DNA from: Paracoccaceae bacterium
GTDB lineage: Bacteria > Pseudomonadota > Alphaproteobacteria > Rhodobacterales > Rhodobacteraceae
Assembly: GCA_902554885.1 (NCBI GenBank)
Contig: CACDPV010000006.1
Coordinates: 1-64,000 of the forward strand
Direction: 5' to 3'
DNA length: 64,000 bases
Part shown: in pieces, positions 1 through 64,000 of the stretch
Layout: each line of letters begins with the position of its first letter
Numbering within the stretch: position 1 is the first letter of the stretch
The notes under the pieces: model-generated
Told to the model about the DNA's origin: nothing
Seen by the model: the letters and a program-made list of their open reading frames with translations, nothing else
Databases searched by the model: none
Program-made: the position numbers and the translations under genes

Positions 1-42
1 GAGTGAAGTTAGAAACCAAATACTTTTTAGAAAGGCCAAAAA

Positions 43-348
43 ATGATACCTGGCGAAGTCATTCCATTAGCAGGCGAAATAGCACTGAATGAAGATAGAA
101 AAAGTACTACCTTGATGGTTGCGAACACTGGTGATCGTCCCATCCAAGTTGGCTCACACTACCATTTTGGTGAAGCGAATAGTGCTCTTGAATTTGACCG
201 TGAGATTGCATTGGGCATGCGCCTTGATATAGCCGCAGGTACTGCAATACGGTTTGAGCCAGGACAGCAAAGGGAAGTCGAACTTATTGAAATCTCAGGT
301 GGTCGAAGAATTTTTGGATTTAATCTGAAAGTTATGGGAGAAATATAA
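43..348 (+). CDS. ureB: Urease subunit beta
   Basis: The 101-residue product is the small beta subunit of the cytoplasmic nickel urease, which hydrolyses urea to ammonia and carbamate. It opens with the family-typical MIPGEV and carries [15 protein letters not shown], the usual UreB core, at the usual length of about 100 residues. The stop TAA and the ureC ATG share one base at 348, so the two genes are translationally coupled. An upstream frame ending TGA at 44-46 overlaps the ureB ATG as ATGA; it is probably the end of the preceding gene of the urease operon, but only 14 codons are in the window, so I do not name it. Identification is confident. Confidence 0.95.
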
Positions 349-2057
349 TGGCTTCCACGATATCGAGATATGATTATTCGGCAATGTATGGTCCAACAAC
401 TGGCGACAAAATACGGCTTGCTGATACCGAACTTATTATCGAGGTAGAGCGGGATTTCACAACCTATGGTGAAGAAGTTAAGTTCGGCGGTGGAAAGGTT
501 ATCCGAGATGGAATGGGCCAATCACAGACCACACGCTCTCAAGGCGCCGTGGATACTGTGCTAACCAACGCGCTGGTTATAGATTACAGCGGTATATATA
601 AGGCAGATGTTGGTTTAATGAATGGGCGCATTTTAAAGATTGGCAAAGCAGGAAACCCTGATACGCAGCCAAATGTTGATATTGTGATTGGCCCAGGCAC
701 GGAAATAATTGCAGCAGAAGGTAAAATCTTAACGGCGGGTGGCTTTGATAGCCATATTCATTTTATATGTCCGCAGCAAATCGAGGATGCCCTGCACTCT
801 GGAATTACAACCATGTTGGGAGGTGGTACAGGGCCGGCACATGGGACGCTTGCAACTACTTGCACTCCTGGGCCCTGGCATATAGCCCGAATGCTTCAGT
901 CAGCAGATGCATTTCCTATGAACCTTGCATTTGCAGGAAAAGGAAATGCTTCCCTTCCTCAGGCATTAGAAGAGCAAATTAGAGGTGGTGCATGTGCGTT
1001 AAAATTGCATGAAGATTGGGGTACCACGCCGGGGGCAATAGATTGCTGTTTGAGTGTAGCGGACGCCATGGATGTACAGGTTATGATACATACTGATACT
1101 TTGAATGAGTCTGGTTTTGTGGAGAATACAATTAAAGCTTTAAAAGGGCGGACAATACATGCTTTTCACACGGAGGGTGCTGGGGGAGGGCATGCTCCTG
1201 ACATTATAAAAATTTGTGGAGAAGATTATGTTTTACCGTCTTCCACAAATCCAACCAGACCTTTCACAAAAAATACAATAGAGGAACATCTTGACATGCT
1301 TATGGTATGTCATCATCTGGATAAATCTATTCCTGAAGACGTCGCTTTTGCTGAAAGTCGTATACGGCGTGAGACTATTGCCGCAGAAGATATTCTACAT
1401 GACATGGGTGCATTCAGTATCATAGCTTCTGATAGTCAAGCAATGGGCCGAGTCGGAGAGGTCCTCATAAGAACTTGGCAAACTGCTGACAAAATGAAAA
1501 AGCAAAGAGGGCAATTAATAGATGAAGATGGTAACAATGATAATTACCGTGTCAGAAGGTATATTGCGAAATATACTATTAATCCGGCCATCGCACATGG
1601 AATGTCCAGTGAGATTGGTAGTGTTGAGATAGGAAAACGGGCTGATTTGGTCCTTTGGGATCCTGCTTTTTTTGGTGTTAAGCCAGAGATGGTCCTACTT
1701 GGAGGTACTATTGCAATGGCTCAGATGGGTGACCCTAATGCATCTATTCCAACGCCCCAACCAGTTTATTCCCGCCCAATGTTTGGCGCGTATGGGCGTT
1801 CAGTTGAAAAATCAGCGGTTTCATTTGTCAGTAAAGCAGCTTTGGACGATGGGATAAGGAACACACTTGGACTGGCAAAAGAAGTTTTGCCGGTGATCAA
1901 TACAAGAGATATTGGTAAGGCAGATTTGCAGCTAAATAACGCGACACCGGTTATTGAGGTTAATCCCGAGACCTACGAGGTTAGGGCAGACGGTGAATTA
2001 TTGACGTGCGAACCTGCTGAAGTTCTTCCAATGGCTCAGCGTTATTTTATGTTTTGA
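348..2057 (+). CDS. ureC: Urease subunit alpha (catalytic)
   Basis: This is the 569-residue catalytic subunit of urease, an amidohydrolase with a two-nickel centre. Visible motifs are the metal-binding HIH in GGFDSHIHF, the carbamylated lysine in [11 protein letters not shown], the metal histidine in [12 protein letters not shown], the [15 protein letters not shown] segment, and the mobile-flap Cys/His pair in MVCHHLD. Length matches the family (about 570). It follows ureB with a one-base overlap and precedes ureE by 9 bases. All catalytic residues appear intact, so an active enzyme is expected once nickel is inserted by the accessory proteins encoded downstream. Confidence 0.98.
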
Positions 2058-2066
2058 GGAGTAAAT

Positions 2067-2504
2067 ATGGATTTGCCTAGTTGTTTAGACGTCGTACATA
2101 GCCATAAACCTGACGAATTTGTCATTTTGGATTACCATGCAAGGTTTTTGCGTCGCAAGGTTTTAGAAACTGAGAGCGGTCTCAAATTTCTAGTGGATCT
2201 TCCCAAAACGAGGTCAATTTCCAAGAACGAAGCCTTTGTGCTGGAGGATGGGAGGCTGGTTGGTGTAGTTTTCGCTAATGAAGAATTATTGCAGATAAAG
2301 GGTGATCTTTTGAAGTTTGCATGGCACATCGGTAATCGTCACGTGCCGTGTCAAATTGAAGGGGCACGGCTACTCATTCAAAAAGATCATGTCATCAAGG
2401 AAATGCTAATCAAATTAGGCGCTGAGGTGGAAACTGTAAAAGAGCCATTCAATCCAGAGGGAGGTGCCTATGGTTACGGACGTACGCACAGCCATGCCCA
2501 CTGA
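2067..2504 (+). CDS. ureE: Urease accessory protein, nickel metallochaperone
   Basis: UreE delivers nickel to the urease apoprotein complex. The 145-residue protein has the N-terminal UreE peptide-binding-like domain and the C-terminal metal-binding domain, and ends in a short histidine-bearing tail (GRTHSHAH) that fits a nickel-binding tail, though shorter than the His-rich tails of some enterobacterial UreE. The gene starts 9 bases after ureC and its 3' end overlaps the start of ureF, so both belong to one transcription unit. Confidence 0.93.
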   Translation: MDLPSCLDVVHSHKPDEFVILDYHARFLRRKVLETESGLKFLVDLPKTRSISKNEAFVLEDGRLVGVVFANEELLQIKGDLLKFAWHIGNRHVPCQIEGARLLIQKDHVIKEMLIKLGAEVETVKEPFNPEGGAYGYGRTHSHAH

Positions 2505-3141
2505 TCAAAGCATCTTAACCCTAAGTCAGTGGATCTCTCCTTCGTATCCTGTTGGATCCTTCACATATAGTCACGGTCTTGAGGCTATTGTGAATTTACA
2601 GTGGCTGGGTAATGCAGACAGTCTTCGCGAGTGGCTTTTTAATATTTTGCAGCATGGTGCGGCTCGTACAGATGCATTGTTTTTAGCTGCCGCCTATAAT
2701 TGTAAATCAGATGAGGCTCTTATCGAAATGAATATGAAGGCTCGTGCACTTGCAAGTTCTCAGGAGCGCCTTTTAGAGATGGACGAACTTGGTAAAGCAT
2801 TTAAAAGTGTCACAGAAGCAGTATGGCCAATTGAAATTGATGAGTTGGTATACCCAATTGCAATTGGTTTTTGTGCGAATGCCGAGGGAATAGAATTAAA
2901 TTTGACGACCTGTTTATATTTGCAGGCCTATGTATCAAATTTGGTTTCTGCGGCACAGCGATTGATGCCACTTGGTCAAACTGAGGCTCAAAAAATTATA
3001 AAAACATTATCACCAATTTGTCTCCAAGTTGCTGATGAAACGAGAGACGGTAATTTAGATAATATTTATTCATCTGTCTTTATTTCAGATATTGCAGCAA
3101 TGAAACATGAAACACAGGTGTCGAGGATATTTAAAACATGA
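2470..3141 (+). CDS. ureF: Urease accessory protein UreF
   Basis: UreF works with UreD/H and UreG as a GTPase-regulating scaffold for nickel insertion into urease. The protein contains the conserved [16 protein letters not shown] segment near its N terminus and the helical UreF fold. I place the start at the ATG at 2470 because GGGAGG lies about five bases upstream; a GTG at 2464 and an ATG at 2494 are in frame but have no well-spaced ribosome binding site. It overlaps ureE by 35 bases and shares ATGA with ureG. No ureD is seen in the window; it may lie upstream of position 1. Confidence 0.92.
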
Positions 3142-3749
3142 TGAAGCAAAATGGTCCACTTAGGATAGGTATAGGTGGCCCCGTAGGCGCCGGGAAAACA
3201 ACATTGACAGCACGATTATGCAAGTTGATGAAAGGTTCATATTCAATTGCAGCTATAACAAACGATATCTACACTCAAGAGGATGCGGAAGCTCTGACAC
3301 GTATGCAGGTTCTGAGCTCTGATAGAATTCTTGGGGTCGAAACAGGCGGGTGCCCTCATACTGCGATCCGAGAGGACGCATCCATTAATCTTGCTGCGGT
3401 AGCGAAAATGAATGAGCGTTTACCTGATCTTGAAGTCATTTTAATTGAGTCAGGAGGAGATAATTTGTCTGCCACCTTTAGTCCTGAATTAGCAGACCTA
3501 ACTATCTATGTTATTGATGTTGCTGCTGGGGAAGAAATTCCTCGCAAGGGAGGCCCAGCCATTACACGCTCTGATATACTTGTTATAAATAAGACAGATC
3601 TTGCACCGCATGTAGGTGCTAGTTTAGAGGTGATGGAGCGTGATGCTTTAAAAATGAGGGGTGGCCTGCCAACTATTTTTGCATCGTTAAAAGCAGGTCA
3701 AAATTCAGATAAAATTTTTGAAAAAATTCGAGAAATTGGTGGTTTATAG
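3138..3749 (+). CDS. ureG: Urease accessory GTPase UreG
   Basis: UreG is the SIMIBI-class GTPase that drives nickel insertion into urease. The 203-residue protein has the P-loop [10 protein letters not shown] near residue 12, the metal-binding CPH ([13 protein letters not shown]), [11 protein letters not shown], and the guanine-specificity NKTD (VINKTDLA). It overlaps ureF by four bases (ATGA). It is the last gene of the urease operon here; a convergent SorC-family regulator ends 37 bases downstream. No clear terminator hairpin is seen in that gap. Confidence 0.96.
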
Positions 3750-3786
3750 CCTATAACCCTAAGATCATCTTTGTATAATATTTAGT

Positions 3787-4767
3787 TTAATTCTTAAGAA
3801 TTTCTAAAATTAGGTTTTCATCCAAGATGACGTGCGTTGCGTGCCCACCAGTCAGTGCGGCTTTGACGGCATGTAATTTTTTCTCTCCGGATGCAACCAT
3901 GATGCGTTTTGGCGTTTTTCTTATTTCAGCGGGAGTAATTGAAATCATACAATCATTTAATGGTGATGGAAGATTATCACCGTTAGACTTTATGAAATTG
4001 CCACAGAGAAAACCAACGCCTCCATTCGAGATAATTTCATCTAAGTGTTTTCGTTTAATTAGGCCGGATGACAGAACGTGAGTAGTTTCTGTTAAATCCC
4101 CAACTGAAGTCAGTATCGCATTTAGATTTTCTAATCTTTTTAATTGTTCTTTTATCGCTGGCTCATCTCTTAGAGCTGTAGCCAAACTTGAAGACGATAA
4201 AATGGCGGGAGCGTGTAGAGTATGGCATTGAGCTCCAATTTTGTTTGCAATTTGGATTGCACAATCTTCTGCACTTAGCAATCTATCAGATTCCATCGAG
4301 CCAATTACTTGACATACCTCGGTATCGGGTATCCCCCTGTTTGGGAGCTGCTCTCCAATTAGCTTTATTGTCTCCCCCCATGCAATTCCCAATAAGTCCC
4401 CCGGATTGATTATGTCATGAAGTGCAAGAGCAGCCACTCGAGCTGTATGCCTTAACGAAAAGTCTGATTTTGCTTTTCTTCCAACATATGCAACATAGAC
4501 ACCTTCAAGTTTATATTTCTGTGCTAAATCTCGCGCCATCTTTGAAGAATTAAGGGTCTCGCCATTTACTCGTATATCAACGATGCCCCGCTCTCTTCCT
4601 TCCTTGAGATAATTCAAAATAGTTGTACGAGACAAACCAAGACGTTTTGCAATCTCACTTTGATTGAGGCCCTCTTGGTAATACAGCAACGCAATATTTG
4701 CGAGATAGCCATCATCTCTTAGAATATAGTTTGGAGAGTGATTAAATTTTTGTTTGAGTTGCTTCAA
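3787..4767 (-). CDS. SorC-family sugar-binding transcriptional regulator
   Basis: A 326-residue regulator with an N-terminal helix-turn-helix (about residues 34-58, NQSEIAKRLGLSRTTILNYL) followed by the sugar-binding domain of the SorC/DeoR-like family (YVGRKA, LGIAWGETI, VGDL). Such proteins sense sugar phosphates and control adjacent sugar operons. It is the last gene of a - strand run mtnK, mtnA, aldolase/SDR, regulator, starting 36 bases after the aldolase stop. The likely effector is therefore an intermediate of that pathway, such as 5-methylthioribulose-1-phosphate or 5-deoxyribulose-1-phosphate; this is inference from position. Confidence 0.85.
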   Translation of the reverse strand: MKQLKQKFNHSPNYILRDDGYLANIALLYYQEGLNQSEIAKRLGLSRTTILNYLKEGRERGIVDIRVNGETLNSSKMARDLAQKYKLEGVYVAYVGRKAKSDFSLRHTARVAALALHDIINPGDLLGIAWGETIKLIGEQLPNRGIPDTEVCQVIGSMESDRLLSAEDCAIQIANKIGAQCHTLHAPAILSSSSLATALRDEPAIKEQLKRLENLNAILTSVGDLTETTHVLSSGLIKRKHLDEIISNGGVGFLCGNFIKSNGDNLPSPLNDCMISITPAEIRKTPKRIMVASGEKKLHAVKAALTGGHATHVILDENLILEILKN

Positions 4768-4803
4768 TAGTTTTTATGATACCTTTATCAGAGTTACTTT
4801 AAG

Positions 4804-6837
4804 TTACCGTAAACTTGCCTCTATATTACCACCATCGACGGTCATAACATGTCCAGTTGTGCTTTCAGCACAAGCCAATGCCGTGAACGCATCTGCAACA
4901 TGTTCAGCTGTAACTTCCTTATTTAGTAGGTTTCCTGCCATATACTCAGACTCTGAAACTCCACGAGATTTAGCTCGGGATGATATGAAGTCATCGGTAA
5001 GAAGACCGGAACGAATTCTGTCCGCATTTATACCATTCACACGAATTCCATCAGGCCCCAGTTCAAGTGCTAACTGTCGCATTAAGAAAAATGTTGTAGC
5101 CTTTGGGAGCCCATAGGCACCAAAGTTCTTGCCGGGGTTCACTGCTTGCTTTGATATGTTGAACAGAATTTGGCCCCCGCGATTTTGATCTTTCATAATT
5201 TTTGCCGCCTCCGTCGAAAAGCTGTAATGGGAGAAAAAGTTCAATTCAAAGGCATTTCGCAACTCTTCATTTGAAATGTCCAGCATTGGGCCTGCATGCG
5301 CGGCTCCGGCATTGGAAATTAATATATCTAATCCACCAAAAATATTTATAGCAGCCAACATGGCTTGGTTGGCTGCATCGGAATGAGTTACGTCAATTGG
5401 AAAATATTTGTGTCCAACGCCAAGTTTAGTAACGGCTTCTTTCAAAGCTATCTCGTCTTTGTCAACAAGAATGGTTTGGGCTCCAAGCTTAGAAAAGGCC
5501 TCAGCTATTGCAAAGCCGATTGTTCCAGAGCCGCCAGTTATCATCACAATTTTACCTTGGAACTTGGGTGATGCACCCTTTCCGAGCTTAGCTTGTTCAA
5601 GTGACCAGTATTCGCAATCGAATAAGTCCTTTTCAGAGATTGGCCTGAATCCCCCAGCATCTTCGCCAATAGCTCTTACTCGGGCATTTTGAACTACCAG
5701 ATCACCTGCTATGCTGGCTGCCTTTGCATTTGCACCTAATCCAATTAAGCCGATACCTTCCATCCAAATAGTTTTTGGATCAGTTGGCAACATTGTTTTG
5801 GGTTGGTCGGCTAGCGGTGCTTGGCGCTCAAACATCGCTTTATATGCTTTTGCATATTTATCTAGTTCTTTTTTAATTGCTTCTCTGCCCTTAGACCAAA
5901 CCGACTCCCGCAAGACTAAAGGTCTACTCTTTATGCGGATAACGTGATCTGGAGAAGCAGTCCCTCTCGTTGAGAGTTCTTCAAGATCATTGCGTTTAAG
6001 GAATTGGAGTTCGTCTTTCCCATTCCTGAGATCCATTATCGGCATAGGTGAGTTTGGTCCAATCATATCACCTATCAGGCCTCGTATGATTGGAAATACA
6101 CCGCTTGCCTTGTGGGGATTACGAGTGAAAAGGTTTGTTGGTTTCTCCATTTTTAGGTAGTCAGATACTGCTTGAGTATGCAGGATTATTTGATCATAAC
6201 TTTCTTTGGCAGTCTCTCCAAAGGCAAAATGACCATGTCCCAAAAGCATTAGGCCCTCTACGCTTGGATTTTGGTCAAATACTTCTGCCGCTTTTTTTGC
6301 CAAAGCAAACCCAGGCATAATGTATGGAACAATACCTAGCTTCTCCCCAAAGATTTCTTTACAGACTTCACGCGCGTTGGGTAAATTCGCTAAAATAAGA
6401 AATGGTGTTGCGTGCGTATGGTCGATGAACTTGTGGGGTAGAAAGGCATGCAATAAAGTTTCTACGGACGGATTAGGTGAGCTGCTGTCTAGTAAATTTG
6501 CGCGCTGAATATTAACCATGTCCTCATCGGAAAGCTGCTCAAGGTCTCGCAATTTCATAAGGGGTTCTAACCATAAACCTGGAAGCCCTGGTGCAAGAAT
6601 TGTGTCCAAGTCCCAGCCAGATCCTTTAACGTGCATGACTTTGCAGGTTTCCCCAAAAAGATTTTTTCTTTCTACTTTAACAGAAGTGTTCCCGCCTCCA
6701 TGCATTACGAGATCTGGATTTTGGCCAATCAACCGAGATGTATAAACTCTAAGTGCTAACTGTTGGTCCGCATCGTTTTTGGAAGCTTCAAACAACCAAA
6801 TTTCAGCGTCTTTTCGCTTATAATTGTTTTTAATCAT
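4804..6837 (-). CDS. Bifunctional class II aldolase / short-chain dehydrogenase
   Basis: A 677-residue fusion. Residues about 1-410 form a class II (zinc) aldolase/adducin domain with probable metal ligands H140 and H142 (DHTHATPF) and H201/H203 (GHGHF). The rest is a short-chain dehydrogenase with the nucleotide motif [15 protein letters not shown] and catalytic YGLPK. The architecture is that of RhaD-type bifunctional rhamnulose-1-phosphate aldolase/dehydrogenases. No rhamnose genes are near; the gene overlaps mtnA and sits in one run with mtnK, so I infer that it splits 5-methylthio- (or 5-deoxy-) ribulose-1-phosphate into DHAP and an aldehyde, and that the second domain oxidises or reduces the aldehyde. 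The fold is certain and the substrate inferred. Confidence 0.82.
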
Positions 6838-7939
6838 TGTCTGAGGCTCCTGCCATTTCTGGGAACATTTCTGCTAATGCATCTTTAGAAGCTTGAGAAA
6901 TACCTCGCTCTGTTATCAACCCGGTAATAAGCCTATTCGGCGTTACATCAAATGCTGGATTTCCACCAGGGACTCCTTCAGATGTAACTTGAACCTCAGC
7001 AATACTATTTTCTGAATTTCTACCTAATATATGAGTTACTTCTCTCTCTGGCCTTTCTTCAATTGGGATATCTGTTAGGCCGTCATTAATGCGCCAGTCT
7101 ATTGTGGGAGACGGTAGTGCAACATAGAAAGGCACGTTGTTGTCATGGGCAGCAAGGGCTTTTAGGTAAGTCCCAATCTTATTACACACATCGCCTTGAG
7201 CTGTTGTTCTATCAGTACCAACAATAACCATATCAACTAAACCTTTCTGCATGAGATGGCCTCCTGCATTATCAGTTATGTAAGTATTGCTAATACCGTG
7301 GCTCTGTAATTCCCAGGCAGTCATGCCTCCCTGGTTTCTTGGTCTTGTTTCGTCGACCCACACATGTATTGGAATATTTTCATTGTGGGCGTGATACATA
7401 GGGGATGTTGCAGTGCCCCAATCCACGGTAGCTGGCCAACCAGCATTACAATGAGTCAGTAAACGTACAGGCTCTCCTGGTTCTTTTACTTCCGCTAATT
7501 TTTTGATGATTTTTAAACCAAACTCACCAATGTTTTTATTTATTTTAACATCTTCTTCTGCAATTTGATGTGCGATTTTCATTGCAATTGCTGGGCGTTG
7601 ATTTTCTGGTATGTTCGCTAAATCTTTTTGCATCCTGTCTAGTGACCAACGTAAATTTATTGCAGTCGGGCGAGTTTTGATTAAGGTCTCATATGCATTT
7701 TTTAAACCGCCGTCAGACGCCTCATTTTCTAGTGCTACGGCAACTCCATAAGCAGCCGTAGCGCCAATTAATGGAGCGCCTCTGACCCACATATCCTTTA
7801 TCGCAGTTGCAAAACTCTGCAATGTTTCTAGTTCGACTATTTTAAAATCATGTGGCAACCAACGCTGGTCTATTATTTTAACTTTTGAAAGTTCATGATC
7901 ATACCAAATTGATCGGTAATGAGTGCCGTTTACCTTCAT
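6830..7939 (-). CDS. mtnA: S-methyl-5-thioribose-1-phosphate isomerase (MtnA family)
   Basis: The 369-residue protein belongs to the MtnA branch of the eIF2B-alpha/MtnA family and isomerises methylthioribose-1-phosphate to methylthioribulose-1-phosphate; related enzymes also take 5-deoxyribose-1-phosphate. Seen in sequence: the N-terminal [14 protein letters not shown], the catalytic cysteine C164 in [10 protein letters not shown], and the catalytic aspartate D243 in [18 protein letters not shown]. Length fits the family. It shares ATGA (7936-7939) with the end of mtnK and overlaps the aldolase start by eight bases, so all three enzymes are probably made from one message. No other methionine-salvage gene (mtnB, C, D) is seen here. 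Confidence 0.93.
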
Positions 7940-9198
7940 AGGTGTTTCTCCGAATTATATTTTCTTGCAAGCATTTGGATTGCTTCGACATCTTTGATTT
8001 GGTTTCTTTCAAGGATGAGTTGGCGACCCATCATAAGAGTTCTAGCTTCCAGTTTCGATCGCACGTGTGTATCAGATATTTCTTCAAAATCCGCATTGTG
8101 AGCAAGGGAAAGAATACGTCTGTGCATCTCGATCCCACACACGCCTAATGCGTCTGACCATATCTGTTCGAGTACTCCATAAAGTGCTGCTTCTGAGCTG
8201 TGGCCTTGATCTTCAAAAAGGCTTTTTGGAAATAAAATACCTTGTCTTTCATTGTGCCAAAGATTGCTAAATTCATTTATGAAAGCCGAGTATATTTCGT
8301 CAATAACTGATAAAATCCAATCTTGGTACTTTTCTAGGGTATTTTCAGTCCTGTGACCCGGTTGACTAAAGTAAGCCATTAAAAAATTAGATATTAGCAT
8401 ACCGATATCAAAACCCATGGGTCCGTAAAAACCAAATTCAGGATCAATAATTTTCGTTTCGGTGTCAGTACACATTACCGATCCAGAATGTAGATCTCCG
8501 TGAAGTAATGTTTCCGTATTTGAAGCGAATTTTTGAAGTATTTTTTGAGCGTCTGTCTTCAGAGAAATGTCAGATCTTAGCTTTTTTACAACCGGTTCTA
8601 GCCCTTGCGTGTGATGGTTCATCTCGGCTTCGAAGTAGGGGTCAGTAAAGACTAGGTTTTCAGAAATTGCCATGAGTTCAACATTGCCTTGAAAAAGCGC
8701 AGTATCTTTCTTTTTTTCATTTGTTGGCAATGATAGATCTGATCCCCTAAACGCAGTGCGAGCACAAAAATGACCAAGAGTTTTGCCAAGTCCATTTACG
8801 TATTCTCCCGCAATTAATTTTTTTCGTAGAATGACATGTGGAGATAGCATCTCCATTGCAATAATAGCTTGTTCTTTATCAAAATAGTAAATCTGTGGAA
8901 CGCTACCTGGATCTCGTTTGGCTTGCCTACTAAGCGTCTCATGTTCAAAAAATGCGCGCTTTAGTGAAAGAGGCCAGCTATCTCCGACAACCCTCACATA
9001 CGGCAAGGCCTGTTTTACTATGATAGTTGCACTTTTTCCTTCAACGACAAATACAAGATTAAGGTTTCCATCCCCGACTTCTGTGACCCTCCATTCCTGA
9101 GCTTCTTTACCAATTAACGAAGTGATACTATCTAAATTTTTCAATCGTTCCGGAAGTGTTTTGGGAGTTAGAGGTTCATACGCTAAATCATCTCTCAT
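7936..9198 (-). CDS. mtnK: S-methyl-5-thioribose kinase (MtnK family)
   Basis: An APH-fold sugar kinase that phosphorylates O1 of methylthioribose. Family motifs are [29 protein letters not shown], the catalytic loop [11 protein letters not shown] and the metal-binding [17 protein letters not shown]. The reading frame is open up to 9294, but I place the start at the ATG at 9198, giving 420 residues like known MtnK, because that is where homology begins and a GAGG lies upstream. It heads the - strand catabolic run and is divergent from the ABC importer that starts at 9313. 5-Deoxyribose kinase activity is an alternative that sequence alone cannot exclude. Confidence 0.9.
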
Positions 9199-9253
9199 TT
9201 GGAGCCTCTTAACTAAAATCATTAATAAAGCAAGCATTGGCAAATTTAGACTT

Positions 9254-9272
9254 TTGTCAAGAGTGTTGACAA
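9254..9272. promoter_or_regulatory. Inverted repeat in the mtnK/ABC divergent promoter region
   Basis: TTGTCAA, five bases, TTGACAA form perfect 7-bp arms in the 114-base gap between the divergent mtnK and rbsA-like genes. The right arm contains a TTGACA that could be a -35 element for the + strand importer. A SorC-type operator controlling both sides is a reasonable inference, because the SorC gene is in the same locus. Confidence 0.4.
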
Positions 9273-9312
9273 TTGAAAAGCCTCTTGTAAGCATAAGTTT
9301 TAGGAGGGCGTC

Positions 9313-10845
9313 ATGGTGGAATTAGCTTGTCAGATTTCAGGAATTGTTAAGTCTTTCGGGCTGAACCAAGTGCTAAAAGAAGTTGATTTAGAATTGCCAT
9401 CCGCCACAGTTACCGTTCTGATGGGCGCAAACGGTGCTGGAAAATCTACTCTAGTCAAAATATTGTGTGGGGTTCATAAAGCAGACATAGGGCGCGTAAC
9501 GCTTTTTGGAAAAAATTTTGCACCAGACTCGCCGTCAGATGCTTTTCAATCTGGCGTGGTTACCGTTCATCAAACGATTAATAATGGGGTAATTCCAGAT
9601 CTTGACGTCGCTTCAAATCTGTTGATTGATCGCCTGGCTGATAGTAGTGCAGGATTTTTTATAAGAAAGGAAAAACTGCGTAGTGAAGCCAGAAAAGTGG
9701 CATCTACTATGGACTTAGATTTAGATATAACCGCAGTTGTTAGGGATCTGGGGTTAGCGGACAGGCAGATGATTGCAATTGCTAGAGCAATGACCCGCAA
9801 TCCCAAATTACTAATACTTGATGAGCCGACTTCCTCTCTTTCAGCTAACGAAGCTAAACGCCTTTTTAAACTTTTAGCTAATTTAAAAAAGCAAGGAGTG
9901 GCTATCCTATATATCTCCCATCGCATGTCAGATATAAGAGCTATTGCAGATCGAATAGTAACAATGAGGGATGGTAAAATCTCTGGGGTTTTCGAGGGTG
10001 CTTCTTTGGATTACGAGGGTGCAGTAACTGCTATGCTTGGTCAAAAGATGGTTCATGCTAAACTGCAAACGCAACAAAAGGGAACACCTATATTTGAATT
10101 GCGTAATGCGAAACTATCAAAATACAGTAATCCTTTCGATTTAGTATTTTACAAGAATGAAATTATCGCAATTACTGGCTTATTAGGCAGTGGAAAGACT
10201 GCAATAGCTTCTGCCATTTTCGGTTTAAACCCTCTTTTAGAGGGGGAAATGCTTCTGCATGGTGAGGCCTATAACCCAAAAAGTCCTGCTGATGCGATAT
10301 CAAAAGGTATTTTCATGTGTCCAAAAGACAGGTCAACTAATGCCGTGGTCTCCGATTTTGATATTACAAATAATATGGTTCTCCCGTTCTTGGATCGGCA
10401 CACTTGGTTTTCATTTTTGAAATCAAAAAATTTAGAGAGAAAATCAAGTGTGTCGATCTCTGAATTGGGGATTGTCTGCCAGTCAGAGCTTGATTTGGTT
10501 ACTACGCTCTCTGGAGGCAATCAACAAAAGGTAATGATTGGTCGCTGGCTATCTGAAGAATCAGAGGTTTTGTTACTTGATGAGCCATTTCAGGGCGTTG
10601 ATATTAAAGCTCGCAGGGATATTGGAAGTCACATAAGGCAGTCATCGAATGAGAGAGCAACATTAGTTTTCGTTTCAGAATTAGATGAGGCAGTTGAAAT
10701 TGCTGATAAAATTGTAGTTTTGCATGAAGGTTCTTATGCTGGTATCTTCGAGAATAAAGAGTCTAATATCTTAGATATTCTTTCTTTATATAGTGGAAAA
10801 TCGACTAAAGCCGCTGCTACTGCAACGGAAAGGTTAAATGGGTAA
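9313..10845 (+). CDS. Sugar ABC transporter ATP-binding protein (RbsA/XylG type)
   Basis: A 510-residue tandem ABC ATPase energising a ribose-type importer. The first cassette has Walker A GANGAGKST and Walker B LLILDEPTSSLS with a degenerate signature; the second has GLLGSGKTA, signature LSGGNQQK and LLLDEPFQGVD. The two-cassette length is typical for RbsA. AGGAGG at 9302-9307 precedes the ATG. It starts a three-gene + strand operon (ATPase, permease, binding protein) divergent from mtnK, which suggests the imported sugar is the MtnK substrate, such as methylthioribose or 5-deoxyribose. Confidence 0.92.
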   Translation: MVELACQISGIVKSFGLNQVLKEVDLELPSATVTVLMGANGAGKSTLVKILCGVHKADIGRVTLFGKNFAPDSPSDAFQSGVVTVHQTINNGVIPDLDVASNLLIDRLADSSAGFFIRKEKLRSEARKVASTMDLDLDITAVVRDLGLADRQMIAIARAMTRNPKLLILDEPTSSLSANEAKRLFKLLANLKKQGVAILYISHRMSDIRAIADRIVTMRDGKISGVFEGASLDYEGAVTAMLGQKMVHAKLQTQQKGTPIFELRNAKLSKYSNPFDLVFYKNEIIAITGLLGSGKTAIASAIFGLNPLLEGEMLLHGEAYNPKSPADAISKGIFMCPKDRSTNAVVSDFDITNNMVLPFLDRHTWFSFLKSKNLERKSSVSISELGIVCQSELDLVTTLSGGNQQKVMIGRWLSEESEVLLLDEPFQGVDIKARRDIGSHIRQSSNERATLVFVSELDEAVEIADKIVVLHEGSYAGIFENKESNILDILSLYSGKSTKAAATATERLNG

Positions 10846-10854
10846 AGAAGTATT

Positions 10855-11859
10855 ATGAATATTAGAAGTTTCGCAATTCGTTATGGTTTTCTTTTATTGC
10901 TCTTGGGTTTAGTCTTATTTTTCTCCGCAGTGGCGGAGGGTTTTGCAGGTCCACGCTCTGCAGTTTTCATTTTTCAATCTGTTTCAATTACCGGTATTCT
11001 GGCACTTGGTGTCACTGCAACATTGGTAGTAGATGGATTTGATCTTTCTATAGGTTCGGTTGCTACCTCAGCACTTATGCTTTCAGCTTATGTTATGGTT
11101 GTACTTGAGATGTCAGCATTCATGGCCATAATATCTTGCCTTATTATGGGAGCGTTTGTGGGCTTAGTTAATGGGCTTCTAATCGTAAAGGCGAGGGTTC
11201 CAGACTTGTTAGCTACACTGGGGATGATGTTTCTACTCATAGGCCTGCAACGTATTCCTACCGAAGGCAGATCAATCTCCACTGGTATGAAGTTACCGAG
11301 CGGTGAGACAGCTGAAGGCGTCTATTCTCAGAGTTTTTTATGGCTTGGCCGTCACCGTTTAGATTTTTTTCTGGAAGACCTGATACCAATACCCGTAATA
11401 ATATTTATATTAGTTGGAATTTTTATCTGGCTATTCCTAGAACTCACCAGGCATGGAAGGCTTATGTATGCAATAGGCTCAAATGAGACTGCGACAGCTT
11501 TGGCAGGAGCGAATGTTAATAAATATAAGATACTTGCTTATGTAATTTCGGGTATTACTGCTTCGATTGGTGGAATACTACTTTCGGCCAGATTAGGCAG
11601 AGGGGATATAGCTTCGGGAAATAATTTGTTACTAGACTCTGTCGCAGCGGCATTAATAGGTTTTGCCGTTCTTGGAGCAGCAAAACCTAATGCATTTGGT
11701 ACTGCAATAGGGGCACTTTTTGTTGGTGTTCTTCTTCAAGGTTTGACGATGATGAATGCACCGTACTATACTCAAGATTTCGTAAAGGGGAGTGTTTTAG
11801 TAATTGCACTTATCTTTACATTTGCTCTTTCATCAAAAGGGCGAAAAACTGGCCACTGA
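10855..11859 (+). CDS. Sugar ABC transporter permease (RbsC type)
   Basis: A 334-residue inner-membrane permease of the BPD_transp_2 (ribose/autoinducer-2) family, with about eight to ten hydrophobic segments. Conserved features are VVDGFDLSIGSVA, GLLIVKARVPDLLATLG, YAIGSNETATALAGANV and GRGDIASGNNLLLDSVAAALIG. It begins nine bases after the ATPase gene and is followed 35 bases later by the binding-protein gene, so the three form one importer. It acts at the inner membrane with the 9313-10845 ATPase. Confidence 0.92.
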   Translation: MNIRSFAIRYGFLLLLLGLVLFFSAVAEGFAGPRSAVFIFQSVSITGILALGVTATLVVDGFDLSIGSVATSALMLSAYVMVVLEMSAFMAIISCLIMGAFVGLVNGLLIVKARVPDLLATLGMMFLLIGLQRIPTEGRSISTGMKLPSGETAEGVYSQSFLWLGRHRLDFFLEDLIPIPVIIFILVGIFIWLFLELTRHGRLMYAIGSNETATALAGANVNKYKILAYVISGITASIGGILLSARLGRGDIASGNNLLLDSVAAALIGFAVLGAAKPNAFGTAIGALFVGVLLQGLTMMNAPYYTQDFVKGSVLVIALIFTFALSSKGRKTGH

Positions 11860-11894
11860 ATTAAAAGGCTTTTAACATACCATGGGAGGAAAAT

Positions 11895-12941
11895 ATGTTT
11901 AGAAGATCAATACTAAAAATACTAGGAGGAAGTGTGGTGCTACCTGCGCTTTTTTCAACTGCAGTAACAGCTAGTGATATGCCTGCGCCGTTTGATAATC
12001 CAGGAGACGTAAAAATTGCACTTGTCAGATTTCTATCTACAGGTGATTTTTTTCAAGCCTATCTTTCGGGAGTAGAAACACAAGCGGCAGCAATAGGCGT
12101 TGACTTAAGAGTGTTCGATAGCAGGCAGGATGCAGCGCTTCAATCTGATATGGTTGATCAAGCCATAACATTAGGCGTTGATGGTATTATTATTCAGCAT
12201 GGACTTACAGAGAGTATGCGTGATGCAGCTCAAAGAGCAGTTGATGCCGGTATCAAAGTCGTTGCATTTGATGTAAATGTTGAAAATTCAGCAATACCTC
12301 AGATTGAGCAATCAGATTATCTATTAGGGAAATTGGCGTTGGAACAGGCCATAATTGATAATGGTACGAGTTGGAAAGCTGGCTATGTATATGTGCCGGG
12401 AATTGCGCCCCTAGATCGACGTCATGCTGCTTGGGAAGATATAAAAGCAGCAAATCCAGGCATAGAGGAAGTTGCTCAATTTGGTACACTTGATAATCCG
12501 ATAGCTAATTCCAACGCAAACCAAGCAAGATCAGTTTTACAAGCAAATTCAGATATTACGGTAATGTTTGCTCCATATGATGAGTTTGCAAAAGGTGTCA
12601 AAATTGCAGTTGATGAAGCAGGTTTAACTGACCAAATCGATATATACTCTGCGGACGTGTCGACTGCTGATATTTCGGCGATGAGGGAGCCAAATTCTGC
12701 ATGGGCTGCCACGGTTGCAACAAATCCTGCAGTTGTTGGAGAGGTATCGGTCAGATCACTTGCGATGATGCTTGCTGGAGAAAATCCAGGTAGTAATGTT
12801 GTAGTGCCCCCAACACTTATTACACAAGCTTTCTTAAATGAGAATGATATAAAGAACATGGAGGACTTATCTGCAAAAATGCCTCAGTTTGCGCATGCGG
12901 ATGTGTCAGTGCCTAGTTGGATGCCTCTTCCTGCTAGATAA
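11895..12941 (+). CDS. Periplasmic sugar-binding protein (RbsB type)
   Basis: A 348-residue periplasmic binding protein (Peripla_BP_4 fold). The N terminus (about 26 residues) is a signal peptide with RRSILK, which could be read by the Tat or the Sec system, and a likely cleavage after VTA. The mature part shows KIALVRFLSTGDFFQAYLSG, ITLGVDGIIIQHG and VDAGIKVVAFD, typical of ribose-type receptors. A GGAGG precedes the ATG. It is the last gene of the importer operon and is followed at once by a terminator hairpin. The ligand is inferred from neighbours to be a modified ribose. Confidence 0.9.
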   Translation: MFRRSILKILGGSVVLPALFSTAVTASDMPAPFDNPGDVKIALVRFLSTGDFFQAYLSGVETQAAAIGVDLRVFDSRQDAALQSDMVDQAITLGVDGIIIQHGLTESMRDAAQRAVDAGIKVVAFDVNVENSAIPQIEQSDYLLGKLALEQAIIDNGTSWKAGYVYVPGIAPLDRRHAAWEDIKAANPGIEEVAQFGTLDNPIANSNANQARSVLQANSDITVMFAPYDEFAKGVKIAVDEAGLTDQIDIYSADVSTADISAMREPNSAWAATVATNPAVVGEVSVRSLAMMLAGENPGSNVVVPPTLITQAFLNENDIKNMEDLSAKMPQFAHADVSVPSWMPLPAR

Positions 12942-12949
12942 ATTTAAGT

Positions 12950-12978
12950 AAAGGCTGGGTATTCTTTATCCAGCCTTT
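12950..12978. terminator. Terminator hairpin between convergent operons
   Basis: AAAGGCTGG and CCAGCCTTT form a perfect 9-bp stem with an 11-base loop, between the binding-protein gene (+) and the convergent class III PLP enzyme gene (-). A short T or A run at each end lets it act in both directions. Confidence 0.7.
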
Positions 12979-12995
12979 GACTCTCACCAATTAAC

Positions 12996-14381
12996 CTAGC
13001 CTAAGCTATTAATTCCATTTTCAATGATACTGAAAGCTTGTGTTAACTCATCGTTGTTAATTGTAAGCGGAGGACAAAGTGTTAATATTGATCCACCTCC
13101 AACTTTATAGCTCAACCCATTTGACAATGAATGATAGAGAATAGCATCTGCTTGATCTGAAGCAGGTTGATTATTCAATTTTAAGTCTATTCCATAGAAT
13201 AAACCTAGACCTCTAACATCATGAATTATTGGATGCTTAAGTTTAAGAGCTTCTAATTGTTCAAGTCCTGAGTTACCTAAAGTAACAGCATTATTGAGTA
13301 AACCGTCTTCTATTAAACAATCAATTGTAGCTAATGCGGCTGCACAACCAACGGAACTTTTTTCATGCGTGTAATGTCCCAGAGCTTTATCTTCAACGAT
13401 ATCTAGGTTTTCATTGGTAAGTAATGCAGCCATCGGGAAAACCCCTCCACCTAAGCCTTTACCAATCACTAACATATCGGGTTCAACGTCGAAGTGCTCA
13501 CATACAAACATTTTACCTGTTCTACCTAGGGCGGATGGTATTTCATCAAAAATTAATAGAACATCATTCTTTGTACAAATATCCCTAACTCTTTTCCAAT
13601 AGTTTGGGGGTGGTAACTCCACCGTAGTCCACCTCATAGGTTCCGCAACCACGGCTCCAATATCTCCCTCCATTTCGATAACATACTCTAAATAGTTGAT
13701 ACATCCGTCATGGTTCTCGTCTGCGCAATTAAAATGACATTTTCCTCTTGTAGGTGGAGGAATATGTTCTGTACCCGGCATAAGCGGTCCCACATCTTTT
13801 CGAAATAATTTTTCTCCACCTATTGAGATAGCATCTAAAGAAGCTCCGTGAAAACTGTCCCACATAGATATTGTTTTATGCCTACCTGTTGCATATCTAG
13901 CCAGTTTTAAAGCCATGCCAATTGCATTTGTTCCACCCGGTGCAAAAAGAATTTTGTTCAAATTTCCCGGAGCTAAAGAGGTAAGGCGCTCTGCGAGTTC
14001 AATTGCAACTTTATTAGTATAACGTCGTGGACAAAATGGTAGAATATCTAATTGTTCTTTAATTGCCTCAATAACTCGCTTATTCCCATGGCCGACCTGG
14101 TGGACACTATTTCCGTGAAAATCCATGATTTTCCGACCTTGCAGATCCTCAAGATATATACCGTCACTCGCTCCTAAAACATTTAAACAAGGCGTTGAGA
14201 GTGACTGATGTAAAAAGTATTTTGAGTCTTCTAATAACAATTTTTGAGAATTTTCATCGATATAATCTCGAGACCAGTCCAACCGTCTAGGAGAGAGATT
14301 TATATCACCCTCGGTATCAATCGCCTCTTTAATATGCTTTTTCTCTCTCATGTCGCATCTCTTCGAAAATTGTCTCTCCAC
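12996..14381 (-). CDS. Class III PLP-dependent aminotransferase-fold enzyme, possibly PbfA-like lyase
   Basis: A 461-residue PLP enzyme of aminotransferase class III. Seen: FHGNSVHQVGHGN, FAPGGTNAIGMALKLARYATG, SFHGASLDAISIGG, the PLP-contacting FDEIPSALGRTG and the probable Schiff-base lysine in VIGKGLGGGVFP. From memory the LHQSLSTPCL and RRYTN segments resemble a subfamily that includes (R)-1-hydroxy-2-aminoethylphosphonate ammonia-lyase (PbfA), but I could not check this. A true transaminase or a phospho-lyase is possible. It is the last gene of the - strand operon from 21964 and overlaps the isomerase-like gene by 34 bases. PhnY and PhnA at 30-33 kb could consume a phosphonoacetaldehyde product. 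Fold is sure, reaction tentative. Confidence 0.75.
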   Translation of the reverse strand: MERQFSKRCDMREKKHIKEAIDTEGDINLSPRRLDWSRDYIDENSQKLLLEDSKYFLHQSLSTPCLNVLGASDGIYLEDLQGRKIMDFHGNSVHQVGHGNKRVIEAIKEQLDILPFCPRRYTNKVAIELAERLTSLAPGNLNKILFAPGGTNAIGMALKLARYATGRHKTISMWDSFHGASLDAISIGGEKLFRKDVGPLMPGTEHIPPPTRGKCHFNCADENHDGCINYLEYVIEMEGDIGAVVAEPMRWTTVELPPPNYWKRVRDICTKNDVLLIFDEIPSALGRTGKMFVCEHFDVEPDMLVIGKGLGGGVFPMAALLTNENLDIVEDKALGHYTHEKSSVGCAAALATIDCLIEDGLLNNAVTLGNSGLEQLEALKLKHPIIHDVRGLGLFYGIDLKLNNQPASDQADAILYHSLSNGLSYKVGGGSILTLCPPLTINNDELTQAFSIIENGINSLG

Positions 14382-15115
14382 GCTAGACCATCCTCTGTAT
14401 TAGCTAATGGTCTATATTCGCAACCAAATGCTCCCCTATATCCCAGTTTTTGCATCTGTGGTAAAATTTTAGAATAATTTAACTTGCCTGGTAATGGTTC
14501 CGCCCTCGTTTCAGCTGCAGAAATTTGAACATGCCCAATGCATTCAACATTCTTGGCGAAGGCATCCATAAGATCTCCACTCTCTTTGTATACGTGATAA
14601 CAATCAAATAAGATTTTCAATCTTGGATGGTTGATGATTTTTAGAATTTCCGATGCTTGCTCTATGGTTCTAAGGAAATAACCAGGCAACTGTTCATTAC
14701 ATACTGGCTCAATGAGGATTGTTTGTGTTGAATTCTCTAACGCGTATTCCAATGAAGATATAAACGTTTTATTTGCATCATCGGCGGTTGTTATACCTGA
14801 CATTACATGAATAGCAGGAACCTGTAATTCGATCGAAACTTTAATAGCTTCCTTTATATCATGTCGATATTTTTCGCTATATTCACTAATCGCGGCACAA
14901 CCAAATGTTTCACCCATTCTTATGTTTATTCCGTTTACTTTTAGATCAAGTTCGGAAAGGACTAACTGTAATTTTTTTATGTTTTCTTTATATGGCTCGT
15001 CGTGAAATTCTACAGTTTCAAAATCATATTTTTTTGCCATAGCTAGCCTTTCAAGAAAGGGCAGCTCTTTCCAAAGGTAACCAGTATTTGCTGAAAAATT
15101 GTATTTAAAGCTCAT
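14348..15115 (-). CDS. Hydroxypyruvate isomerase-like TIM-barrel protein
   Basis: A 255-residue protein of the AP_endonuc_2/xylose-isomerase-like TIM-barrel superfamily, hydroxypyruvate isomerase branch. Diagnostic segments are FSANTGYLWKELPFLERLAMA at the start, ILIEPVCN, LFDCYHVYKESGDL, HVQISAAETRAEP and GAFGCEYRPL, which contain the expected glutamate, aspartate and histidine metal ligands. It lies 15 bases after the alcohol dehydrogenase and overlaps the next class III PLP gene. In this operon it may interconvert a three-carbon keto/aldehyde product of the upstream enzymes; the exact substrate cannot be told from sequence. Confidence 0.82.
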   Translation of the reverse strand: MSFKYNFSANTGYLWKELPFLERLAMAKKYDFETVEFHDEPYKENIKKLQLVLSELDLKVNGINIRMGETFGCAAISEYSEKYRHDIKEAIKVSIELQVPAIHVMSGITTADDANKTFISSLEYALENSTQTILIEPVCNEQLPGYFLRTIEQASEILKIINHPRLKILFDCYHVYKESGDLMDAFAKNVECIGHVQISAAETRAEPLPGKLNYSKILPQMQKLGYRGAFGCEYRPLANTEDGLAWRDNFRRDAT

Positions 15116-15130
15116 TGTGGGACCATACTA

Positions 15131-16255
15131 TCATGGTATCAAAACTTCTCGAACTGTTTTTGCATCATCTAGACGATCCATCGCCTCATTCAAATCTTCA
15201 AATTTTATTTTTCTGGAAAGCAGGCGGTCTACAGGTAAATTTCCTGTTTGAAACATGTCTAAATATTTAGGTATGTCGCGCTGGGCGATACAACTTCCCA
15301 TATATGAGCCTTTTATGATGCGCTCCTCTGCAGCAATACTTAAATGGGAGAGTGTAATTTCTACTTTTGGGCCAGGCATCCCTGCAGTCACTGTAGTGCC
15401 TCCACGTCGTGTAATGTCATAGGCAGTTTTTAGCGCGTGACCCGAGCCAGCTGTTTCAACTGCAATATTTACTCCGCCAGACGTTAGATCTCGGATTTTT
15501 TCAAGAAAGTTCTCATCTTTTGGATTTAAAGTATGATCAGCGCCTAATTCCCGTGCTAAAGCCAACTTTTCGTCGCTCAGATCAATTGCTATCGTTCTTT
15601 TTGATCCTATGGCAATTGACGCAAGCAAGGCGCTTAGGCCTACACCGCCAAGTCCGACGATAGCTACGCTATCTTCTTCTCTTGCATTGGCAGTATTAAT
15701 TACCGCGCCAACTCCCGTTACTACACCACAACCAAAAAGAGCCGCATGCTCAAATGGAATGTGACTATCTATTTTAACAAGCGCTTCTTTGGGCAAAACA
15801 GCGTATTCTGCAAAACCTGCAACACCGGAGTGATGATGAATTATTTTACCATCTTTTTTTAATCTTGTTGTGCCATCCCGAAGTACGGCTTGCGCATTTG
15901 AGATTGTCGCTGGTTCACAAAGCGCGGGCCTTCCACTTTTACACATGTCGCATTTACCGCAGCTTGCGACGTAAGACGGTACAACGTGATTACCAACCTC
16001 AAAGTCATTAACGTTTTTGCCCAGTTCTACAATTATACCTGCGGCCTCATGGCCAATAACTATCGGCATAGGTTTTCCGCGTTCACCGCTAATAGCGACT
16101 AGATCTGAGTGGCAAAGGCCCACGGCTTTTATTTGAATGAGAACTTCACCTTCTCGCGGTGCTTCAAGATCTACTTCTTCTATACTAAGTGGCCTCGAGG
16201 AAGAGTAGGGCCGAGGTAAACCAGACTCTCTAAGAACGGCGGCTCTCATTTTCAT
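15131..16255 (-). CDS. Zinc-dependent alcohol dehydrogenase (MDR family)
   Basis: A 374-residue medium-chain dehydrogenase. It has the catalytic zinc site (GLCHSDL, GHEAAGIIVELG), the four-cysteine structural zinc loop (CGKCDMCKSGRPALC), and the Rossmann motif GLGGVGLSALLA. The size and the FGCGVVTGVGAVINTA segment place it near the class III/aryl-alcohol branch. It sits between the GabT-like and isomerase-like genes in one - strand operon, so it probably oxidises or reduces an alcohol/aldehyde formed from the imported amine or polyol. Substrate unknown. Confidence 0.88.
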   Translation of the reverse strand: MKMRAAVLRESGLPRPYSSSRPLSIEEVDLEAPREGEVLIQIKAVGLCHSDLVAISGERGKPMPIVIGHEAAGIIVELGKNVNDFEVGNHVVPSYVASCGKCDMCKSGRPALCEPATISNAQAVLRDGTTRLKKDGKIIHHHSGVAGFAEYAVLPKEALVKIDSHIPFEHAALFGCGVVTGVGAVINTANAREEDSVAIVGLGGVGLSALLASIAIGSKRTIAIDLSDEKLALARELGADHTLNPKDENFLEKIRDLTSGGVNIAVETAGSGHALKTAYDITRRGGTTVTAGMPGPKVEITLSHLSIAAEERIIKGSYMGSCIAQRDIPKYLDMFQTGNLPVDRLLSRKIKFEDLNEAMDRLDDAKTVREVLIP

Positions 16256-16273
16256 TTCTCATGCGCCTCCAAG

Positions 16274-17560
16274 TTATACGCAAGCTTCCTCTAATGATGC
16301 CTCAAGTATTTTTAAGCCCTCAGTAACTACTTCTTTAGACGCCGTTAACGGGACTAGTAATCTTATCACGTTCCGAGTCGGTCCGGCAGTTACAAGGATT
16401 AGTCCATTTTTAAGCGCAATCTGAGCAACTTTCGCAGCCAGTTCTCCATCAGGTTCACGTGTTTCTTTATTTTTCACCAATTCAATGGCGTTCATACAAC
16501 CGAGGGCTCTGACGTCCCCAATGCAGTCAAATGAATTTCTCGTCGCCATTTTATTTAGATATTGGTCAATTAATTTTCCTGTTTCGAGACCTTTTTCAAG
16601 TAAATTTTCACTTTCAAAAGCGTCCATAACTGCTAGGGCAGCCGCGCAGGCCATCGGGTTTCCTCCAAAAGTTCCGCCTAAACCACCAGGAGGAATGTTA
16701 TCTATAATATCTGCTTTACCTACGATGCCCGATATTGGAAGGCCGCCTCCAATGCTTTTCCCGACACAAGTCAGATCAGGGTCAATCCCGAAATGCTCCA
16801 TTGCAAACATTTTCCCAGTTCGGCCCATGCCAGATTGAATTTCGTCTGCAACAAGAATTATTCCATGCTCATCGCATAGATTTCTCAAGTATTCTATAAA
16901 TTCTAGCGTTGCGATGTTATATCCGCCTTCACCCTGTACAGGCTCAAAAAAAATAGCTGCAATTTGGTCCGGAGGACAATCACTTCTAAACAATAATTCA
17001 AATGCACGCTTAGTATCATCTAAACTTACGCCGTGAAAATCATCTGGAAACGGCAGGCGAAATATGTCCCCAGGAAAAGGGCCAAACCCTTGTTTGAAGG
17101 GGACCATTCTAGCGCTTAGTGCCATTCCCATGTATGAGCGCCCGTGGTATCCATTAGTGAAAGTTATTAAGGCAGGACGTTTAGTGTAATAGCGTGCTAT
17201 TTTAATAGCATTCTCAACAGCTTCACCCCCTGCAGAAAAAAACATGGATTTTTTCTTAAAATTCCCAGGATAAACTGCGTTTAGGCGCTCAGCAAGCTCG
17301 ATATAGCTTTCATATGGTGTCACCTGAAAACAGGTATGTGTTAATGTGTCTAGCTGATCCTTGATTGCTTTAACTACACCAGGATGGCGATGGCCAGTAT
17401 TCTGGCAACCAATTCCACCGCAAAAGTCAATATAACGCTTTCCTTCTACGTCCCAAACCTCTGCATTTTCTGCTCTGTCTGCAACAAAAGTTGCAGAGTA
17501 GGCTATTGCTTTTGCTACTGCTGTATCTCTTCTGTCTTCAAGGCTTTTATTTGTATGCAT
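16274..17560 (-). CDS. 4-aminobutyrate aminotransferase-like (class III)
   Basis: A 428-residue class III aminotransferase close to GabT. Features are GGIGCQNTGHRHP, FFSAGGEAVENAIKIARYYT, NGYHGRSYMGMALS, the PLP aspartate in VADEIQSGMGRTG and the Schiff-base lysine in CVGKSIGGGLP, with GGTFGGNP typical of GabT. It moves an amino group from an omega-amino compound to 2-oxoglutarate or pyruvate. It follows the binding-protein gene by 69 bases that hold a stable hairpin. The neighbours (importer, dehydrogenase) suggest a dedicated amine catabolic role rather than general GABA use, which is inference. Confidence 0.85.
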   Translation of the reverse strand: MHTNKSLEDRRDTAVAKAIAYSATFVADRAENAEVWDVEGKRYIDFCGGIGCQNTGHRHPGVVKAIKDQLDTLTHTCFQVTPYESYIELAERLNAVYPGNFKKKSMFFSAGGEAVENAIKIARYYTKRPALITFTNGYHGRSYMGMALSARMVPFKQGFGPFPGDIFRLPFPDDFHGVSLDDTKRAFELLFRSDCPPDQIAAIFFEPVQGEGGYNIATLEFIEYLRNLCDEHGIILVADEIQSGMGRTGKMFAMEHFGIDPDLTCVGKSIGGGLPISGIVGKADIIDNIPPGGLGGTFGGNPMACAAALAVMDAFESENLLEKGLETGKLIDQYLNKMATRNSFDCIGDVRALGCMNAIELVKNKETREPDGELAAKVAQIALKNGLILVTAGPTRNVIRLLVPLTASKEVVTEGLKILEASLEEACV

Positions 17561-17588
17561 TTTTTACCTATGTCGAAACAATTTTGAA

Positions 17589-17610
17589 ACCAGGGCAATG
17601 CTGCCCTGGT
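17589..17610. terminator. Hairpin between binding-protein gene and GabT-like gene
   Basis: ACCAGGGCA and TGCCCTGGT make a perfect 9-bp stem with a four-base loop. It lies inside the operon, just after the binding-protein stop. It may act as a partial terminator or RNA stabiliser that keeps binding-protein mRNA more abundant than the distal enzyme genes. The strong T run follows on the + strand only. Confidence 0.55.
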
Positions 17611-17629
17611 ATTTTTTATATTTCACTAA

Positions 17630-18868
17630 TTAAGGAAGTAGATCGTTTACTTCCTCTACTAACTCCTCTTGGAGTGCTTCCATATCGTTTGAGTCGCCAG
17701 TGACGATGCTTTCCATTCCGTCATAAAGCACTTGTGTAATTGCAAGTCCGTTATCACCTGGATAAGCAATCCAATCAGCCAACAATCCAGATTGCTCCAC
17801 TGCAGTGTATTTATTCGGATTTTTCGCATAGAAATCTGTTAATAGATCGTTTGCAGCTTTGTTTGGAGGGATATAGCCCGTGGTTTCTGCTACTAGTGCA
17901 GCTCCAATGCCTGACGTTGCAAATTTAACGAATTTCCATGCAGCTGCCACTTCTTCATCAGATCCAGTAGAAACCATCATCACAGAGTTTCCGCCTGCTG
18001 GCAGGCTGATTGGTGGTTGCCCCATGCCAGGATACTTACCAGTTTTTAGCTCAAAGTCACCTTTTGCGCGCTCAATCGCGCCAACTGCTGATGTTGACCA
18101 GAAATACATAGATACCTCACCAGAATTGAACGGTACTCCTGCGTCTCCAGCAGATAGGTTAGGCATATCGCACTCGCGGAAGAGCTTCTTCATTTGTTCA
18201 AGTGCTGCTAGACCTGCTGCACCATCGAAATTAACCTTACCATTTTTAAGAATTGGTTCGCCCTGGCTCCACATTAGAGCTTGGAAAAACCAGTTCCCTG
18301 TGACGCTCCAGCCCCACCACATAGGTGTTTTGTGACCATCTGCCATAAGTGTTTTGCAGGCTGCAATCACTTCGTCCCAAGTGGTTGGTAGTTCAGTTAT
18401 TCCAACTGCCCTTAAATTATCCATATTGTAATAACCAACCGGCAATGAAACAGAATATGGTAGGCCATATACTTCACCGTTGAATGTACCTAAATCAAGC
18501 ATCGCTTGGTGATAGCCATCTTTTGCAAAATCTGCTTCCTTTGCAATGAATGGCTCAAACGACTTTGCAATTCCTTTTTCAACTAGAATAGCTTGTCTGT
18601 TTAAGCCTTGGAAAGTGACGTCAGGCAAATCACCGGCTACTGCCTCACGCAGAATCGTATTTGTCCCATCTTCATAGTTTTCATAAGTTGCCCTGAATTT
18701 TACTGTAATATCAGGATGAGCCTTATTGAACTCAGGTATTAGTCTTTCCATCGTAACATCGAAGAGAGAAGAGTAAGCATATCCTACTTCGATCTCAACT
18801 GCCTTAGCAGATGTCATCATGACACTACCTGCCAGAGCAATTGCAGAAAGTTTAGTTAAGTTTTTCAT
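17630..18868 (-). CDS. ABC transporter extracellular solute-binding protein (UgpB/MalE class)
   Basis: A 412-residue periplasmic binding protein of the family-1 cluster (UgpB-like). A Sec signal peptide of about 23 residues (MKNLTKLSAIALAG..., cleavage after AKA) precedes the mature domain, which contains FNKAHPDITVKF, LPYSVSLPVGYYNMDNLR and ATSGIGAALVAETTGYIP. An AGGAGG-like site precedes the start. It belongs with the two permeases and the ATPase upstream (19-22 kb). The UgpB likeness suggests a glycerol-3-phosphate-like or other phosphorylated or polar small ligand, but family membership alone does not fix it. Confidence 0.9.
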   Translation of the reverse strand: MKNLTKLSAIALAGSVMMTSAKAVEIEVGYAYSSLFDVTMERLIPEFNKAHPDITVKFRATYENYEDGTNTILREAVAGDLPDVTFQGLNRQAILVEKGIAKSFEPFIAKEADFAKDGYHQAMLDLGTFNGEVYGLPYSVSLPVGYYNMDNLRAVGITELPTTWDEVIAACKTLMADGHKTPMWWGWSVTGNWFFQALMWSQGEPILKNGKVNFDGAAGLAALEQMKKLFRECDMPNLSAGDAGVPFNSGEVSMYFWSTSAVGAIERAKGDFELKTGKYPGMGQPPISLPAGGNSVMMVSTGSDEEVAAAWKFVKFATSGIGAALVAETTGYIPPNKAANDLLTDFYAKNPNKYTAVEQSGLLADWIAYPGDNGLAITQVLYDGMESIVTGDSNDMEALQEELVEEVNDLLP

Positions 18869-18975
18869 CTTTACCTCCTTGGTTTTGAAGCCATTCAGAT
18901 CCCTATTTTTCTTGGCTCCGCGTTTAACCGAACATATGACCTCAATGTCATGCCGGTATTCGTTATCCTTTATGT

Positions 18976-19872
18976 CTATTTCATTCCTGTCATTGTTATG
19001 CCTTCTATAAAGCGTCTTTGCGCCATGAGAAAAATAATTACTAGTGGGAGTACTATTACAGTGGTAGCCGCCATCATGGGGCCGTATTCATTACCATCCA
19101 TATCAGATTTGAACATTCTAAGGCCAAGTGGAGGTGTCATTAGATCTTTGTTGCCAGTTATCACAACCCTAGGCCAATAATAATCATTCCAATGTGCAAC
19201 TACTGAGAAAATACCAAACGCTAGCAATGCTGGAATTGCTGTTGGCAACATTACCTGCCAAACGATTGAAAATTCACTCATGCCGTCCATTCTGGCGGCA
19301 TCAATTAAATCATCGGGAACAGTCATAAAAAACTGTCGCATAAGGAATATTCCAAAAACTGATATTGTCCATGGAATTATTAGGGCTGCATAACTATTGG
19401 TAAGGCCCACCTTAGCCAGCATTATGTAAAGTGGCAGTGCAATCGCGTGAACTGGGATTAACAAGCAAAATATAACTAGGCCAAAAACGACATCTCGTCC
19501 CCAAAACTTTAGTTTTGAAAGTGCATAGGCGCATGGCAACGCCACAATTACCTGAATAATAAAAATTGAAACAGTTACAAAGACACCATTTAACATATAG
19601 CGAACAAGCGGAGCCTCTTTAAACGCCGCTGTATAGTTATAGACAATCGGTCTCATCAAACAGTCTTCTTCTGCATTTCCGGCCTTAACGCACCGGCTAT
19701 CGGTCATTATTTGCTGTGCGCCTGTAAAACCTCCTGTATTTGTCTCAATTTCGGATGGAGATTTTAGGGAATAAGAAAGCATCAAATAAAATGGTAGAAG
19801 AACAACAATTGCGCCAGCGATTAAAACGCTGTGCTTAAAAAATTCGCCTAACCAGGAAGCTTTTAATTCCAT
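18976..19872 (-). CDS. ABC transporter permease (UgpE/MalG type)
   Basis: A 298-residue inner-membrane permease with six predicted helices and a MalG-type EAA loop (DAARMDGMSEFSIVWQVMLPTAIPAL). An insertion between helices 1 and 2 contains four charged residues and two cysteines (DSRCVKAGNAEEDCL), likely periplasmic. It overlaps the preceding permease by one base and lies 107 bases before the binding-protein gene. It forms the import channel with the 19872-20822 product. Confidence 0.9.
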   Translation of the reverse strand: MELKASWLGEFFKHSVLIAGAIVVLLPFYLMLSYSLKSPSEIETNTGGFTGAQQIMTDSRCVKAGNAEEDCLMRPIVYNYTAAFKEAPLVRYMLNGVFVTVSIFIIQVIVALPCAYALSKLKFWGRDVVFGLVIFCLLIPVHAIALPLYIMLAKVGLTNSYAALIIPWTISVFGIFLMRQFFMTVPDDLIDAARMDGMSEFSIVWQVMLPTAIPALLAFGIFSVVAHWNDYYWPRVVITGNKDLMTPPLGLRMFKSDMDGNEYGPMMAATTVIVLPLVIIFLMAQRRFIEGITMTGMK

Positions 19873-20822
19873 TAGTAATGTACCCTCCTGTTAACGAAAT
19901 AGACTTGGATTAATGTCAGGATTAAAACAAAAGCTAAAAATACGATTGTGATTGCAGACCCTATCCCTAAAAGATTTTGCCTTACGCCTTTTTCAAACAT
20001 GGCGTAAACCATGACATAGGTTGATTTAGAAGGCCCGCCTTCAGTCAGTGCTTCAACGGTGTCAAAAACTTGAAATGACCTGATCGAGGATATGGTTATT
20101 ACAAAAACATGTGTTGGTCCAAGCATCGGCCAAGTTACTAGTTTGAACCGCTCCCAGGCGCTATCGGCACCATCCATATGGGCTGCTTGATAAAGTTCGC
20201 GTGGCACTGATGTAAGGCCAGCAAGATACAGAACCATGTTGAAACCAAATCCTTGCCAAATTCCGATAAATGCAATTGTTCCCAAGGCATACCTTTTGTC
20301 GCCTAACCATATCGGAAACCTATCGGCACATGCTGCTCCATACCAGCTTTGCAACGGATCGGCACCATACCACGACCCAGTAAAGAAACCATAAATGAGC
20401 CTTTTGTCGCAGCCTGATCGAAGGATGTCATTAACTACGCCCATGATTGGATTTAGCGCAAATTCCCACACAATCGCCATCGCAAGTAGGGTCGCCATGA
20501 CAGGCAGAAAGAAAATTGCTTTATACAATTCGTTGCCAATCCTGAGGCTTGAGATAAGTAGCGCCGATCCCAATCCTAGTGCAACTGATATTGGCACAAC
20601 AATAAGCACATATGTAAGAGACGCACTAAACATCTTCGCATAGCTTCGCCGAGAAAATAATTTCTCGTAGTTGTCCGTTCCGACCCAATTAAACGAACTA
20701 TTTCCCAGACTATAATCTGTCATTGATAGTGTTGCTGCAACTATCACAGGCAAGATCAATAAAATAAACATAAGCAACAGTGCCGGTGCAATAAACCAGT
20801 AATGCACTTTTGAATTTTGCAT
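19872..20822 (-). CDS. ABC transporter permease (UgpA/MalF type)
   Basis: A 316-residue permease with six predicted helices and the EAA-loop sequence QAAHMDGADSAWERFKLVTWPML. A periplasmic loop of about 50 residues with several cysteines and tryptophans (SGCDKRLIYGFF..., YGAACADRFP) lies after helix 3 and is longer than in E. coli UgpA. It overlaps the ATPase gene by one base and the second permease gene by one base, showing tight coupling in one transporter operon. Confidence 0.9.
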   Translation of the reverse strand: MQNSKVHYWFIAPALLLMFILLILPVIVAATLSMTDYSLGNSSFNWVGTDNYEKLFSRRSYAKMFSASLTYVLIVVPISVALGLGSALLISSLRIGNELYKAIFFLPVMATLLAMAIVWEFALNPIMGVVNDILRSGCDKRLIYGFFTGSWYGADPLQSWYGAACADRFPIWLGDKRYALGTIAFIGIWQGFGFNMVLYLAGLTSVPRELYQAAHMDGADSAWERFKLVTWPMLGPTHVFVITISSIRSFQVFDTVEALTEGGPSKSTYVMVYAMFEKGVRQNLLGIGSAITIVFLAFVLILTLIQVYFVNRRVHY

Positions 20823-21964
20823 TAACTGTTACCCCTTCCTCTTGCATCAATTCTCTTGCCGTTCGCGTCAAATACAAGATACTTATTTGGACTTGCCCCA
20901 AAAGAAATTTTGTCACCAATTTTTGCAGAGTTAGCATCTTGTGGATCGGTGCGAATGACTACTTTTTGGGTTTCTAATCCAATATCTAGATGGAGAAAAA
21001 CATCAGATCCTAGGTTCTCCTTATAAGTTAATAGTCCAGAAAAAGAACTTTTAGCACCAGATTGTAAAACTAAATGTTCGGGTCGGATACCTATCGATAA
21101 CGACTGTTTTGTCTTGTCTTTGAGCGCTACTTTTATTTTTTGACCGAGACAATTGATCGACCCTTTTTCATCACAAATTGCTGGTAAAATATTCATTTTC
21201 GGACTTCCTATAAACTCCGCCACTCTAATATCTGTCGGGTCTTCGTAAACCTCGTCAGGTGGTCCAAGCTGTAGCAAATCTCCATCCATCATCACCGCTA
21301 TTCTGTCTGACATTGTCAGAGCTTCAGCTTGATCGTGAGTGACATAAATAAATGTTGCTTTAAGTTCTCTGTGTAATTCGGAAAGTTCGGCGCGCATATG
21401 GACCCTCAAACTTGCATCAAGATTTGACAGTGGCTCATCCATAAGAAAAGCCGCTGGGTTTCTTACCATAGCCCTGCCAAGTGCAACCCGTTGTCTTTGA
21501 CCCCCCGAAAGTTGCCCTGGCTTTCTATCTAGAAGTGGTTCAATCTTTAAGATTTCAGCCACTTTTTGCACCTCAGAGGAAATGATCGACATTTTCTTGC
21601 CACGTTCAGGCATTAAATGTCCAAACAAAGGGACCCTCTCGAGTGCTGTTAAATCTCGCAGTTTTAGTGGCGTGATTAGGTTTTGATGGACGGTTAGGTG
21701 AGGATAAAGAGCATAGGATTGAAACACCATTGCTAAGTCACGTTTGCTAGGTCTAGTTTCGTTTACAATTGAGCCGTCGATAAATACGTCGCCGGTTGAC
21801 TGTGTTTCTAAACCCGCAATTATTCGTAATGTAGTTGATTTCCCGCATCCAGATGGTCCCACAAGGGTTAGGAATTCCCCGTCAGCAATGTCTAAGTTTA
21901 TATCATTCAGAACACTTTGTGACCCATATGCTTTAGTTACACCCTGAAGTGTTATTCCAGCCAA
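20822..21964 (-). CDS. ABC transporter ATP-binding protein (UgpC/MalK type)
   Basis: A 380-residue ATPase with Walker A GPSGCGKST, signature LSGGQRQRVALGRAM, Walker B FLMDEPLSNLDAS and a C-terminal TOBE/regulatory region (SIGIRPEHL). An insert of about 25 residues (from LTALERVPLFGH) between Q-loop and signature is longer than in MalK. The start is a TTG at 21964 preceded by a run of G with GGAG five bases away, an unusual but strong site. It is the first gene of the - strand operon running to 12996 and is divergent from a LysR gene. Confidence 0.92.
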   Translation of the reverse strand: MAGITLQGVTKAYGSQSVLNDINLDIADGEFLTLVGPSGCGKSTTLRIIAGLETQSTGDVFIDGSIVNETRPSKRDLAMVFQSYALYPHLTVHQNLITPLKLRDLTALERVPLFGHLMPERGKKMSIISSEVQKVAEILKIEPLLDRKPGQLSGGQRQRVALGRAMVRNPAAFLMDEPLSNLDASLRVHMRAELSELHRELKATFIYVTHDQAEALTMSDRIAVMMDGDLLQLGPPDEVYEDPTDIRVAEFIGSPKMNILPAICDEKGSINCLGQKIKVALKDKTKQSLSIGIRPEHLVLQSGAKSSFSGLLTYKENLGSDVFLHLDIGLETQKVVIRTDPQDANSAKIGDKISFGASPNKYLVFDANGKRIDARGRGNS

Positions 21965-21984
21965 ATTGTCTCCCCCCCATATTT

Positions 21985-22005
21985 CACTGGTGTAAAGTGC
22001 CAGTG
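21985..22005. promoter_or_regulatory. Inverted repeat upstream of the Ugp-type operon
   Basis: CACTGG, nine bases, CCAGTG lies about 20 bases upstream of the TTG start of the transporter ATPase gene, in the gap shared with the divergent LysR gene. It may be an operator, or form a hairpin in the 5' leader. Support is only the repeat itself. Confidence 0.3.
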
Positions 22006-22093
22006 GAGAACCAAGCCCATTTCCCGCAAGTGATCACGCCTGATTCTTAAGATAGGTTGCAATTGTAACAATTATTTGTAAAGTCAGATAAAT

Positions 22094-23047
22094 TTGAAGT
22101 TAATATCTGGAAAATCTATATTGATCCCATATCGTCATTTAATTTACACCCTTGCAGTGGCCGAACATGGGAGCGTTCAAGCTGCATCTAATCGCATTGC
22201 AATATCCCAACCTGCGCTCAGCGCTGCAATTCAAAAAGTTGAACAGAACTATGGTTTGAAAATATTTCTTCGATCCCGGCCAAATAAATTAATTCTCACT
22301 CCTGATGGAAAGCGATTTATAGCGAGAGCAAAAGTTCTTGTGGAGGGAGCAGAAGAATTTGAAGATAATATAAGAAACTTAAGTAATACATTGAATGGGA
22401 CGATCCAACTTGGCTGTTTTACTCCCACCGCTGCTTTTATTATTCCATTAATTTTGAGTGCATTAAAAGATCGAGATTTGGACATTACTGTGGAAGTGCA
22501 TGAAGCGGATCTAGGTGAGTTGAATACTATGTTGTCACAGGGCAGTATTGATTTGGCACTTGCCTATAATATGTCGCCCAGTCCTTCGATTGAATTTGAG
22601 ACACTGATAGAGGCGCAGCCCTATGTTTTACTATCTAAAAATGATGTTCTTGCTTCAAAACAGGCTGTCTCTCTAACGCAGTTAGTGGGTAGGGATATGG
22701 TCTCACTCAGCCTGCCAATTACTCAGCAATTCTTTTTATCTTTCTTTTCGAAGTATAATCTTCGGCCAAAAGTGCGGTATGAAACTAAATCTTACGAACT
22801 TGCTCGAAGTTTAGTTGCAGCTGGGGAGGGGTACGGAATATTTATAATGAGGCCGCTCTTTGAGCGTGCTTACAATGGTAATGAGCTGGTTTATCTGCCC
22901 TTAGTGGAAGATGTACCATCCGCTCAGTATGGCATTGCAATGACAAATAGGGCCATACCCACGAAGTTGATAGATACTTTCACCACTGTTTGCCGAGAGA
23001 CATTAGGAGAAAATCGTGCAGCCGATCAATTTTTTATTAAACCTTGA
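22094..23047 (+). CDS. LysR-family transcriptional regulator
   Basis: A LysR-type regulator of about 317 residues with an N-terminal winged HTH (HLIYTLAVAEHGSVQAASNRIAISQPALSAAIQKVE) and a substrate-binding-like effector domain (IQLGCFTPTAAFIIP, ALAYNM, GYGIFIMRP). No ATG is available at the start; TTG at 22094 or TTG at 22121 are the candidates, the second giving the more usual short lead into the HTH. It is divergent from the Ugp-type/PLP enzyme operon, so it likely controls that operon in response to its substrate. Confidence 0.88.
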   Translation: MKLISGKSILIPYRHLIYTLAVAEHGSVQAASNRIAISQPALSAAIQKVEQNYGLKIFLRSRPNKLILTPDGKRFIARAKVLVEGAEEFEDNIRNLSNTLNGTIQLGCFTPTAAFIIPLILSALKDRDLDITVEVHEADLGELNTMLSQGSIDLALAYNMSPSPSIEFETLIEAQPYVLLSKNDVLASKQAVSLTQLVGRDMVSLSLPITQQFFLSFFSKYNLRPKVRYETKSYELARSLVAAGEGYGIFIMRPLFERAYNGNELVYLPLVEDVPSAQYGIAMTNRAIPTKLIDTFTTVCRETLGENRAADQFFIKP

Positions 23048-23054
23048 GATTGAT

Positions 23055-24374
23055 TTAGGAGTGCCAAGATAATTTTTTCTTAAATTTTGGCTGCCGGTAA
23101 ACTTCCTTTAATATCAGTTCAACTAATTCAAACTGTGTCTCACCATTTACATCTTCAAAATATAAGTGGCTTGGCCAAGGTTCATTTACAAAGTTATTTT
23201 TTGGAAGTTCTATTCCTTCACAAACCTCGCGAATTGCAGCCACATATGATGCAGCAGCAGAACTGAGCAGTGTTTTCGCCAATTCAAGGTCCTCAATGCT
23301 GTTTCTATCAACTTCAGCTGATCCTATGCCTGTTGTAAGAGGAATATTTCTCATTAGGGATTGGTTTTTATAGAAACTTACGTCGACCTTATCAGCCTCA
23401 AGACGCATCATAAACTTTCGGCAAACACTGAATTTAATCTCAGTCAATTCTTCTAGGCCTACTTTTGAAATATTACTAGAGCCGCTGGATTTACGCCGTG
23501 ATCCTCTGGTTTTTTTGGGGACATTAGCAACGTGATCGCCTCGGTAATTACAATCAAATACTTTATCATCCCATAAGTCTCCGTTATCCATGCGCTGTAT
23601 CGATCTAATTGACATGGTCTTGCAATTTTGAGGGCCAATAAAAAATGGAGAACCAGAGGCATCAGACAATTCTACCCAACCATTGGGAAATACACTCAAA
23701 TGGTGCTCTATCCAGGGTATAAGAACTCGATCAGCTAAATGGTCTAACAATTTGTTTACATGTTCTGGGTCGTTTACAACGTCGGCGAGTAGCGGTTCTT
23801 GACCATAGATATCTGCTGCCAAACTATAAGGTGCAGAGATTTGTAACAAGGGATCCATACCGGTCAATTCTTCCGTAACTCTCAAAATATCATCCACAAT
23901 TTTTGGAATTCCACTATCAAAATCAGGGGTATTTAATAAAAAGCAATTTTCTTTATTTATGAGAGGTTCATCTGGATCAGACCCAGGTGGAAACTTGTCT
24001 GGATACATCATTTTTTGGCCTACCGCCTCACACGTGAAAGCATAAAGAGCCCAGGTCATATAAAGCTTTGTAACCCCTAGTAACCTACCAACTGTAAGAT
24101 TTGCACGAACATACCTATATGGATCAGTGCAGTAGTATTCTTTTGATTGCACCCCATAAAGGTCATGTAGAACTGATAGGGCAAGCATATGAACGGATGC
24201 CGTAGAATGTATTTCATCATTTGGTGCCAGAAGTGAAAAATTTTCGTCAAACTCGCCTTGAAGCGCAGCATCAAAAATTTCCTTCATGGTCTCTCGACCT
24301 TTTGGATCGCCTGACTGCCAACTTGATAATAATTTTAATCCGTTAGGATAAGCGTAGTTTTCTATCATTACCAT
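23055..24374 (-). CDS. Uroporphyrinogen decarboxylase-family protein (URO-D/methyltransferase fold)
   Basis: A 439-residue protein that I recognise only at superfamily level. It has URO-D-like features: LLQISAPYSLAADIYGQEPLLADVVNDPEHVNKLLDHL, a later DASGSPFFIGPQN and a C-terminal helical part. Members that are not HemE often move methyl groups to or from corrinoids or act on unknown substrates. Residues about 286-304 form a Lys/Arg/Ser-rich insert, likely disordered. It is longer than HemE (about 350). The neighbours (LysR convergent at 23047, PiT transporter upstream) do not reveal the substrate. Confidence 0.6.
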   Translation of the reverse strand: MVMIENYAYPNGLKLLSSWQSGDPKGRETMKEIFDAALQGEFDENFSLLAPNDEIHSTASVHMLALSVLHDLYGVQSKEYYCTDPYRYVRANLTVGRLLGVTKLYMTWALYAFTCEAVGQKMMYPDKFPPGSDPDEPLINKENCFLLNTPDFDSGIPKIVDDILRVTEELTGMDPLLQISAPYSLAADIYGQEPLLADVVNDPEHVNKLLDHLADRVLIPWIEHHLSVFPNGWVELSDASGSPFFIGPQNCKTMSIRSIQRMDNGDLWDDKVFDCNYRGDHVANVPKKTRGSRRKSSGSSNISKVGLEELTEIKFSVCRKFMMRLEADKVDVSFYKNQSLMRNIPLTTGIGSAEVDRNSIEDLELAKTLLSSAAASYVAAIREVCEGIELPKNNFVNEPWPSHLYFEDVNGETQFELVELILKEVYRQPKFKKKLSWHS

Positions 24375-24534
24375 AAATGCAACCTACAGTTTTCATTTAC
24401 TAAAGTTATGCTTTGGATGAAAATAGTGCCAAAACTAGTATCTAATTAAGATATATCTAGCGTTAATGGGTGTAGTATATAGACCCATTTTAGAAAATTT
24501 ATTAAGCCCAATTTATCTGTAACAAAAGTTTTTG

Positions 24535-25584
24535 TTAGATTACACTGAGACTGAAAACATTTTGTAAAAAAAACAAACCTATAAAACACACTATACCTGC
24601 AAAAATTGGTGTAACTATCCAGCCTGCTATTATTTTTCCTAAAACATTCCATTTAACAGCGGTAATACCCTGCAAGATAGATATGCCAAAGATTGCACCT
24701 ACGACCGCTTGTGAACTTGAAACTGGTACCAGTGGTATTGTTGGAAGTCCGTACCCTGAGAGCAAAGCCTCAAGCCCTTGCGAGGCGAAAAGGAATAAAA
24801 CAATAGAATGTGAAATTACAGCAACTAGAGCAGATGTCGATGAAAGTTGACCTAAATCGCTCCCTACAGTTAGCATAACCTTTTTGGAATACGTACATAC
24901 GCCCAATGCAATGGCTAAGCCTCCGAGTAAAAATAATTGTTGGGTTGATGAAAAACTGAATGATCCAATTTTTAATTCGGCTAAAGGCTGTACGGGAATG
25001 AAAACACCTATGACGTTTGCTATATTATTGGCGCCTAATGAATAGGCACCTAAAGCGCCAGCAAAAATGAGTGCAATTCTTTTATAAGCATCTAAGCGAA
25101 TTAAACTTAAGTTCATTTCTCTTCCAAAGTACTTTGATACCTTCAAAATCACTATTGCTATAACTGCAGCTAACAGCGGGCAAATGATCCAAGTGCTCAA
25201 AATTTTTGCTAATGTTGATGTGTCAGTTGCCTGGTTAGAAAAAAAATTCCAACCAATAATAGCGCCAACAATGGCTTGAGAGGTTGATACTGGAAGACCC
25301 GATTTGGTCATTACAAAAACCGAAAACCCAGCAGAGAGTGCAGTCATAAAAGCACCTGGTAGGGCTGTAATAGCTCCCAATTTGCCTAATGTCTGGGATG
25401 TGCCGGCGCCAGAAATAACAGCGCCAAGTATTACAAAAATTGAACAGATTATTGCAGCGTTACGCCAGCTGACCATTCGTGTTCCAACTGCAGTCCCAAA
25501 AACATTGGCTGCATCGTTAGCTCCAAGTGCCCATCCTAAGAATAGGCCGCTGGACAAAAACAATAAAATAATTGGGTCAATCAC
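24535..25584 (-). CDS. Inorganic phosphate transporter, PiT family
   Basis: A 349-residue PiT-family permease with about ten hydrophobic segments and the two inverted family signatures: GANDAANVFGTAVG near the N terminus and GANNIANVIGVF in the second half, plus PVSTSQAIVGAIIG and PVSSSQAVVGAIFG. It imports phosphate (as metal-phosphate) with protons or sodium. It starts two bases after the DUF47 gene, the usual PiT partner. The location close to phosphonate genes fits a phosphorus-acquisition theme. Confidence 0.93.
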   Translation of the reverse strand: MIDPIILLFLSSGLFLGWALGANDAANVFGTAVGTRMVSWRNAAIICSIFVILGAVISGAGTSQTLGKLGAITALPGAFMTALSAGFSVFVMTKSGLPVSTSQAIVGAIIGWNFFSNQATDTSTLAKILSTWIICPLLAAVIAIVILKVSKYFGREMNLSLIRLDAYKRIALIFAGALGAYSLGANNIANVIGVFIPVQPLAELKIGSFSFSSTQQLFLLGGLAIALGVCTYSKKVMLTVGSDLGQLSSTSALVAVISHSIVLFLFASQGLEALLSGYGLPTIPLVPVSSSQAVVGAIFGISILQGITAVKWNVLGKIIAGWIVTPIFAGIVCFIGLFFLQNVFSLSVI

Positions 25585-25586
25585 AA

Positions 25587-26243
25587 TTACGTCAATCGTT
25601 TAATTGCGTAAATAGAGAGCCTATCCGCCACATCTTCAGCATGATCTGCAATTCCGTCTATGCCATTTACGAAATCTCTGAGATGTAATTTTTCTACTAA
25701 CTTAATCTTTGACTCGAAAATTTGCACTTTTAACTCACTACTGACTTTATCTGCTTCTTTCTCGTAAAGTGTGACTTTTGCATTGTGAGCTGGTACAGCA
25801 TGGGGATTTCTGAAAAAGGCGTGACAACTAAGCGCTAACTCGTCAACTGCTTTAATTACCATATTTGTTAAACGCTTAAACCCATTGGTAAACTGATCAT
25901 GAATTACAGGCTTTTCGATGTAAAAAGCCCAAAGTGAACTTTGGAATAATGTTAGAACATCATCAGCAGTTTCAATCAATCCAAGTACATCTCCTCGAGA
26001 GTCTGGAATAAGAATATTTTTATATAGTTTTTGCTCTATATCACGACGCAAACTATCCGCTTGTGTTTCTAATTCTCCAACTGTGTCCAAACGCTCTTTA
26101 AATTCTTCCGAAGCCCCTTCACGCAGGTAACCCCGTACCGCCAGTCGGTAAATTACAGAAGCTTCCGCCAGTTTTTCAAAAAACTGATCTATTTTACTTT
26201 CTAACTCACTAGTTCGTTTAAATAGGCTAAAATTTTCAAACAT
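25587..26243 (-). CDS. DUF47/PhoU-like PiT accessory protein
   Basis: A 218-residue all-helical protein of the DUF47 (PhoU_div, TIGR00153-like) family, encoded just upstream of and coupled to the PiT transporter. Seen segments are FFEKLAEASVIYR, DVLGLIETADDVLTLFQ and FVNGIDGIADHAEDVADRLSI, the acidic E/D-x-x-D motifs being typical of PhoU-like metal binding. It is thought to modulate the transporter from the cytoplasm. The 143-base upstream gap is shared with a divergent MocR gene. Confidence 0.88.
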   Translation of the reverse strand: MFENFSLFKRTSELESKIDQFFEKLAEASVIYRLAVRGYLREGASEEFKERLDTVGELETQADSLRRDIEQKLYKNILIPDSRGDVLGLIETADDVLTLFQSSLWAFYIEKPVIHDQFTNGFKRLTNMVIKAVDELALSCHAFFRNPHAVPAHNAKVTLYEKEADKVSSELKVQIFESKIKLVEKLHLRDFVNGIDGIADHAEDVADRLSIYAIKRLT

Positions 26244-26342
26244 AACACAAATCCGATTTGCCTCAAAAACTTCAGAAACTTCTCAAATCCTCAGAAATGG
26301 GTTTCCATACGAGAGGGCATACAATAAAGTGGGATTAATATG

Positions 26343-26375
26343 TATACCCAATTTTCACCTAATTTATACCCAATT
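26343..26375. promoter_or_regulatory. Direct repeats, candidate MocR operator
   Basis: TATACCCAATT occurs twice, at 26343-26353 and 26365-26375, 22 bases apart (two helical turns), just upstream of the MocR start at 26387. MocR/PdxR/GabR proteins are known to bind direct repeats near their own promoters. The divergent DUF47-PiT operon starts 100 bases away and could share the site. Confidence 0.5.
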
Positions 26376-26386
26376 AGAGATCATTT

Positions 26387-27868
26387 ATGCCTAAGTCAGC
26401 AAGTGGAGCACTTTTATCAACTGTAGAAATCGATAGAAATTTAAAGGTTCCCTTATATAAACAGTTAGAAAACTTCCTTAGAAGCTCAATACTTGATGGT
26501 ATGTTAAAGCCCAAACAAAAGTTACCATCCTCACGAGAGTTAGCAGAGGATTTGGGTATTTCTCGAATAACAGTAAAATCAGTTTATGAACAATTATTGG
26601 CAGAAGGGTATTTAAAATCTAAAACTGGATCTGGAACCTATGTAAGTGAAGATCTCGAACTTTTTAACTATAAAAAATTAAAGGCGGTTATGATCAAACC
26701 CGCCGATGTAGAAGGAAAGCTGCCTGATCGGGTTGATCCTATTAACTTATCTCGAGCTACTATTAGATATGGTGAAACTGCGCCGTTCAGACCTGGATTG
26801 CCTGCGCTTGATAAGTTCCCAATAAAAAGTTGGAATAAATATATATTTAATGCGATGTCTCAAAGTGACCGATATAATTTAGGCTATGGGAGCTTAAATG
26901 GGTCAAAGGATCTAAGAAAATCTATAGCTCAGCATCTCGCTGATGCTAGAGGTCTCAGAGTAGATGCTGAACAAATAGTAATAACCTCCGGTGCTCAGCA
27001 AGCTTTTGTTCTAATTTCATTTGCACTCTTAAAAGCTGGAGATACTGTTTGGTATGAAAATCCAGGTCATATTGCTGGGCGAGATGTGATGAAAGCAATG
27101 GGTGCAAACGTTATGCCCGTACCAATTGACTCTGAGGGTCTTAATTTAGATTACGCCAAAAATAATTTTGAACTTCCAAAATTAATTTTTGCAACACCCT
27201 CCCATCAACATCCATTAGGTATAACGATGAGTTTGGCACGCAGGCTAGCCTTGTTGAAATTTGCAAGTAGCAAAAATTCTTGGATAATTGAAGATGACTA
27301 CGATAGTGAATTTAGATATCGAGGACGACCATTGCCTGCCTTAAGCGCATTGGATGAAGAGCGTCGGGTATTTTACGTTGGAACCTTCTCAAAAGCTTTA
27401 TGTTCGGCCGTTAGGTTGGGCTATGTTGTAGTTCCTGAATGGTTGATTGAAACATTTGCAAAAGCGATGAATTTATTGGGTCAAAATGCTTCACCTATTA
27501 CAGAGGCAGCGCTTGCCCAATATATAAATGATGGGCGCTTTGCGGAGCATATCAGAAAGATGCGACGCCTTTACAGAGACAGACGGGATACTCTTATTGA
27601 GTGTTTAAACCAAGATTGTTCTGATATCTTAAGTTTTAAGAGTAGTGATGCCGGAATGCACATAATCGCTGACTTGAAAAGTGGTTTAGATGATGAATTT
27701 GCATACAAGGCTTTATTGGATGATGGAATAGAAAGTTTGCCACTATCCGTATACTGCCTAGCGCCTATCAAAAGGTCAGCACTGGTTCTTGGTTTCTCTG
27801 GGGTGGCGCGAAAGCGGATGCCAAGCTTAGTCAGAAAAATGTCTGAGACTTTACGAAGCATTCATTGA
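26387..27868 (+). CDS. MocR-family (GntR-PLP) transcriptional regulator
   Basis: A 493-residue regulator with an N-terminal GntR winged HTH (LPSSRELAEDLGISRITVKSVYEQLLAEGYL, about residues 45-80) joined by a linker to a class I aminotransferase-like domain. The PLP domain shows SGAQQAFVLIS, IIEDDYDSEFRYRGRPLPAL and the likely PLP lysine in GTFSKALCSAVRLG. Such proteins sense PLP with an amino compound. It is flanked by the PiT operon (divergent) and a LysR gene whose 3' end it overlaps by 18 bases. The regulated pathway is not clear; phosphonate or amine use nearby is possible. Confidence 0.9.
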   Translation: MPKSASGALLSTVEIDRNLKVPLYKQLENFLRSSILDGMLKPKQKLPSSRELAEDLGISRITVKSVYEQLLAEGYLKSKTGSGTYVSEDLELFNYKKLKAVMIKPADVEGKLPDRVDPINLSRATIRYGETAPFRPGLPALDKFPIKSWNKYIFNAMSQSDRYNLGYGSLNGSKDLRKSIAQHLADARGLRVDAEQIVITSGAQQAFVLISFALLKAGDTVWYENPGHIAGRDVMKAMGANVMPVPIDSEGLNLDYAKNNFELPKLIFATPSHQHPLGITMSLARRLALLKFASSKNSWIIEDDYDSEFRYRGRPLPALSALDEERRVFYVGTFSKALCSAVRLGYVVVPEWLIETFAKAMNLLGQNASPITEAALAQYINDGRFAEHIRKMRRLYRDRRDTLIECLNQDCSDILSFKSSDAGMHIIADLKSGLDDEFAYKALLDDGIESLPLSVYCLAPIKRSALVLGFSGVARKRMPSLVRKMSETLRSIH

Positions 27869-28729
27869 AATATGACTATTTATCAGTGATAAAAAATTCT
27901 TTATTACACGAACGTTGCCACGCTGCTTAAGAAAAGCAACAGTCTCGTTCATTATTAAATTGCTACCGTATAGGTTAGCTTTAACTACCCGACTATCATT
28001 GATGAACTCCGCCTCAGATATAAAGCCTATTCCAGCACCTGATGCCACCAGTTCTCGCATTGCCTCACGACCCTCTACTTCTATTATAGGTCGAAGCTGA
28101 ACACCTTGCTTTTTAGCCTCTTCCTCAATAATTCGTCGAGTAGTGGACCCTTTTTCTCTAAAAATAATTGGTAGCCGTTTAACATCTATCATTTTGAGTA
28201 TTGGCTTATGAGGTTTTAGATAATCGGGCTGGCCGAATGCTATAATGTTACTACTTCCGATAAACTTCATGCCAATATCAAATTTATTGCTTAAGTTTGG
28301 CATTATTCCAATTTCTGCGTTAAACGATCTAAGAGCCTTCTCAACCTCTTCAGAATTCCCAGACCTTAGGATAACCTTTACGTTTGGATATTTTTTTCGA
28401 AAAGCTGCTAAGATGTTGAGGACATGTGATGCAGAGTCAGCAATTATCCTAATACTACCTTTTAGATCTTGTCCGGTTTCTGAAATATAATCTTCAATTT
28501 GTTGCTCTACTTCGAATAGCTGTTTTGTTAAAATAACAAGTTTTTCCCCGGTATCGGTGAGTGAAATTTTTTTATTATGCCGACGCAGTAAAAGAGTATC
28601 ATAGTTCTGCTCTAATTTTTTTACTTGCTCAGATACAGCTGGTTGACTGATTTTTAATTTTTCAGCTGCAATTGAAAAACTGCTGTAAATCGCGACGAAA
28701 TGAAATGCTCGTAATTGGCTATATCTCAA
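27851..28729 (-). CDS. LysR-family regulator, probable phn operon activator
   Basis: A 292-residue LysR regulator: HTH at residues 1-60 (RAFHFVAIYSSFSIAAEKLKISQPAVSEQVKKLE), then an effector domain with GIMPNL, FREKGSTTRRIIEEEA and VASGAGIGFISE. It is divergent from phnW, with a 112-base AT-rich gap, the usual place for a LysR activator of AEP catabolism. The effector may be AEP or a related phosphonate. Control of phnW-phnA-phnY is inferred from position. Confidence 0.88.
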   Translation of the reverse strand: MRYSQLRAFHFVAIYSSFSIAAEKLKISQPAVSEQVKKLEQNYDTLLLRRHNKKISLTDTGEKLVILTKQLFEVEQQIEDYISETGQDLKGSIRIIADSASHVLNILAAFRKKYPNVKVILRSGNSEEVEKALRSFNAEIGIMPNLSNKFDIGMKFIGSSNIIAFGQPDYLKPHKPILKMIDVKRLPIIFREKGSTTRRIIEEEAKKQGVQLRPIIEVEGREAMRELVASGAGIGFISEAEFINDSRVVKANLYGSNLIMNETVAFLKQRGNVRVIKNFLSLINSHISMNAS

Positions 28730-28841
28730 GTTTTATCCATACTTCTGTCATAAGTTTTACCTATATAAATATAATTATTATCAATTTTACATATATATGC
28801 CTTAAAAGTAATAGTCAGTATAGAAAAAAATGGAGATTTTT

Positions 28842-30029
28842 ATGTCTTTGAAAGTGCCGAGTATCGAAGCGCCCCGATTAGGGGAACCTTTTTTGCTAAC
28901 CCCCGGGCCACTGACAACTTCTTATGATGCTAAGGCAGCTATGCTAAAAGACTGGGGTAGTTGGGATGGTGATTTTCGACGAATGACCCAACAAATGAGA
29001 GATAAGCTCATAGAAATGCTAGGGAGCGGTCACGAAAATTTTGATTGTGTTCCAATGCAAGGAAGCGGATCTTTTTCTGTTGAAGCAATGTTAGGTTCGT
29101 TTGTGCCAAAGGATGGTAAGGTTTTAGTTTTATCGAATGGTGCATATGGCCAGCGGGCAGCAAAAACTTTAACTTATCTCAAACGTGAACATATTGTTTT
29201 GGATAAAGGCGACTATCTGCCGCCTCGCGGAGAGGAAGTTTCTAAAATCCTTAAAGCTGATGAAGATATTACCCATGTTGTTGCAGTCCATTGTGAAACA
29301 AGTTCGGGTATCCTAAATCCAATAGAAGAAATATCCGATGCAACGTATAAAGCAGGTCGAAAGTTACTCGTCGATAGTATGTCGGCATTTGGGGCTATAC
29401 CAATTGAACCCAATAAAATAAAATATGAGGCCGTAGTTTCTTCTGCAAACAAATGTATCGAGGGTGTACCCGGTTTTGGGTTTATTCTAGCTCGAAAGTC
29501 GGCTTTGGAAGCGGCGAAAGGAAATAGTCATTCGCTTTGCTTAGATCTTCATGACCAGTGGTCTCACATGAATAAAACTGGCCAGTGGCGTTATACTCCA
29601 CCAACACATGTTCTGGCTGCATTTTTAGTAGCGCTTGAGGCGCATCGCAAAGAAGGTGGGGTAATCGGACGCGGTGCTAGATATAATAAAAATAAGAATA
29701 CTTTGGTATCTGGGATGAGGTCCATTGGATTTGAGGCTCTTTTGGGTGAGCGCTGGTTGTCGCCAATAATTGTCACATTTTTTTGTCCTGCAGACCCGCG
29801 TTTTGATTTTACGCAGTTTTATGATTTGATGAAATCAAAGGGCTTTATCATCTATCCTGGAAAATTAACTGTTGTCGACAGTTTCAGAATTGGTTGTATT
29901 GGACAAATGGACGATCAAATTATGCTTAAAGTTGTTAAGGCAGCAAAACAAAGCCTTCAAGAGATGGGAGTATCCGATGCCTCGCCTCCTATGAAGGCTT
30001 TGGACGAAAGAAAGCGACTTCAGGCTTAA
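28842..30029 (+). CDS. phnW: 2-aminoethylphosphonate:pyruvate transaminase
   Basis: PhnW moves the amino group of 2-aminoethylphosphonate to pyruvate, giving phosphonoacetaldehyde and alanine. The class V-type PLP enzyme shows LTPGPLTTSYDAKAAML at the N terminus, MQGSGSFSVEAML, VDSMSAFGAIPI and the PLP lysine in SSANKCIEGVPGFGF. I prefer the ATG at 28842 (395 residues) over 28830, because GGAG lies six bases upstream of it. It is the first gene of phnW-phnA-phnY, 23 bases before phnA. The C-terminal 20 residues extend past the usual end. Confidence 0.94.
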   Translation: MSLKVPSIEAPRLGEPFLLTPGPLTTSYDAKAAMLKDWGSWDGDFRRMTQQMRDKLIEMLGSGHENFDCVPMQGSGSFSVEAMLGSFVPKDGKVLVLSNGAYGQRAAKTLTYLKREHIVLDKGDYLPPRGEEVSKILKADEDITHVVAVHCETSSGILNPIEEISDATYKAGRKLLVDSMSAFGAIPIEPNKIKYEAVVSSANKCIEGVPGFGFILARKSALEAAKGNSHSLCLDLHDQWSHMNKTGQWRYTPPTHVLAAFLVALEAHRKEGGVIGRGARYNKNKNTLVSGMRSIGFEALLGERWLSPIIVTFFCPADPRFDFTQFYDLMKSKGFIIYPGKLTVVDSFRIGCIGQMDDQIMLKVVKAAKQSLQEMGVSDASPPMKALDERKRLQA

Positions 30030-30052
30030 TCTTATATTAAAAGGGAAATTTA

Positions 30053-31297
30053 ATGACACTAGTACCCCATGTAATCGCTAATGAAAGAACTTATCCGATG
30101 CCAAAAAGATGTGCTATTGCAATCTGCCTGGACGGCTGTGAACCTGAATATTTAGATGTGGCGATAGCTGAAGGATTAATGCCAAATTTAAAGATGATGC
30201 GTGAAACTGGCACTGATCGAATTGCGCATTCTGTTATTCCAAGCTTTACGAACCCTAACAATTTGTCGATTGCTACCGGTCGCCCTCCTGCTGTACATGG
30301 GATTTGTGGTAATTATCTCTTTGATCCCGATACCGGGGAAGAGGTGATGATGAATGATGTGCGCTTCCTACGAGCTCCGACTGTTTTCTCTAGATTTTAT
30401 GAGGCAGGCGCGCGTGTGGCGATGGTTACGGCGAAAGACAAGCTACGCGCCTTGTTAAGTGCTGGTCTCAAATTTGATGAGGGGCGGGCAATAGCCTTTT
30501 CAGCTGAGCGGGCGGATGAAACATCTGTCGCAAATAATGGTGTGGAAAATGCAAGCGAATGGCTCGGTATGCCTGTCCCAGAGGTTTATTCTGCAGAGTT
30601 ATCTGAGTTTGTCTTTGCCGCTGGCATAAAGTTACTGACCGAAATGAAGCCCGATATTATGTACCTTTCTACAACGGATTATGTGCAGCATAAATTTTCT
30701 CCGCAAGAGCAGGGAGCAAAAGACTTTTACGCAATGTTTGATCGTTATTTAGGTGAACTGCAAAAATTTGATGTTGCAATTGTAGTTACAGCAGATCACG
30801 GAATGAAGCCTAAACATGATGACAATAAAGAGCCAGCTGTTATCTACATGCAAGATAAAATGGATGAGTGGCTGGGTCTAGGAAAAGCGAGAGTCATTTT
30901 GCCAATAACTGATCCCTACGTGGTACATCACGGCGCATTGGGCTCTTTCGCAACCGCATATTTACCAGATAATTGTGATGTTAATGGCGTAATAAATAAA
31001 ATAGCTGCTTGCCCAGAAATTCTCAAGGTTATTGATAAAGATGAAGCAATTGAAACTTACGATTTGCCAGGTGATCGGATTGGCGACATAGTTATGATTT
31101 CAACTGAAAACCTTACCATAGGTACAAGTGAAGACCGACATGATCTTGCAGCATTAAAAGAACCACTTCGATCTCATGGAGGTTTAACAGAGCAGGATGT
31201 CCCATTTATTGTAAATAAGGTTATGGATCTTCCAAATGCCCCGGAATTAAGAAATTTCGATGCGTTTTTCTACGCAACACAAGCAGCAGCGTCATAG
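30053..31297 (+). CDS. phnA: Phosphonoacetate hydrolase
   Basis: PhnA cleaves the C-P bond of phosphonoacetate to acetate and phosphate. The 414-residue protein is an alkaline-phosphatase-superfamily enzyme with two-zinc motifs: CLDGCEPEY (D27), the catalytic threonine T66 in PSFTNPNNLSIATG, TADHGMKPKHDD, and HHGALGSFATAYL. Length fits known PhnA. It lies between phnW and phnY in one operon, giving the PhnW-PhnY-PhnA route: AEP to phosphonoacetaldehyde to phosphonoacetate to acetate plus phosphate. No phnX-type hydrolase is seen. Confidence 0.93.
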   Translation: MTLVPHVIANERTYPMPKRCAIAICLDGCEPEYLDVAIAEGLMPNLKMMRETGTDRIAHSVIPSFTNPNNLSIATGRPPAVHGICGNYLFDPDTGEEVMMNDVRFLRAPTVFSRFYEAGARVAMVTAKDKLRALLSAGLKFDEGRAIAFSAERADETSVANNGVENASEWLGMPVPEVYSAELSEFVFAAGIKLLTEMKPDIMYLSTTDYVQHKFSPQEQGAKDFYAMFDRYLGELQKFDVAIVVTADHGMKPKHDDNKEPAVIYMQDKMDEWLGLGKARVILPITDPYVVHHGALGSFATAYLPDNCDVNGVINKIAACPEILKVIDKDEAIETYDLPGDRIGDIVMISTENLTIGTSEDRHDLAALKEPLRSHGGLTEQDVPFIVNKVMDLPNAPELRNFDAFFYATQAAAS

Positions 31298-31310
31298 AGG
31301 AATATAGTAA

Positions 31311-32759
31311 ATGTTAAAAAACGATATACGTCATGAGGGAATGCGTATCGGTGGAGAAAAAGTCGTTACGGAGAAAGTTATTGAAGTCAAATACCCTTAT
31401 ACAAACGAAGTTGTTGGTACGGTACCTGCTGGTACTGCAGAGCATGCGGCAAAAGCGTTTAAAATAGCGGCAGATTACAAACCTTCACTTAGTAGATATG
31501 AGCGAAGTAAAATTCTTCAAAGAACTGGTGAAATAATAGCAGAAAAGCAGGATTATTTGGCCAACTGGCTAACTTTAGAATTAGGCATTTGCCATCAGCA
31601 CGCAATTTATGAGACGAAACGTGCACAAGATGTTTATCAATTCGCCGCGGCTCAAGCGATGAATGATGATGGGCAAATCTTTTCATGTGATTTGACGCAT
31701 AATGGCAAAGAGCGGAAAATTTTTACTAAGCGAGAACCTGTTCGCTCGATTAGTGCAATAACGCCCTTTAACCATCCGCTAAACATGGTCAGTCACAAAA
31801 TAGCTCCATCTATTGCGACAAATAACTGCATGGTATGTAAGCCAACCGAACTAACACCTCTTACGGCCATAACATTGGCTGATATACTATATGAGGCGGG
31901 GTTGCCGCCAGAGATGTTTCAGATTGTTACCGGCCTTCCGGGAGATATTGGCGAAGAAATGATGCTTAATGAAAATATTGATATAATTACTTTCACTGGC
32001 GGTGTGCCAGTTGGTAAGTTGATAGCATCAAAAGCAGGATACAAGCGGCAAGCCCTTGAGCTTGGTGGTAATGATCCGTTGATTGTTTGTAATGATCTTT
32101 CAGGAAGTGATTTGGAAAAGGCAGCTACCATAGCTGTAGCGGGCGCTACTGGGAACTCTGGCCAGAGATGTACTGCAATAAAACGCATTTTAGTTCAAGA
32201 AAGTATAGCTGATGCATTTGTTCCGATCGTCCTCGAAAAAGCTAAGAAAATTAAATATGGAGATCCTCAAGATCCTGAAACTGAGCTAGGTTGCGTTATA
32301 CACGATGAAGCTGCTGAGTTATTCGAAAATAGGGTATTGCAGGCTGAAAAAGAAGGAGCAGAGATATTATATCATCCAGGTAGGAGTGGCGCTCTTTTAC
32401 CCCCAATAGTTGTAGATAAGGTTCCGCATGATAGTGAATTGGTTATGGAAGAAACATTTGGTCCAATAATACCCATAGTAAGAGTTCCCGATACAGATGA
32501 AGATGTAATAAAAATATCAAACAGCACACAATTTGGGTTATCCTCTGGAGTGTGTACGAATGATTTAAACAGAGCAATTACATATATTAATAACTTGGAT
32601 GTGGGTACGTGTAATATTTGGGAACAGCCTGGTTATAGAATAGAAATGTCACCTTTTGGTGGAATAAAAGACAGCGGGAATGCAGTGAAAGAAGGTGTAA
32701 TTGAAGCAATGCGTTTTTTTACGAATGTAAAAACATATTCCTTACCGTGGCCAGAATAA
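31311..32759 (+). CDS. phnY: Phosphonoacetaldehyde dehydrogenase
   Basis: A 482-residue NAD(P)-dependent aldehyde dehydrogenase. Catalytic features are the [12 protein letters not shown] cofactor segment, the general base glutamate in [12 protein letters not shown] and the nucleophilic cysteine in [12 protein letters not shown], with [10 protein letters not shown] downstream. ALDH specificity cannot be read from these motifs alone; the assignment to phosphonoacetaldehyde rests on its place directly after phnW and phnA. It is followed by a terminator-like hairpin at 32779-32807. Confidence 0.9.
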
Positions 32760-32778
32760 TATTTCGCTAAAATTTTTA

Positions 32779-32807
32779 TTTGAGTGATTTTATTTTATTC
32801 ACTCAAA
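32779..32807 (+). terminator. Terminator hairpin after phnY
   Basis: TTTGAGTGA and TCACTCAAA make a perfect 9-bp stem with an 11-base T-rich loop, 20 bases after the phnY stop. It suggests that the next aminotransferase gene is at least partly a separate unit. Confidence 0.65.
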
Positions 32808-32854
32808 AGATTTATTAAAAGAAGGATAAAGCAAAGCAATTTTAGGAACGAATT

Positions 32855-34198
32855 TTGGTTAGTCATATCTTTCCCAGACACACACACGATGAATTGCCAA
32901 CAGCCTCAGGAGGCGAAGGGTGCTTTATTTTTGATCAAGCTGGAAAGAAATATTTGGATGCTTCCGGTGGTGCTGCCGTCTCTTGCTTAGGTCACTCGCA
33001 CCCGAAAATTATCAGCGCGCTTCATAAACAGCTAGATGTTTTAGCGTATGCACATACTTCCTTTTTTACCTCTGAACCTGCAGAGAGATTGGCGACTAAA
33101 CTTATTAATAACGCTGCAGGTGATTTGAGCCAAGTCTATTTGGTTTCAGGTGGCTCAGAGGCGATTGAAGCAGCTTTAAAGTTAGCCAGACAATATTTTA
33201 TTGAGATCGGCCAGCCAAGTAAAAAAGAAGTAATTGCACGGCGACAAAGCTATCACGGAAATACGCTTGGAGCATTAGCGGTGGGTGGAAATGAATGGAG
33301 ACGCTCAAAGTTTGAGCCTATATTGATCGATACTCATCATATAGCACCTTGTTATGCTTACCGAGAGAAGTATGACAACGAGACCGAATTTGAATTTGGT
33401 CAACGGGTAGCTAATGAATTAGAAACAACTATTGAGAAACTTGGTTCGCAGAATGTAATGGCATTTGTTGCTGAACCAGTTGTGGGAGCAACACTTGGAG
33501 CAGTCCCTGCCGTAGATGGCTATTTTAAAACTATCAGAGAAATTTGTAATCGTAATGGGGTTCTTCTAATTCTAGACGAAGTTATGTGCGGTATGGGGCG
33601 CACTGGAACTCTTTTTGCCTATGAGCAAGAAGGTATTGCACCTGATATTGTTTGTATCGCAAAAGGTCTTGGTGCAGGATATCAACCAATAGGAGCAACT
33701 ATTTGTACTGATAAAATATATGAAGCAATAAAAAGTGGCTCTGGTTTTTTTCAGCATGGGCATACTTATCTGGGACATCCTATGGCAGCTGCAGCAGCCG
33801 ACGCGGTTATAGATGTTTTGTTAAATGATAACATCTTAACAAATGTTAATAATACTGGCGATCATCTCAAGGATACTCTGCACACTAAGTTTGCCCAACA
33901 TGTCCATGTTGGGGATATTCGTGGTAGAGGATTATTCTATGGTTTAGAAATTGTTCAAGATAGAGAGTCAAAAGAGCCTTTTCCATCATCCTATGGTATC
34001 GCAAGAAAAATTAAGTCTGTCGCGAAGGATAAAGGGTTATTGTGCTACCCTATGTCTGGAACCGTCGACGGAAAAAAAGGAGACCATGTACTTTTAGCAC
34101 CTCCTTACATTATTAACGACATGGAGATAAACAATCTATCAACACTGCTCGCTGAAAGTTTAGATGAGGCGATTGAATCTTGCAAAGTAAGAGTATAA
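32855..34198 (+). CDS. Class III omega-aminotransferase
   Basis: A 447-residue PLP enzyme of aminotransferase class III. It shows YLDASGGAAVSCLGHSHP, LVSGGSEAIEAALKLARQY, RQSYHGNTLGALAVGG, the PLP aspartate in LILDEVMCGMGRTG and the lysine in IAKGLGAGYQPIGA. The start is a TTG with AGGA eight bases upstream. It sits on the same strand right after phnW-phnA-phnY, so it may feed an aminophosphonate analogue or other omega-amine into the pathway, but the hairpin before it argues for its own control. Compared with the enzymes at 13 and 16 kb it is a third, distinct class III subfamily. Confidence 0.82.
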   Translation: MVSHIFPRHTHDELPTASGGEGCFIFDQAGKKYLDASGGAAVSCLGHSHPKIISALHKQLDVLAYAHTSFFTSEPAERLATKLINNAAGDLSQVYLVSGGSEAIEAALKLARQYFIEIGQPSKKEVIARRQSYHGNTLGALAVGGNEWRRSKFEPILIDTHHIAPCYAYREKYDNETEFEFGQRVANELETTIEKLGSQNVMAFVAEPVVGATLGAVPAVDGYFKTIREICNRNGVLLILDEVMCGMGRTGTLFAYEQEGIAPDIVCIAKGLGAGYQPIGATICTDKIYEAIKSGSGFFQHGHTYLGHPMAAAAADAVIDVLLNDNILTNVNNTGDHLKDTLHTKFAQHVHVGDIRGRGLFYGLEIVQDRESKEPFPSSYGIARKIKSVAKDKGLLCYPMSGTVDGKKGDHVLLAPPYIINDMEINNLSTLLAESLDEAIESCKVRV

Positions 34199-34239
34199 CT
34201 CGTCAGTTCTTAGTGTTATTGATGAATAAACGAGGCATG

Positions 34240-35382
34240 TTAACTCTTGGAAATGCTCTTATTTGGGTCATAGAACGGTAAGTCAACGACGTTTGCAGGG
34301 AATGATCCATTTGATGTTTCAACCTGCAATGTTACTTCCTTCTCAATGACTTTTGAAGAAACCATTGCAAGTGCTATATTTTTTTTGAGCCTTGGCGAGT
34401 AAATGGCTGATGTCACTTTTCCTACTTTTTGCTCTCCATTTTTAATAGTCCAAAATTTAGTATTAGGGCCCTCTAGAGGATCACATTTAAGCACCAGGCC
34501 AACCTGGCTTTGTTTCACACCTTCTGATTTGATTCTAGCAAGCGCCTTTTTCCCAATAAAGTCATGGGATACATTAAGATTTACAAGCCGGTCGAGACCT
34601 AATTCGAAAGGATTTGTGGTAATATCTGCGTCTGCATGATACGACAACATAGCGCCTTCGATCCGTCTGATTGATGATGTGTGACCCGGTTTTAGCCCCA
34701 TAGGTTCCCCTATTAACATTATATGGTTCCAGAGTTCACGACCCATTGTTTTATCTGTGAGAAATATCTCGTATCCAAGTTCGCTAGACCAGCCGGTGCG
34801 AGAAACAACCAAGGAAATACCGTTCCACTTATATTCTCGATGCCAATAGTATTTAAGATCTAAGATGCTTTCATCAAAGAACTTAACCATAATATCTCGA
34901 GATTTTGGTCCCTGCAGTTGCAATGGTGACGCGTCAGGCTCAAAAATATTAATATCAAATTCAGTGTTTACTGCAACACCTTGTGCCCATAACAAAATAT
35001 CACTATCTGCTAAAGAAATCCAAAAACGGTTATCCGCTAATTTTAAAAGAACTGGATCGTTAAGAAGTCCACCGTCTTGATTTGTAATCAGTATATATTT
35101 GCACTGGCCAACTTTCATTTTGGACAGATCCCTTGATGTCAAAAGTTGTACAAAATCTGCCGCGTCAGGCCCGGAAATTTCTACCTGCCGCTCGACAGAT
35201 ACATCGCAAAGTATTGCTTCATTGACTAGGTTCCAAAAATTCTGTTCAGGATCTCCAAAATCTCGCGGTATATACATGTGGTTATATACAGAAAAACCAG
35301 TAGCACCCCATTCTATTGTTGCGTCAAAAAAAGGGGATTTGCGGATTTGGGTGCCAAATCCGAAGTCATCAGATTTTTTCAT
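34240..35382 (-). CDS. GcvT-fold tetrahydrofolate methyltransferase, DmdA-like
   Basis: A 380-residue GcvT/aminomethyltransferase-family protein. The central region (DVSVERQVEISGPDAADFVQLL, LLNDPVLLKLADNRFWISLADSDILLW, FEPDASPLQLQGPKS, VVSRTGWSSELGYEIFL) resembles dimethylsulfoniopropionate demethylase DmdA and its non-DmdA sister clade more than glycine-cleavage GcvT. DmdA takes the methyl group of DMSP onto THF, leaving methylmercaptopropionate. GGA about six bases upstream supports the ATG at 35382. The gene stands alone between the aminotransferase and the hydroxylase. I am sure of the family, not of DMSP as substrate. Confidence 0.65.
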   Translation of the reverse strand: MKKSDDFGFGTQIRKSPFFDATIEWGATGFSVYNHMYIPRDFGDPEQNFWNLVNEAILCDVSVERQVEISGPDAADFVQLLTSRDLSKMKVGQCKYILITNQDGGLLNDPVLLKLADNRFWISLADSDILLWAQGVAVNTEFDINIFEPDASPLQLQGPKSRDIMVKFFDESILDLKYYWHREYKWNGISLVVSRTGWSSELGYEIFLTDKTMGRELWNHIMLIGEPMGLKPGHTSSIRRIEGAMLSYHADADITTNPFELGLDRLVNLNVSHDFIGKKALARIKSEGVKQSQVGLVLKCDPLEGPNTKFWTIKNGEQKVGKVTSAIYSPRLKKNIALAMVSSKVIEKEVTLQVETSNGSFPANVVDLPFYDPNKSISKS

Positions 35383-35507
35383 GAGGTTCCTTAAAGATTA
35401 AAAATCATTGCTCTCTGAAAGGTCAATTAGCATCAATTCTATTTAATGCAACGTTTCCTGTACTTTTTAATCAACCTAAATATTACTCTATTTATTTGTC
35501 AAAGTCG

Positions 35508-36536
35508 TTATGATTTATTTTTCTTTATTTGAACCAAAAAGAGATCCCTTATTAGCGAAAGCCAATTGAGTAGTCGAGACACTAGTTTGATAAAGAAAGT
35601 TTTTAAAATTTTTGCAATCTCGTAAATTGGCTCCAGATAAAGATCCTTTATTCTGCTTTCTTTCCCGCTTTCATAGGTATCTAATCCAAAAAATACTTTA
35701 CCTTTATTTTCTGATAAGTGTAATGATCCAAAAACCCAATCCCATATTGCCAATGCAGCCCCAAAATTTTTATCATAATGCTCTTCTGCAATGGAGTGGT
35801 GTACTTGATGCTGTGATGGTGAAATCAAAATATGCTCAAGCCATTTCCAATAGGCTATATCTATATGACTGTGTCGTAAATTTGATCCGGTTGCGTGGAA
35901 AAAAAATACCAGTATGTTCACTCCCACGATTGTGTAAAGATCGACAGCATTGCCGAAAAAAAATAAAAAGCTTGGAATTACTAAGCCTTGAGCAAAAACA
36001 CTTCTTAACGAAAATAATACTCCTTCCAAAGGATGAACTCGATAAACTGTAATTGGAGTCATAGTTTTTGCTGAGTGGTGCACTTTATGTATAGCCCATA
36101 ATAATGGTATTTTGTGCATCCATCTGTGGACGACGTACTTTGTAAAATCGTCAACTACAAATAGAGTAATTGTAAACAATGCAATTATAATACTGGTAGG
36201 AGTACTAACGAAAAAATTTTGATTGAAAGCATCTACGCTATGCAAAAACATATAGATTGCGGTAGAAATTGCAACTTGTGAAATCAGTAAGGGTGATATG
36301 AAGAATGTAAATACTCTGTTTACTAAGAAGAGTTTGTAATCAGCTTTTGCAGATCCTGACCACAGTATCTTTCGATCAAAAATCTTTTTAAAAGTACTTT
36401 TCAAACTTTGTCGTCTAACGAATAAAAGCCAAAGAGAGGCCAGCACTACGGATAATACTAAATAACCCGTGAAGACTCTTTTTTTTGGATTAATAAAGTC
36501 CGAAAGAAAAAATTCGATAAGGTTAATATCATCCAT
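35508..36536 (-). CDS. Fatty acid hydroxylase/sterol desaturase family membrane protein
   Basis: A 342-residue integral membrane di-iron enzyme. The histidine boxes are visible: HRWMH, HKVHHSAKTMTP, HSHID and SQHQVHH, placed among about five hydrophobic segments. Members hydroxylate or desaturate fatty acids, sterols, ornithine lipids or carotenoids. The last 25 residues are basic. No lipid-related neighbour narrows the substrate; the flanking genes are unrelated. Confidence 0.88.
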   Translation of the reverse strand: MDDINLIEFFLSDFINPKKRVFTGYLVLSVVLASLWLLFVRRQSLKSTFKKIFDRKILWSGSAKADYKLFLVNRVFTFFISPLLISQVAISTAIYMFLHSVDAFNQNFFVSTPTSIIIALFTITLFVVDDFTKYVVHRWMHKIPLLWAIHKVHHSAKTMTPITVYRVHPLEGVLFSLRSVFAQGLVIPSFLFFFGNAVDLYTIVGVNILVFFFHATGSNLRHSHIDIAYWKWLEHILISPSQHQVHHSIAEEHYDKNFGAALAIWDWVFGSLHLSENKGKVFFGLDTYESGKESRIKDLYLEPIYEIAKILKTFFIKLVSRLLNWLSLIRDLFLVQIKKNKS

Positions 36537-36557
36537 TGATGGCTACCACTTGGCTGA

Positions 36558-36583
36558 AGTAAGGGCATATTAATGCCCTTACT
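36558..36583. terminator. Perfect hairpin downstream of the DUF4856 gene
   Basis: AGTAAGGGCAT and ATGCCCTTACT form a perfect 11-bp stem with a four-base loop (ATTA), between the stop of the DUF4856 gene (36601) and the start of the fatty acid hydroxylase gene, both on -. It is likely the terminator of the former; the T tract after it is weak. Confidence 0.65.
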
Positions 36584-36600
36584 AGTTCAATATTTAGATA

Positions 36601-38004
36601 TTAATCAGTTTCTGCACTGCTTGCAGAATCTAATTTATCTGTTAGCGCTTGCAAATCGTTAAGCCCATCATTTACGCGGGCTTTAACGCTAAACTGATCA
36701 ACCATCATTTGCTGTATTTTAAGCATATGAAGCTGATAATCAGACCACGATCTCTTGCGATCCATTACGAAATTACCGTTGGAATCCATGCCAGTTACGT
36801 AAGAATTATTTAGCGTAACAGGTCCGAAACCCATTAGTTCGTTCATTTTTGTGGCAGTTGCTCCAAGGTTACTTTTACCAGACTGCATAGCCATGGCAAA
36901 ACCTTTTAGCTCTCCCCAATGTTTTGCATAAGCCCGATAGGCTTTATTCAAATCATCTCCACTTAGATCTTTCATCTTATTAATGTCTTTATACACTGAG
37001 CCAGCATATTTAAATACCGCTTCCGCAAGTACTTTTTCCCAATTTTCCTCAATTGTCGCAGCATAAGCTTTTAGCTGAGAACGCTCACTATCTGATAATG
37101 CATCTCCAGCGGCAGCAGTGATCAGTTTACGACCGTCCAAGAAAGCATCAAACAGTGTATTGGTGTAGTTTGTAGATTTTGTGCCTGATCGATCAAATGC
37201 GGCCGCATAGTAGCACGGTCCAAATACATATTCCGATTTAAGGTCAACCATTCCGTCTCCGTTTTTATCGGCGGCACCCTGATTTTTCATTTTTGCGATT
37301 TCATAGACTTTATTTGGATTAAAACCATGCTGGTGAGCCGCTGCACCCCAATATCCAAATGCCTCATCCCACGAATGTTCTTTTCCAGTGTAATGAGCTC
37401 CATCTTTGTAGGGCTTGTTATTAGGTTTTTTCTCTGCACTGAGTTTTTCATCAAGGTAATTATCTACAGCCTGATTATAGGCCATTGCTCCCATGGTATA
37501 TTTTGAGATCAATTGGGCCCAGTCATATCCGGTATCTGCATCAAACCCTTTATTAGATTTGGCTGCCATGGCTATCATATTATATGCTACATCTTTACCA
37601 GACATGTTGCCTGGCCATGCTGACATAGTGCCATCATAAAATTTACCAGAGATATTTTTGCCTTTTGAGATTTGGTGCAAAGATGTTTGCTTAATTTTGA
37701 ATCCATCTTTTGATTTAGGTGCAATGATTGGAAGGTCGTCGTCTGAACCATTGAAATATGAAAGCATCTGCGCTTCCAAATCAGCAGCGTTTCCACCGCC
37801 GTTACCTTTGCCAGCTAATTTTTTAAGGCTTTGTTCTAATACATGCCTTGCAATTTGACCTGAGTAAGAAACAGTATTTGTTTTATCTCCAGAGTAACCT
37901 TTGAGAGTTACCGGGAAGGGTCCATATCCGTCAGATAGTGCCATCGTGCCGGATAATGCTACAGCAACGATTGCTGTAGTGACTTTGAGCTTTTTCATAA
38001 TCAT
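36601..38004 (-). CDS. Secreted DUF4856-family protein
   Basis: A 467-residue protein with an N-terminal signal peptide (about 23 residues, MIMKKLKVTTAIVAVALSG, likely cleaved after MALS or nearby). The rest matches the DUF4856 family as I recall it (PVTLKGYSG..., HSWDEAFGYWGAAAHQH, SEYVFGPCYYAAAFDRSG), whose helical imelysin-like members are found near iron genes. Residues 246-258 read DKNGDGMVDLKSE, an EF-hand-like calcium loop. AGGAG six bases upstream supports the start at 38004. It is divergent from hemP, pointing to an iron or heme role; that is inference. Confidence 0.78.
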   Translation of the reverse strand: MIMKKLKVTTAIVAVALSGTMALSDGYGPFPVTLKGYSGDKTNTVSYSGQIARHVLEQSLKKLAGKGNGGGNAADLEAQMLSYFNGSDDDLPIIAPKSKDGFKIKQTSLHQISKGKNISGKFYDGTMSAWPGNMSGKDVAYNMIAMAAKSNKGFDADTGYDWAQLISKYTMGAMAYNQAVDNYLDEKLSAEKKPNNKPYKDGAHYTGKEHSWDEAFGYWGAAAHQHGFNPNKVYEIAKMKNQGAADKNGDGMVDLKSEYVFGPCYYAAAFDRSGTKSTNYTNTLFDAFLDGRKLITAAAGDALSDSERSQLKAYAATIEENWEKVLAEAVFKYAGSVYKDINKMKDLSGDDLNKAYRAYAKHWGELKGFAMAMQSGKSNLGATATKMNELMGFGPVTLNNSYVTGMDSNGNFVMDRKRSWSDYQLHMLKIQQMMVDQFSVKARVNDGLNDLQALTDKLDSASSAETD

Positions 38005-38078
38005 CTATTTCTCCTATATTGACGAAAACTGTAAAACCGACTGTTTTTATCAACTTAATTACTCCCATTGTCAATAAA

Positions 38079-38114
38079 CCTGATAAAAATAATCAGGATT
38101 GACATTCCTGATTA
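38079..38114. promoter_or_regulatory. Triple CCTGAT/ATCAGG repeat in the hemP divergent region
   Basis: CCTGAT (38079-38084), ATCAGG (38092-38097) and CCTGAT (38107-38112) alternate in orientation. The last two lie in a perfect inverted repeat: TAATCAGGA (38090-38098) and TCCTGATTA (38106-38114) around TTGACAT, which contains a consensus -35 hexamer. This is the layout of a repressor or regulator site over a promoter, in the gap between DUF4856 and the hemP operon. Confidence 0.55.
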
Positions 38115-38189
38115 AATCTATCAACTATTACTTCAGCCAGCTCGAATCTGTGCAAGCTACTCTCCATCGTTAAAAGGGGCATAATTGAT

Positions 38190-38342
38190 ATGGATTTTCA
38201 CGAAAGCAGTGAAGAAGAGCCGGCCACTGATATTCAAGAGGTTTTGAATGTTTTCAGTAGCTTAGGAGGATCAGATATATGGCAATTGGAGTGGCTAATT
38301 GACCGAGTTGAAGACAGTGATTGGGGAATGTCATGGCTTTAG
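38190..38342 (+). CDS. Small acidic ORF upstream of hemP (50 codons)
   Basis: An open frame of 50 codons starts at the ATG at 38190 (AGGGG about 10 bases upstream) and ends TAG at 38340-38342. The peptide begins MDFHESSEEEPATDIQEV and ends DSDWGMSWL; it is strongly acidic, with three tryptophans. Its stop overlaps the hemP start (38333) by 10 bases, which favours coupled translation. I do not recognise a family. It may instead be a leader peptide controlling hemP. Confidence 0.5.
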   Translation: MDFHESSEEEPATDIQEVLNVFSSLGGSDIWQLEWLIDRVEDSDWGMSWL

Positions 38343-38506
38343 AAATGGTAGATGAAATTAAAAATATTGATGTTGAGAGAGAAGAAATACCAACTCATGA
38401 TGCATTAGAGCTTACCAAGGGTGGAAAAGTTGCTACCATAACTTTAGCTGGTAAGCAGTATACACTGAGAATAACAAAAGCTGTTAAACTGATTCTGACA
38501 AAATGA
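38333..38506 (+). CDS. hemP: Hemin uptake protein HemP family
   Basis: A 57-residue protein whose C terminus, KQYTLRITKAVKLILTK, is the HemP signature (Y-x-L-R-x-T-x-x-x-K-L-I-L-T-K). HemP proteins occur in heme-uptake operons and are needed for heme use in some bacteria. I take the ATG at 38333, because GGGGA lies five bases upstream; a TTG at 38321 is in frame but lacks a site. It overlaps the preceding 50-codon frame by 10 bases and the following gene by four (ATGA). Confidence 0.85.
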   Translation: MALEMVDEIKNIDVEREEIPTHDALELTKGGKVATITLAGKQYTLRITKAVKLILTK

Positions 38507-38976
38507 GACCTTCTCAAATATCTCGTGGTGGGGCTCCGGTTGGGTTCTTATCGGAGCTTGATCCAATAGAATCTACTGCGATAACGTATTTGCGTTTGTG
38601 GTGCCAAAGTCTTGAGGCACAAGATGCGATTGCGAGAGATTTTGAAATAGTTTTTGGTCAGACCAGAGGAAAAGAAATAACAGACAGCTTTGAGGCTCTA
38701 TGTAAGTTATGTGTTGAGAATGGGCGTCGTCCACTGATGAGACATGGTTTGGAATGCAAATGTTTTGGTGCAGATGAATCTTGTTTTGCAAATTTTATAG
38801 GTTACGCATCTGAAGGAGCTCGTGAGGATGCGCTCATGATAGCAATGACCATCGTTCAACCTGAAAAAGCTCACATTTTGGCAGCTTTGGCAGAAGATTT
38901 TGGATTAGCGCTTAGAGATATTACATCAAAATGTCGCCTATCCGACTATCCACTTCATGGTCAAACTCTGCACTAG
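38503..38976 (+). CDS. Cysteine-rich protein of unknown function in the hemP operon
   Basis: A 157-residue protein without a signal peptide and with no domain I can name. It overlaps hemP by ATGA. The middle holds a cysteine cluster (ALCKLCVENGRRPLM, LECKCFGADESCF) with further cysteines at CQSLE and SKCRL, seven or so in all, suggesting metal or heme binding. The region ALMIAMTIVQPEKAHILAALAEDFGLALRDI is helical. Linked to hemP and facing a secreted DUF4856 protein, it may act in iron or heme handling; this is a guess from context. Confidence 0.7.
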   Translation: MRPSQISRGGAPVGFLSELDPIESTAITYLRLWCQSLEAQDAIARDFEIVFGQTRGKEITDSFEALCKLCVENGRRPLMRHGLECKCFGADESCFANFIGYASEGAREDALMIAMTIVQPEKAHILAALAEDFGLALRDITSKCRLSDYPLHGQTLH

Positions 38977-39003
38977 GTCTTAATTTATTTTTCTAATTTT
39001 AAG

Positions 39004-39507
39004 TTATTTGATACGGGTTGGAATCCCGGCTACTACCCAATACACTTGGTCTGAGACTGCTGCTATTTTTTGATTCATTAAGCCGGCACTGTCTCTAAAC
39101 TCTCTTGCTAAAGCATTATCTGGAACAATTCCTGTTCCAACCTCATTGCTGACTAAAACAATGTTCGACTGTGAATTTCTCAAGACATGAGTCAGTTCAT
39201 CAACTTTTTTTTCTAAGTCACTTTTTTTCAAAAGATGATTGGAAAGCCATAGGGTTAAGCAATCTATTAAAATCGGATTAGATTGTTCAATATTTTTAAT
39301 TTCTCTAGCTAAGTTCAACGGTGTCAAAAGTGTTGACCAATTTTTCCCGCGCCGTTCCTGATGTTTTTCAACCCTTTGAGCCATTTCTTCATCAAATACT
39401 TCGCAAGTTGCAATATAAGTTGCTTGTTTCCCAAACTTTAAAGTATGCATTTCTGCCAATTTGGATTTACCAGATCTTGCGCCACCTATAAAAAATGAAA
39501 TAGTCAT
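39004..39507 (-). CDS. cobU: Adenosylcobinamide kinase / guanylyltransferase
   Basis: CobU phosphorylates adenosylcobinamide and adds GMP, an early step of nucleotide-loop assembly in vitamin B12 synthesis or salvage. Motifs: P-loop GGARSGKS at residue 7, EKHQERR with the guanylated histidine, LIDCLTLWLSN and VSNEVGTGIVPDN. I place the start at the ATG at 39507 (MTISFFIGG), giving 167 residues as in known CobU; the frame is open 18 codons further. It is divergent from cobC-cobS. Confidence 0.93.
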   Translation of the reverse strand: MTISFFIGGARSGKSKLAEMHTLKFGKQATYIATCEVFDEEMAQRVEKHQERRGKNWSTLLTPLNLAREIKNIEQSNPILIDCLTLWLSNHLLKKSDLEKKVDELTHVLRNSQSNIVLVSNEVGTGIVPDNALAREFRDSAGLMNQKIAAVSDQVYWVVAGIPTRIK

Positions 39508-39555
39508 GGAGTGATGATAACCATAATTAATTTGGAAGTTTAATAGAAAAGTAAG

Positions 39556-40137
39556 TTGCAAATAAATTTAGGTAAAAAATTGATTTTTATACGGCATGCG
39601 CCAGTAGTCTCTGACGGCTTATTCTATGGTTCCAGGGATATAGAATGCAGGACCCCAACTAGTGCAGAAATAGAAAATATTAGAGAGCTATTACCAAATG
39701 AATTTAACTTGTTTGTAAGTAGTGCAGCTAGATGTGTGAAAACTGCTAGCCATTTATTTCCAAGGGTGCGGCCATTGAAGCTTGATGCTTTAAAGGAGCA
39801 AGATTTTGGAAGTTGGGAGGGTGTTCCTTTTGAAAAAATACCAAACATTGGATCACTTTCACTTGAAGAATTAGCTGATTATCGGCCAGTCGAAGGGGAA
39901 AGTTTTAATGAAATGAGCTTGCGTGTAAACGTTGTTATTGACGAAATTCTCGAGAAAACGGACTTTCAAGATCCCAGTATAATTGTTGCACACGCAGGTA
40001 CAATTCGTGCTGCAATTTCTAAACTTGTTGGTAAGTCAGCATTAAGTTTTCAATTCGATAACCTATCTCTAAGTGAGCTAATTTTTTTAAATGATGGAAT
40101 GGTTATTAACTATTTGAATAGAAGTATTATCCAGTAA
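39556..40137 (+). CDS. cobC: Histidine phosphatase, probable alpha-ribazole phosphatase
   Basis: A histidine-phosphatase-superfamily protein: catalytic RHA (FIRHAPV), a second arginine region (SSAARCVKTA), EQDFGSWEG and the late VAHAGTIRAA. Between cobU and cobS it most likely dephosphorylates alpha-ribazole phosphate or adenosylcobalamin phosphate. There is no ATG; TTG at 39556 or TTG at 39580 (AGGT six bases upstream, giving MIFIRHAPV) are possible starts, and the shorter fits family length better. The function is inferred from fold plus neighbours. Confidence 0.82.
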   Translation: MQINLGKKLIFIRHAPVVSDGLFYGSRDIECRTPTSAEIENIRELLPNEFNLFVSSAARCVKTASHLFPRVRPLKLDALKEQDFGSWEGVPFEKIPNIGSLSLEELADYRPVEGESFNEMSLRVNVVIDEILEKTDFQDPSIIVAHAGTIRAAISKLVGKSALSFQFDNLSLSELIFLNDGMVINYLNRSIIQ

Positions 40138-40177
40138 TGTAGAAGTAGTTTAACGTGATGAATTTGAAAGCCTTATT

Positions 40178-40951
40178 ATGAAACGCATGTATCGCCAAAG
40201 CCTTATAGTTGATTTCATAGCGGTTGTAATGCAGTTCACACGCGTTAAAATAAATTGGGCATATTTTTCTGATGACCCACCAGATTTAAAACGTGCCAGC
40301 TGGGCTTTTCCCCTTGCCGGGTGGTTAGTAGGTCTATTATCAGGCGGTCTAGGTCAAATCTTGATCATCGTGGGTTTACCTGTCCTATTAAGTTGCACCC
40401 TAGCAACTGCGTTTTGCATCTATCTTAGTGGTGCTTATCACGAAGACGGTTTGGCAGATATGGCAGACGGGTTTGGCGCAGGTGGTGATGAAGAGAAAAT
40501 CAGTGATATTATTCATGACAGTAGGCTAGGTACGTACGGCGTTTCCGCTTTATCTCTAGCGATTATTGTTCGAATACTTTTAATCTCAAGTTTAGTAGAA
40601 AATGATTTTTGGATTTTTTTAATCATGGGTGCAAGCTTGGCAGTTGGAAAAGGCTTCATTATGATAAATCGCCGTATTTTCCCGATTTCAGAATTTGCAG
40701 GTCGAGCGGCAGTGACTTTTCTAGGAAATAATATTCGCCAAGTAATTTGCTTGCTAATTTGGTTTCTGCCCTGTTTGTTAATTTTTTCGCCACTGCAACT
40801 GGCATCGGGTTTTATCCTCAGCCTGCTGGTATCTTTGTGGTGCGGGTTTAAGGCGAAACATTATCTCGGGGGTATTACCGGCGATATTCTAGGTGCAACG
40901 GCCTTTTTGACCGAATTAGCCTTTTTGCTGGGTGTTTTATTGATGATCTAG
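40178..40951 (+). CDS. cobS: Adenosylcobinamide-GDP ribazoletransferase
   Basis: CobS joins adenosylcobinamide-GDP to alpha-ribazole, the last ring-closing step of B12 nucleotide-loop assembly. The 257-residue membrane protein has FTRVKINW and FPLAGWLVG at the N terminus, the acidic catalytic motif YHEDGLADMADGFG, and a C-terminal GGITGDILGAT, with six or so hydrophobic helices. It follows cobC by 40 bases. No cobT is in this window. Confidence 0.93.
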   Translation: MKRMYRQSLIVDFIAVVMQFTRVKINWAYFSDDPPDLKRASWAFPLAGWLVGLLSGGLGQILIIVGLPVLLSCTLATAFCIYLSGAYHEDGLADMADGFGAGGDEEKISDIIHDSRLGTYGVSALSLAIIVRILLISSLVENDFWIFLIMGASLAVGKGFIMINRRIFPISEFAGRAAVTFLGNNIRQVICLLIWFLPCLLIFSPLQLASGFILSLLVSLWCGFKAKHYLGGITGDILGATAFLTELAFLLGVLLMI

Positions 40952-40983
40952 CCTTTTGTTTTGGCTTTTAGCCGTTCTCTTTG

Positions 40984-41994
40984 TTAGCCGTCAAAGTCAA
41001 CGATTTCCGTAAGCTCTAAAGCTTTTTTTCTTAACTTTGCCAGTGTCATTAAGTTAACCTTATCTGCGTCAAAGTCTCCCCAGCTTTTAACCAAATCATC
41101 TACTTGGGTTCCTGGGGCTATTGGATACTCAAAGTTAGCGGTTGCATAAATTTGTTGTGCTTCGCCAGAGCTGAGAAATTCCATAAGTCTTAGTGCATTT
41201 TCCTTATTTGGAGAAAATTTTGCCATTCCTATGCCAGAAACATTTACATGAGTTCCACCATCTTCAAACGTTGGGAATACTATACTGACGCTATTTGCCC
41301 AATCAGTTTGCTCTGGGTCCTTAAGCATTTTCCCCATGTAGTAAGTATTTCCAATGGAAAGATCACATTCTCCCGCCCATATCGCTTTAACCTGTGCTCT
41401 GTCATTTCCCTGCGGTTTTCGGGCAAGGTTTTGCTTTAACCCTCTAAGCCAGTCTAACGCATATTCTTCTCCATGATGATGAATTATCGCCGAGGTTAGT
41501 GCCAAATTATATGCATTTAGACCTGAACGGATACAAATTTTACCCTTCCACTTTGGATCTGCTAATTCCTCATATTTAAGGATATCTCCATTTTTCACAC
41601 GATCATTACTAGCATAGATAATTCTAGCGCGAGTTGTTAGTCCAAACCAGTGGCCGGCTGGGTCTCTGTATTTATTCGGAACATTTGTAGACAGCACGTC
41701 GCTAGTCACTTGTTGTGTAAGTCCAGCATCAACTAATGCTGATAATCTAGAAATATCAACGGTTAGCACAATATCAGCAGGGCTTCGCTTTCCCTCTGCT
41801 TTCATTCTCTCTATCATGCCTTTTCTTAGGTAAACTATGTTAACTTTTACACCTGTTTTATCGGTAAAAGCATTTGTCAAAGGTTCAATCAAGAAGGGCT
41901 GCCGATATGAATAAACATTCACTTCAGACGCCGATAAATATGAACCAAACAATATTGAGACTAAGAAAAATGTGATATAAGAAATTTTTTTCAT
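40984..41994 (-). CDS. Ferric iron ABC transporter substrate-binding protein (FbpA/FutA type)
   Basis: A 336-residue periplasmic Fe(3+)-binding protein. The signal peptide (about 22 residues, MKKISYITFFLVSILFGSYL, cleaved after LSA) precedes VNVYSYRQPFLIEPL. Later features are LRKGMIERMKAEG, SPADIVLTVDISRL, KGKICIRSG, GNTYYMGKML, and the tyrosine pair in IGNTYY that fits the iron-binding tyrosines. No permease or ATPase gene is next to it; the flanks are cobS (convergent) and an oxygenase (divergent). The other components must be elsewhere. Confidence 0.9.
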   Translation of the reverse strand: MKKISYITFFLVSILFGSYLSASEVNVYSYRQPFLIEPLTNAFTDKTGVKVNIVYLRKGMIERMKAEGKRSPADIVLTVDISRLSALVDAGLTQQVTSDVLSTNVPNKYRDPAGHWFGLTTRARIIYASNDRVKNGDILKYEELADPKWKGKICIRSGLNAYNLALTSAIIHHHGEEYALDWLRGLKQNLARKPQGNDRAQVKAIWAGECDLSIGNTYYMGKMLKDPEQTDWANSVSIVFPTFEDGGTHVNVSGIGMAKFSPNKENALRLMEFLSSGEAQQIYATANFEYPIAPGTQVDDLVKSWGDFDADKVNLMTLAKLRKKALELTEIVDFDG

Positions 41995-42050
41995 GTAATT
42001 TATCCATGCAAGTTAGAAGTTCAAATAAATAATTCTGAGTAAATTTGTCA

Positions 42051-42070
42051 AGATAAAAGATATTTTATCT
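42051..42070. promoter_or_regulatory. Palindrome upstream of the iron-binding protein gene
   Basis: AGATAAAA, four bases, TTTTATCT form a perfect 8-bp-arm inverted repeat 57 bases upstream of the iron-binding protein start, in a 215-base gap with the divergent oxygenase gene. An iron-responsive operator is plausible by position; no known Fur or RirA consensus was matched. Nothing else is seen in this gap. Confidence 0.35.
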
Positions 42071-42209
42071 ATGCGACATTTTCCGCTTATCAGTTTTTAG
42101 AATTTGCGTGCACTTATAAATTATTAATATTAGAATGTTGGTTACAAGAAATTTGTAATCCTATATTTGCATTCAGGGATCGTTTTGTTTTTACATGGAA
42201 TAAAACAAT

Positions 42210-43001
42210 ATGGAAAATATAATGGAATTAAGTGAGATCATTAATCAAAAAGTCTATAACTTATTAGATACTGATTTCGTCCAAAAATGTAAAATAGATT
42301 TAGACCAAAATGGTGTTTTGACCCTATCGAACTTTTTGAACGCCAATACCTTGAAAGAGCTTGTTGTGGAAGCCGAAGATGCTGCCTCACAGGCTTACTT
42401 CACTAATTCCACACACAATGTTTACTTAACAAAAATTGATGATGGGTTTGGTTTAGATCACGTCATTAATAAACAACTGGTCTCATCAAAAGGTTGTATT
42501 TGTACTGACCAAATAAAATTGACTTCAAAGCTTAAAACACTCTACAGCTCAAATACATTCAAAAGCTTCATTGCGGCAGTAGTAGGTGAAACATCTTTAT
42601 TTCCGTACGACGATCCATTGTCCTCAATAAATGTCCACTATGCCGGCGAAGGCCAGGAACTGAATTGGCATTTTGATAATTCAGAGTTTGCAATAACTCT
42701 TTTATTACAGAGTCCCATTGGTGGAGGTGAATTTCAATATTTGAAAGACTTTCGAAATGCGGATAAAAATGAGATGAATTTTGAGGGTGTGGATAAATTA
42801 CTCGCTGGGTCGATTGCTCCTAGAATTTTGACTATGAAACCTGGAACGTTAGTCTTGTTTAGAGGGCGAAACTCAATTCATAGGGTTACACCGACTATCG
42901 GTGACACAAAAAGAATACTGGTAGTTTTGGCTTATAATTCCGAGCCGGGAATTGCATTATCAGAAAGTGCACGTAAGACATTTTATGGACGTCTAAGCTA
43001 A
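42210..43001 (+). CDS. 2-oxoglutarate/Fe(II)-dependent oxygenase, ArpA/HalD-like
   Basis: A 263-residue cupin-fold oxygenase. The iron triad is visible as H154 and D156 in LNWHFDNSEF and H224 in NSIHRVTP, with a 2OG-contacting arginine just after (R225 or R234). The Asp at 156 argues for a hydroxylase; the related BesD/HalD halogenases have a small residue there. GGGEF and GTLVLFRGR are family marks. Start at 42210 or 42222, neither with a clear ribosome binding site. It faces the iron-binding protein gene; an amino-acid or peptide substrate is likely, not known. Confidence 0.82.
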   Translation: MENIMELSEIINQKVYNLLDTDFVQKCKIDLDQNGVLTLSNFLNANTLKELVVEAEDAASQAYFTNSTHNVYLTKIDDGFGLDHVINKQLVSSKGCICTDQIKLTSKLKTLYSSNTFKSFIAAVVGETSLFPYDDPLSSINVHYAGEGQELNWHFDNSEFAITLLLQSPIGGGEFQYLKDFRNADKNEMNFEGVDKLLAGSIAPRILTMKPGTLVLFRGRNSIHRVTPTIGDTKRILVVLAYNSEPGIALSESARKTFYGRLS

Positions 43002-43160
43002 ATAATCTGGAAATTCTACTAACGATTATTTGTAATTATTGACTTCGTATTTTCTACTAAGGTCGTTTTGTCGATGATGCCTTTATTATTTTTATACTGA
43101 TGAAAATTACTTAAATTTTTTGTCGAACTTAATATAAAACACATTGCTTTTAAGAGAATT

Positions 43161-43583
43161 TTATTCAGTGTACCTATCCCAAACGTCATATTTTGGCCAA
43201 AATTTGCACTTAGTATTCTTAGTCATAGTCGTTGCAAAATCAACTTCCTCTATACGACAATACCCTACTAATCTTTTGTAGCTCATTGCTCCTGTTAAAT
43301 CACAGATAACTTTTGAATTCTTAAATTGTAATGCGAACCTGGAGGCAGCCTTGCCCTCTTCTGTATCATTCTCGGGGCAATCTAGAGCCGCAATACGAAT
43401 AGGAATATCGCCAACCTCAATTGTGTCGCCATCTCTGATATGAGAAATTACGCCTGACAGGGTGGAATGCTCGAACGCTTCCGCGCGTGTTATTTCTGCG
43501 GCAAAGAATGTTATTAAAAAGATCTTAAGATAAAAGATCCGAATAATGGAGCTTATCCAATAGCCTGCAGAAAGTATGATAAT
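43161..43583 (-). CDS. Staphylococcal-nuclease-like protein lacking a standard start codon
   Basis: Translating - from the metG stop gives an open frame of about 140 codons in the metG frame, ending TAA at 43161. It encodes a hydrophobic leader (IFYLKIFLITFFAAEITRAEA) and a nuclease domain: HIRDGDTIEVGDIPIRIAALDCPEND, EEGKAASRFA and YKRLVGYC, which carry the counterparts of the SNase catalytic Arg, Glu and Arg. There is no in-frame ATG, GTG or TTG before the domain. ATT at 43583-43581, directly after the metG TAA and five bases after GGGAG, is a possible rare start. Alternatively the start codon was lost and the gene is decaying. Confidence 0.62.
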   Translation of the reverse strand: MIILSAGYWISSIIRIFYLKIFLITFFAAEITRAEAFEHSTLSGVISHIRDGDTIEVGDIPIRIAALDCPENDTEEGKAASRFALQFKNSKVICDLTGAMSYKRLVGYCRIEEVDFATTMTKNTKCKFWPKYDVWDRYTE

Positions 43584-45305
43584 TTAATCTCCCTTTGAGC
43601 GACTTCCTGAAAATTGGGACTGCCAATTTTCACATTCTTCATCACTTATTTTTTGGAATAATACCTCTGGTACAATGAATTTAGAACCAGCTGCCAATTT
43701 GTTTAATGCTTCTTCTAAATTTTCTGGCCAGCCCCAGTCATCACATTGCATCGCAGTCATAAGCTTTTCTGCTGCATTTGGGATAAATGGTTTTGATAAA
43801 ATAGCATAAATTCGAATTAAGTTGAGTGCTAATCGAATTTGCGCAGCTGCTTTGTTTTCATCTTCTTTATACACCGACCATGGTGCTGCTAATTGAAGGT
43901 ATTCATTTCCCAAGGCCCAAATAGAGCGCAGCTCAGATGCCGCCTTGCGGATTTCGATGGTCTCCATATATTTTTCATAGGCCTGAATCTGAGCTGTTAA
44001 ATTTTCAATAAGGCTATGTTCGGCTGGTCCATAGTCACCGCCTGAAGGTATTTCTTCGCCAAATCTGGATCTACAAAATTTAGTAACTCGGCTTACAAAG
44101 TTTCCAAACACGTCTGCTAGATCTTTGTTAATGCTGCCCTGAAAATTATCCCAAGTAAATTCAGTGTCAGAACTTTCAGGTGCATGACTTAAAAGCCACC
44201 ACCGCCAATAATCTGCCGGAAGAATGTCAAGAGCATCATCCATGAACACGCCTCGACCTCTCGACGTAGAAAATTGACCACCGTCATAATTTAAATAATT
44301 GAAGGACTTTATATAATCTACTAACTTCCAAGGTTCCCCGGAACCTAAGATTGTAGCAGGGAACGAAAGGGTGTGAAACGGAACATTATCCTTACCCATG
44401 AATTGGGTATAAGTCACATTATCTGCTCCTTTATCGGTTAGCCACCAGCTCTCCCAGTGCTTGCCTTTTCCTGAATTTACCCATTCTTGGGCACAAGCAA
44501 TGTATTCTATTGGAGCATCAAACCAAACGTAAAAAACCTTCTCTTCCATCCCAGGCCAGGCGTCATCACCTTTTTTAACAGGTATGCCCCAGTCGAGGTC
44601 TCGTGTAATCCCACGGTCTTGTAACCCATCTCCATCATTTAACCATTTCTTGGCAATAGATGTTGTTAGAATGGGCCAGTCTGTCTTGCTATCAATCCAA
44701 TCCTCCAATTTTTTCTTCATATTAGACTGACAAAGATATAAATGTTTTGTTTCTCGCCGCTCCAGTTCGCTTGCCCCTGAAATCGAAGATCGCGGGTTTA
44801 TTAGATCTGTCGGATCTAATTGCTTTGTGCAATTATCACATTGATCGCCTCTGGCGTCCTCGAAGCCACATTCGGGGCAGGTTCCCTCGATATAGCGATC
44901 AGGTAAAAACCGCTTGTCAACATGAGAATATATTTGGGTCTCTCTAACTTCATTTATTAACCCTGCTGCTTCTAGTTGACCTGCGAAGTGCTGAGTTAAT
45001 TTGTGGTTCTCGCGACTCGAAGATCTTCCAAAATGATCGAAAGATAGGCAAAAGTCCTTTGCCAATTTAGCTTGCACTTCGTGCATTTCCTTGCAGTAAT
45101 CTGATATATTTTGGCCTGCTTTCGCTGCTGCTAATTCGGCCGGAGTCCCATGTTCATCCGTCGCACAAAGAAATAATACTTCATTACCGCGTCCACGCTG
45201 ATATCTCGCATATAAATCAGCTGGTAGTTGACTACCTATAAGATTACCAAGGTGTTTTACGCCATTTATGTATGGTATTGCCGAGGTGATGAGGTGACGC
45301 TGCAT
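43584..45305 (-). CDS. metG: Methionyl-tRNA synthetase
   Basis: The 573-residue enzyme charges tRNA-Met. It has the class I HIGH equivalent ([12 protein letters not shown]), a zinc knuckle [17 protein letters not shown], the acceptor-binding [14 protein letters not shown], and a KMSKS-loop variant reading [11 protein letters not shown]. It lacks the C-terminal tRNA-binding extension found in longer bacterial MetG, ending near the anticodon-binding helical domain. The frame of the following SNase-like gene begins right after its stop. Identification is certain; the QFSTS variant is noted separately. Confidence 0.96.
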
Positions 45306-45461
45306 AGTAGGCCCGTTGTTTTATAATCGTTTAGCTTATGTCGATGAGATTTGGAAGGTACTTAGCCAATTCAATTTAGCAAAAGTCAGATTGTATCAGC
45401 TCTCATTGTAAGTACTGTGCTAATTATTATGCCGACCTCACTGCTCATTGATTAGCTCATT

Positions 45462-46073
45462 TCACGTAGGTAATGATATTTCAAGTTTGTTTCTAATTCC
45501 TGTTAGGAAAAATTTTTTTTCTGGCACTAGGCGTGCACGCGTTAAATCTAGTTTCCATTGATACGGTGTATTTGTATGGTTAGGTCTAATATACCAACGC
45601 GTTTCAACGCCTAAAGCGCCTCCATCCTTTGGTGTTAGCATCAATGGCAATGGAGCAATCTTTGATGATTTGCAACTTTTAGCTGCCAAGTGCATCCGCC
45701 TAATTTGTGTGAGGGTAGGGATTTGTTCTAGCTCTGCTATGATTAGTGGCGGTATGCCGATCCTGAGACTTTCTTCTATGCACCATAGTGTATTTTTAAA
45801 AGATGGGGAATTAATAAATATAAAACGATATGGGTTAACCCATTTTGAGACTCCATTTGGATTAACTATATGCTTAGAATATGCAGGACGTATCCATAAT
45901 ATTGGGCCTTTGCACCTTTGAGCTAAAAAGAATGGAAAAAACAATTTAGCTGGTCCATAGCACTCATGTACGCGCCCATGTTCCAGCCCTATATTCTCAT
46001 AGATTGGAATTTTAGGTTGGCTTATGGTGTTGCCATTTATCAAAAGACTCAGGTTCATAATCAAAAATATCAT
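45462..46073 (-). CDS. ImuA-family protein
   Basis: A 203-residue protein like the short ImuA-type proteins of Rhodobacterales: LEHGRVHECYGPAKLFFPFFLAQ, GPILWIRPAY, LWCIEESLRIG, IRRMHLAAKSC, LPLMLTPKDGGALGVETRWYI and WKLDLTRAR. ImuA belongs to the RecA/SulA-like group and usually accompanies imuB and dnaE2 in damage-induced mutagenesis; neither is nearby, so this copy is an orphan. The start could be 46073 or 46058; neither has a clear site. Walker A is not recognisable. Confidence 0.65.
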   Translation of the reverse strand: MIFLIMNLSLLINGNTISQPKIPIYENIGLEHGRVHECYGPAKLFFPFFLAQRCKGPILWIRPAYSKHIVNPNGVSKWVNPYRFIFINSPSFKNTLWCIEESLRIGIPPLIIAELEQIPTLTQIRRMHLAAKSCKSSKIAPLPLMLTPKDGGALGVETRWYIRPNHTNTPYQWKLDLTRARLVPEKKFFLTGIRNKLEISLPT

Positions 46074-46159
46074 GTTCTTGTTTTGTTCTCAAATAGTTTC
46101 TTGTGTTTGGTAATATTTTGTCTAGGACTTAAAATGAGTATTTACCGGGAGAAATCAGT

Positions 46160-47206
46160 ATGAAAATGTTCGAGCTAGGACAAACTGGGCTAAAAGTTTC
46201 TGAATTATGTTTAGGGACAATGACTTATGGCACACAAACATCTGAGGAGGATGCTCATCGGCAAATTGATTTATGCTTATCAAATAATATAAACTTCATA
46301 GACACTGCTGAAATGTACCCAGTAAATCCAATTTCGGCTGAAACCGTTGGACGTTCAGAAGAAATAATTGGTAGCTGGATATCTACAAATAAAACCCGTC
46401 GGTCGGATTTTATACTAGCTACTAAGCATTCTGGGAAGGGTCTCTCGCATGTACGAAATGGTGCACCGATAACAAAAGATACTATTCAGAATGCGGTTGA
46501 AGGCAGTTTAAAAAGGCTTAAAACCGACTATATTGATTTATATCAATTTCATTGGCCCAATCGGGGTTCATATATGTTTCGCCAGAACTGGAAATATGAT
46601 CCATCCAGGCAAGATAAAAAAAGAACCTTAGAAAACATGTATGAATGTTTGGTTATTCTTCAAAAGCAAGTAGATAAGGGCAATATTAGATATTTTGGCC
46701 TATCGAATGAAAGTGCTTGGGGGACCGCTAATTGGTTAAAATTATCCGAGCAACATAACTTACCAAGAGTAGCAACTATTCAAAATGAATATTCTTTATT
46801 GTGCAGACTATACGATACTGATTTAGCGGAATTAAGTGTTAATGAGGGGGTTGGGTTAATGGCTTTTTCTCCATTAGCAGCTGGTCTGTTAACAGGTAAA
46901 TATTTAGACGGGAACCTACCAGAAAACTCGCGGAAATTAATAAATCAAGATTTGGGAGGAAGAGATAATCCTAGATCCGAAATGGCAGTTAGATCATACT
47001 TGAAGATAGCTAAAGAGTTTGGGTTAAACCCCATACATCTTGCTTTGGCCTGGTGCAGAACCAGACCATTTATGTGTTCTTCTATTTTTGGAGCAACATC
47101 AGTTGACCAGCTTCCAGTTATTTTAGAGGCAGGTAATATTGAATTGAGCCAAGATTGCATCGATTTGATAAATGAAACCCATAAACTCAACCCAATGCCT
47201 TATTGA
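46160..47206 (+). CDS. Aldo/keto reductase (Tas/YghZ-like)
   Basis: A 348-residue NADPH-dependent aldo/keto reductase. The TIM-barrel tetrad is in place: D in NFIDTAEMYP, Y in AEMY, K in ILATKHSG, H in YQFHWPNR; GLSNESAWG and FSPLAAGLLTGKYL are typical of the Tas branch. GGGAG precedes the ATG. It is divergent from the ImuA-like gene and is followed by an EamA transporter 43 bases on. Physiological aldehyde or ketone substrate unknown. Confidence 0.9.
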   Translation: MKMFELGQTGLKVSELCLGTMTYGTQTSEEDAHRQIDLCLSNNINFIDTAEMYPVNPISAETVGRSEEIIGSWISTNKTRRSDFILATKHSGKGLSHVRNGAPITKDTIQNAVEGSLKRLKTDYIDLYQFHWPNRGSYMFRQNWKYDPSRQDKKRTLENMYECLVILQKQVDKGNIRYFGLSNESAWGTANWLKLSEQHNLPRVATIQNEYSLLCRLYDTDLAELSVNEGVGLMAFSPLAAGLLTGKYLDGNLPENSRKLINQDLGGRDNPRSEMAVRSYLKIAKEFGLNPIHLALAWCRTRPFMCSSIFGATSVDQLPVILEAGNIELSQDCIDLINETHKLNPMPY

Positions 47207-47249
47207 GTATCTGGGAACTTAAAAGTTGGAAATTCGGTAGTTATAGCAA

Positions 47250-48146
47250 ATGGAAATTTGGGTCTGTTTATCAATTGGCGCCGCTATTTTTCAAACACTG
47301 AGGTTTATTCTGCAAAAATTTTTAAGCGATACCCAGCTTGGGGTCGATGGGGCAACCTTTTCTAGGTTTATATATTCGGCTCCAATCCTGATGATCCTTG
47401 CACCATTATGGTTTGGTTATTCTGGGTATCCAATTGTAACTGGTAATTTTTTTATTTTTTCTGCGATTGGAGGAATTGCTCAAATATTAGCGACACTATG
47501 TGTTATAGCACTTTTTAAGCAGCGAAACTTTGCAGTTGGAATAGCTTTTAAGAAAACCGAAACGCTGCAAATCGCTGTCATTTCACTTGTGATATTGGGC
47601 GAGAAAGTATCGATTAATGCCCTTTGTGCGATTTGTATCGGATTTGTGGGTTTAGTCCTTTTATCAAAGCAACCTTTGAAAAGAAGTTTTTTAGAGGAAG
47701 GTGTATTCAGTCGCTCTGTTTTTCTTGGTCTTTTATCAGGTTTTTTATTCGCAATTTCAGGGGTTTACTATCGGGCGTCTACTCTAAATGTATTGGATGA
47801 GAGTTCTATAAATAGAGCAATATTTACATTAACATTTGTAATAGTTTTTCAAGTAATTTCCATGGGCGGATGGTTGCTGCTTTTTAATCGCCCTGAGCTT
47901 AAAGCTGTTTGGAAAGTACGCAGTGTTGCCATTTGGGTTGGGCTTACTTCATTAGCAGGTTCATTTTGTTGGTTCTGGGCGTTTTCCTTGGTAAATGCCG
48001 CTTTAGTAAAAGCTGTTGGGCAAATAGAACTCCTATTTTCGATCCTGGCGAGTATCGTTTTATTCAAAGAAAAGATAACGGGTAGAGAGTTGGTTGGAAT
48101 TTTTATCGTCATGTTAAGCTTAATCGGGGTAATTGCATTAGGCTAA
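47250..48146 (+). CDS. EamA-family DMT transporter
   Basis: A 298-residue drug/metabolite-transporter protein with ten hydrophobic helices in two EamA repeats. Segments such as GIAFKKTETLQIAVISLVILGEKV and the second-repeat AALVKAVGQIELLFSILASIVLFKEKIT show the characteristic end-of-repeat motif with E/K. It probably exports or imports a small metabolite. It is co-oriented with the aldo/keto reductase and ends two bases from the convergent NUDIX gene. Confidence 0.87.
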   Translation: MEIWVCLSIGAAIFQTLRFILQKFLSDTQLGVDGATFSRFIYSAPILMILAPLWFGYSGYPIVTGNFFIFSAIGGIAQILATLCVIALFKQRNFAVGIAFKKTETLQIAVISLVILGEKVSINALCAICIGFVGLVLLSKQPLKRSFLEEGVFSRSVFLGLLSGFLFAISGVYYRASTLNVLDESSINRAIFTLTFVIVFQVISMGGWLLLFNRPELKAVWKVRSVAIWVGLTSLAGSFCWFWAFSLVNAALVKAVGQIELLFSILASIVLFKEKITGRELVGIFIVMLSLIGVIALG

Positions 48147-48147
48147 T

Positions 48148-48828
48148 TTAACTAATGTAAGAAAATTCACTTAGACCATCACTATTTTGAAAAAAAGGCA
48201 CCCTTTTTGGGATCATATCGTCATTTAAATTTGAAATCACCTCAGCAAATACGACCTCTGTAATAAAAGGCAAATCAAATCTTCGGACGTCTTGAATTGG
48301 TATCCACTGTAAGTGGGAAAGTTCATCTGAAGCCCTTGAAAAATCGTCCAAGTCAACCTCCGCAGAAAGAAGATCTGCGTCGAGATATAAAAAGCGAGCA
48401 TCAAAGCGTCTTGGCCGGCCAGGTGGGGTAATTGCTCGAAATACAAATTGGAAGTTAGATCCATCTGGAACGAGCCCGAGGTCTACGAATTGTTTCCATT
48501 CGTAAGGTATCATCCCAGTCCATTTTTCTTTGGCACCTAATATGATCCCGGTTTCTTCAAAGAGTTCACGGATAGCTGCATTGGTAAGTGCATGAACTAA
48601 GGCCTCATTGCACTCATACGCCATTCTAGCTTTACAAGTCACGTTTAATGGTCTGAAAGAGTTTATTTGAAAGTCAGTTTCTTCCACTGCTCCACCCGGG
48701 AATACAAATTTTTTGGGCATAAAGGCAGCATTCTTGCCTCTTTGACCCATGAGAACTGAAGGCTTTGTTTTTCTATCACGAATTAATATTACAGATGCAG
48801 CGTCTTTCACTTCGACATTTTTATTCAT
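48148..48828 (-). CDS. NUDIX hydrolase
   Basis: A NUDIX pyrophosphohydrolase of about 226 residues. The box ends AAIRELFEETGIILG; between the GG of FVFPGGAVEETD and the REL there is a 30-residue insert, as in the coenzyme A/NUDT7- or NUDT19-like NUDIX group. I use the ATG at 48828 (MNKNVEVKDAASVILIRD); a TTG at 48891 is in frame. The substrate could be a nucleotide sugar, CoA or similar pyrophosphate. Confidence 0.85.
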   Translation of the reverse strand: MNKNVEVKDAASVILIRDRKTKPSVLMGQRGKNAAFMPKKFVFPGGAVEETDFQINSFRPLNVTCKARMAYECNEALVHALTNAAIRELFEETGIILGAKEKWTGMIPYEWKQFVDLGLVPDGSNFQFVFRAITPPGRPRRFDARFLYLDADLLSAEVDLDDFSRASDELSHLQWIPIQDVRRFDLPFITEVVFAEVISNLNDDMIPKRVPFFQNSDGLSEFSYIS

Positions 48829-49027
48829 TTTTATAAACGCTTTCTTAGCATTCTCATATCTTAAAATATTAAGCTTTTTTAAAAAACACAATGTGTCTAT
48901 TCAAATTGCTACATAATTATTCTTATTAAGACTCTTAAACTTTACTCAAGCCATAATAAAAAATATTAAATGTTATCAATAATATACTCGATTGAAAATC
49001 ATATCTCCAGTATAGTTCATAATTTGA

Positions 49028-49061
49028 CTAAAATATAGTTTAATATTAAACTATATTTTAG
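49028..49061. repeat. Perfect 34-bp palindrome upstream of cdd
   Basis: CTAAAATATAGTTTAAT (49028-49044) is followed directly by its exact reverse complement (49045-49061), with no spacer. It lies 92 bases before the cdd start, in the 325-base divergent gap between the NUDIX gene and the cdd-deoA-deoB-add-upp operon. It may be an operator or a cruciform-forming element. The rest of the gap is AT-rich with no gene seen. Confidence 0.75.
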
Positions 49062-49153
49062 GCTATGCGTTATCTGCTATTTGGGCACAGCATTCTTGTC
49101 AAATCTTTCAAAGTCGATAAAGGTTATACATACTGCTTTAAAGGGATAATTTT

Positions 49154-49543
49154 ATGTTGAAGGATATCGCAAAAAGTGTTTGGGCAAATGCATATGCCCC
49201 GTATTCAAAATTCAAGGTTGGTGTCGCAATTAAAACTATTGATGGGTCGGTGTTTTCGGGAGTAAATGTAGAAAATGCCGCATATCCTGAAGGAACCTGT
49301 GCGGAAGCAGCGGCTATTGCGGCAATGTGTGCCGCTGGTCAAAGAGAGATCGTGGAGGTATACGTTATAGCTGATTGCAAAGAGCCTGTCCCTCCATGCG
49401 GTGGTTGCCGCCAAAAATTGGCAGAATTTTCCAAACCAGATGTTCCAGTAACGATGGCTACAATTGCTGGAAAAGAAAAAACTATTTTTGTAAGCGATCT
49501 CTTGCCAGGCTCATTCAGCAAAAATTTTTTCACTAACAAATGA
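49154..49543 (+). CDS. cdd: Cytidine deaminase
   Basis: A 129-residue cytidine/deoxycytidine deaminase that makes uridine or deoxyuridine. Zinc motifs: CAEAAAI with the proton-shuttling glutamate (TCAEAAA) and PPCGGCRQ; ENAAYPEGT is the nucleoside-binding part. Size matches homotetrameric Cdd. Its stop overlaps the deoA start by ATGA at 49540. It is the first gene of a nucleoside-salvage operon. Confidence 0.95.
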   Translation: MLKDIAKSVWANAYAPYSKFKVGVAIKTIDGSVFSGVNVENAAYPEGTCAEAAAIAAMCAAGQREIVEVYVIADCKEPVPPCGGCRQKLAEFSKPDVPVTMATIAGKEKTIFVSDLLPGSFSKNFFTNK

Positions 49544-50856
49544 AGAATTTTAACGCTCAGGCAATACTCGCAAAGGTAAGGAATAAGGGTTCACTATCCC
49601 GCGATGAAATGGTTTGGTTTGCTAAAGGCCTTTCAGATGGCAAGGTAACGGATGCTCAGGCCGGGGCGTTTTCTATGGCTGTAGCATTAAATGGTTTGGG
49701 CAGTCAGCAAGCTAGAACGGATTGGACTTTAGCAATGCGGGATAGTGGCAAAATTCTCTCGTGGGAAGTTGGGTCACCAGTTTTAGACAAGCATTCAACT
49801 GGAGGAATTGGAGATTGTGTGTCCCTTATTTTAGCACCACTTCTTGCATCAATTGGAGTTTGTGTTCCAATGATTTCAGGAAGGGGATTGGGGCATACGG
49901 GTGGTACTTTAGACAAGCTTGAGTCAATTCCAGGCGTGAAAGTTATGTACTCTGAAGAAAGATTAGTGGAAATTATCGAAAGTTGTGGATGCATAATCGC
50001 AGGGGCAAATGAAAATATTGCGCCGGCAGATAGGCGGCTTTATGCAGTGAGAGACGTTACATCCACGGTTGATAGTTTGGATCTTATAACAGCCTCTATA
50101 TTATCAAAGAAGCTTGCTTCAGGCTTAGATGGTTTAGTCCTAGATATAAAATGTGGGTCTGGAGCGTTCATGGCAGATCTAAATCAAGCCACTGAACTGG
50201 CCAAGGCATTGGTAAAAACTGCAAATGAAGCTGGCTGCGCAACAACTGCATTAATTACAGATATGAACCAGCCCTTGGCTCCTGCGATGGGAAACGCCCT
50301 TGAAATAGTTGAGGTAATGCGAGTTCTATCTGGGGAGACGGTAGGTCGACTACGCTCTATTACCGTATCGCTCGGTGCGGAGATTCTTAAAGCTCAAAAA
50401 ATATATAACAACATAAGCCAAGCCACTAACGAACTAGAAAGAAATTTAAATAGTGGCGCTGCTTTAAAAAAATTTAGTGAAATGATTTCCCTAATGGGGG
50501 GGCCAATAAATTTTGGACAAGATTTTAATAGATATCTTCCTGAGGCTACAGCGGTTATTGAGGTTTTTGCCCCGGAAGCAGGTTATTTGGCGCAATGGGA
50601 CGGGCGAAGCTTGGGAAATATCGTCGTTAAGCTTGGTGGCGGAAGGCTTGTTGAAACAGACCAAGTTGATCATGCTGTTGGTTTTAGCGAAATCGCTAGC
50701 ATAGGGACCAAATTGTCCAAGGGTTCGCCAATTCTTAAAATTCACGCTGCCCGTATTGATCATGCTGAGGAAGCAAAAAGACAGGTTTTAGCGGCATTTA
50801 AGTTAAGCGATAGTGCCCCAAAAGAAACAGAATTAGTTTTAAAGAGAATTACATAG
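49540..50856 (+). CDS. deoA: Thymidine phosphorylase
   Basis: A 438-residue pyrimidine-nucleoside phosphorylase that releases thymine (or uracil) and deoxyribose-1-phosphate. Motifs are [43 protein letters not shown], and [10 protein letters not shown]. Its TAG stop shares a base with the GTG start of deoB at 50856. The product feeds DeoB in the next gene. Confidence 0.95.
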
Positions 50857-52070
50857 TGCCTAGAGCAATACTTATTGTGATGGATTCGGTTGGAGTTGGC
50901 GGCGCTATTGATTCGCACAAATATTTCAACGGCTCTACCAGTGATAAAGGTGCTAATACACTTTTAAATATTGCAAAAGCGTGTCAAGCAGGCACTGCAA
51001 ATGATAATCGAATTGGCCCATTAAATCTTCCAACTTTACAATCTCTAGGTCTAGGAAATTCCATCACTTTATCAAGTGGTGAGTCAGCTCCGAACATTCC
51101 AAGTTTAAAGGAAGGTGCTGCTTTTGGTGTGGCGGGCCCCGTATCGGTGGGAAAGGATACTATAACAGGCCACTGGGAGTTGGCGGGTCTTACGCTTGAC
51201 CGTGATTGGCACTATTTCCCAGATACTGACGAGGCGTTTGATAGCGAATTAGTAAATCTCATCTGTAAGCTTGGGAAGCTTGATGGTATTTTAGGTAACT
51301 GTCACGCTTCTGGAACCAAAATATTAACTGAGCTCGGTGAGAAACACTGTAAATCAGGTAAGCCAATTTGTTACACTTCTGCTGATAGCGTTTTTCAAAT
51401 AGCGGCTCATGAAAATCATTTCGGGTTATCTCGCTTATACAATTTGTGTCAATTATTAGCACCCTATCTACATGGAATGAACGTTGGCCGTGTAATTGCT
51501 CGCCCATTTACTGGCAACAAAAAATCTGGCTGGGTAAGGACGGTTAACCGTCGTGACTTTGCTATGGCGCCTCCTAAAAAAGTACTAAGCGAATGGTTGC
51601 AAGAAAGTGGTGTTGAGACACTAGCGTTGGGTAAAGTGGGTGACATTTTTTCTATGCGTGGATTTAATCGTCTAATAAAGGGTAACGACGCTAAATTAAT
51701 GCAAGAGTTAGCATTGGAAATTGAAACTGGATCTGACAATAGTTTCATTTTTGGCAATTTCGTAGAATTTGATACGCTATATGGACATAGGCGTGATATT
51801 TCTGGCTATGCAAGAGCACTAGAATGGTTTGATAGTGAAATATCAAAAATAATTGGAAAATTAAGGAAAGATGATTTGTTTATCCTGACTGCAGACCATG
51901 GTAATGATCCTACTTGGAGCGGTTCTGAGCATACTAGGGAAAATGTGCCTATTCTCATTATCGGAGCGTCTCCAAAAACAAATAAAAAAGTGAATTTTGT
52001 TGACGTAGCGGCCACAGTTGCTCATTTTATGGGCTTACCTGTGCTCGGTCCTGGAAAGAGTATCTTATGA
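50856..52070 (+). CDS. deoB: Phosphopentomutase
   Basis: A 404-residue alkaline-phosphatase-superfamily phosphopentomutase that interconverts (deoxy)ribose-1- and 5-phosphate. Metal motifs: [15 protein letters not shown] at the start, [13 protein letters not shown] with the catalytic threonine, [11 protein letters not shown] and [18 protein letters not shown]. The start is GTG and overlaps deoA (TAGTG). It ends ATGA with add. It links nucleoside cleavage to central metabolism. Confidence 0.95.
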
Positions 52071-53065
52071 ATATAAGAAAATTGCCCAAAATTGAACTTC
52101 ATTTGCATCATGAGGGTGCGGCGCCACCAAGTTTCATTCGTCAATTGGCATTTGAAAAGAAGATTGATCTATCTAATATATTTAATCCCAAAGGCGATTA
52201 TAACTTTTCAAATTTTAACGAATTTTTAGCAACTTATGAAGCTGCCTGTCAGGTACTAAAAGAACCAGAAGATTTTCATCGCCTTACTCTATCAGTATTA
52301 GAAAAATCTGCAGAAAATGGCATTATTTATACAGAAGTTTTTATTTCTCCAGATTTTTGTGGTGGGGGAGATTTAACGGCATGGAAGGAATATTTAGCAG
52401 CCATAGAGGAGGCTGCAAAGATTGCACGAAGAGATTTAGGTATAGATATGCGAGGGGTAGTTACTTGTATTCGTCACAATGGTCCCGCTGTTGCAAAAAA
52501 GGCTGCAATTTGCGCAGCAGAAACGGCTTCTAATTTTGTTGTAGGTTTTGGAATGGGTGGTGATGAACTTGCAGGTAGCCAAGCAGATTTTAAATATTCT
52601 TTCAATGTTGCTGAGGAGGCTGGACTAGGGTTAACGACGCATGCTGGTGAATGGGGAGGAGCAGAAAGCGTGAGACAGGCAATTCATGATCTTTGTGTTA
52701 CTCGCTTGGGACATGGCGTTCAGATAATAAATGATACTAACTTAGTCATTGAAGCGATCGAGAAAAAAATAACATTGGAGGTCTGTCCTGGATCCAATGT
52801 ATCACTAGGTATATTTGAAAACCTGTCGATGCATCCAGTTAATTCGCTTTTGAAAAGTGGGCTCTCAGTTACTGTTTCAACTGATGATCCCCCGTTCTTT
52901 AATACAAACATGACAACTGAATACAACAATCTTAAAGATGTTTTTGATTGGGACGAGGATGTATTTAGACTTATAAATCAAAATGCAATCCACGCTGCTT
53001 TTTGTAGTGAGGAGCAAAAACAAATATTAATTGAAAGGATAAATTCTGCATGGACCAAAACCTAA
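52067..53065 (+). CDS. add: Adenosine deaminase
   Basis: A 332-residue metal-dependent deaminase converting (deoxy)adenosine to (deoxy)inosine. Seen: [10 protein letters not shown] (HxH site), [17 protein letters not shown], and [11 protein letters not shown] with the second-metal and catalytic aspartates. Adenine deaminase of the same family is an alternative, but the nucleoside-salvage operon favours adenosine. The start overlaps deoB by ATGA and its end overlaps upp by 16 bases. Confidence 0.9.
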
Positions 53066-53682
53066 TAATAGTTGATCATCCATTAGTCCAACATAAGCTT
53101 ACTTTAATGCGAGAGAAAGAAACTCCAACTGCATTATTTCGTCAATTGCTCCGCGAAATAAGTCAGTTTTTGGCCTATGAGGTAACCCGTGAATTACCAA
53201 CCCGCCTAAAACAAATCGAGACACCTCTCGTTCCGATGGATGCACCTGTTATGGCAGGAAAAAAGCTAGCTCTGGTATCAATTCTGAGAGCGGGAAATGG
53301 TCTGCTTGATGGTGTGTTAGAGTTGATACCATCTGCACGAGTTGGCTTTGTTGGTCTTTACAGAGATGAGGAAACATTGCAGCCAGTGGAGTATTATTTT
53401 AAGGTTCCAGACAGTCTTGAGGACCGATTAGTAATTGCAGTAGATCCAATGCTTGCGACTGGAAATTCATCTGCAGCTGCTATTCAACGTCTAAAAGAGG
53501 CGGGGGCTAAGAATATAAGGTTTTTATGTTTGCTGGCTGCACCAGAGGGTGTTGAGACGATGCGGCAGGCTCATCCTGACGTTCCGATTGTAACAGCCGC
53601 ACTTGATGAAAAGTTAAATGAGAAAGGTTATATTGTTCCGGGTCTGGGTGATGCTGGGGACCGAATGTTTGGAACAAAGTGA
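53050..53682 (+). CDS. upp: Uracil phosphoribosyltransferase
   Basis: A 210-residue type I phosphoribosyltransferase converting uracil and PRPP to UMP. It shows [14 protein letters not shown], the PRPP loop [14 protein letters not shown] and the uracil-binding C-terminal [16 protein letters not shown]. It is the last gene of cdd-deoA-deoB-add-upp, overlapping add by 16 bases. It salvages uracil released from nucleosides by DeoA. Confidence 0.95.
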
Positions 53683-53710
53683 CACTAGTTACTACGGAAA
53701 GCATATCCGG

Positions 53711-54730
53711 CTAGCCACCACAAATAGTCTGTAGAGCAAGCCATGCACTATCGTCTAAACTTGGCTTTTTAACATTTCCTGATGTTTGTTCACTATTTAT
53801 CATAGATTGTGTGCTTTGGCCTGTAACATCTATTGCATATGAGTAAGGCAGGGCAGAAATTGCTCTTTTGTTGAATTCTTTCATAAGATTTTCAGGGTCT
53901 ACACTTATTTGTTTTTTCATTATCCAATCTTTTGAAAATCCTCGCAGGGTACTGACATCTGGGCTTCTGCCAAATAGAAACTGAATTATTTCAATATTAT
54001 TCATTTGCTTCATTAGCTCATCCAAAGCATTACTTTTTGCCTCTCTTTGTATCTGCGCTAGCACATAACCTGCTAAAACATCAGGATCTTCAAAGTCTTC
54101 TACAAGCGCTTTTGAGATAACTATAATTTTCCCGGGCAGGTGTATTGCCTCAATTGTTTCACTTGGAACTATATAAAACGTGTATTCTATCACGCCTAAG
54201 TTTGAGATAAATTTATCTAACGCTATTCTTCCTAGCTCCCTTGAGCATGGTGCGCCAACAAATGAGACGAATTCGTTAAAAACAGCTTTACCCATTTCTT
54301 GTTCTCGGACTTCTGGAATTATTTTTTGGGTATAGTCACGAAGTGCTGCGGGGAGCCAAAAAATACTTAATCCTAAAACTATAATCAAAATTGATGCTAG
54401 GCTAAAGATACGCAACCGGCCTGGTTTAGGTCGCCTGCGATCCACGGCTTTCATTAATTTTTCAATAGCTTCGGCCATTTCATTTTCGTTACTGCCTAAC
54501 TCAAGAGTTTCACTTGGGTCCCCATCGGGATGATACAGCTTAATTCCATCCTTAGATTGAATCACTGCAAGCGCAGCAAGCGACCAATGCGCAAGAGGTT
54601 TTTCGTTTATATCAGTTATAACTAATGATGACTCCCCAATTGATATTATTACATCAAGCCTCTGAGCTTCAGCACTCTTGCGCCAAATACCCGTTGCTTC
54701 CAATCTTTGATACTGGGTTAAGGCAGTCAT
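53711..54730 (-). CDS. Membrane protein with degenerate M48-like domain
   Basis: A 339-residue protein: a cytosolic N-terminal part, one transmembrane helix around residues 106-128 (RIFSLASILIIVLGLSIFWLP), and a domain resembling M48 peptidases (LPGKIIVISKALVEDFEDPDVLAGYVLAQIQREA). The family zinc motif HExxH would lie at VLAGYVLAQIQRE and is absent, so it is probably an inactive relative. It lies downstream of the acyl-CoA ligase gene on the same strand. Function unknown. Confidence 0.65.
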   Translation of the reverse strand: MTALTQYQRLEATGIWRKSAEAQRLDVIISIGESSLVITDINEKPLAHWSLAALAVIQSKDGIKLYHPDGDPSETLELGSNENEMAEAIEKLMKAVDRRRPKPGRLRIFSLASILIIVLGLSIFWLPAALRDYTQKIIPEVREQEMGKAVFNEFVSFVGAPCSRELGRIALDKFISNLGVIEYTFYIVPSETIEAIHLPGKIIVISKALVEDFEDPDVLAGYVLAQIQREAKSNALDELMKQMNNIEIIQFLFGRSPDVSTLRGFSKDWIMKKQISVDPENLMKEFNKRAISALPYSYAIDVTGQSTQSMINSEQTSGNVKKPSLDDSAWLALQTICGG

Positions 54731-54778
54731 CTTTGTCTACTTACTAGATTTGGGTTGGTGCGATTTTCAAACTAATTG

Positions 54779-56410
54779 CTATGGTAAATCCTTTGCGACT
54801 TTTCGGAGTTCAAATTTTTGTATCTTACCGGTTGATGTTTTCGGTAACTCACGAAATATAATTCTCTTGGGGCATTTAAATCCTGCTATTTTTGTGCGTG
54901 AAAAATCAATTAATTCGTCTGCATTTGCGACAGCATTGGGTAGCAACTCTACAAAAGCACATGGTACCTCGCCCCACTTCTCGTCAGGCATCGCAACAAC
55001 TGCGCAAAGTGATACGCTCTCATGTGCCATCAGCACGCCCTCAATCTCAACAGAACTAATATTTTCACCACCCGAAATTATTATATCTTTTGCTCGGTCT
55101 GCTATTTGGATATAACTGTCAGGATGTTGGATTGCTATGTCCCCAGAGTGAAAGTATCCGCCTTCAAAAGCTGACTTAGTCGCCTCCTCATTCTTGTAGT
55201 ACCCTTTCATAACTGAATTACCTCGGATCATTATTTCACCCTGAGTAGTACTATCCATCGGAATTTGTTGCATTTTATCGTCCATAACCGTGATATCTTC
55301 CATCATAGGCATAGCAACGCCTTGCCGAGCTTTAATTGTTGCTCGCTCCTCGTCTGTAACACTCTCCCAGTCGTTATCTTGCCATAAACACTCAGTTACA
55401 TGTCCATATGTTTCAGTTAAACCGTAGACTTGGGTTACATTGAAACCTAGTTTTTCCATCTTGCCCAAAGTAGCAGGTGCCGGTGGAGCGCCTGCTGTGA
55501 AAACTTCAACTCTATGTTCGAAAGGCCTTCTCTCCTTTTGATCAGCGTTCACAATTAAATTAAGGACAATTGGAGCTCCACCAAAAAATGCTACCTTTTC
55601 ATCCGAAATAGCGTTGTAAATCGCCCCTGCAGAGATTTCTCTGCAGCATACTAGCTTACCCCCGACCATAGGCATAAGCCAGGTATGGTTCCAACCGTTA
55701 CAATGAAACAGTGGGACTATTGTTAAAAAGACGGGGAATATTTGCATTCTCCATGAAACTACTGTTCCCATGGTCATCAAATACGCGCCTCGATGATGAT
55801 AGACTACTCCTTTTGGTCTTCCGGTCGTCCCTGAGGTATAATTTAATGCGAGGCTTTCCCATTCATCCTCGGGCATCAACCATTTAAATTTTTTATCTCC
55901 AGATGATAAGAATTGCTCATAGGTCGTGTATTTACCACTACTCTCAAATCCTGCGCTAGAGTCGGAAACTTCTATAATCAAAGGAGCCTTATCTCCCAAT
56001 TGAGCGCATGCACTCTCTGCAAGTGCTAAAAATTGTGAGTCTACTAAAACAACTTTTGCTTCACCATGACCAAAAATATATGAAACTGTATCTACGTCTA
56101 AACGAGTATTTATTGTATTTAATACAGCGCCACACGCGGGGACACCAAAATGAGCCTCAGCTTGAGCAGGGACATTTGGTAAAATAGTCGCCACAACACT
56201 GCCGGGTTTTACACCAACTGCAACTAGTGCAGAAGCGAGTTGACTGCAGCGAGAATAATATTCCGCATAATTTACTCTATGATTGTTGTAAACAACTGCT
56301 ATGCGTGTCGGAAAAACTTTTGCTGCTCTTTGCAAGTGAGATAGAGGAGTTAACGGAACAAAATTTGCCTCAGTTTTATCTAATCCTGCTTCGATTTCCA
56401 TCCAGCCCAT
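54779..56410 (-). CDS. AMP-forming acyl-CoA synthetase
   Basis: A 543-residue ligase that joins a carboxylic acid to CoA through an acyl-adenylate. Motifs: P-loop LNYTSGTTGRPKGVVYHHRG, VYGLTETYGHV, GYFHSGDIA and the catalytic lysine in PKTSTGKIQKFELRK. It resembles the medium-chain and methylmercaptopropionate-type (DmdB-like) ligase group. It lies 147 bases downstream of fadB/J-like gene on the same strand, so it may feed the beta-oxidation operon. Chain-length or substrate is not decided. Confidence 0.9.
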   Translation of the reverse strand: MGWMEIEAGLDKTEANFVPLTPLSHLQRAAKVFPTRIAVVYNNHRVNYAEYYSRCSQLASALVAVGVKPGSVVATILPNVPAQAEAHFGVPACGAVLNTINTRLDVDTVSYIFGHGEAKVVLVDSQFLALAESACAQLGDKAPLIIEVSDSSAGFESSGKYTTYEQFLSSGDKKFKWLMPEDEWESLALNYTSGTTGRPKGVVYHHRGAYLMTMGTVVSWRMQIFPVFLTIVPLFHCNGWNHTWLMPMVGGKLVCCREISAGAIYNAISDEKVAFFGGAPIVLNLIVNADQKERRPFEHRVEVFTAGAPPAPATLGKMEKLGFNVTQVYGLTETYGHVTECLWQDNDWESVTDEERATIKARQGVAMPMMEDITVMDDKMQQIPMDSTTQGEIMIRGNSVMKGYYKNEEATKSAFEGGYFHSGDIAIQHPDSYIQIADRAKDIIISGGENISSVEIEGVLMAHESVSLCAVVAMPDEKWGEVPCAFVELLPNAVANADELIDFSRTKIAGFKCPKRIIFRELPKTSTGKIQKFELRKVAKDLP

Positions 56411-56557
56411 GTCGCTTTAGCCTCTAATTGTTTGTTAACAAGCTCCTATCACAATAAAGCTAAATTTAATAACTTTTGCAACTTAACTTAGCTTGGTGAG
56501 TAAAATTTCTTTTTGCGAGGATATACTCATGTCAATTTATTAGATTTTGTTTAATTT

Positions 56558-58741
56558 TTAAGGGGAGAACCGCTCATAAAAAGCCTCATTATTTTTGCCC
56601 ATATCCGCTAGAAGAGGCGGGCACTCAAATCTTGGTCCGTAAGTTTCATACAATGCTTGACATCTTTCAGCCGCATAAGGCGTTCCGAGGATATCTAGCC
56701 AACTTAAGGGGCCACCAGACCATGGAGCAAAACCCCACCCTAAAATAGCACCCACATCTCCCTCTCGAATATCCATCAGTACGCCTTCTTCTAATGCACG
56801 GACCGCTTCAAGTGCTTGGATAAACATCAGTCTATGTTGTACGTCTTCGAATGTAGGAATAGTTGTTGATAAAGGATATTTTTCCTCTAAACCTTTCCAG
56901 AAACCTTCTCTTTTGCCTTTTTCATTATAATTGAAGAACCCGGCCCCGGCCTTTCTTCCTAGACGACCCTCTTGTTCCATCCAGAACAAAATTTTGTCAA
57001 TTTGCTCGTTTGGATATAATGCACCCATAGCCGCTTTGGTTGCACGGGCGATTTTTGCTCCCAATTCTATCGAGGTCTCATCGACAAGTTGTATTGGTCC
57101 AAGAGGAAATCCTAATTGCTTTGCTGCGCTTTCAATAATACTAGTGGGTATTCCCTCAGTAATCATTCTGAGACCTTCATTAAGATAAGGTATTATACAG
57201 CGATTAGCATAAAAGAACCGTGCATCGTTTACGACAATAGGGGTCTTTTTGATCTGGCGTACAAAATCTAAGGCTTTTGCAACAGCCCTTGATTCAGTTT
57301 TTTCTCCCTTGATGATCTCAACGAGCAGCATTTTCTCAACCGGACTAAAAAAATGTATTCCGATATAATTCTCAGGGTGTTTGCTCGCTTTAGCCAATTC
57401 GCTAATTGGAAGGGTTGAAGTATTAGATGCAAATATACAGTCTTTATGGATGACTTCTACAGCCGCTTTTGTAACGTCAGATTTAACCTTTGTATCCTCA
57501 AAAACTGCTTCGATAACTAAATCTGCATCTGCAAGCTTTGTGTAATCATCCGTCGCTAGAATACGGTTGAGAGTTTTTTCCCTAATTTTTTCAGATATTT
57601 TCCCACGTTTTATACCATCAGTCAGATATTTTTCAGAATATTCCTTACCCTTATTTGCAGAATTCTGATCTTGGTCAACCAACACTACCTCAATACCGGC
57701 TTGAGCTGCTACCAAAGCGATGCCTGCACCCATCATGCCAGCACCTAAAATCCCAATTATCCTCACGCTCTGGTCAGGTACGTTCTTTGGTCGAACAGCG
57801 CCCTTTTCTAGAGCGCCTTTACTAATGAAAAGACTTCTGATCATGGCAGATGACGAAGGATTCATTACAATATTTGTAAACCAGCGCGCTTCAATCCGTA
57901 GTGCAGTATCAAAAGGTACTAACGAACCTTCATATACGGCGCTCATCAGTGCCTTTGTTGCAGGATAAGCACCCATGGTTTTACCATTAACCATCGCCGA
58001 AGCACCTGCAAAAGTCATAAATCCCGATGGTGTATAGGGTGCGCCACCTGGTAGTTTATATCCCTTCTGATCCCAAGGTTTCACTATATCGGGATCGCTT
58101 GCTGCCATAATCCAAGCTTTTGCATCTGCCATGGGGGTGGCGCTTACCTCGTCGATAAGTCCTGCTGATTTTGCCCTCATTGGATCTAAGGTTTTCCCTT
58201 CCAGTAGAAATTCTGATGCCCCAAATATACCCAATTTTCGAACTAATCTTGTCGTTCCACCAGCTCCCGGGAAAATTCCTACTTTAATTTCTGGTAAGCC
58301 AATTTTTGCCTTATCATTATTTGCAGCAAAAATACGGTGGGTGCAGAGCGGAATTTCCAAGCCGATACCAAGGGCTGTGCCCGGCAGAACTGTTACAATT
58401 GGTTTACCACCTTTGTTGGTTTTGGGATCCATTCCTGCACGTTCGATTTTACGCATTATCGAGTGCATTTGCATAAAGCCTTCGAACAAACCTTTGGCAG
58501 GGTTGTCGCCATTTAATTTTTTTAAGTCTGCTAAAACTTTGAGGTCCATTCCAGCAGCGAAATCAGGTTTGGCGCTTGTAATTACCGCGCCAATTATGTT
58601 TTCATCAAGTAAGATCTTATCAATTAGGCTATCTAAAAGTTTAATAGCGTCGAAGTTTAAGATATTAAAAGGCTTTTGGGGGCAATCCCATATTATGGTA
58701 GCTATATGGTCTGGATCTATTTTTAATGAAAAATCTGCCAT
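56558..58741 (-). CDS. Fatty acid oxidation complex alpha subunit (FadB/FadJ-like)
   Basis: A 727-residue bifunctional enoyl-CoA hydratase / 3-hydroxyacyl-CoA dehydrogenase. The crotonase part has the oxyanion-hole GTALGIGLEIPL and the acid-base GLPEIKVGIFPGAGGTTRL; the dehydrogenase part has the Rossmann GILGAGMMGAGIALVAAQAG, ASNTSTLPI and HFFSPVEKM. It hydrates and oxidises intermediates for the thiolase encoded 10 bases upstream. It ends the operon starting at 62820 or further. Confidence 0.93.
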   Translation of the reverse strand: MADFSLKIDPDHIATIIWDCPQKPFNILNFDAIKLLDSLIDKILLDENIIGAVITSAKPDFAAGMDLKVLADLKKLNGDNPAKGLFEGFMQMHSIMRKIERAGMDPKTNKGGKPIVTVLPGTALGIGLEIPLCTHRIFAANNDKAKIGLPEIKVGIFPGAGGTTRLVRKLGIFGASEFLLEGKTLDPMRAKSAGLIDEVSATPMADAKAWIMAASDPDIVKPWDQKGYKLPGGAPYTPSGFMTFAGASAMVNGKTMGAYPATKALMSAVYEGSLVPFDTALRIEARWFTNIVMNPSSSAMIRSLFISKGALEKGAVRPKNVPDQSVRIIGILGAGMMGAGIALVAAQAGIEVVLVDQDQNSANKGKEYSEKYLTDGIKRGKISEKIREKTLNRILATDDYTKLADADLVIEAVFEDTKVKSDVTKAAVEVIHKDCIFASNTSTLPISELAKASKHPENYIGIHFFSPVEKMLLVEIIKGEKTESRAVAKALDFVRQIKKTPIVVNDARFFYANRCIIPYLNEGLRMITEGIPTSIIESAAKQLGFPLGPIQLVDETSIELGAKIARATKAAMGALYPNEQIDKILFWMEQEGRLGRKAGAGFFNYNEKGKREGFWKGLEEKYPLSTTIPTFEDVQHRLMFIQALEAVRALEEGVLMDIREGDVGAILGWGFAPWSGGPLSWLDILGTPYAAERCQALYETYGPRFECPPLLADMGKNNEAFYERFSP

Positions 58742-58751
58742 TTTTTATACC

Positions 58752-59963
58752 CTATACCCGCTCAATAATTGTTGCTGCGCCCATCCCTGATGCAACGCAA
58801 AGTGTAGCGAGACCCATTGTTTTATCTTGACGTTCCAATTCGTCTAAAAGTGTCCCTAAAATCATCGCACCTGTGGCGCCAAGTGGATGCCCCATAGCAA
58901 TTGACCCACCATTCACATTTACTTTGTCGTGGTTTATCTTGAACGCTTGTTCAAACATGAGCACTATCGAAGCAAATGCTTCGTTTACCTCAAAAAGATC
59001 TATATCATTTACTTTTAGTCCACTGTCTGAGAGTATTTTGTTTGTTGCTGGTACTGGTCCGGTAAGCATTATCGTTGGTTCAGTACCCACTTTACAAGTT
59101 GCCCGAATTTTAGCTCTTGGGTTTAACCCGAGAGCTTTGCCAAACTCCTGATCACCGATTAAAATTCCTGCGGCTCCATCAACTATGCCTGAACTGTTTC
59201 CTGCATGATGAATATGATTGATTTTATCTATTTCTGGATATTTCATTAATGCCACTTTATCGAAGCCTGGCATCCCTTCTCCTATATCCTGAAATGCTGC
59301 TTTTAATGCGCCAAGCTTTTGCATGTCGGTATCGGGCCGAATATATTCATCATGCTCGAGAATGGTTAATCCATTCACATCTTTGACGGGGACAATAGAC
59401 CTAGAAAATCTACTTTCATTCCATGCAATATTTGCCCTTTTCTGACTTTCAACAGCTAATTCATCTGCATGGTCGCGGGAAAAGCCATACTTAGTGGCAA
59501 TCAAATCAGCGCTTATTCCTTGCGGTACAAAATAATTATTCATTGTAAAACTTGGATCAACCGCAACAGCGCCACCGTCACTGCTCATTGGAACTCGGCT
59601 CATACTTTCTACACCCCCTGCAATGTAGCAATTCCCAGCGCCTCCCCGAATCTGGTTAGTTGCAAGATTCACTGCCTCCAATCCCGAAGCGCAAAATCGA
59701 TTTATCGAAATACCGGGTATGCTCTCGTCTAATTCGGACGCCAAAACTGCGGTTCTAGCGAGACAAGCGCCTTGCTCTCCAATTTGAGTAACGTTTCCCC
59801 ATATTACGTCTTCAACTGCATTTCCGTCTAAGTCATTGCGTTCTCTGAGATTATTTAGAATTGTCGTGGATAAGGCGAGAGCAGTGACTTCATGCAGACT
59901 ACCGTCTTTCCGTCCCTTTCCCCTAGGGGTGCGGACAGCATCATAAATAAATACTTCTTTCAT
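58752..59963 (-). CDS. fadA: Acetyl-CoA acyltransferase (thiolase)
   Basis: A 403-residue thiolase that cleaves 3-ketoacyl-CoA. Catalytic residues: C in NRFCASGLEAVN, H in GHPLGATGAMI and C in LCVASGMGAA. The open frame runs upstream to 60137, but the ATG at 59963 (MKEVFIYDAVRTPRG) has AAGGA six bases upstream and fits all thiolases. It sits between the GST and FadB/J-like genes with 10-base gaps, so one transcript covers them. Confidence 0.93.
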   Translation of the reverse strand: MKEVFIYDAVRTPRGKGRKDGSLHEVTALALSTTILNNLRERNDLDGNAVEDVIWGNVTQIGEQGACLARTAVLASELDESIPGISINRFCASGLEAVNLATNQIRGGAGNCYIAGGVESMSRVPMSSDGGAVAVDPSFTMNNYFVPQGISADLIATKYGFSRDHADELAVESQKRANIAWNESRFSRSIVPVKDVNGLTILEHDEYIRPDTDMQKLGALKAAFQDIGEGMPGFDKVALMKYPEIDKINHIHHAGNSSGIVDGAAGILIGDQEFGKALGLNPRAKIRATCKVGTEPTIMLTGPVPATNKILSDSGLKVNDIDLFEVNEAFASIVLMFEQAFKINHDKVNVNGGSIAMGHPLGATGAMILGTLLDELERQDKTMGLATLCVASGMGAATIIERV

Positions 59964-59973
59964 ATTAAATCCT

Positions 59974-60609
59974 TTACTTCGGTGGGTATGCTCGCTCAAG
60001 CAAATCGTAAGGGTGTTTCCAATTTTCAAGTTCTTCAATGTTTGATAACCAGCGATCAATATTTGGATAAGACTTTCGATCAAACCCAAACTCTTCGGGG
60101 TAGAATAGATATGAGCAACATGACAAGTCTGCAGCACTTAATTGATCTGCTGCAACCCAATTTTTTCCACTGAGGTGACTTTCCAGTACGGCAAGTGCAG
60201 TATCATTTCGTTTCTGTAAATAATTGATAACTTCAACCGGTTTTTTATCTTTAGGTATAAAGTTCATTAAAAATCGTGTAGGTCCGAGGCTGCCAGATAG
60301 CTTCGAGTTGTCCCACAAGACCCATCGTAAAATTTCAGAGCGTTCCTCATCACTCTTTCCAAAGTAGTTTCCAGTTTTCCCGTTCAGATAGTCAAGTATA
60401 GCACCTGACTGTGATATTTTTTTATCTCCGTATACCAGAACTGGAACTTCAGCCATTCTGTTTATTTCATTTTTATAAGCTTCTGATCGAGCTTCACCTT
60501 GAAAGAAGTCAATGAAAATCTGCTCCCAGCTGGCTTTTGAAAAATGTAAGGCAAGAGCAACCTTATAGGAGTGTCCGCTTTCTCCGAATGAATAGAGTTG
60601 GAATTTCAT
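59974..60609 (-). CDS. Glutathione S-transferase-family protein
   Basis: A 211-residue GST: N-terminal thioredoxin fold (QLYSFGESGHSYKVALALHFS, MAEVPVLVYGDKKISQSGAILDYL) and a C-terminal helical domain with GKNWVAADQLSAADLSCCSYLF. Position in a beta-oxidation operon, between the acyl-CoA dehydrogenase and thiolase genes (gaps of 12 and 10 bases), suggests it detoxifies or processes a reactive pathway intermediate, which is inference. Confidence 0.9.
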   Translation of the reverse strand: MKFQLYSFGESGHSYKVALALHFSKASWEQIFIDFFQGEARSEAYKNEINRMAEVPVLVYGDKKISQSGAILDYLNGKTGNYFGKSDEERSEILRWVLWDNSKLSGSLGPTRFLMNFIPKDKKPVEVINYLQKRNDTALAVLESHLSGKNWVAADQLSAADLSCCSYLFYPEEFGFDRKSYPNIDRWLSNIEELENWKHPYDLLERAYPPK

Positions 60610-60621
60610 AATTAATCCTAC

Positions 60622-62403
60622 TTAAAAGTTACTTGCACTCAGTTTCATAACTGTGCTTGATCCTGCTCGGATGCGTGCAAGGTGTAACCTTGTAAACGGT
60701 AACTGTCTTTCCATAAAATATTGCCCGGTTGAAATCTTGCTTTGGTGGAAATCATCATGATCAGAACTTAAATTTATAGCTTCATGTGATGCCTGGGCTA
60801 TTTTACACCACATAAGTCCAAGACTTACATATCCAAACAAGTGCATGAAGTCATAAGATCCAGCAAGTGCCTCGTTTGGATTCTTTATTCCTTTGTCCAT
60901 AAAATAAAGAACAGCACCTTCCAAATCATCTGTGGCAGATTTCATAGGCTCTAAAAATATTTTGTCAAATTCGTCTGATTTGTTCTGATTTTCCGTTAAA
61001 TAAGTCTTCAAAATTGTGAAAAAAGCCATCATATTTTTACCTTGGTTCTGAGGTAGTTTTCGTCCGACCAAGTCCAAAGCTTGAATACCATTTGCGCCTT
61101 CATAAATCATTGCGATCCGTGCGTCTCGTGCAAATTGAGACATTCCCCATTCTTCAATGTACCCGTGTCCGCCATATATTTGTTGGGCCTGGATTGTCAT
61201 ATCAAAACCCTTATCCGTTAAAAATCCTTTAATAACAGGCGTTAAAAGTCCAATTAGCCCTTCGGCTTCGGTGTCTGTGTCTCGGTTGGCTTTGTCTATA
61301 ATGCTTGCACCCCAAAGAATTAATGCTCGGCTTCCTTCAGAAAAACATTTTTGATCCATCAAATTCCTTCGAACATCAGGATGAACAATGATTGGATCTG
61401 CTAACTCATCAGGGTTCTTAACCCCTGTAATATCTCTTCCTTGCAATCGATCCTTCGCGTATGCTAGCGCGTTTTGATAAGCCAATTCAGCTTGAGAGAG
61501 ACCTTGCAAACCGACCCCTAGTCTTGCTTCGTTCATCATTGTGAACATTGCTCTCATACCTTTATGTTCTTCACCTACCAAGTACCCGGTTGCGTCATCA
61601 TAATTCATAACGCATGTAGCATTTCCGTGGATCCCCATTTTTTGCTCTATTTTACCTACTGATACTTGGTTGCGCTCTCCTAACGAGCCATCTTCATTAA
61701 CCAAAAATTTGGGAACAATGAAAAGTGAGATGCCTTTTACGCCATCAGGGCCGTTTGGAATTTTTGCCAAAACCAAATGTATAATATTTTCGGCTAGATC
61801 GTGGTCCCCTGCCGATATGAAAATTTTTTGCCCACTTATTCGGAACGTTCCATCAGATTTTCTACTTGCCTTAGTCCTCATCATACCTAGGTCTGTGCCA
61901 CAATGAGGTTCAGTCAGGTTCATTGTACCTGTCCACTTACAATTTACCAGATTCGGCAAATACTTTTCTTTTTGTTCTTCACTGCCATGAGAGTAAATCG
62001 CAGAATATGCACCATGTGTTAATCCGTGATACATTCCAAGTGCCATGTTTGCACTAGCAAACATCTCACCAACTGCAATGCTAATCAGATAGGGTAGGCC
62101 TTGGCCCCCAAATTTTATGTCACAATCAATACCAGTCCATCCACCGTCCTTTAGCTGATTGAAGGCTTCTTTGAAGCCGGGGGGAGTGTACACTATTCCA
62201 TTTTCAAAACTGCAACCGTGTTTGTCTCCAATGGCATTCAACGGCGCAAGGACCTCTGACGAAATTTTTGATGCTTCCTCTAGGATAGCATTCAAATATT
62301 CGTTATCTAATTCACCATATCCCGGGATGTCACTATCGTGAATTTTTAAAACGTTTTGTAATATAAATTTGATGTCTTTTACTGGTGCGGAGTAAATTGG
62401 CAT
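60622..62403 (-). CDS. Acyl-CoA dehydrogenase, large DmdC-like subfamily
   Basis: A 593-residue FAD acyl-CoA dehydrogenase with the extra C-terminal domain of the DmdC-like group. Seen: [65 protein letters not shown] and the catalytic glutamate in [14 protein letters not shown]. Substrates of the group include methylmercaptopropionyl-CoA and fatty acyl-CoAs. It is the first enzyme gene after the MerR gene, 18 bases away. With a DmdA-like protein and a DmdB-like ligase in the window, a methylmercaptopropionate role is possible. Confidence 0.9.
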
Positions 62404-62421
62404 TATTTAAGTCCCATTTTA

Positions 62422-62820
62422 TTATTCGGCTGGTTCAGAAGACAAATTAGCTTGGTTTAGGAGTTCTTTTCCAAGGTGCAATTGTTCTTTTAATTCTTCG
62501 ATAGTTTCGCCGAGTTCATAGTGCTGTAATTCTAATTGTTTTAATCTTTCTTTTGCCAACTCATACGTTCTGACTAACTGCGTCTGTTGTTGGTCGCCCA
62601 TGTCATAAAGTTCAAGTAATTGCCTTATTTCTTCTAGAGAGAAACCGAACCTTTTTCCTTTGACAATTAATTTCAAACGTGCTCGATCGCGTTTTGTAAA
62701 AAGTCGTTTTTGACCATCTCTTAAAGGGAAAAGAAGCTCTTTCGCTTCGTAAAACCGTAAAGTCCTTGCGGTAACGTCAAATTCTTCGCTCATTTCACGA
62801 ATAGTTAAAGAATTACTCAT
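62422..62820 (-). CDS. MerR-family regulator of the fatty-acid oxidation operon
   Basis: A 132-residue MerR-type regulator: N-terminal winged HTH (LTIREMSEEFDVTARTLRFYEAKELL), a second motif RFGFSLEEIRQLLELYD, and a long C-terminal helix (QLELQHYELGETIEELKEQ) that forms the dimer coiled coil. No metal-binding cysteines are present, so an organic ligand such as an acyl-CoA is likely. It is the first gene of the operon; a TTTACGTAAA-type site lies 50 bases upstream. Confidence 0.9.
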   Translation of the reverse strand: MSNSLTIREMSEEFDVTARTLRFYEAKELLFPLRDGQKRLFTKRDRARLKLIVKGKRFGFSLEEIRQLLELYDMGDQQQTQLVRTYELAKERLKQLELQHYELGETIEELKEQLHLGKELLNQANLSSEPAE

Positions 62821-62864
62821 CTTAAAAACTCTTTTTTAGGTAGTTTAACTAATAAACTCATAAA

Positions 62865-62897
62865 GTTAACGTTTACGTAAACAAACGTTACGTCAAC
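62865..62897. promoter_or_regulatory. Candidate MerR operator
   Basis: GTTTACGTAAAC (62871-62882) is a perfect 12-bp palindrome, flanked by GTTAAC (62865-62870) and AACGTTACGTCAAC (62884-62897). ACGT-containing repeats of this kind are like the sites of LiuR/AtuR-type MerR regulators of acyl-CoA catabolism, as I recall. It lies just before the MerR gene at 62820 and just after the second MerR gene. Confidence 0.5.
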
Positions 62898-63268
62898 TAA
62901 GTTTCTAAGGACTTCTTAGTTGATTTCCTTAGCCCTTCTAGTTCTTTAATTGTTTCTGCTAATTGCTTTTGTTGTTCAAAAAGTTCAATTAGTTTACGAT
63001 CCGCCATATCAATAAAAACGTTCATTTGGGCATTTGTACCCTCTTTATCGTAAATTAAGAGCCACTGCCTTAGTTCTTCTAATTGAAATCCAAATTTTCT
63101 ACCACGCAAAATCAACGTCATTCTAGCGCATTCGCGTGCACCATAAAAACGCGAACGGCCGATCCTTTCGGGACTTAATAGCTCGATATATTCGTAATAC
63201 CGCAAAGTACGCGGTGTCACTTCGAATTTTGCGCACATTTCCTTGAAAGAAAGTTTACTTTCACTCAT
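62897..63268 (-). CDS. Second MerR-family regulator (paralogue)
   Basis: A 123-residue MerR-type protein like its downstream neighbour: LSFKEMCAKFEVTPRTLRYYEYIELL, KFGFQLEELRQWLLIYD, and a coiled-coil tail (FEQQKQLAETIKELEGL). The two are clearly paralogues, and one is probably a duplication. Its one cysteine pattern (C12, in MCAKF, and ECARM) does not form a metal site. It precedes the first MerR gene by 76 bases that hold the operator-like repeat. Confidence 0.85.
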   Translation of the reverse strand: MSESKLSFKEMCAKFEVTPRTLRYYEYIELLSPERIGRSRFYGARECARMTLILRGRKFGFQLEELRQWLLIYDKEGTNAQMNVFIDMADRKLIELFEQQKQLAETIKELEGLRKSTKKSLET

Positions 63269-63424
63269 ACAGCCCCCAAAGTCTTGCGGTGAGTGTAGTG
63301 CTGTCCTACTAATCCATCAAGGTCGATAAGAATAAAATTATTGCGTCGTAGTATTCGATTTTAGACCATTAATGTAAATAGCCCGCCGACGGGTTGACTG
63401 ACTGGCTAGCTAAAAGGACCATAT

Positions 63425-64000
63425 TTGTATTCTTTGAAAGACATAAGCCATCGCCGTGTAATGTCCATAGCATTTCCTATAGTGCTTTCTAATATTTCGA
63501 TACCAATTTTAGGTGCTATTGATACCGGTGTTATCGGGCAGCTTGGAAATCCAATCGCAATTGGTGCGGTTGGAATCGGCGCAATAATTCTCAGTGCGGT
63601 TTATTGGTTATTTGGTTTTTTAAGAATGGGCACTACAGGTTTTGCAGCTCAAGCCTACGGTAGGGATGATACCCGCGAAGTGGTGGCCTTGCTTGTTAGA
63701 GGTCTCTTAATTGGTTTAGCGTGTGGTTTTTTTGTTATTTTAATCCACCCGATATTATTTTGGTTATCTTTTTTAATCTCTCCCAGTTCCAATGAAGTTG
63801 AGATGCTTGCGTTGGATTACATGAGTATCCGCATATTTTCCGCACCGGCTATAATTTCTACCTATGCAATTATGGGATGGTTAATCGCGCTCGAGAAGAC
63901 CAAATATGTATTGATATTACAACTGGCAATGAATGGTTTGAATGCGGCTCTAGATTTCTGGTTTGTTTTTGGTTTTGGTTGGGGTGTTGAAGGTGTTGCA
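63425..64000 (+). CDS. MATE-family efflux protein, partial (3' end outside window)
   Basis: An open frame of 192 codons runs to the window end. The start is a TTG at 63425 with AAGGA six bases upstream; an ATG at 63461 is in frame. The product (SIAFPIVLSNISIPILGAIDTGVIGQLG, GAVGIGAIILSAVYWLFGFLRMGTTGFAAQAYG) is the N-terminal half of a MATE multidrug/sodium antiporter, DinF branch, with five or six hydrophobic helices visible. The 156-base gap before it holds no gene; it is divergent from the second MerR gene. Confidence 0.85.
   Translation, partial: MYSLKDISHRRVMSIAFPIVLSNISIPILGAIDTGVIGQLGNPIAIGAVGIGAIILSAVYWLFGFLRMGTTGFAAQAYGRDDTREVVALLVRGLLIGLACGFFVILIHPILFWLSFLISPSSNEVEMLALDYMSIRIFSAPAIISTYAIMGWLIALEKTKYVLILQLAMNGLNAALDFWFVFGFGWGVEGVA

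Follow-up and report, generated by a model that had tools for sequence, protein, structure and literature searches.

Closest described systems

Methylthioribose (MTR) is a sulfur-containing sugar that remains from normal cell metabolism. The operon described here shares a kinase, an isomerase, a class II aldolase and a transporter gene with the DHAP shunt of E. coli (mtnK-mtnA-ald2, regulator MtnR/YjhU), and the regulators of the two belong to the same Pfam sugar-binding family. However, E. coli S88 has a stand-alone Ald2, a GRP-type sugar transporter and no fused dehydrogenase, whereas here the aldolase is fused to a dehydrogenase and the transporter is an ABC importer that includes a binding protein. 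The MtnP-MtnA-Ald2 shunt of R. rubrum and R. palustris has the same two middle steps, but its aldolase is stand-alone and the aldehyde is reduced, as far as the accessible text goes (PMC5893883). In R. palustris, the same text has the aldehyde ending in vivo as an alcohol, 2-(methylthio)ethanol, and, for the enzyme that consumes it, goes no further than a putative or unknown alcohol dehydrogenase (PMC5893883).

A fused aldolase/dehydrogenase architecture was described in 2013 for RhaEW, which, in the available portion of the report, is NAD+-dependent and oxidises lactaldehyde to the acid, the Chloroflexus enzyme being inactive with NADH (PMC3870299). RhaEW resembles the fusion studied here in domain order, length, probable NAD use, and in making and consuming an aldehyde on one chain. 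It differs in belonging to another clade and in having Asp and SKN in place of the Glu126 and SKQ seen here, and the fusion here is linked to mtn rather than rha genes. An ABC importer for MTR, MtrACB, has been predicted in print and tied to methionine salvage (PMC3228920, partial text), and PMC5743806, in the part available, describes MtrA of B. subtilis, which serves influx, as authenticated. A paper on Yersinia transcription provided no usable information on an MTR transporter. Like the importer here, MtrACB and T. lettingae Tlet_1677 (PDB 4ry8) are of the RbsACB type and tied to mtnK; the prediction, however, concerned methionine salvage, while here the importer would supply a cluster found in genomes without MtnB or MtnD over cut-off.

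The fusion architecture is thus already known from RhaEW, and an MTR importer would not be a novelty either, given the title of 4ry8 and the predicted MtrACB. Judged from sequence, two points appear to be new: a curated family that had lacked a substrate would gain one, and the DHAP shunt would gain a candidate for its aldehyde-consuming enzyme. Our literature search, with subscription papers mostly outside its reach, returned no fused aldolase/short-chain dehydrogenase tied to methylthio substrates, and nothing joining RuBisCO-like protein, transketolase and methylthioribulose. For methylthioribulose, aldolase and short-chain dehydrogenase together, it gave only a catalogue of released proteins, as judged by titles and the beginnings of abstracts.

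Organization of the locus

The window (the whole stretch of DNA that was analysed) comprised 64,000 nucleotides from a marine bacterium. Four genes of interest lie on its minus strand: mtnK, for 5-methylthioribose kinase (7936..9198; TIGR01767, 484.4 bits, cut-off 275), mtnA, for 5-methylthioribose-1-phosphate isomerase (6830..7939; TIGR00512, 411.7 bits, cut-off 279), the gene for a class II aldolase fused to a short-chain dehydrogenase (4804..6837), and sorC, for a SorC/DeoR-type sugar-sensing regulator (3787..4767; PF04198, 173 bits), which is linked to the cluster in relatives too. The kinase and isomerase expected of a DHAP shunt are therefore both present over curated cut-offs. We observed overlaps of 4 nt between mtnK and mtnA and of 8 nt between mtnA and the fusion gene, just as the first-pass annotation had described for these three genes. 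It had also included sorC among the overlapping genes; this gene is indeed present on the same strand, but a 36-nt gap separates it from the fusion gene, and it lies outside the block as first delimited (4804-12941). The ORF of mtnK opens at 9294. As the TIGR01767 match starts at residue 39 of this ORF, and MtnK is mostly 418-425 aa long in relatives (15 of 20), translation probably begins with the in-frame ATG that ends at 9198.

The divergent RbsABC-type importer noted earlier was also found, with all three genes on the plus strand. They encode an RbsA-type ATPase (9313..10845; PF00005 in two stretches), which reached the cut-off of none of the 25 best-matching NCBIfam models listed, an RbsC-type permease (10855..11859; PF02653), and a periplasmic binding protein, probably for 5-methylthioribose (11895..12941; closest PDB match 4ry8). 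Since it recurs in relatives, the arrangement is not due to chance.

The fusion protein and its distribution

In the fusion, PF00596 spans residues 33-223 and PF00106 spans 429-610, which gives an aldolase half of about residues 1-415 and a dehydrogenase half of about 425-677. It scored 801.4 bits against NF006192 (bifunctional aldolase/short-chain dehydrogenase; cut-off 639), a family that NCBIfam names by its domains only and whose name gives no substrate. When the window protein was aligned with 33 of the 60 full-length relatives listed (alignment A2, 34 rows), E126, H140, H142, H201, D459, S562, Y575 and K579 were invariant; these are conserved putative active-site residues. A separate alignment (A1) consisted of the window protein, 9 of 13 listed sequences and L122.

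The neighbours of the fusion were counted at the loci of the best 80 of 298 relatives, by tblastn with identity thresholds and a reach of 12 kb, since greedy ORF calls are unreliable in G+C-rich loci. At these 80 loci we found mtnA within reach in 52, mtnK in 21 and mtnP in 16, and mtnK together with mtnP in none. The mtnP-linked loci were mostly labelled as Rhodospirillales-type or unclassified alphaproteobacteria. As evidence to the contrary, 27 of the 80 had no mtn gene in reach, partly because contigs end; when only loci with flanks of more than 5 kb upstream and 3 kb downstream are counted (55 in all), 37 had an mtn gene and 18 had none.

We further surveyed 198 genomes of the family, 28 of which had mtnK over the cut-off. 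The fusion was present in 18 of these (plus one copy cut by a contig end) and a stand-alone Ald2-like aldolase in 10, with both in one genome and neither in none. The replacement of one by the other was significant (Fisher P 1.4e-6; 1.4e-5 without the contig-cut copy), and along with MtnK and MtnA over their cut-offs it supports the original assignment of a DHAP-shunt-type operon. The Ald2-like gene directly followed sorC in three of the ten genomes, and two such proteins that we compared share 41% identity with Ald2 of E. coli S88; six of the ten genes are not located near mtnK and may be paralogues of FucA. Against the association, 5 of 23 family genomes with the fusion had no mtnK over the cut-off, and the mtnK tree offered just five independent contrasts, of which four or five went as expected and none the opposite way, so that its sign test cannot go below 0.0625. 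Within the genus, mtnK was present in 12/12 fusion-bearing and 0/4 fusion-lacking genomes, the latter being 59-81% complete and the window's own MAG 53%, which makes absences there weak. This MAG has another class II aldolase (G000:C21) that was not Ald2-like at 1e-30, and no Ald2-like gene was found at that threshold in its 53%-complete assembly.

The importer and its probable ligand

The best PDB match of the binding protein by phmmer was 4ry8_A (E 1.6e-67). When a model of the binding protein was used for a fold search, 4ry8_B was matched with Z 39.4 (315 aligned residues, rmsd 2.6, 38% identity), a likeness of overall fold and sequence. The title of this entry is '5-methylthioribose transporter solute binding protein TLET_1677'. 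The best structure titled for ribose scored 8 Z units lower, and the next matches after 4ry8 were 5ulb (Z 36.1) and others from 31.1 down. The importer thus probably brings in 5-methylthioribose. That such an importer would be new, as had been suggested, is not supported, given the title of 4ry8 and the MtrACB prediction in the available text of PMC3228920. The expected conservation of the importer with mtnK was seen: the binding protein occurred in 22 of the 198 family genomes, all 22 of which carry mtnK, within 5 kb in 21 (hypergeometric P for co-occurrence 4e-24).

Proposed pathway

We consider it likely that the block is a variant DHAP shunt, a scavenging operon fed by imported 5-methylthioribose, in which the fusion carries out the cleavage and disposes of the aldehyde. 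The substrate, each catalysed step, the redox direction and the regulation are what the sequence leads us to infer. 5-Methylthioribose would enter through the RbsACB-type importer, be phosphorylated at C1 by MtnK, and be isomerised by MtnA to 5-methylthioribulose-1-phosphate, which the aldolase half would split into DHAP and 2-(methylthio)acetaldehyde. With NAD+, the dehydrogenase half would most likely convert the aldehyde to (methylthio)acetate on the same polypeptide, as RhaEW does with lactaldehyde. The earlier proposal that the aldehyde is handled by the chain that makes it is supported in so far as the dehydrogenase is there, and by the RhaEW precedent it would act on the aldehyde (PMC3870299, in part).

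The full claim, that one polypeptide cleaves imported MTR and at once oxidises 2-(methylthio)acetaldehyde, with (methylthio)acetate and NADH as the products, is put forward tentatively, as somewhat short of an even chance. If it is true, an oxidising fusion would circumvent the known route to the alcohol, and the aldolase half would depend on NAD+ turnover, as that of RhaEW does. MtnP-linked fusions, without kinase or importer, would treat internal MTA likewise in many Rhodospirillales-type bacteria. The family offers a concrete candidate gene for the aldehyde step of the DHAP shunt, joined to the aldolase. It is suggested that marine Rhodobacteraceae may use MTR released by other microbes as a carbon and sulfur source, which would bear on the origin of volatile sulfur compounds at sea.

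Alternative explanations

The two-domain architecture is identical to that of RhaEW (rhamnulose-1-phosphate aldolase/lactaldehyde dehydrogenase), and identity to rhaI-linked proteins is 30-33%, as would fit a RhaEW in an operon degrading a deoxyhexose. However, the fusion scored 413.5 bits against TIGR02632 (RhaD_aldol-ADH; cut-off 567.75), whereas a rhaI-linked control scored 1154.4. Asp for Glu126 and SKN for SKQ were seen in 6/6 RhaEW rows and 0/9 mtn-side fusion rows. No rhaI was found near the fusion at any of the 80 loci (best 80 of 298 relatives), nor in the window at E 1e-5. In the aldolase tree (a quick method with SH-aLRT and no bootstrap; the window protein and 57 of 107 usable sequences), the rhaI-linked RhaEW rows lay across a long branch from the fusion with 100% SH-aLRT; the phylogenetic check proposed at the outset thus separates the fusion from RhaEW, while stand-alone RhaD, DrdA and Ald2 are absent from the tree. 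Contradicted by the profile, the tree, the residue signatures and the zero linkage, a RhaEW identity appears very improbable. Short-chain dehydrogenases mostly turn alcohols into carbonyls or the reverse, and it is possible, though we doubt it, that the dehydrogenase half uses NADH to form 2-(methylthio)ethanol from the aldehyde, like the alcohol dehydrogenase of R. palustris and R. rubrum. Against this, the acidic D459 closes strand 2 of this half, which we take to be the arrangement in NAD(H) enzymes. While the alcohol is the in vivo product in R. palustris in the text available (PMC5893883), in the characterised fusions of such architecture that we found, NAD+ is used and the acid is the product, the enzyme from Chloroflexus being inactive with NADH (PMC3870299, accessible part). 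By this precedent, the dehydrogenase half would oxidise rather than reduce the aldehyde.

The main physiological substrate might also be 5-deoxyribose, and MTR only an incidental one; the chemistry would be unchanged and would give DHAP and acetaldehyde, the latter then becoming acetate. According to the accessible text, E. coli MtnK and MtnA are promiscuous and accept 5-deoxyribose too, and the E. coli operon uses both sugars, with strong induction on 5-deoxyribose (PMC12632272); acetate would also be a simpler final product. We nevertheless find this unlikely, as the solved structure nearest to the binding protein (Z 39.4) is titled for 5-methylthioribose; no 5-deoxyribose title occurs among the 50 fold matches listed, some titles being incomplete and such absence being no test. 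Cleaved in the same way, arsenosugars, which are 5-deoxy-5-dimethylarsinoyl ribosides, would yield a known type of arsenical. Chemistry, and several close relatives with marine-looking record names, would thus fit the import of another 5-substituted ribose, for example from algal arsenosugars, via the same promiscuous enzymes. However, family scans of nine window proteins (3787-15115) recognised no arsenic protein, the binding protein is similar to that for MTR, and our search of titles and abstract beginnings found no arsenosugar pathway of such kind; with no support from either the scanned proteins or this search, the idea is hardly credible. Canonical methionine salvage was rejected, since in all 28 mtnK genomes (the window's MAG being 53% complete) there was no MtnB over the TIGR03328 cut-off and no MtnD (PF03079); weaker TIGR03328 matches in 21 of the 28 were such as class II aldolases give. 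The MTA-isoprenoid shunt, or RuBisCO-like route, was rejected for the genus, as PF00016 was absent from all seven genus genomes searched, two of them at 95-96% completeness.

Regulation

Along most of its length, the SorC protein shares 31% identity with YjhU of E. coli S88, which in the available text is MtnR, the repressor of the DHAP shunt (PMC12632272). A SorC regulator of the MtnR type would control expression of the scavenging operon, which is probably inducible. Between the divergent mtnK and importer genes lies an intergenic region (9199..9312) with an imperfect palindrome at 9258-9287, its arms 73% complementary, as a candidate element only. Control by a SAM riboswitch was rejected, as none was found by Rfam at gathering thresholds over positions 1-18000 of the window. 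The sole Rfam match there was an antisense 5'_ureB_sRNA within ureC.

Operon organization in the window

On the minus strand, mtnK (probably 7936-9198) overlaps mtnA (6830-7939) by 4 bases, and mtnA overlaps by 8 bases a class II aldolase joined to a short-chain dehydrogenase (4804-6837, 677 residues; the fusion). The first-pass annotation had counted a SorC-family regulator among the overlapping genes between 4804 and 12941; the gene is present on the same strand (3787-4767, minus), but it lies outside that interval, 36 bases after the fusion. Divergent from mtnK, with 114 bases between them, is an importer (RbsA-type ATPase, RbsC-type permease and binding protein; 9313-12941, plus strand). 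The source genome is 1.46 Mb and 53% complete. Among named relatives with public genomes, Rhodobacteraceae bacterium MED-G08 is the closest; its fusion is 95% identical to that of the window.

The fusion is distinct from the rhamnose enzyme

MtnK and MtnA both scored above curated family cut-offs in profile searches. The fusion exceeded the cut-off of NF006192 (801.4 bits against 639), whose name gives domains only and no substrate. We weighed it against RhaEW, the known rhamnulose-1-phosphate aldolase/lactaldehyde dehydrogenase fusion. On TIGR02632, the model for that enzyme, the fusion did not reach the cut-off (413.5 bits against 567.75), and an Agrobacterium control linked to the rhamnose marker rhaI scored 1154.4 bits. 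We also placed the aldolase part in a 58-row tree (built by a quick method with SH-aLRT support only; stand-alone RhaD, DrdA and Ald2 left out), where a long branch with 100% support set nine rows apart. Six of these nine had rhaI nearby, and the window and all mtn-linked rows were on the opposite side from the rhaI-linked rows; in this tree the aldolase does not group with RhaEW. Residue 126 was Glu in the window, eight more mtn-side fusion rows and two lsr-linked rows, and Asp in all six rha-linked rows; the dehydrogenase motif was SKQ in 9/9 mtn-side fusion rows versus SKN in 6/6 rha-linked rows. rhaI was also found at none of the best 80 of 298 fusion loci. Together these observations argue strongly against RhaEW.

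Residues E126, H140, H142, H201, S562, Y575 and K579 were invariant in an alignment of 34; going by FucA/RhaD precedent, the first four would be the catalytic acid and the zinc ligands. Most of the predicted structure was modelled with confidence (mean pLDDT 88.7).

At L145:9001-10251 (S. meliloti pSymB) and L144:9001-10248 (Thalassospira marina), a stand-alone gene related to the aldolase half (43-45% identity) comes after lsrB in an AI-2 uptake operon. The tree places both proteins on its mtn side. They are perhaps an alternative last step of AI-2 breakdown.

Gene neighbourhoods of the fusion

Within 12 kb of the best 80 of 298 fusion relatives, we found mtnA at 52 loci, mtnK at 21, mtnP at 16 and sorC at 14, with mtnK and mtnP never together. 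The importer permease occurred at 17, every one with mtnK. From these counts we infer that the fusion is often partnered with MtnA, the apparent alternative entry enzymes being MtnP (internal MTA) or MtnK (free 5-methylthioribose, MTR). Among 16 genomes of the genus, mtnK was above cut-off in 12/12 with the fusion and 0/4 without it (these four are 59-81% complete).

No mtn gene was found near the fusion at 27 of the 80 loci (L047, L052, L055 and 24 others), partly due to contig ends; L052 has sorC nonetheless. A subfamily member on an Agrobacterium plasmid (L142:8935-10983, 42% identity) has glycerol-phosphate and ABC importer genes around it, in a stretch with no annotated mtn or rha gene. 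At two Hydrogenophilales and two alphaproteobacterial loci (L110:12167-13678, L109, L063, L091), a CoA-acylating semialdehyde-dehydrogenase-type gene (TIGR01722 above cut-off for L110) adjoins the fusion; its product might either compete for aldehyde oxidation or take it further. Contig CACIIZ010000016.1, of single-amplified-genome type, carries two fusion copies in opposite orientation (L042, L053) with matching downstream gene clusters, possibly an amplification chimera.

The fusion alternates with Ald2-like aldolases

We surveyed 198 family genomes (mtnK by cut-off, fusion at E <= 1e-130, Ald2-like stand-alone aldolase at E <= 1e-30). mtnK was above cut-off in 28. The fusion was in 23, and 18 of these also had mtnK; in G034, another genome with mtnK, a contig end cuts the fusion gene. 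Ten of the 28 mtnK genomes had an Ald2-like gene, one (G166) had both and none had neither (Fisher P 1.4e-6; 1.4e-5 without G034 as carrier). In G040, G050 and G162 the Ald2-like gene directly follows sorC in an otherwise equal operon, and the proteins of G050 and G162 are 41% identical to E. coli S88 Ald2; six of the ten genes are sited elsewhere in the genome. The fusion state changes six times on the mtnK tree, where four or five of five independent pairs run in the expected direction and none in the opposite, too few for significance. MtnB above cut-off and MtnD were each found in 0/28 mtnK genomes. This alternation, with no MtnB above cut-off and no MtnD, suggests that the fusion most likely performs the Ald2 step. 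That the operon is a variant of the DHAP shunt is well supported.

RhaEW of Chloroflexus and Bacillus oxidises its aldehyde with NAD+ (weakly in vitro for Bacillus); the Chloroflexus enzyme is inactive with NADH and gives no detectable DHAP without NAD+ (PMC3870299). By that logic the fusion's dehydrogenase would yield NADH together with (methylthio)acetate. The counter-example is R. palustris, which makes the alcohol by reducing the aldehyde, through an enzyme named only as a putative alcohol dehydrogenase (PMC5893883). By analogy with RhaEW, we lean towards oxidation by the fusion.

A RuBisCO-fold match lay within ~8 kb of mtnK in 11/28 mtnK genomes (G025, G120, G140, G162, G166, G171, G173, G207, G233, G237, G245). 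A split transketolase (two genes) and a RuBisCO-like protein adjoin the MTR importer cluster at L141:17321-20055, and also at L121, L123, L132, L135 and L152; a search of the window found no such set. It is possibly another route from methylthioribulose-1-phosphate, and our literature search found no paper joining RuBisCO-like protein, transketolase and methylthioribulose.

The importer and its probable sugar

The binding protein was present in 22/198 family genomes, all with mtnK. In 21 of these the two genes are no more than 5 kb apart, the exception being G163, where they fall on different contigs. The proposed conservation of the importer with mtnK is supported within this family. Its best PDB match was 4ry8 (E 1.6e-67), followed by 5ulb (2.6e-38) and ribose-binding protein (2.7e-16); the predicted model (mean pLDDT 81.9) matched 4ry8 with Z 39.4 and 38% identity. 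4ry8, released in 2014, is titled as a 5-methylthioribose transporter solute binding protein. The first-pass annotation had held that an MTR importer would be new. However, the first prediction of an ABC importer for MTR was made in B. cereus, and the system, which had yet to be characterised, received the name MtrACB in gammaproteobacteria (PMC3228920). MtrA of B. subtilis has, according to PMC5743806, been authenticated for MTR influx. The importer kind is already known, as is the fusion architecture; what appears new is the assignment of the fused enzyme and its alternation with Ald2.

In 17/28 mtnK genomes MtnP was above cut-off and MtnN was not. Judging from gene content, internal MTA should there go directly to MTR-1-phosphate, and since MtnP would do this, it makes sense that MtnK would serve chiefly MTR from elsewhere. 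Neither was above cut-off in eight of the 28, the window's own genome (53% complete) included.

Beside the operon of genus relatives (L157:11889-14845, L035:13085-19803) are genes for an amidohydrolase, a purine nucleoside phosphorylase (above cut-off) and another dehydrogenase; some relatives also have a Bmp-type ABC importer there. The best NCBIfam models for the amidohydrolase include 5'-deoxyadenosine and MTA deaminases, all below cut-off. The amidohydrolase/phosphorylase set, which a search did not find in the window, might let MTA or nucleosides enter the pathway.

The regulator and other window features

Across 309 aligned residues the SorC protein shares 31% identity with YjhU of E. 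coli S88, which is reported to be MtnR, the protein that represses the DHAP shunt in E. coli (PMC12632272). sorC adjoins the importer or mtnKA, in several arrangements, in 19/22 importer-bearing family genomes, and was not found beside them in the stretches examined of G150, G164 and G223.

Directly adjoining the importer is PbfA, hydroxy-aminoethylphosphonate ammonia-lyase (12996-14381, minus; 663 bits, cut-off 525). Three genes at 28830-32759 (plus) presumably resemble aminoethylphosphonate transaminase, phosphonoacetate hydrolase and aldehyde dehydrogenase. An Rfam 5'_ureB_sRNA match antisense to ureC (500-789, minus; 82.8 bits, cut-off 40) may merely reflect conserved urease coding sequence.
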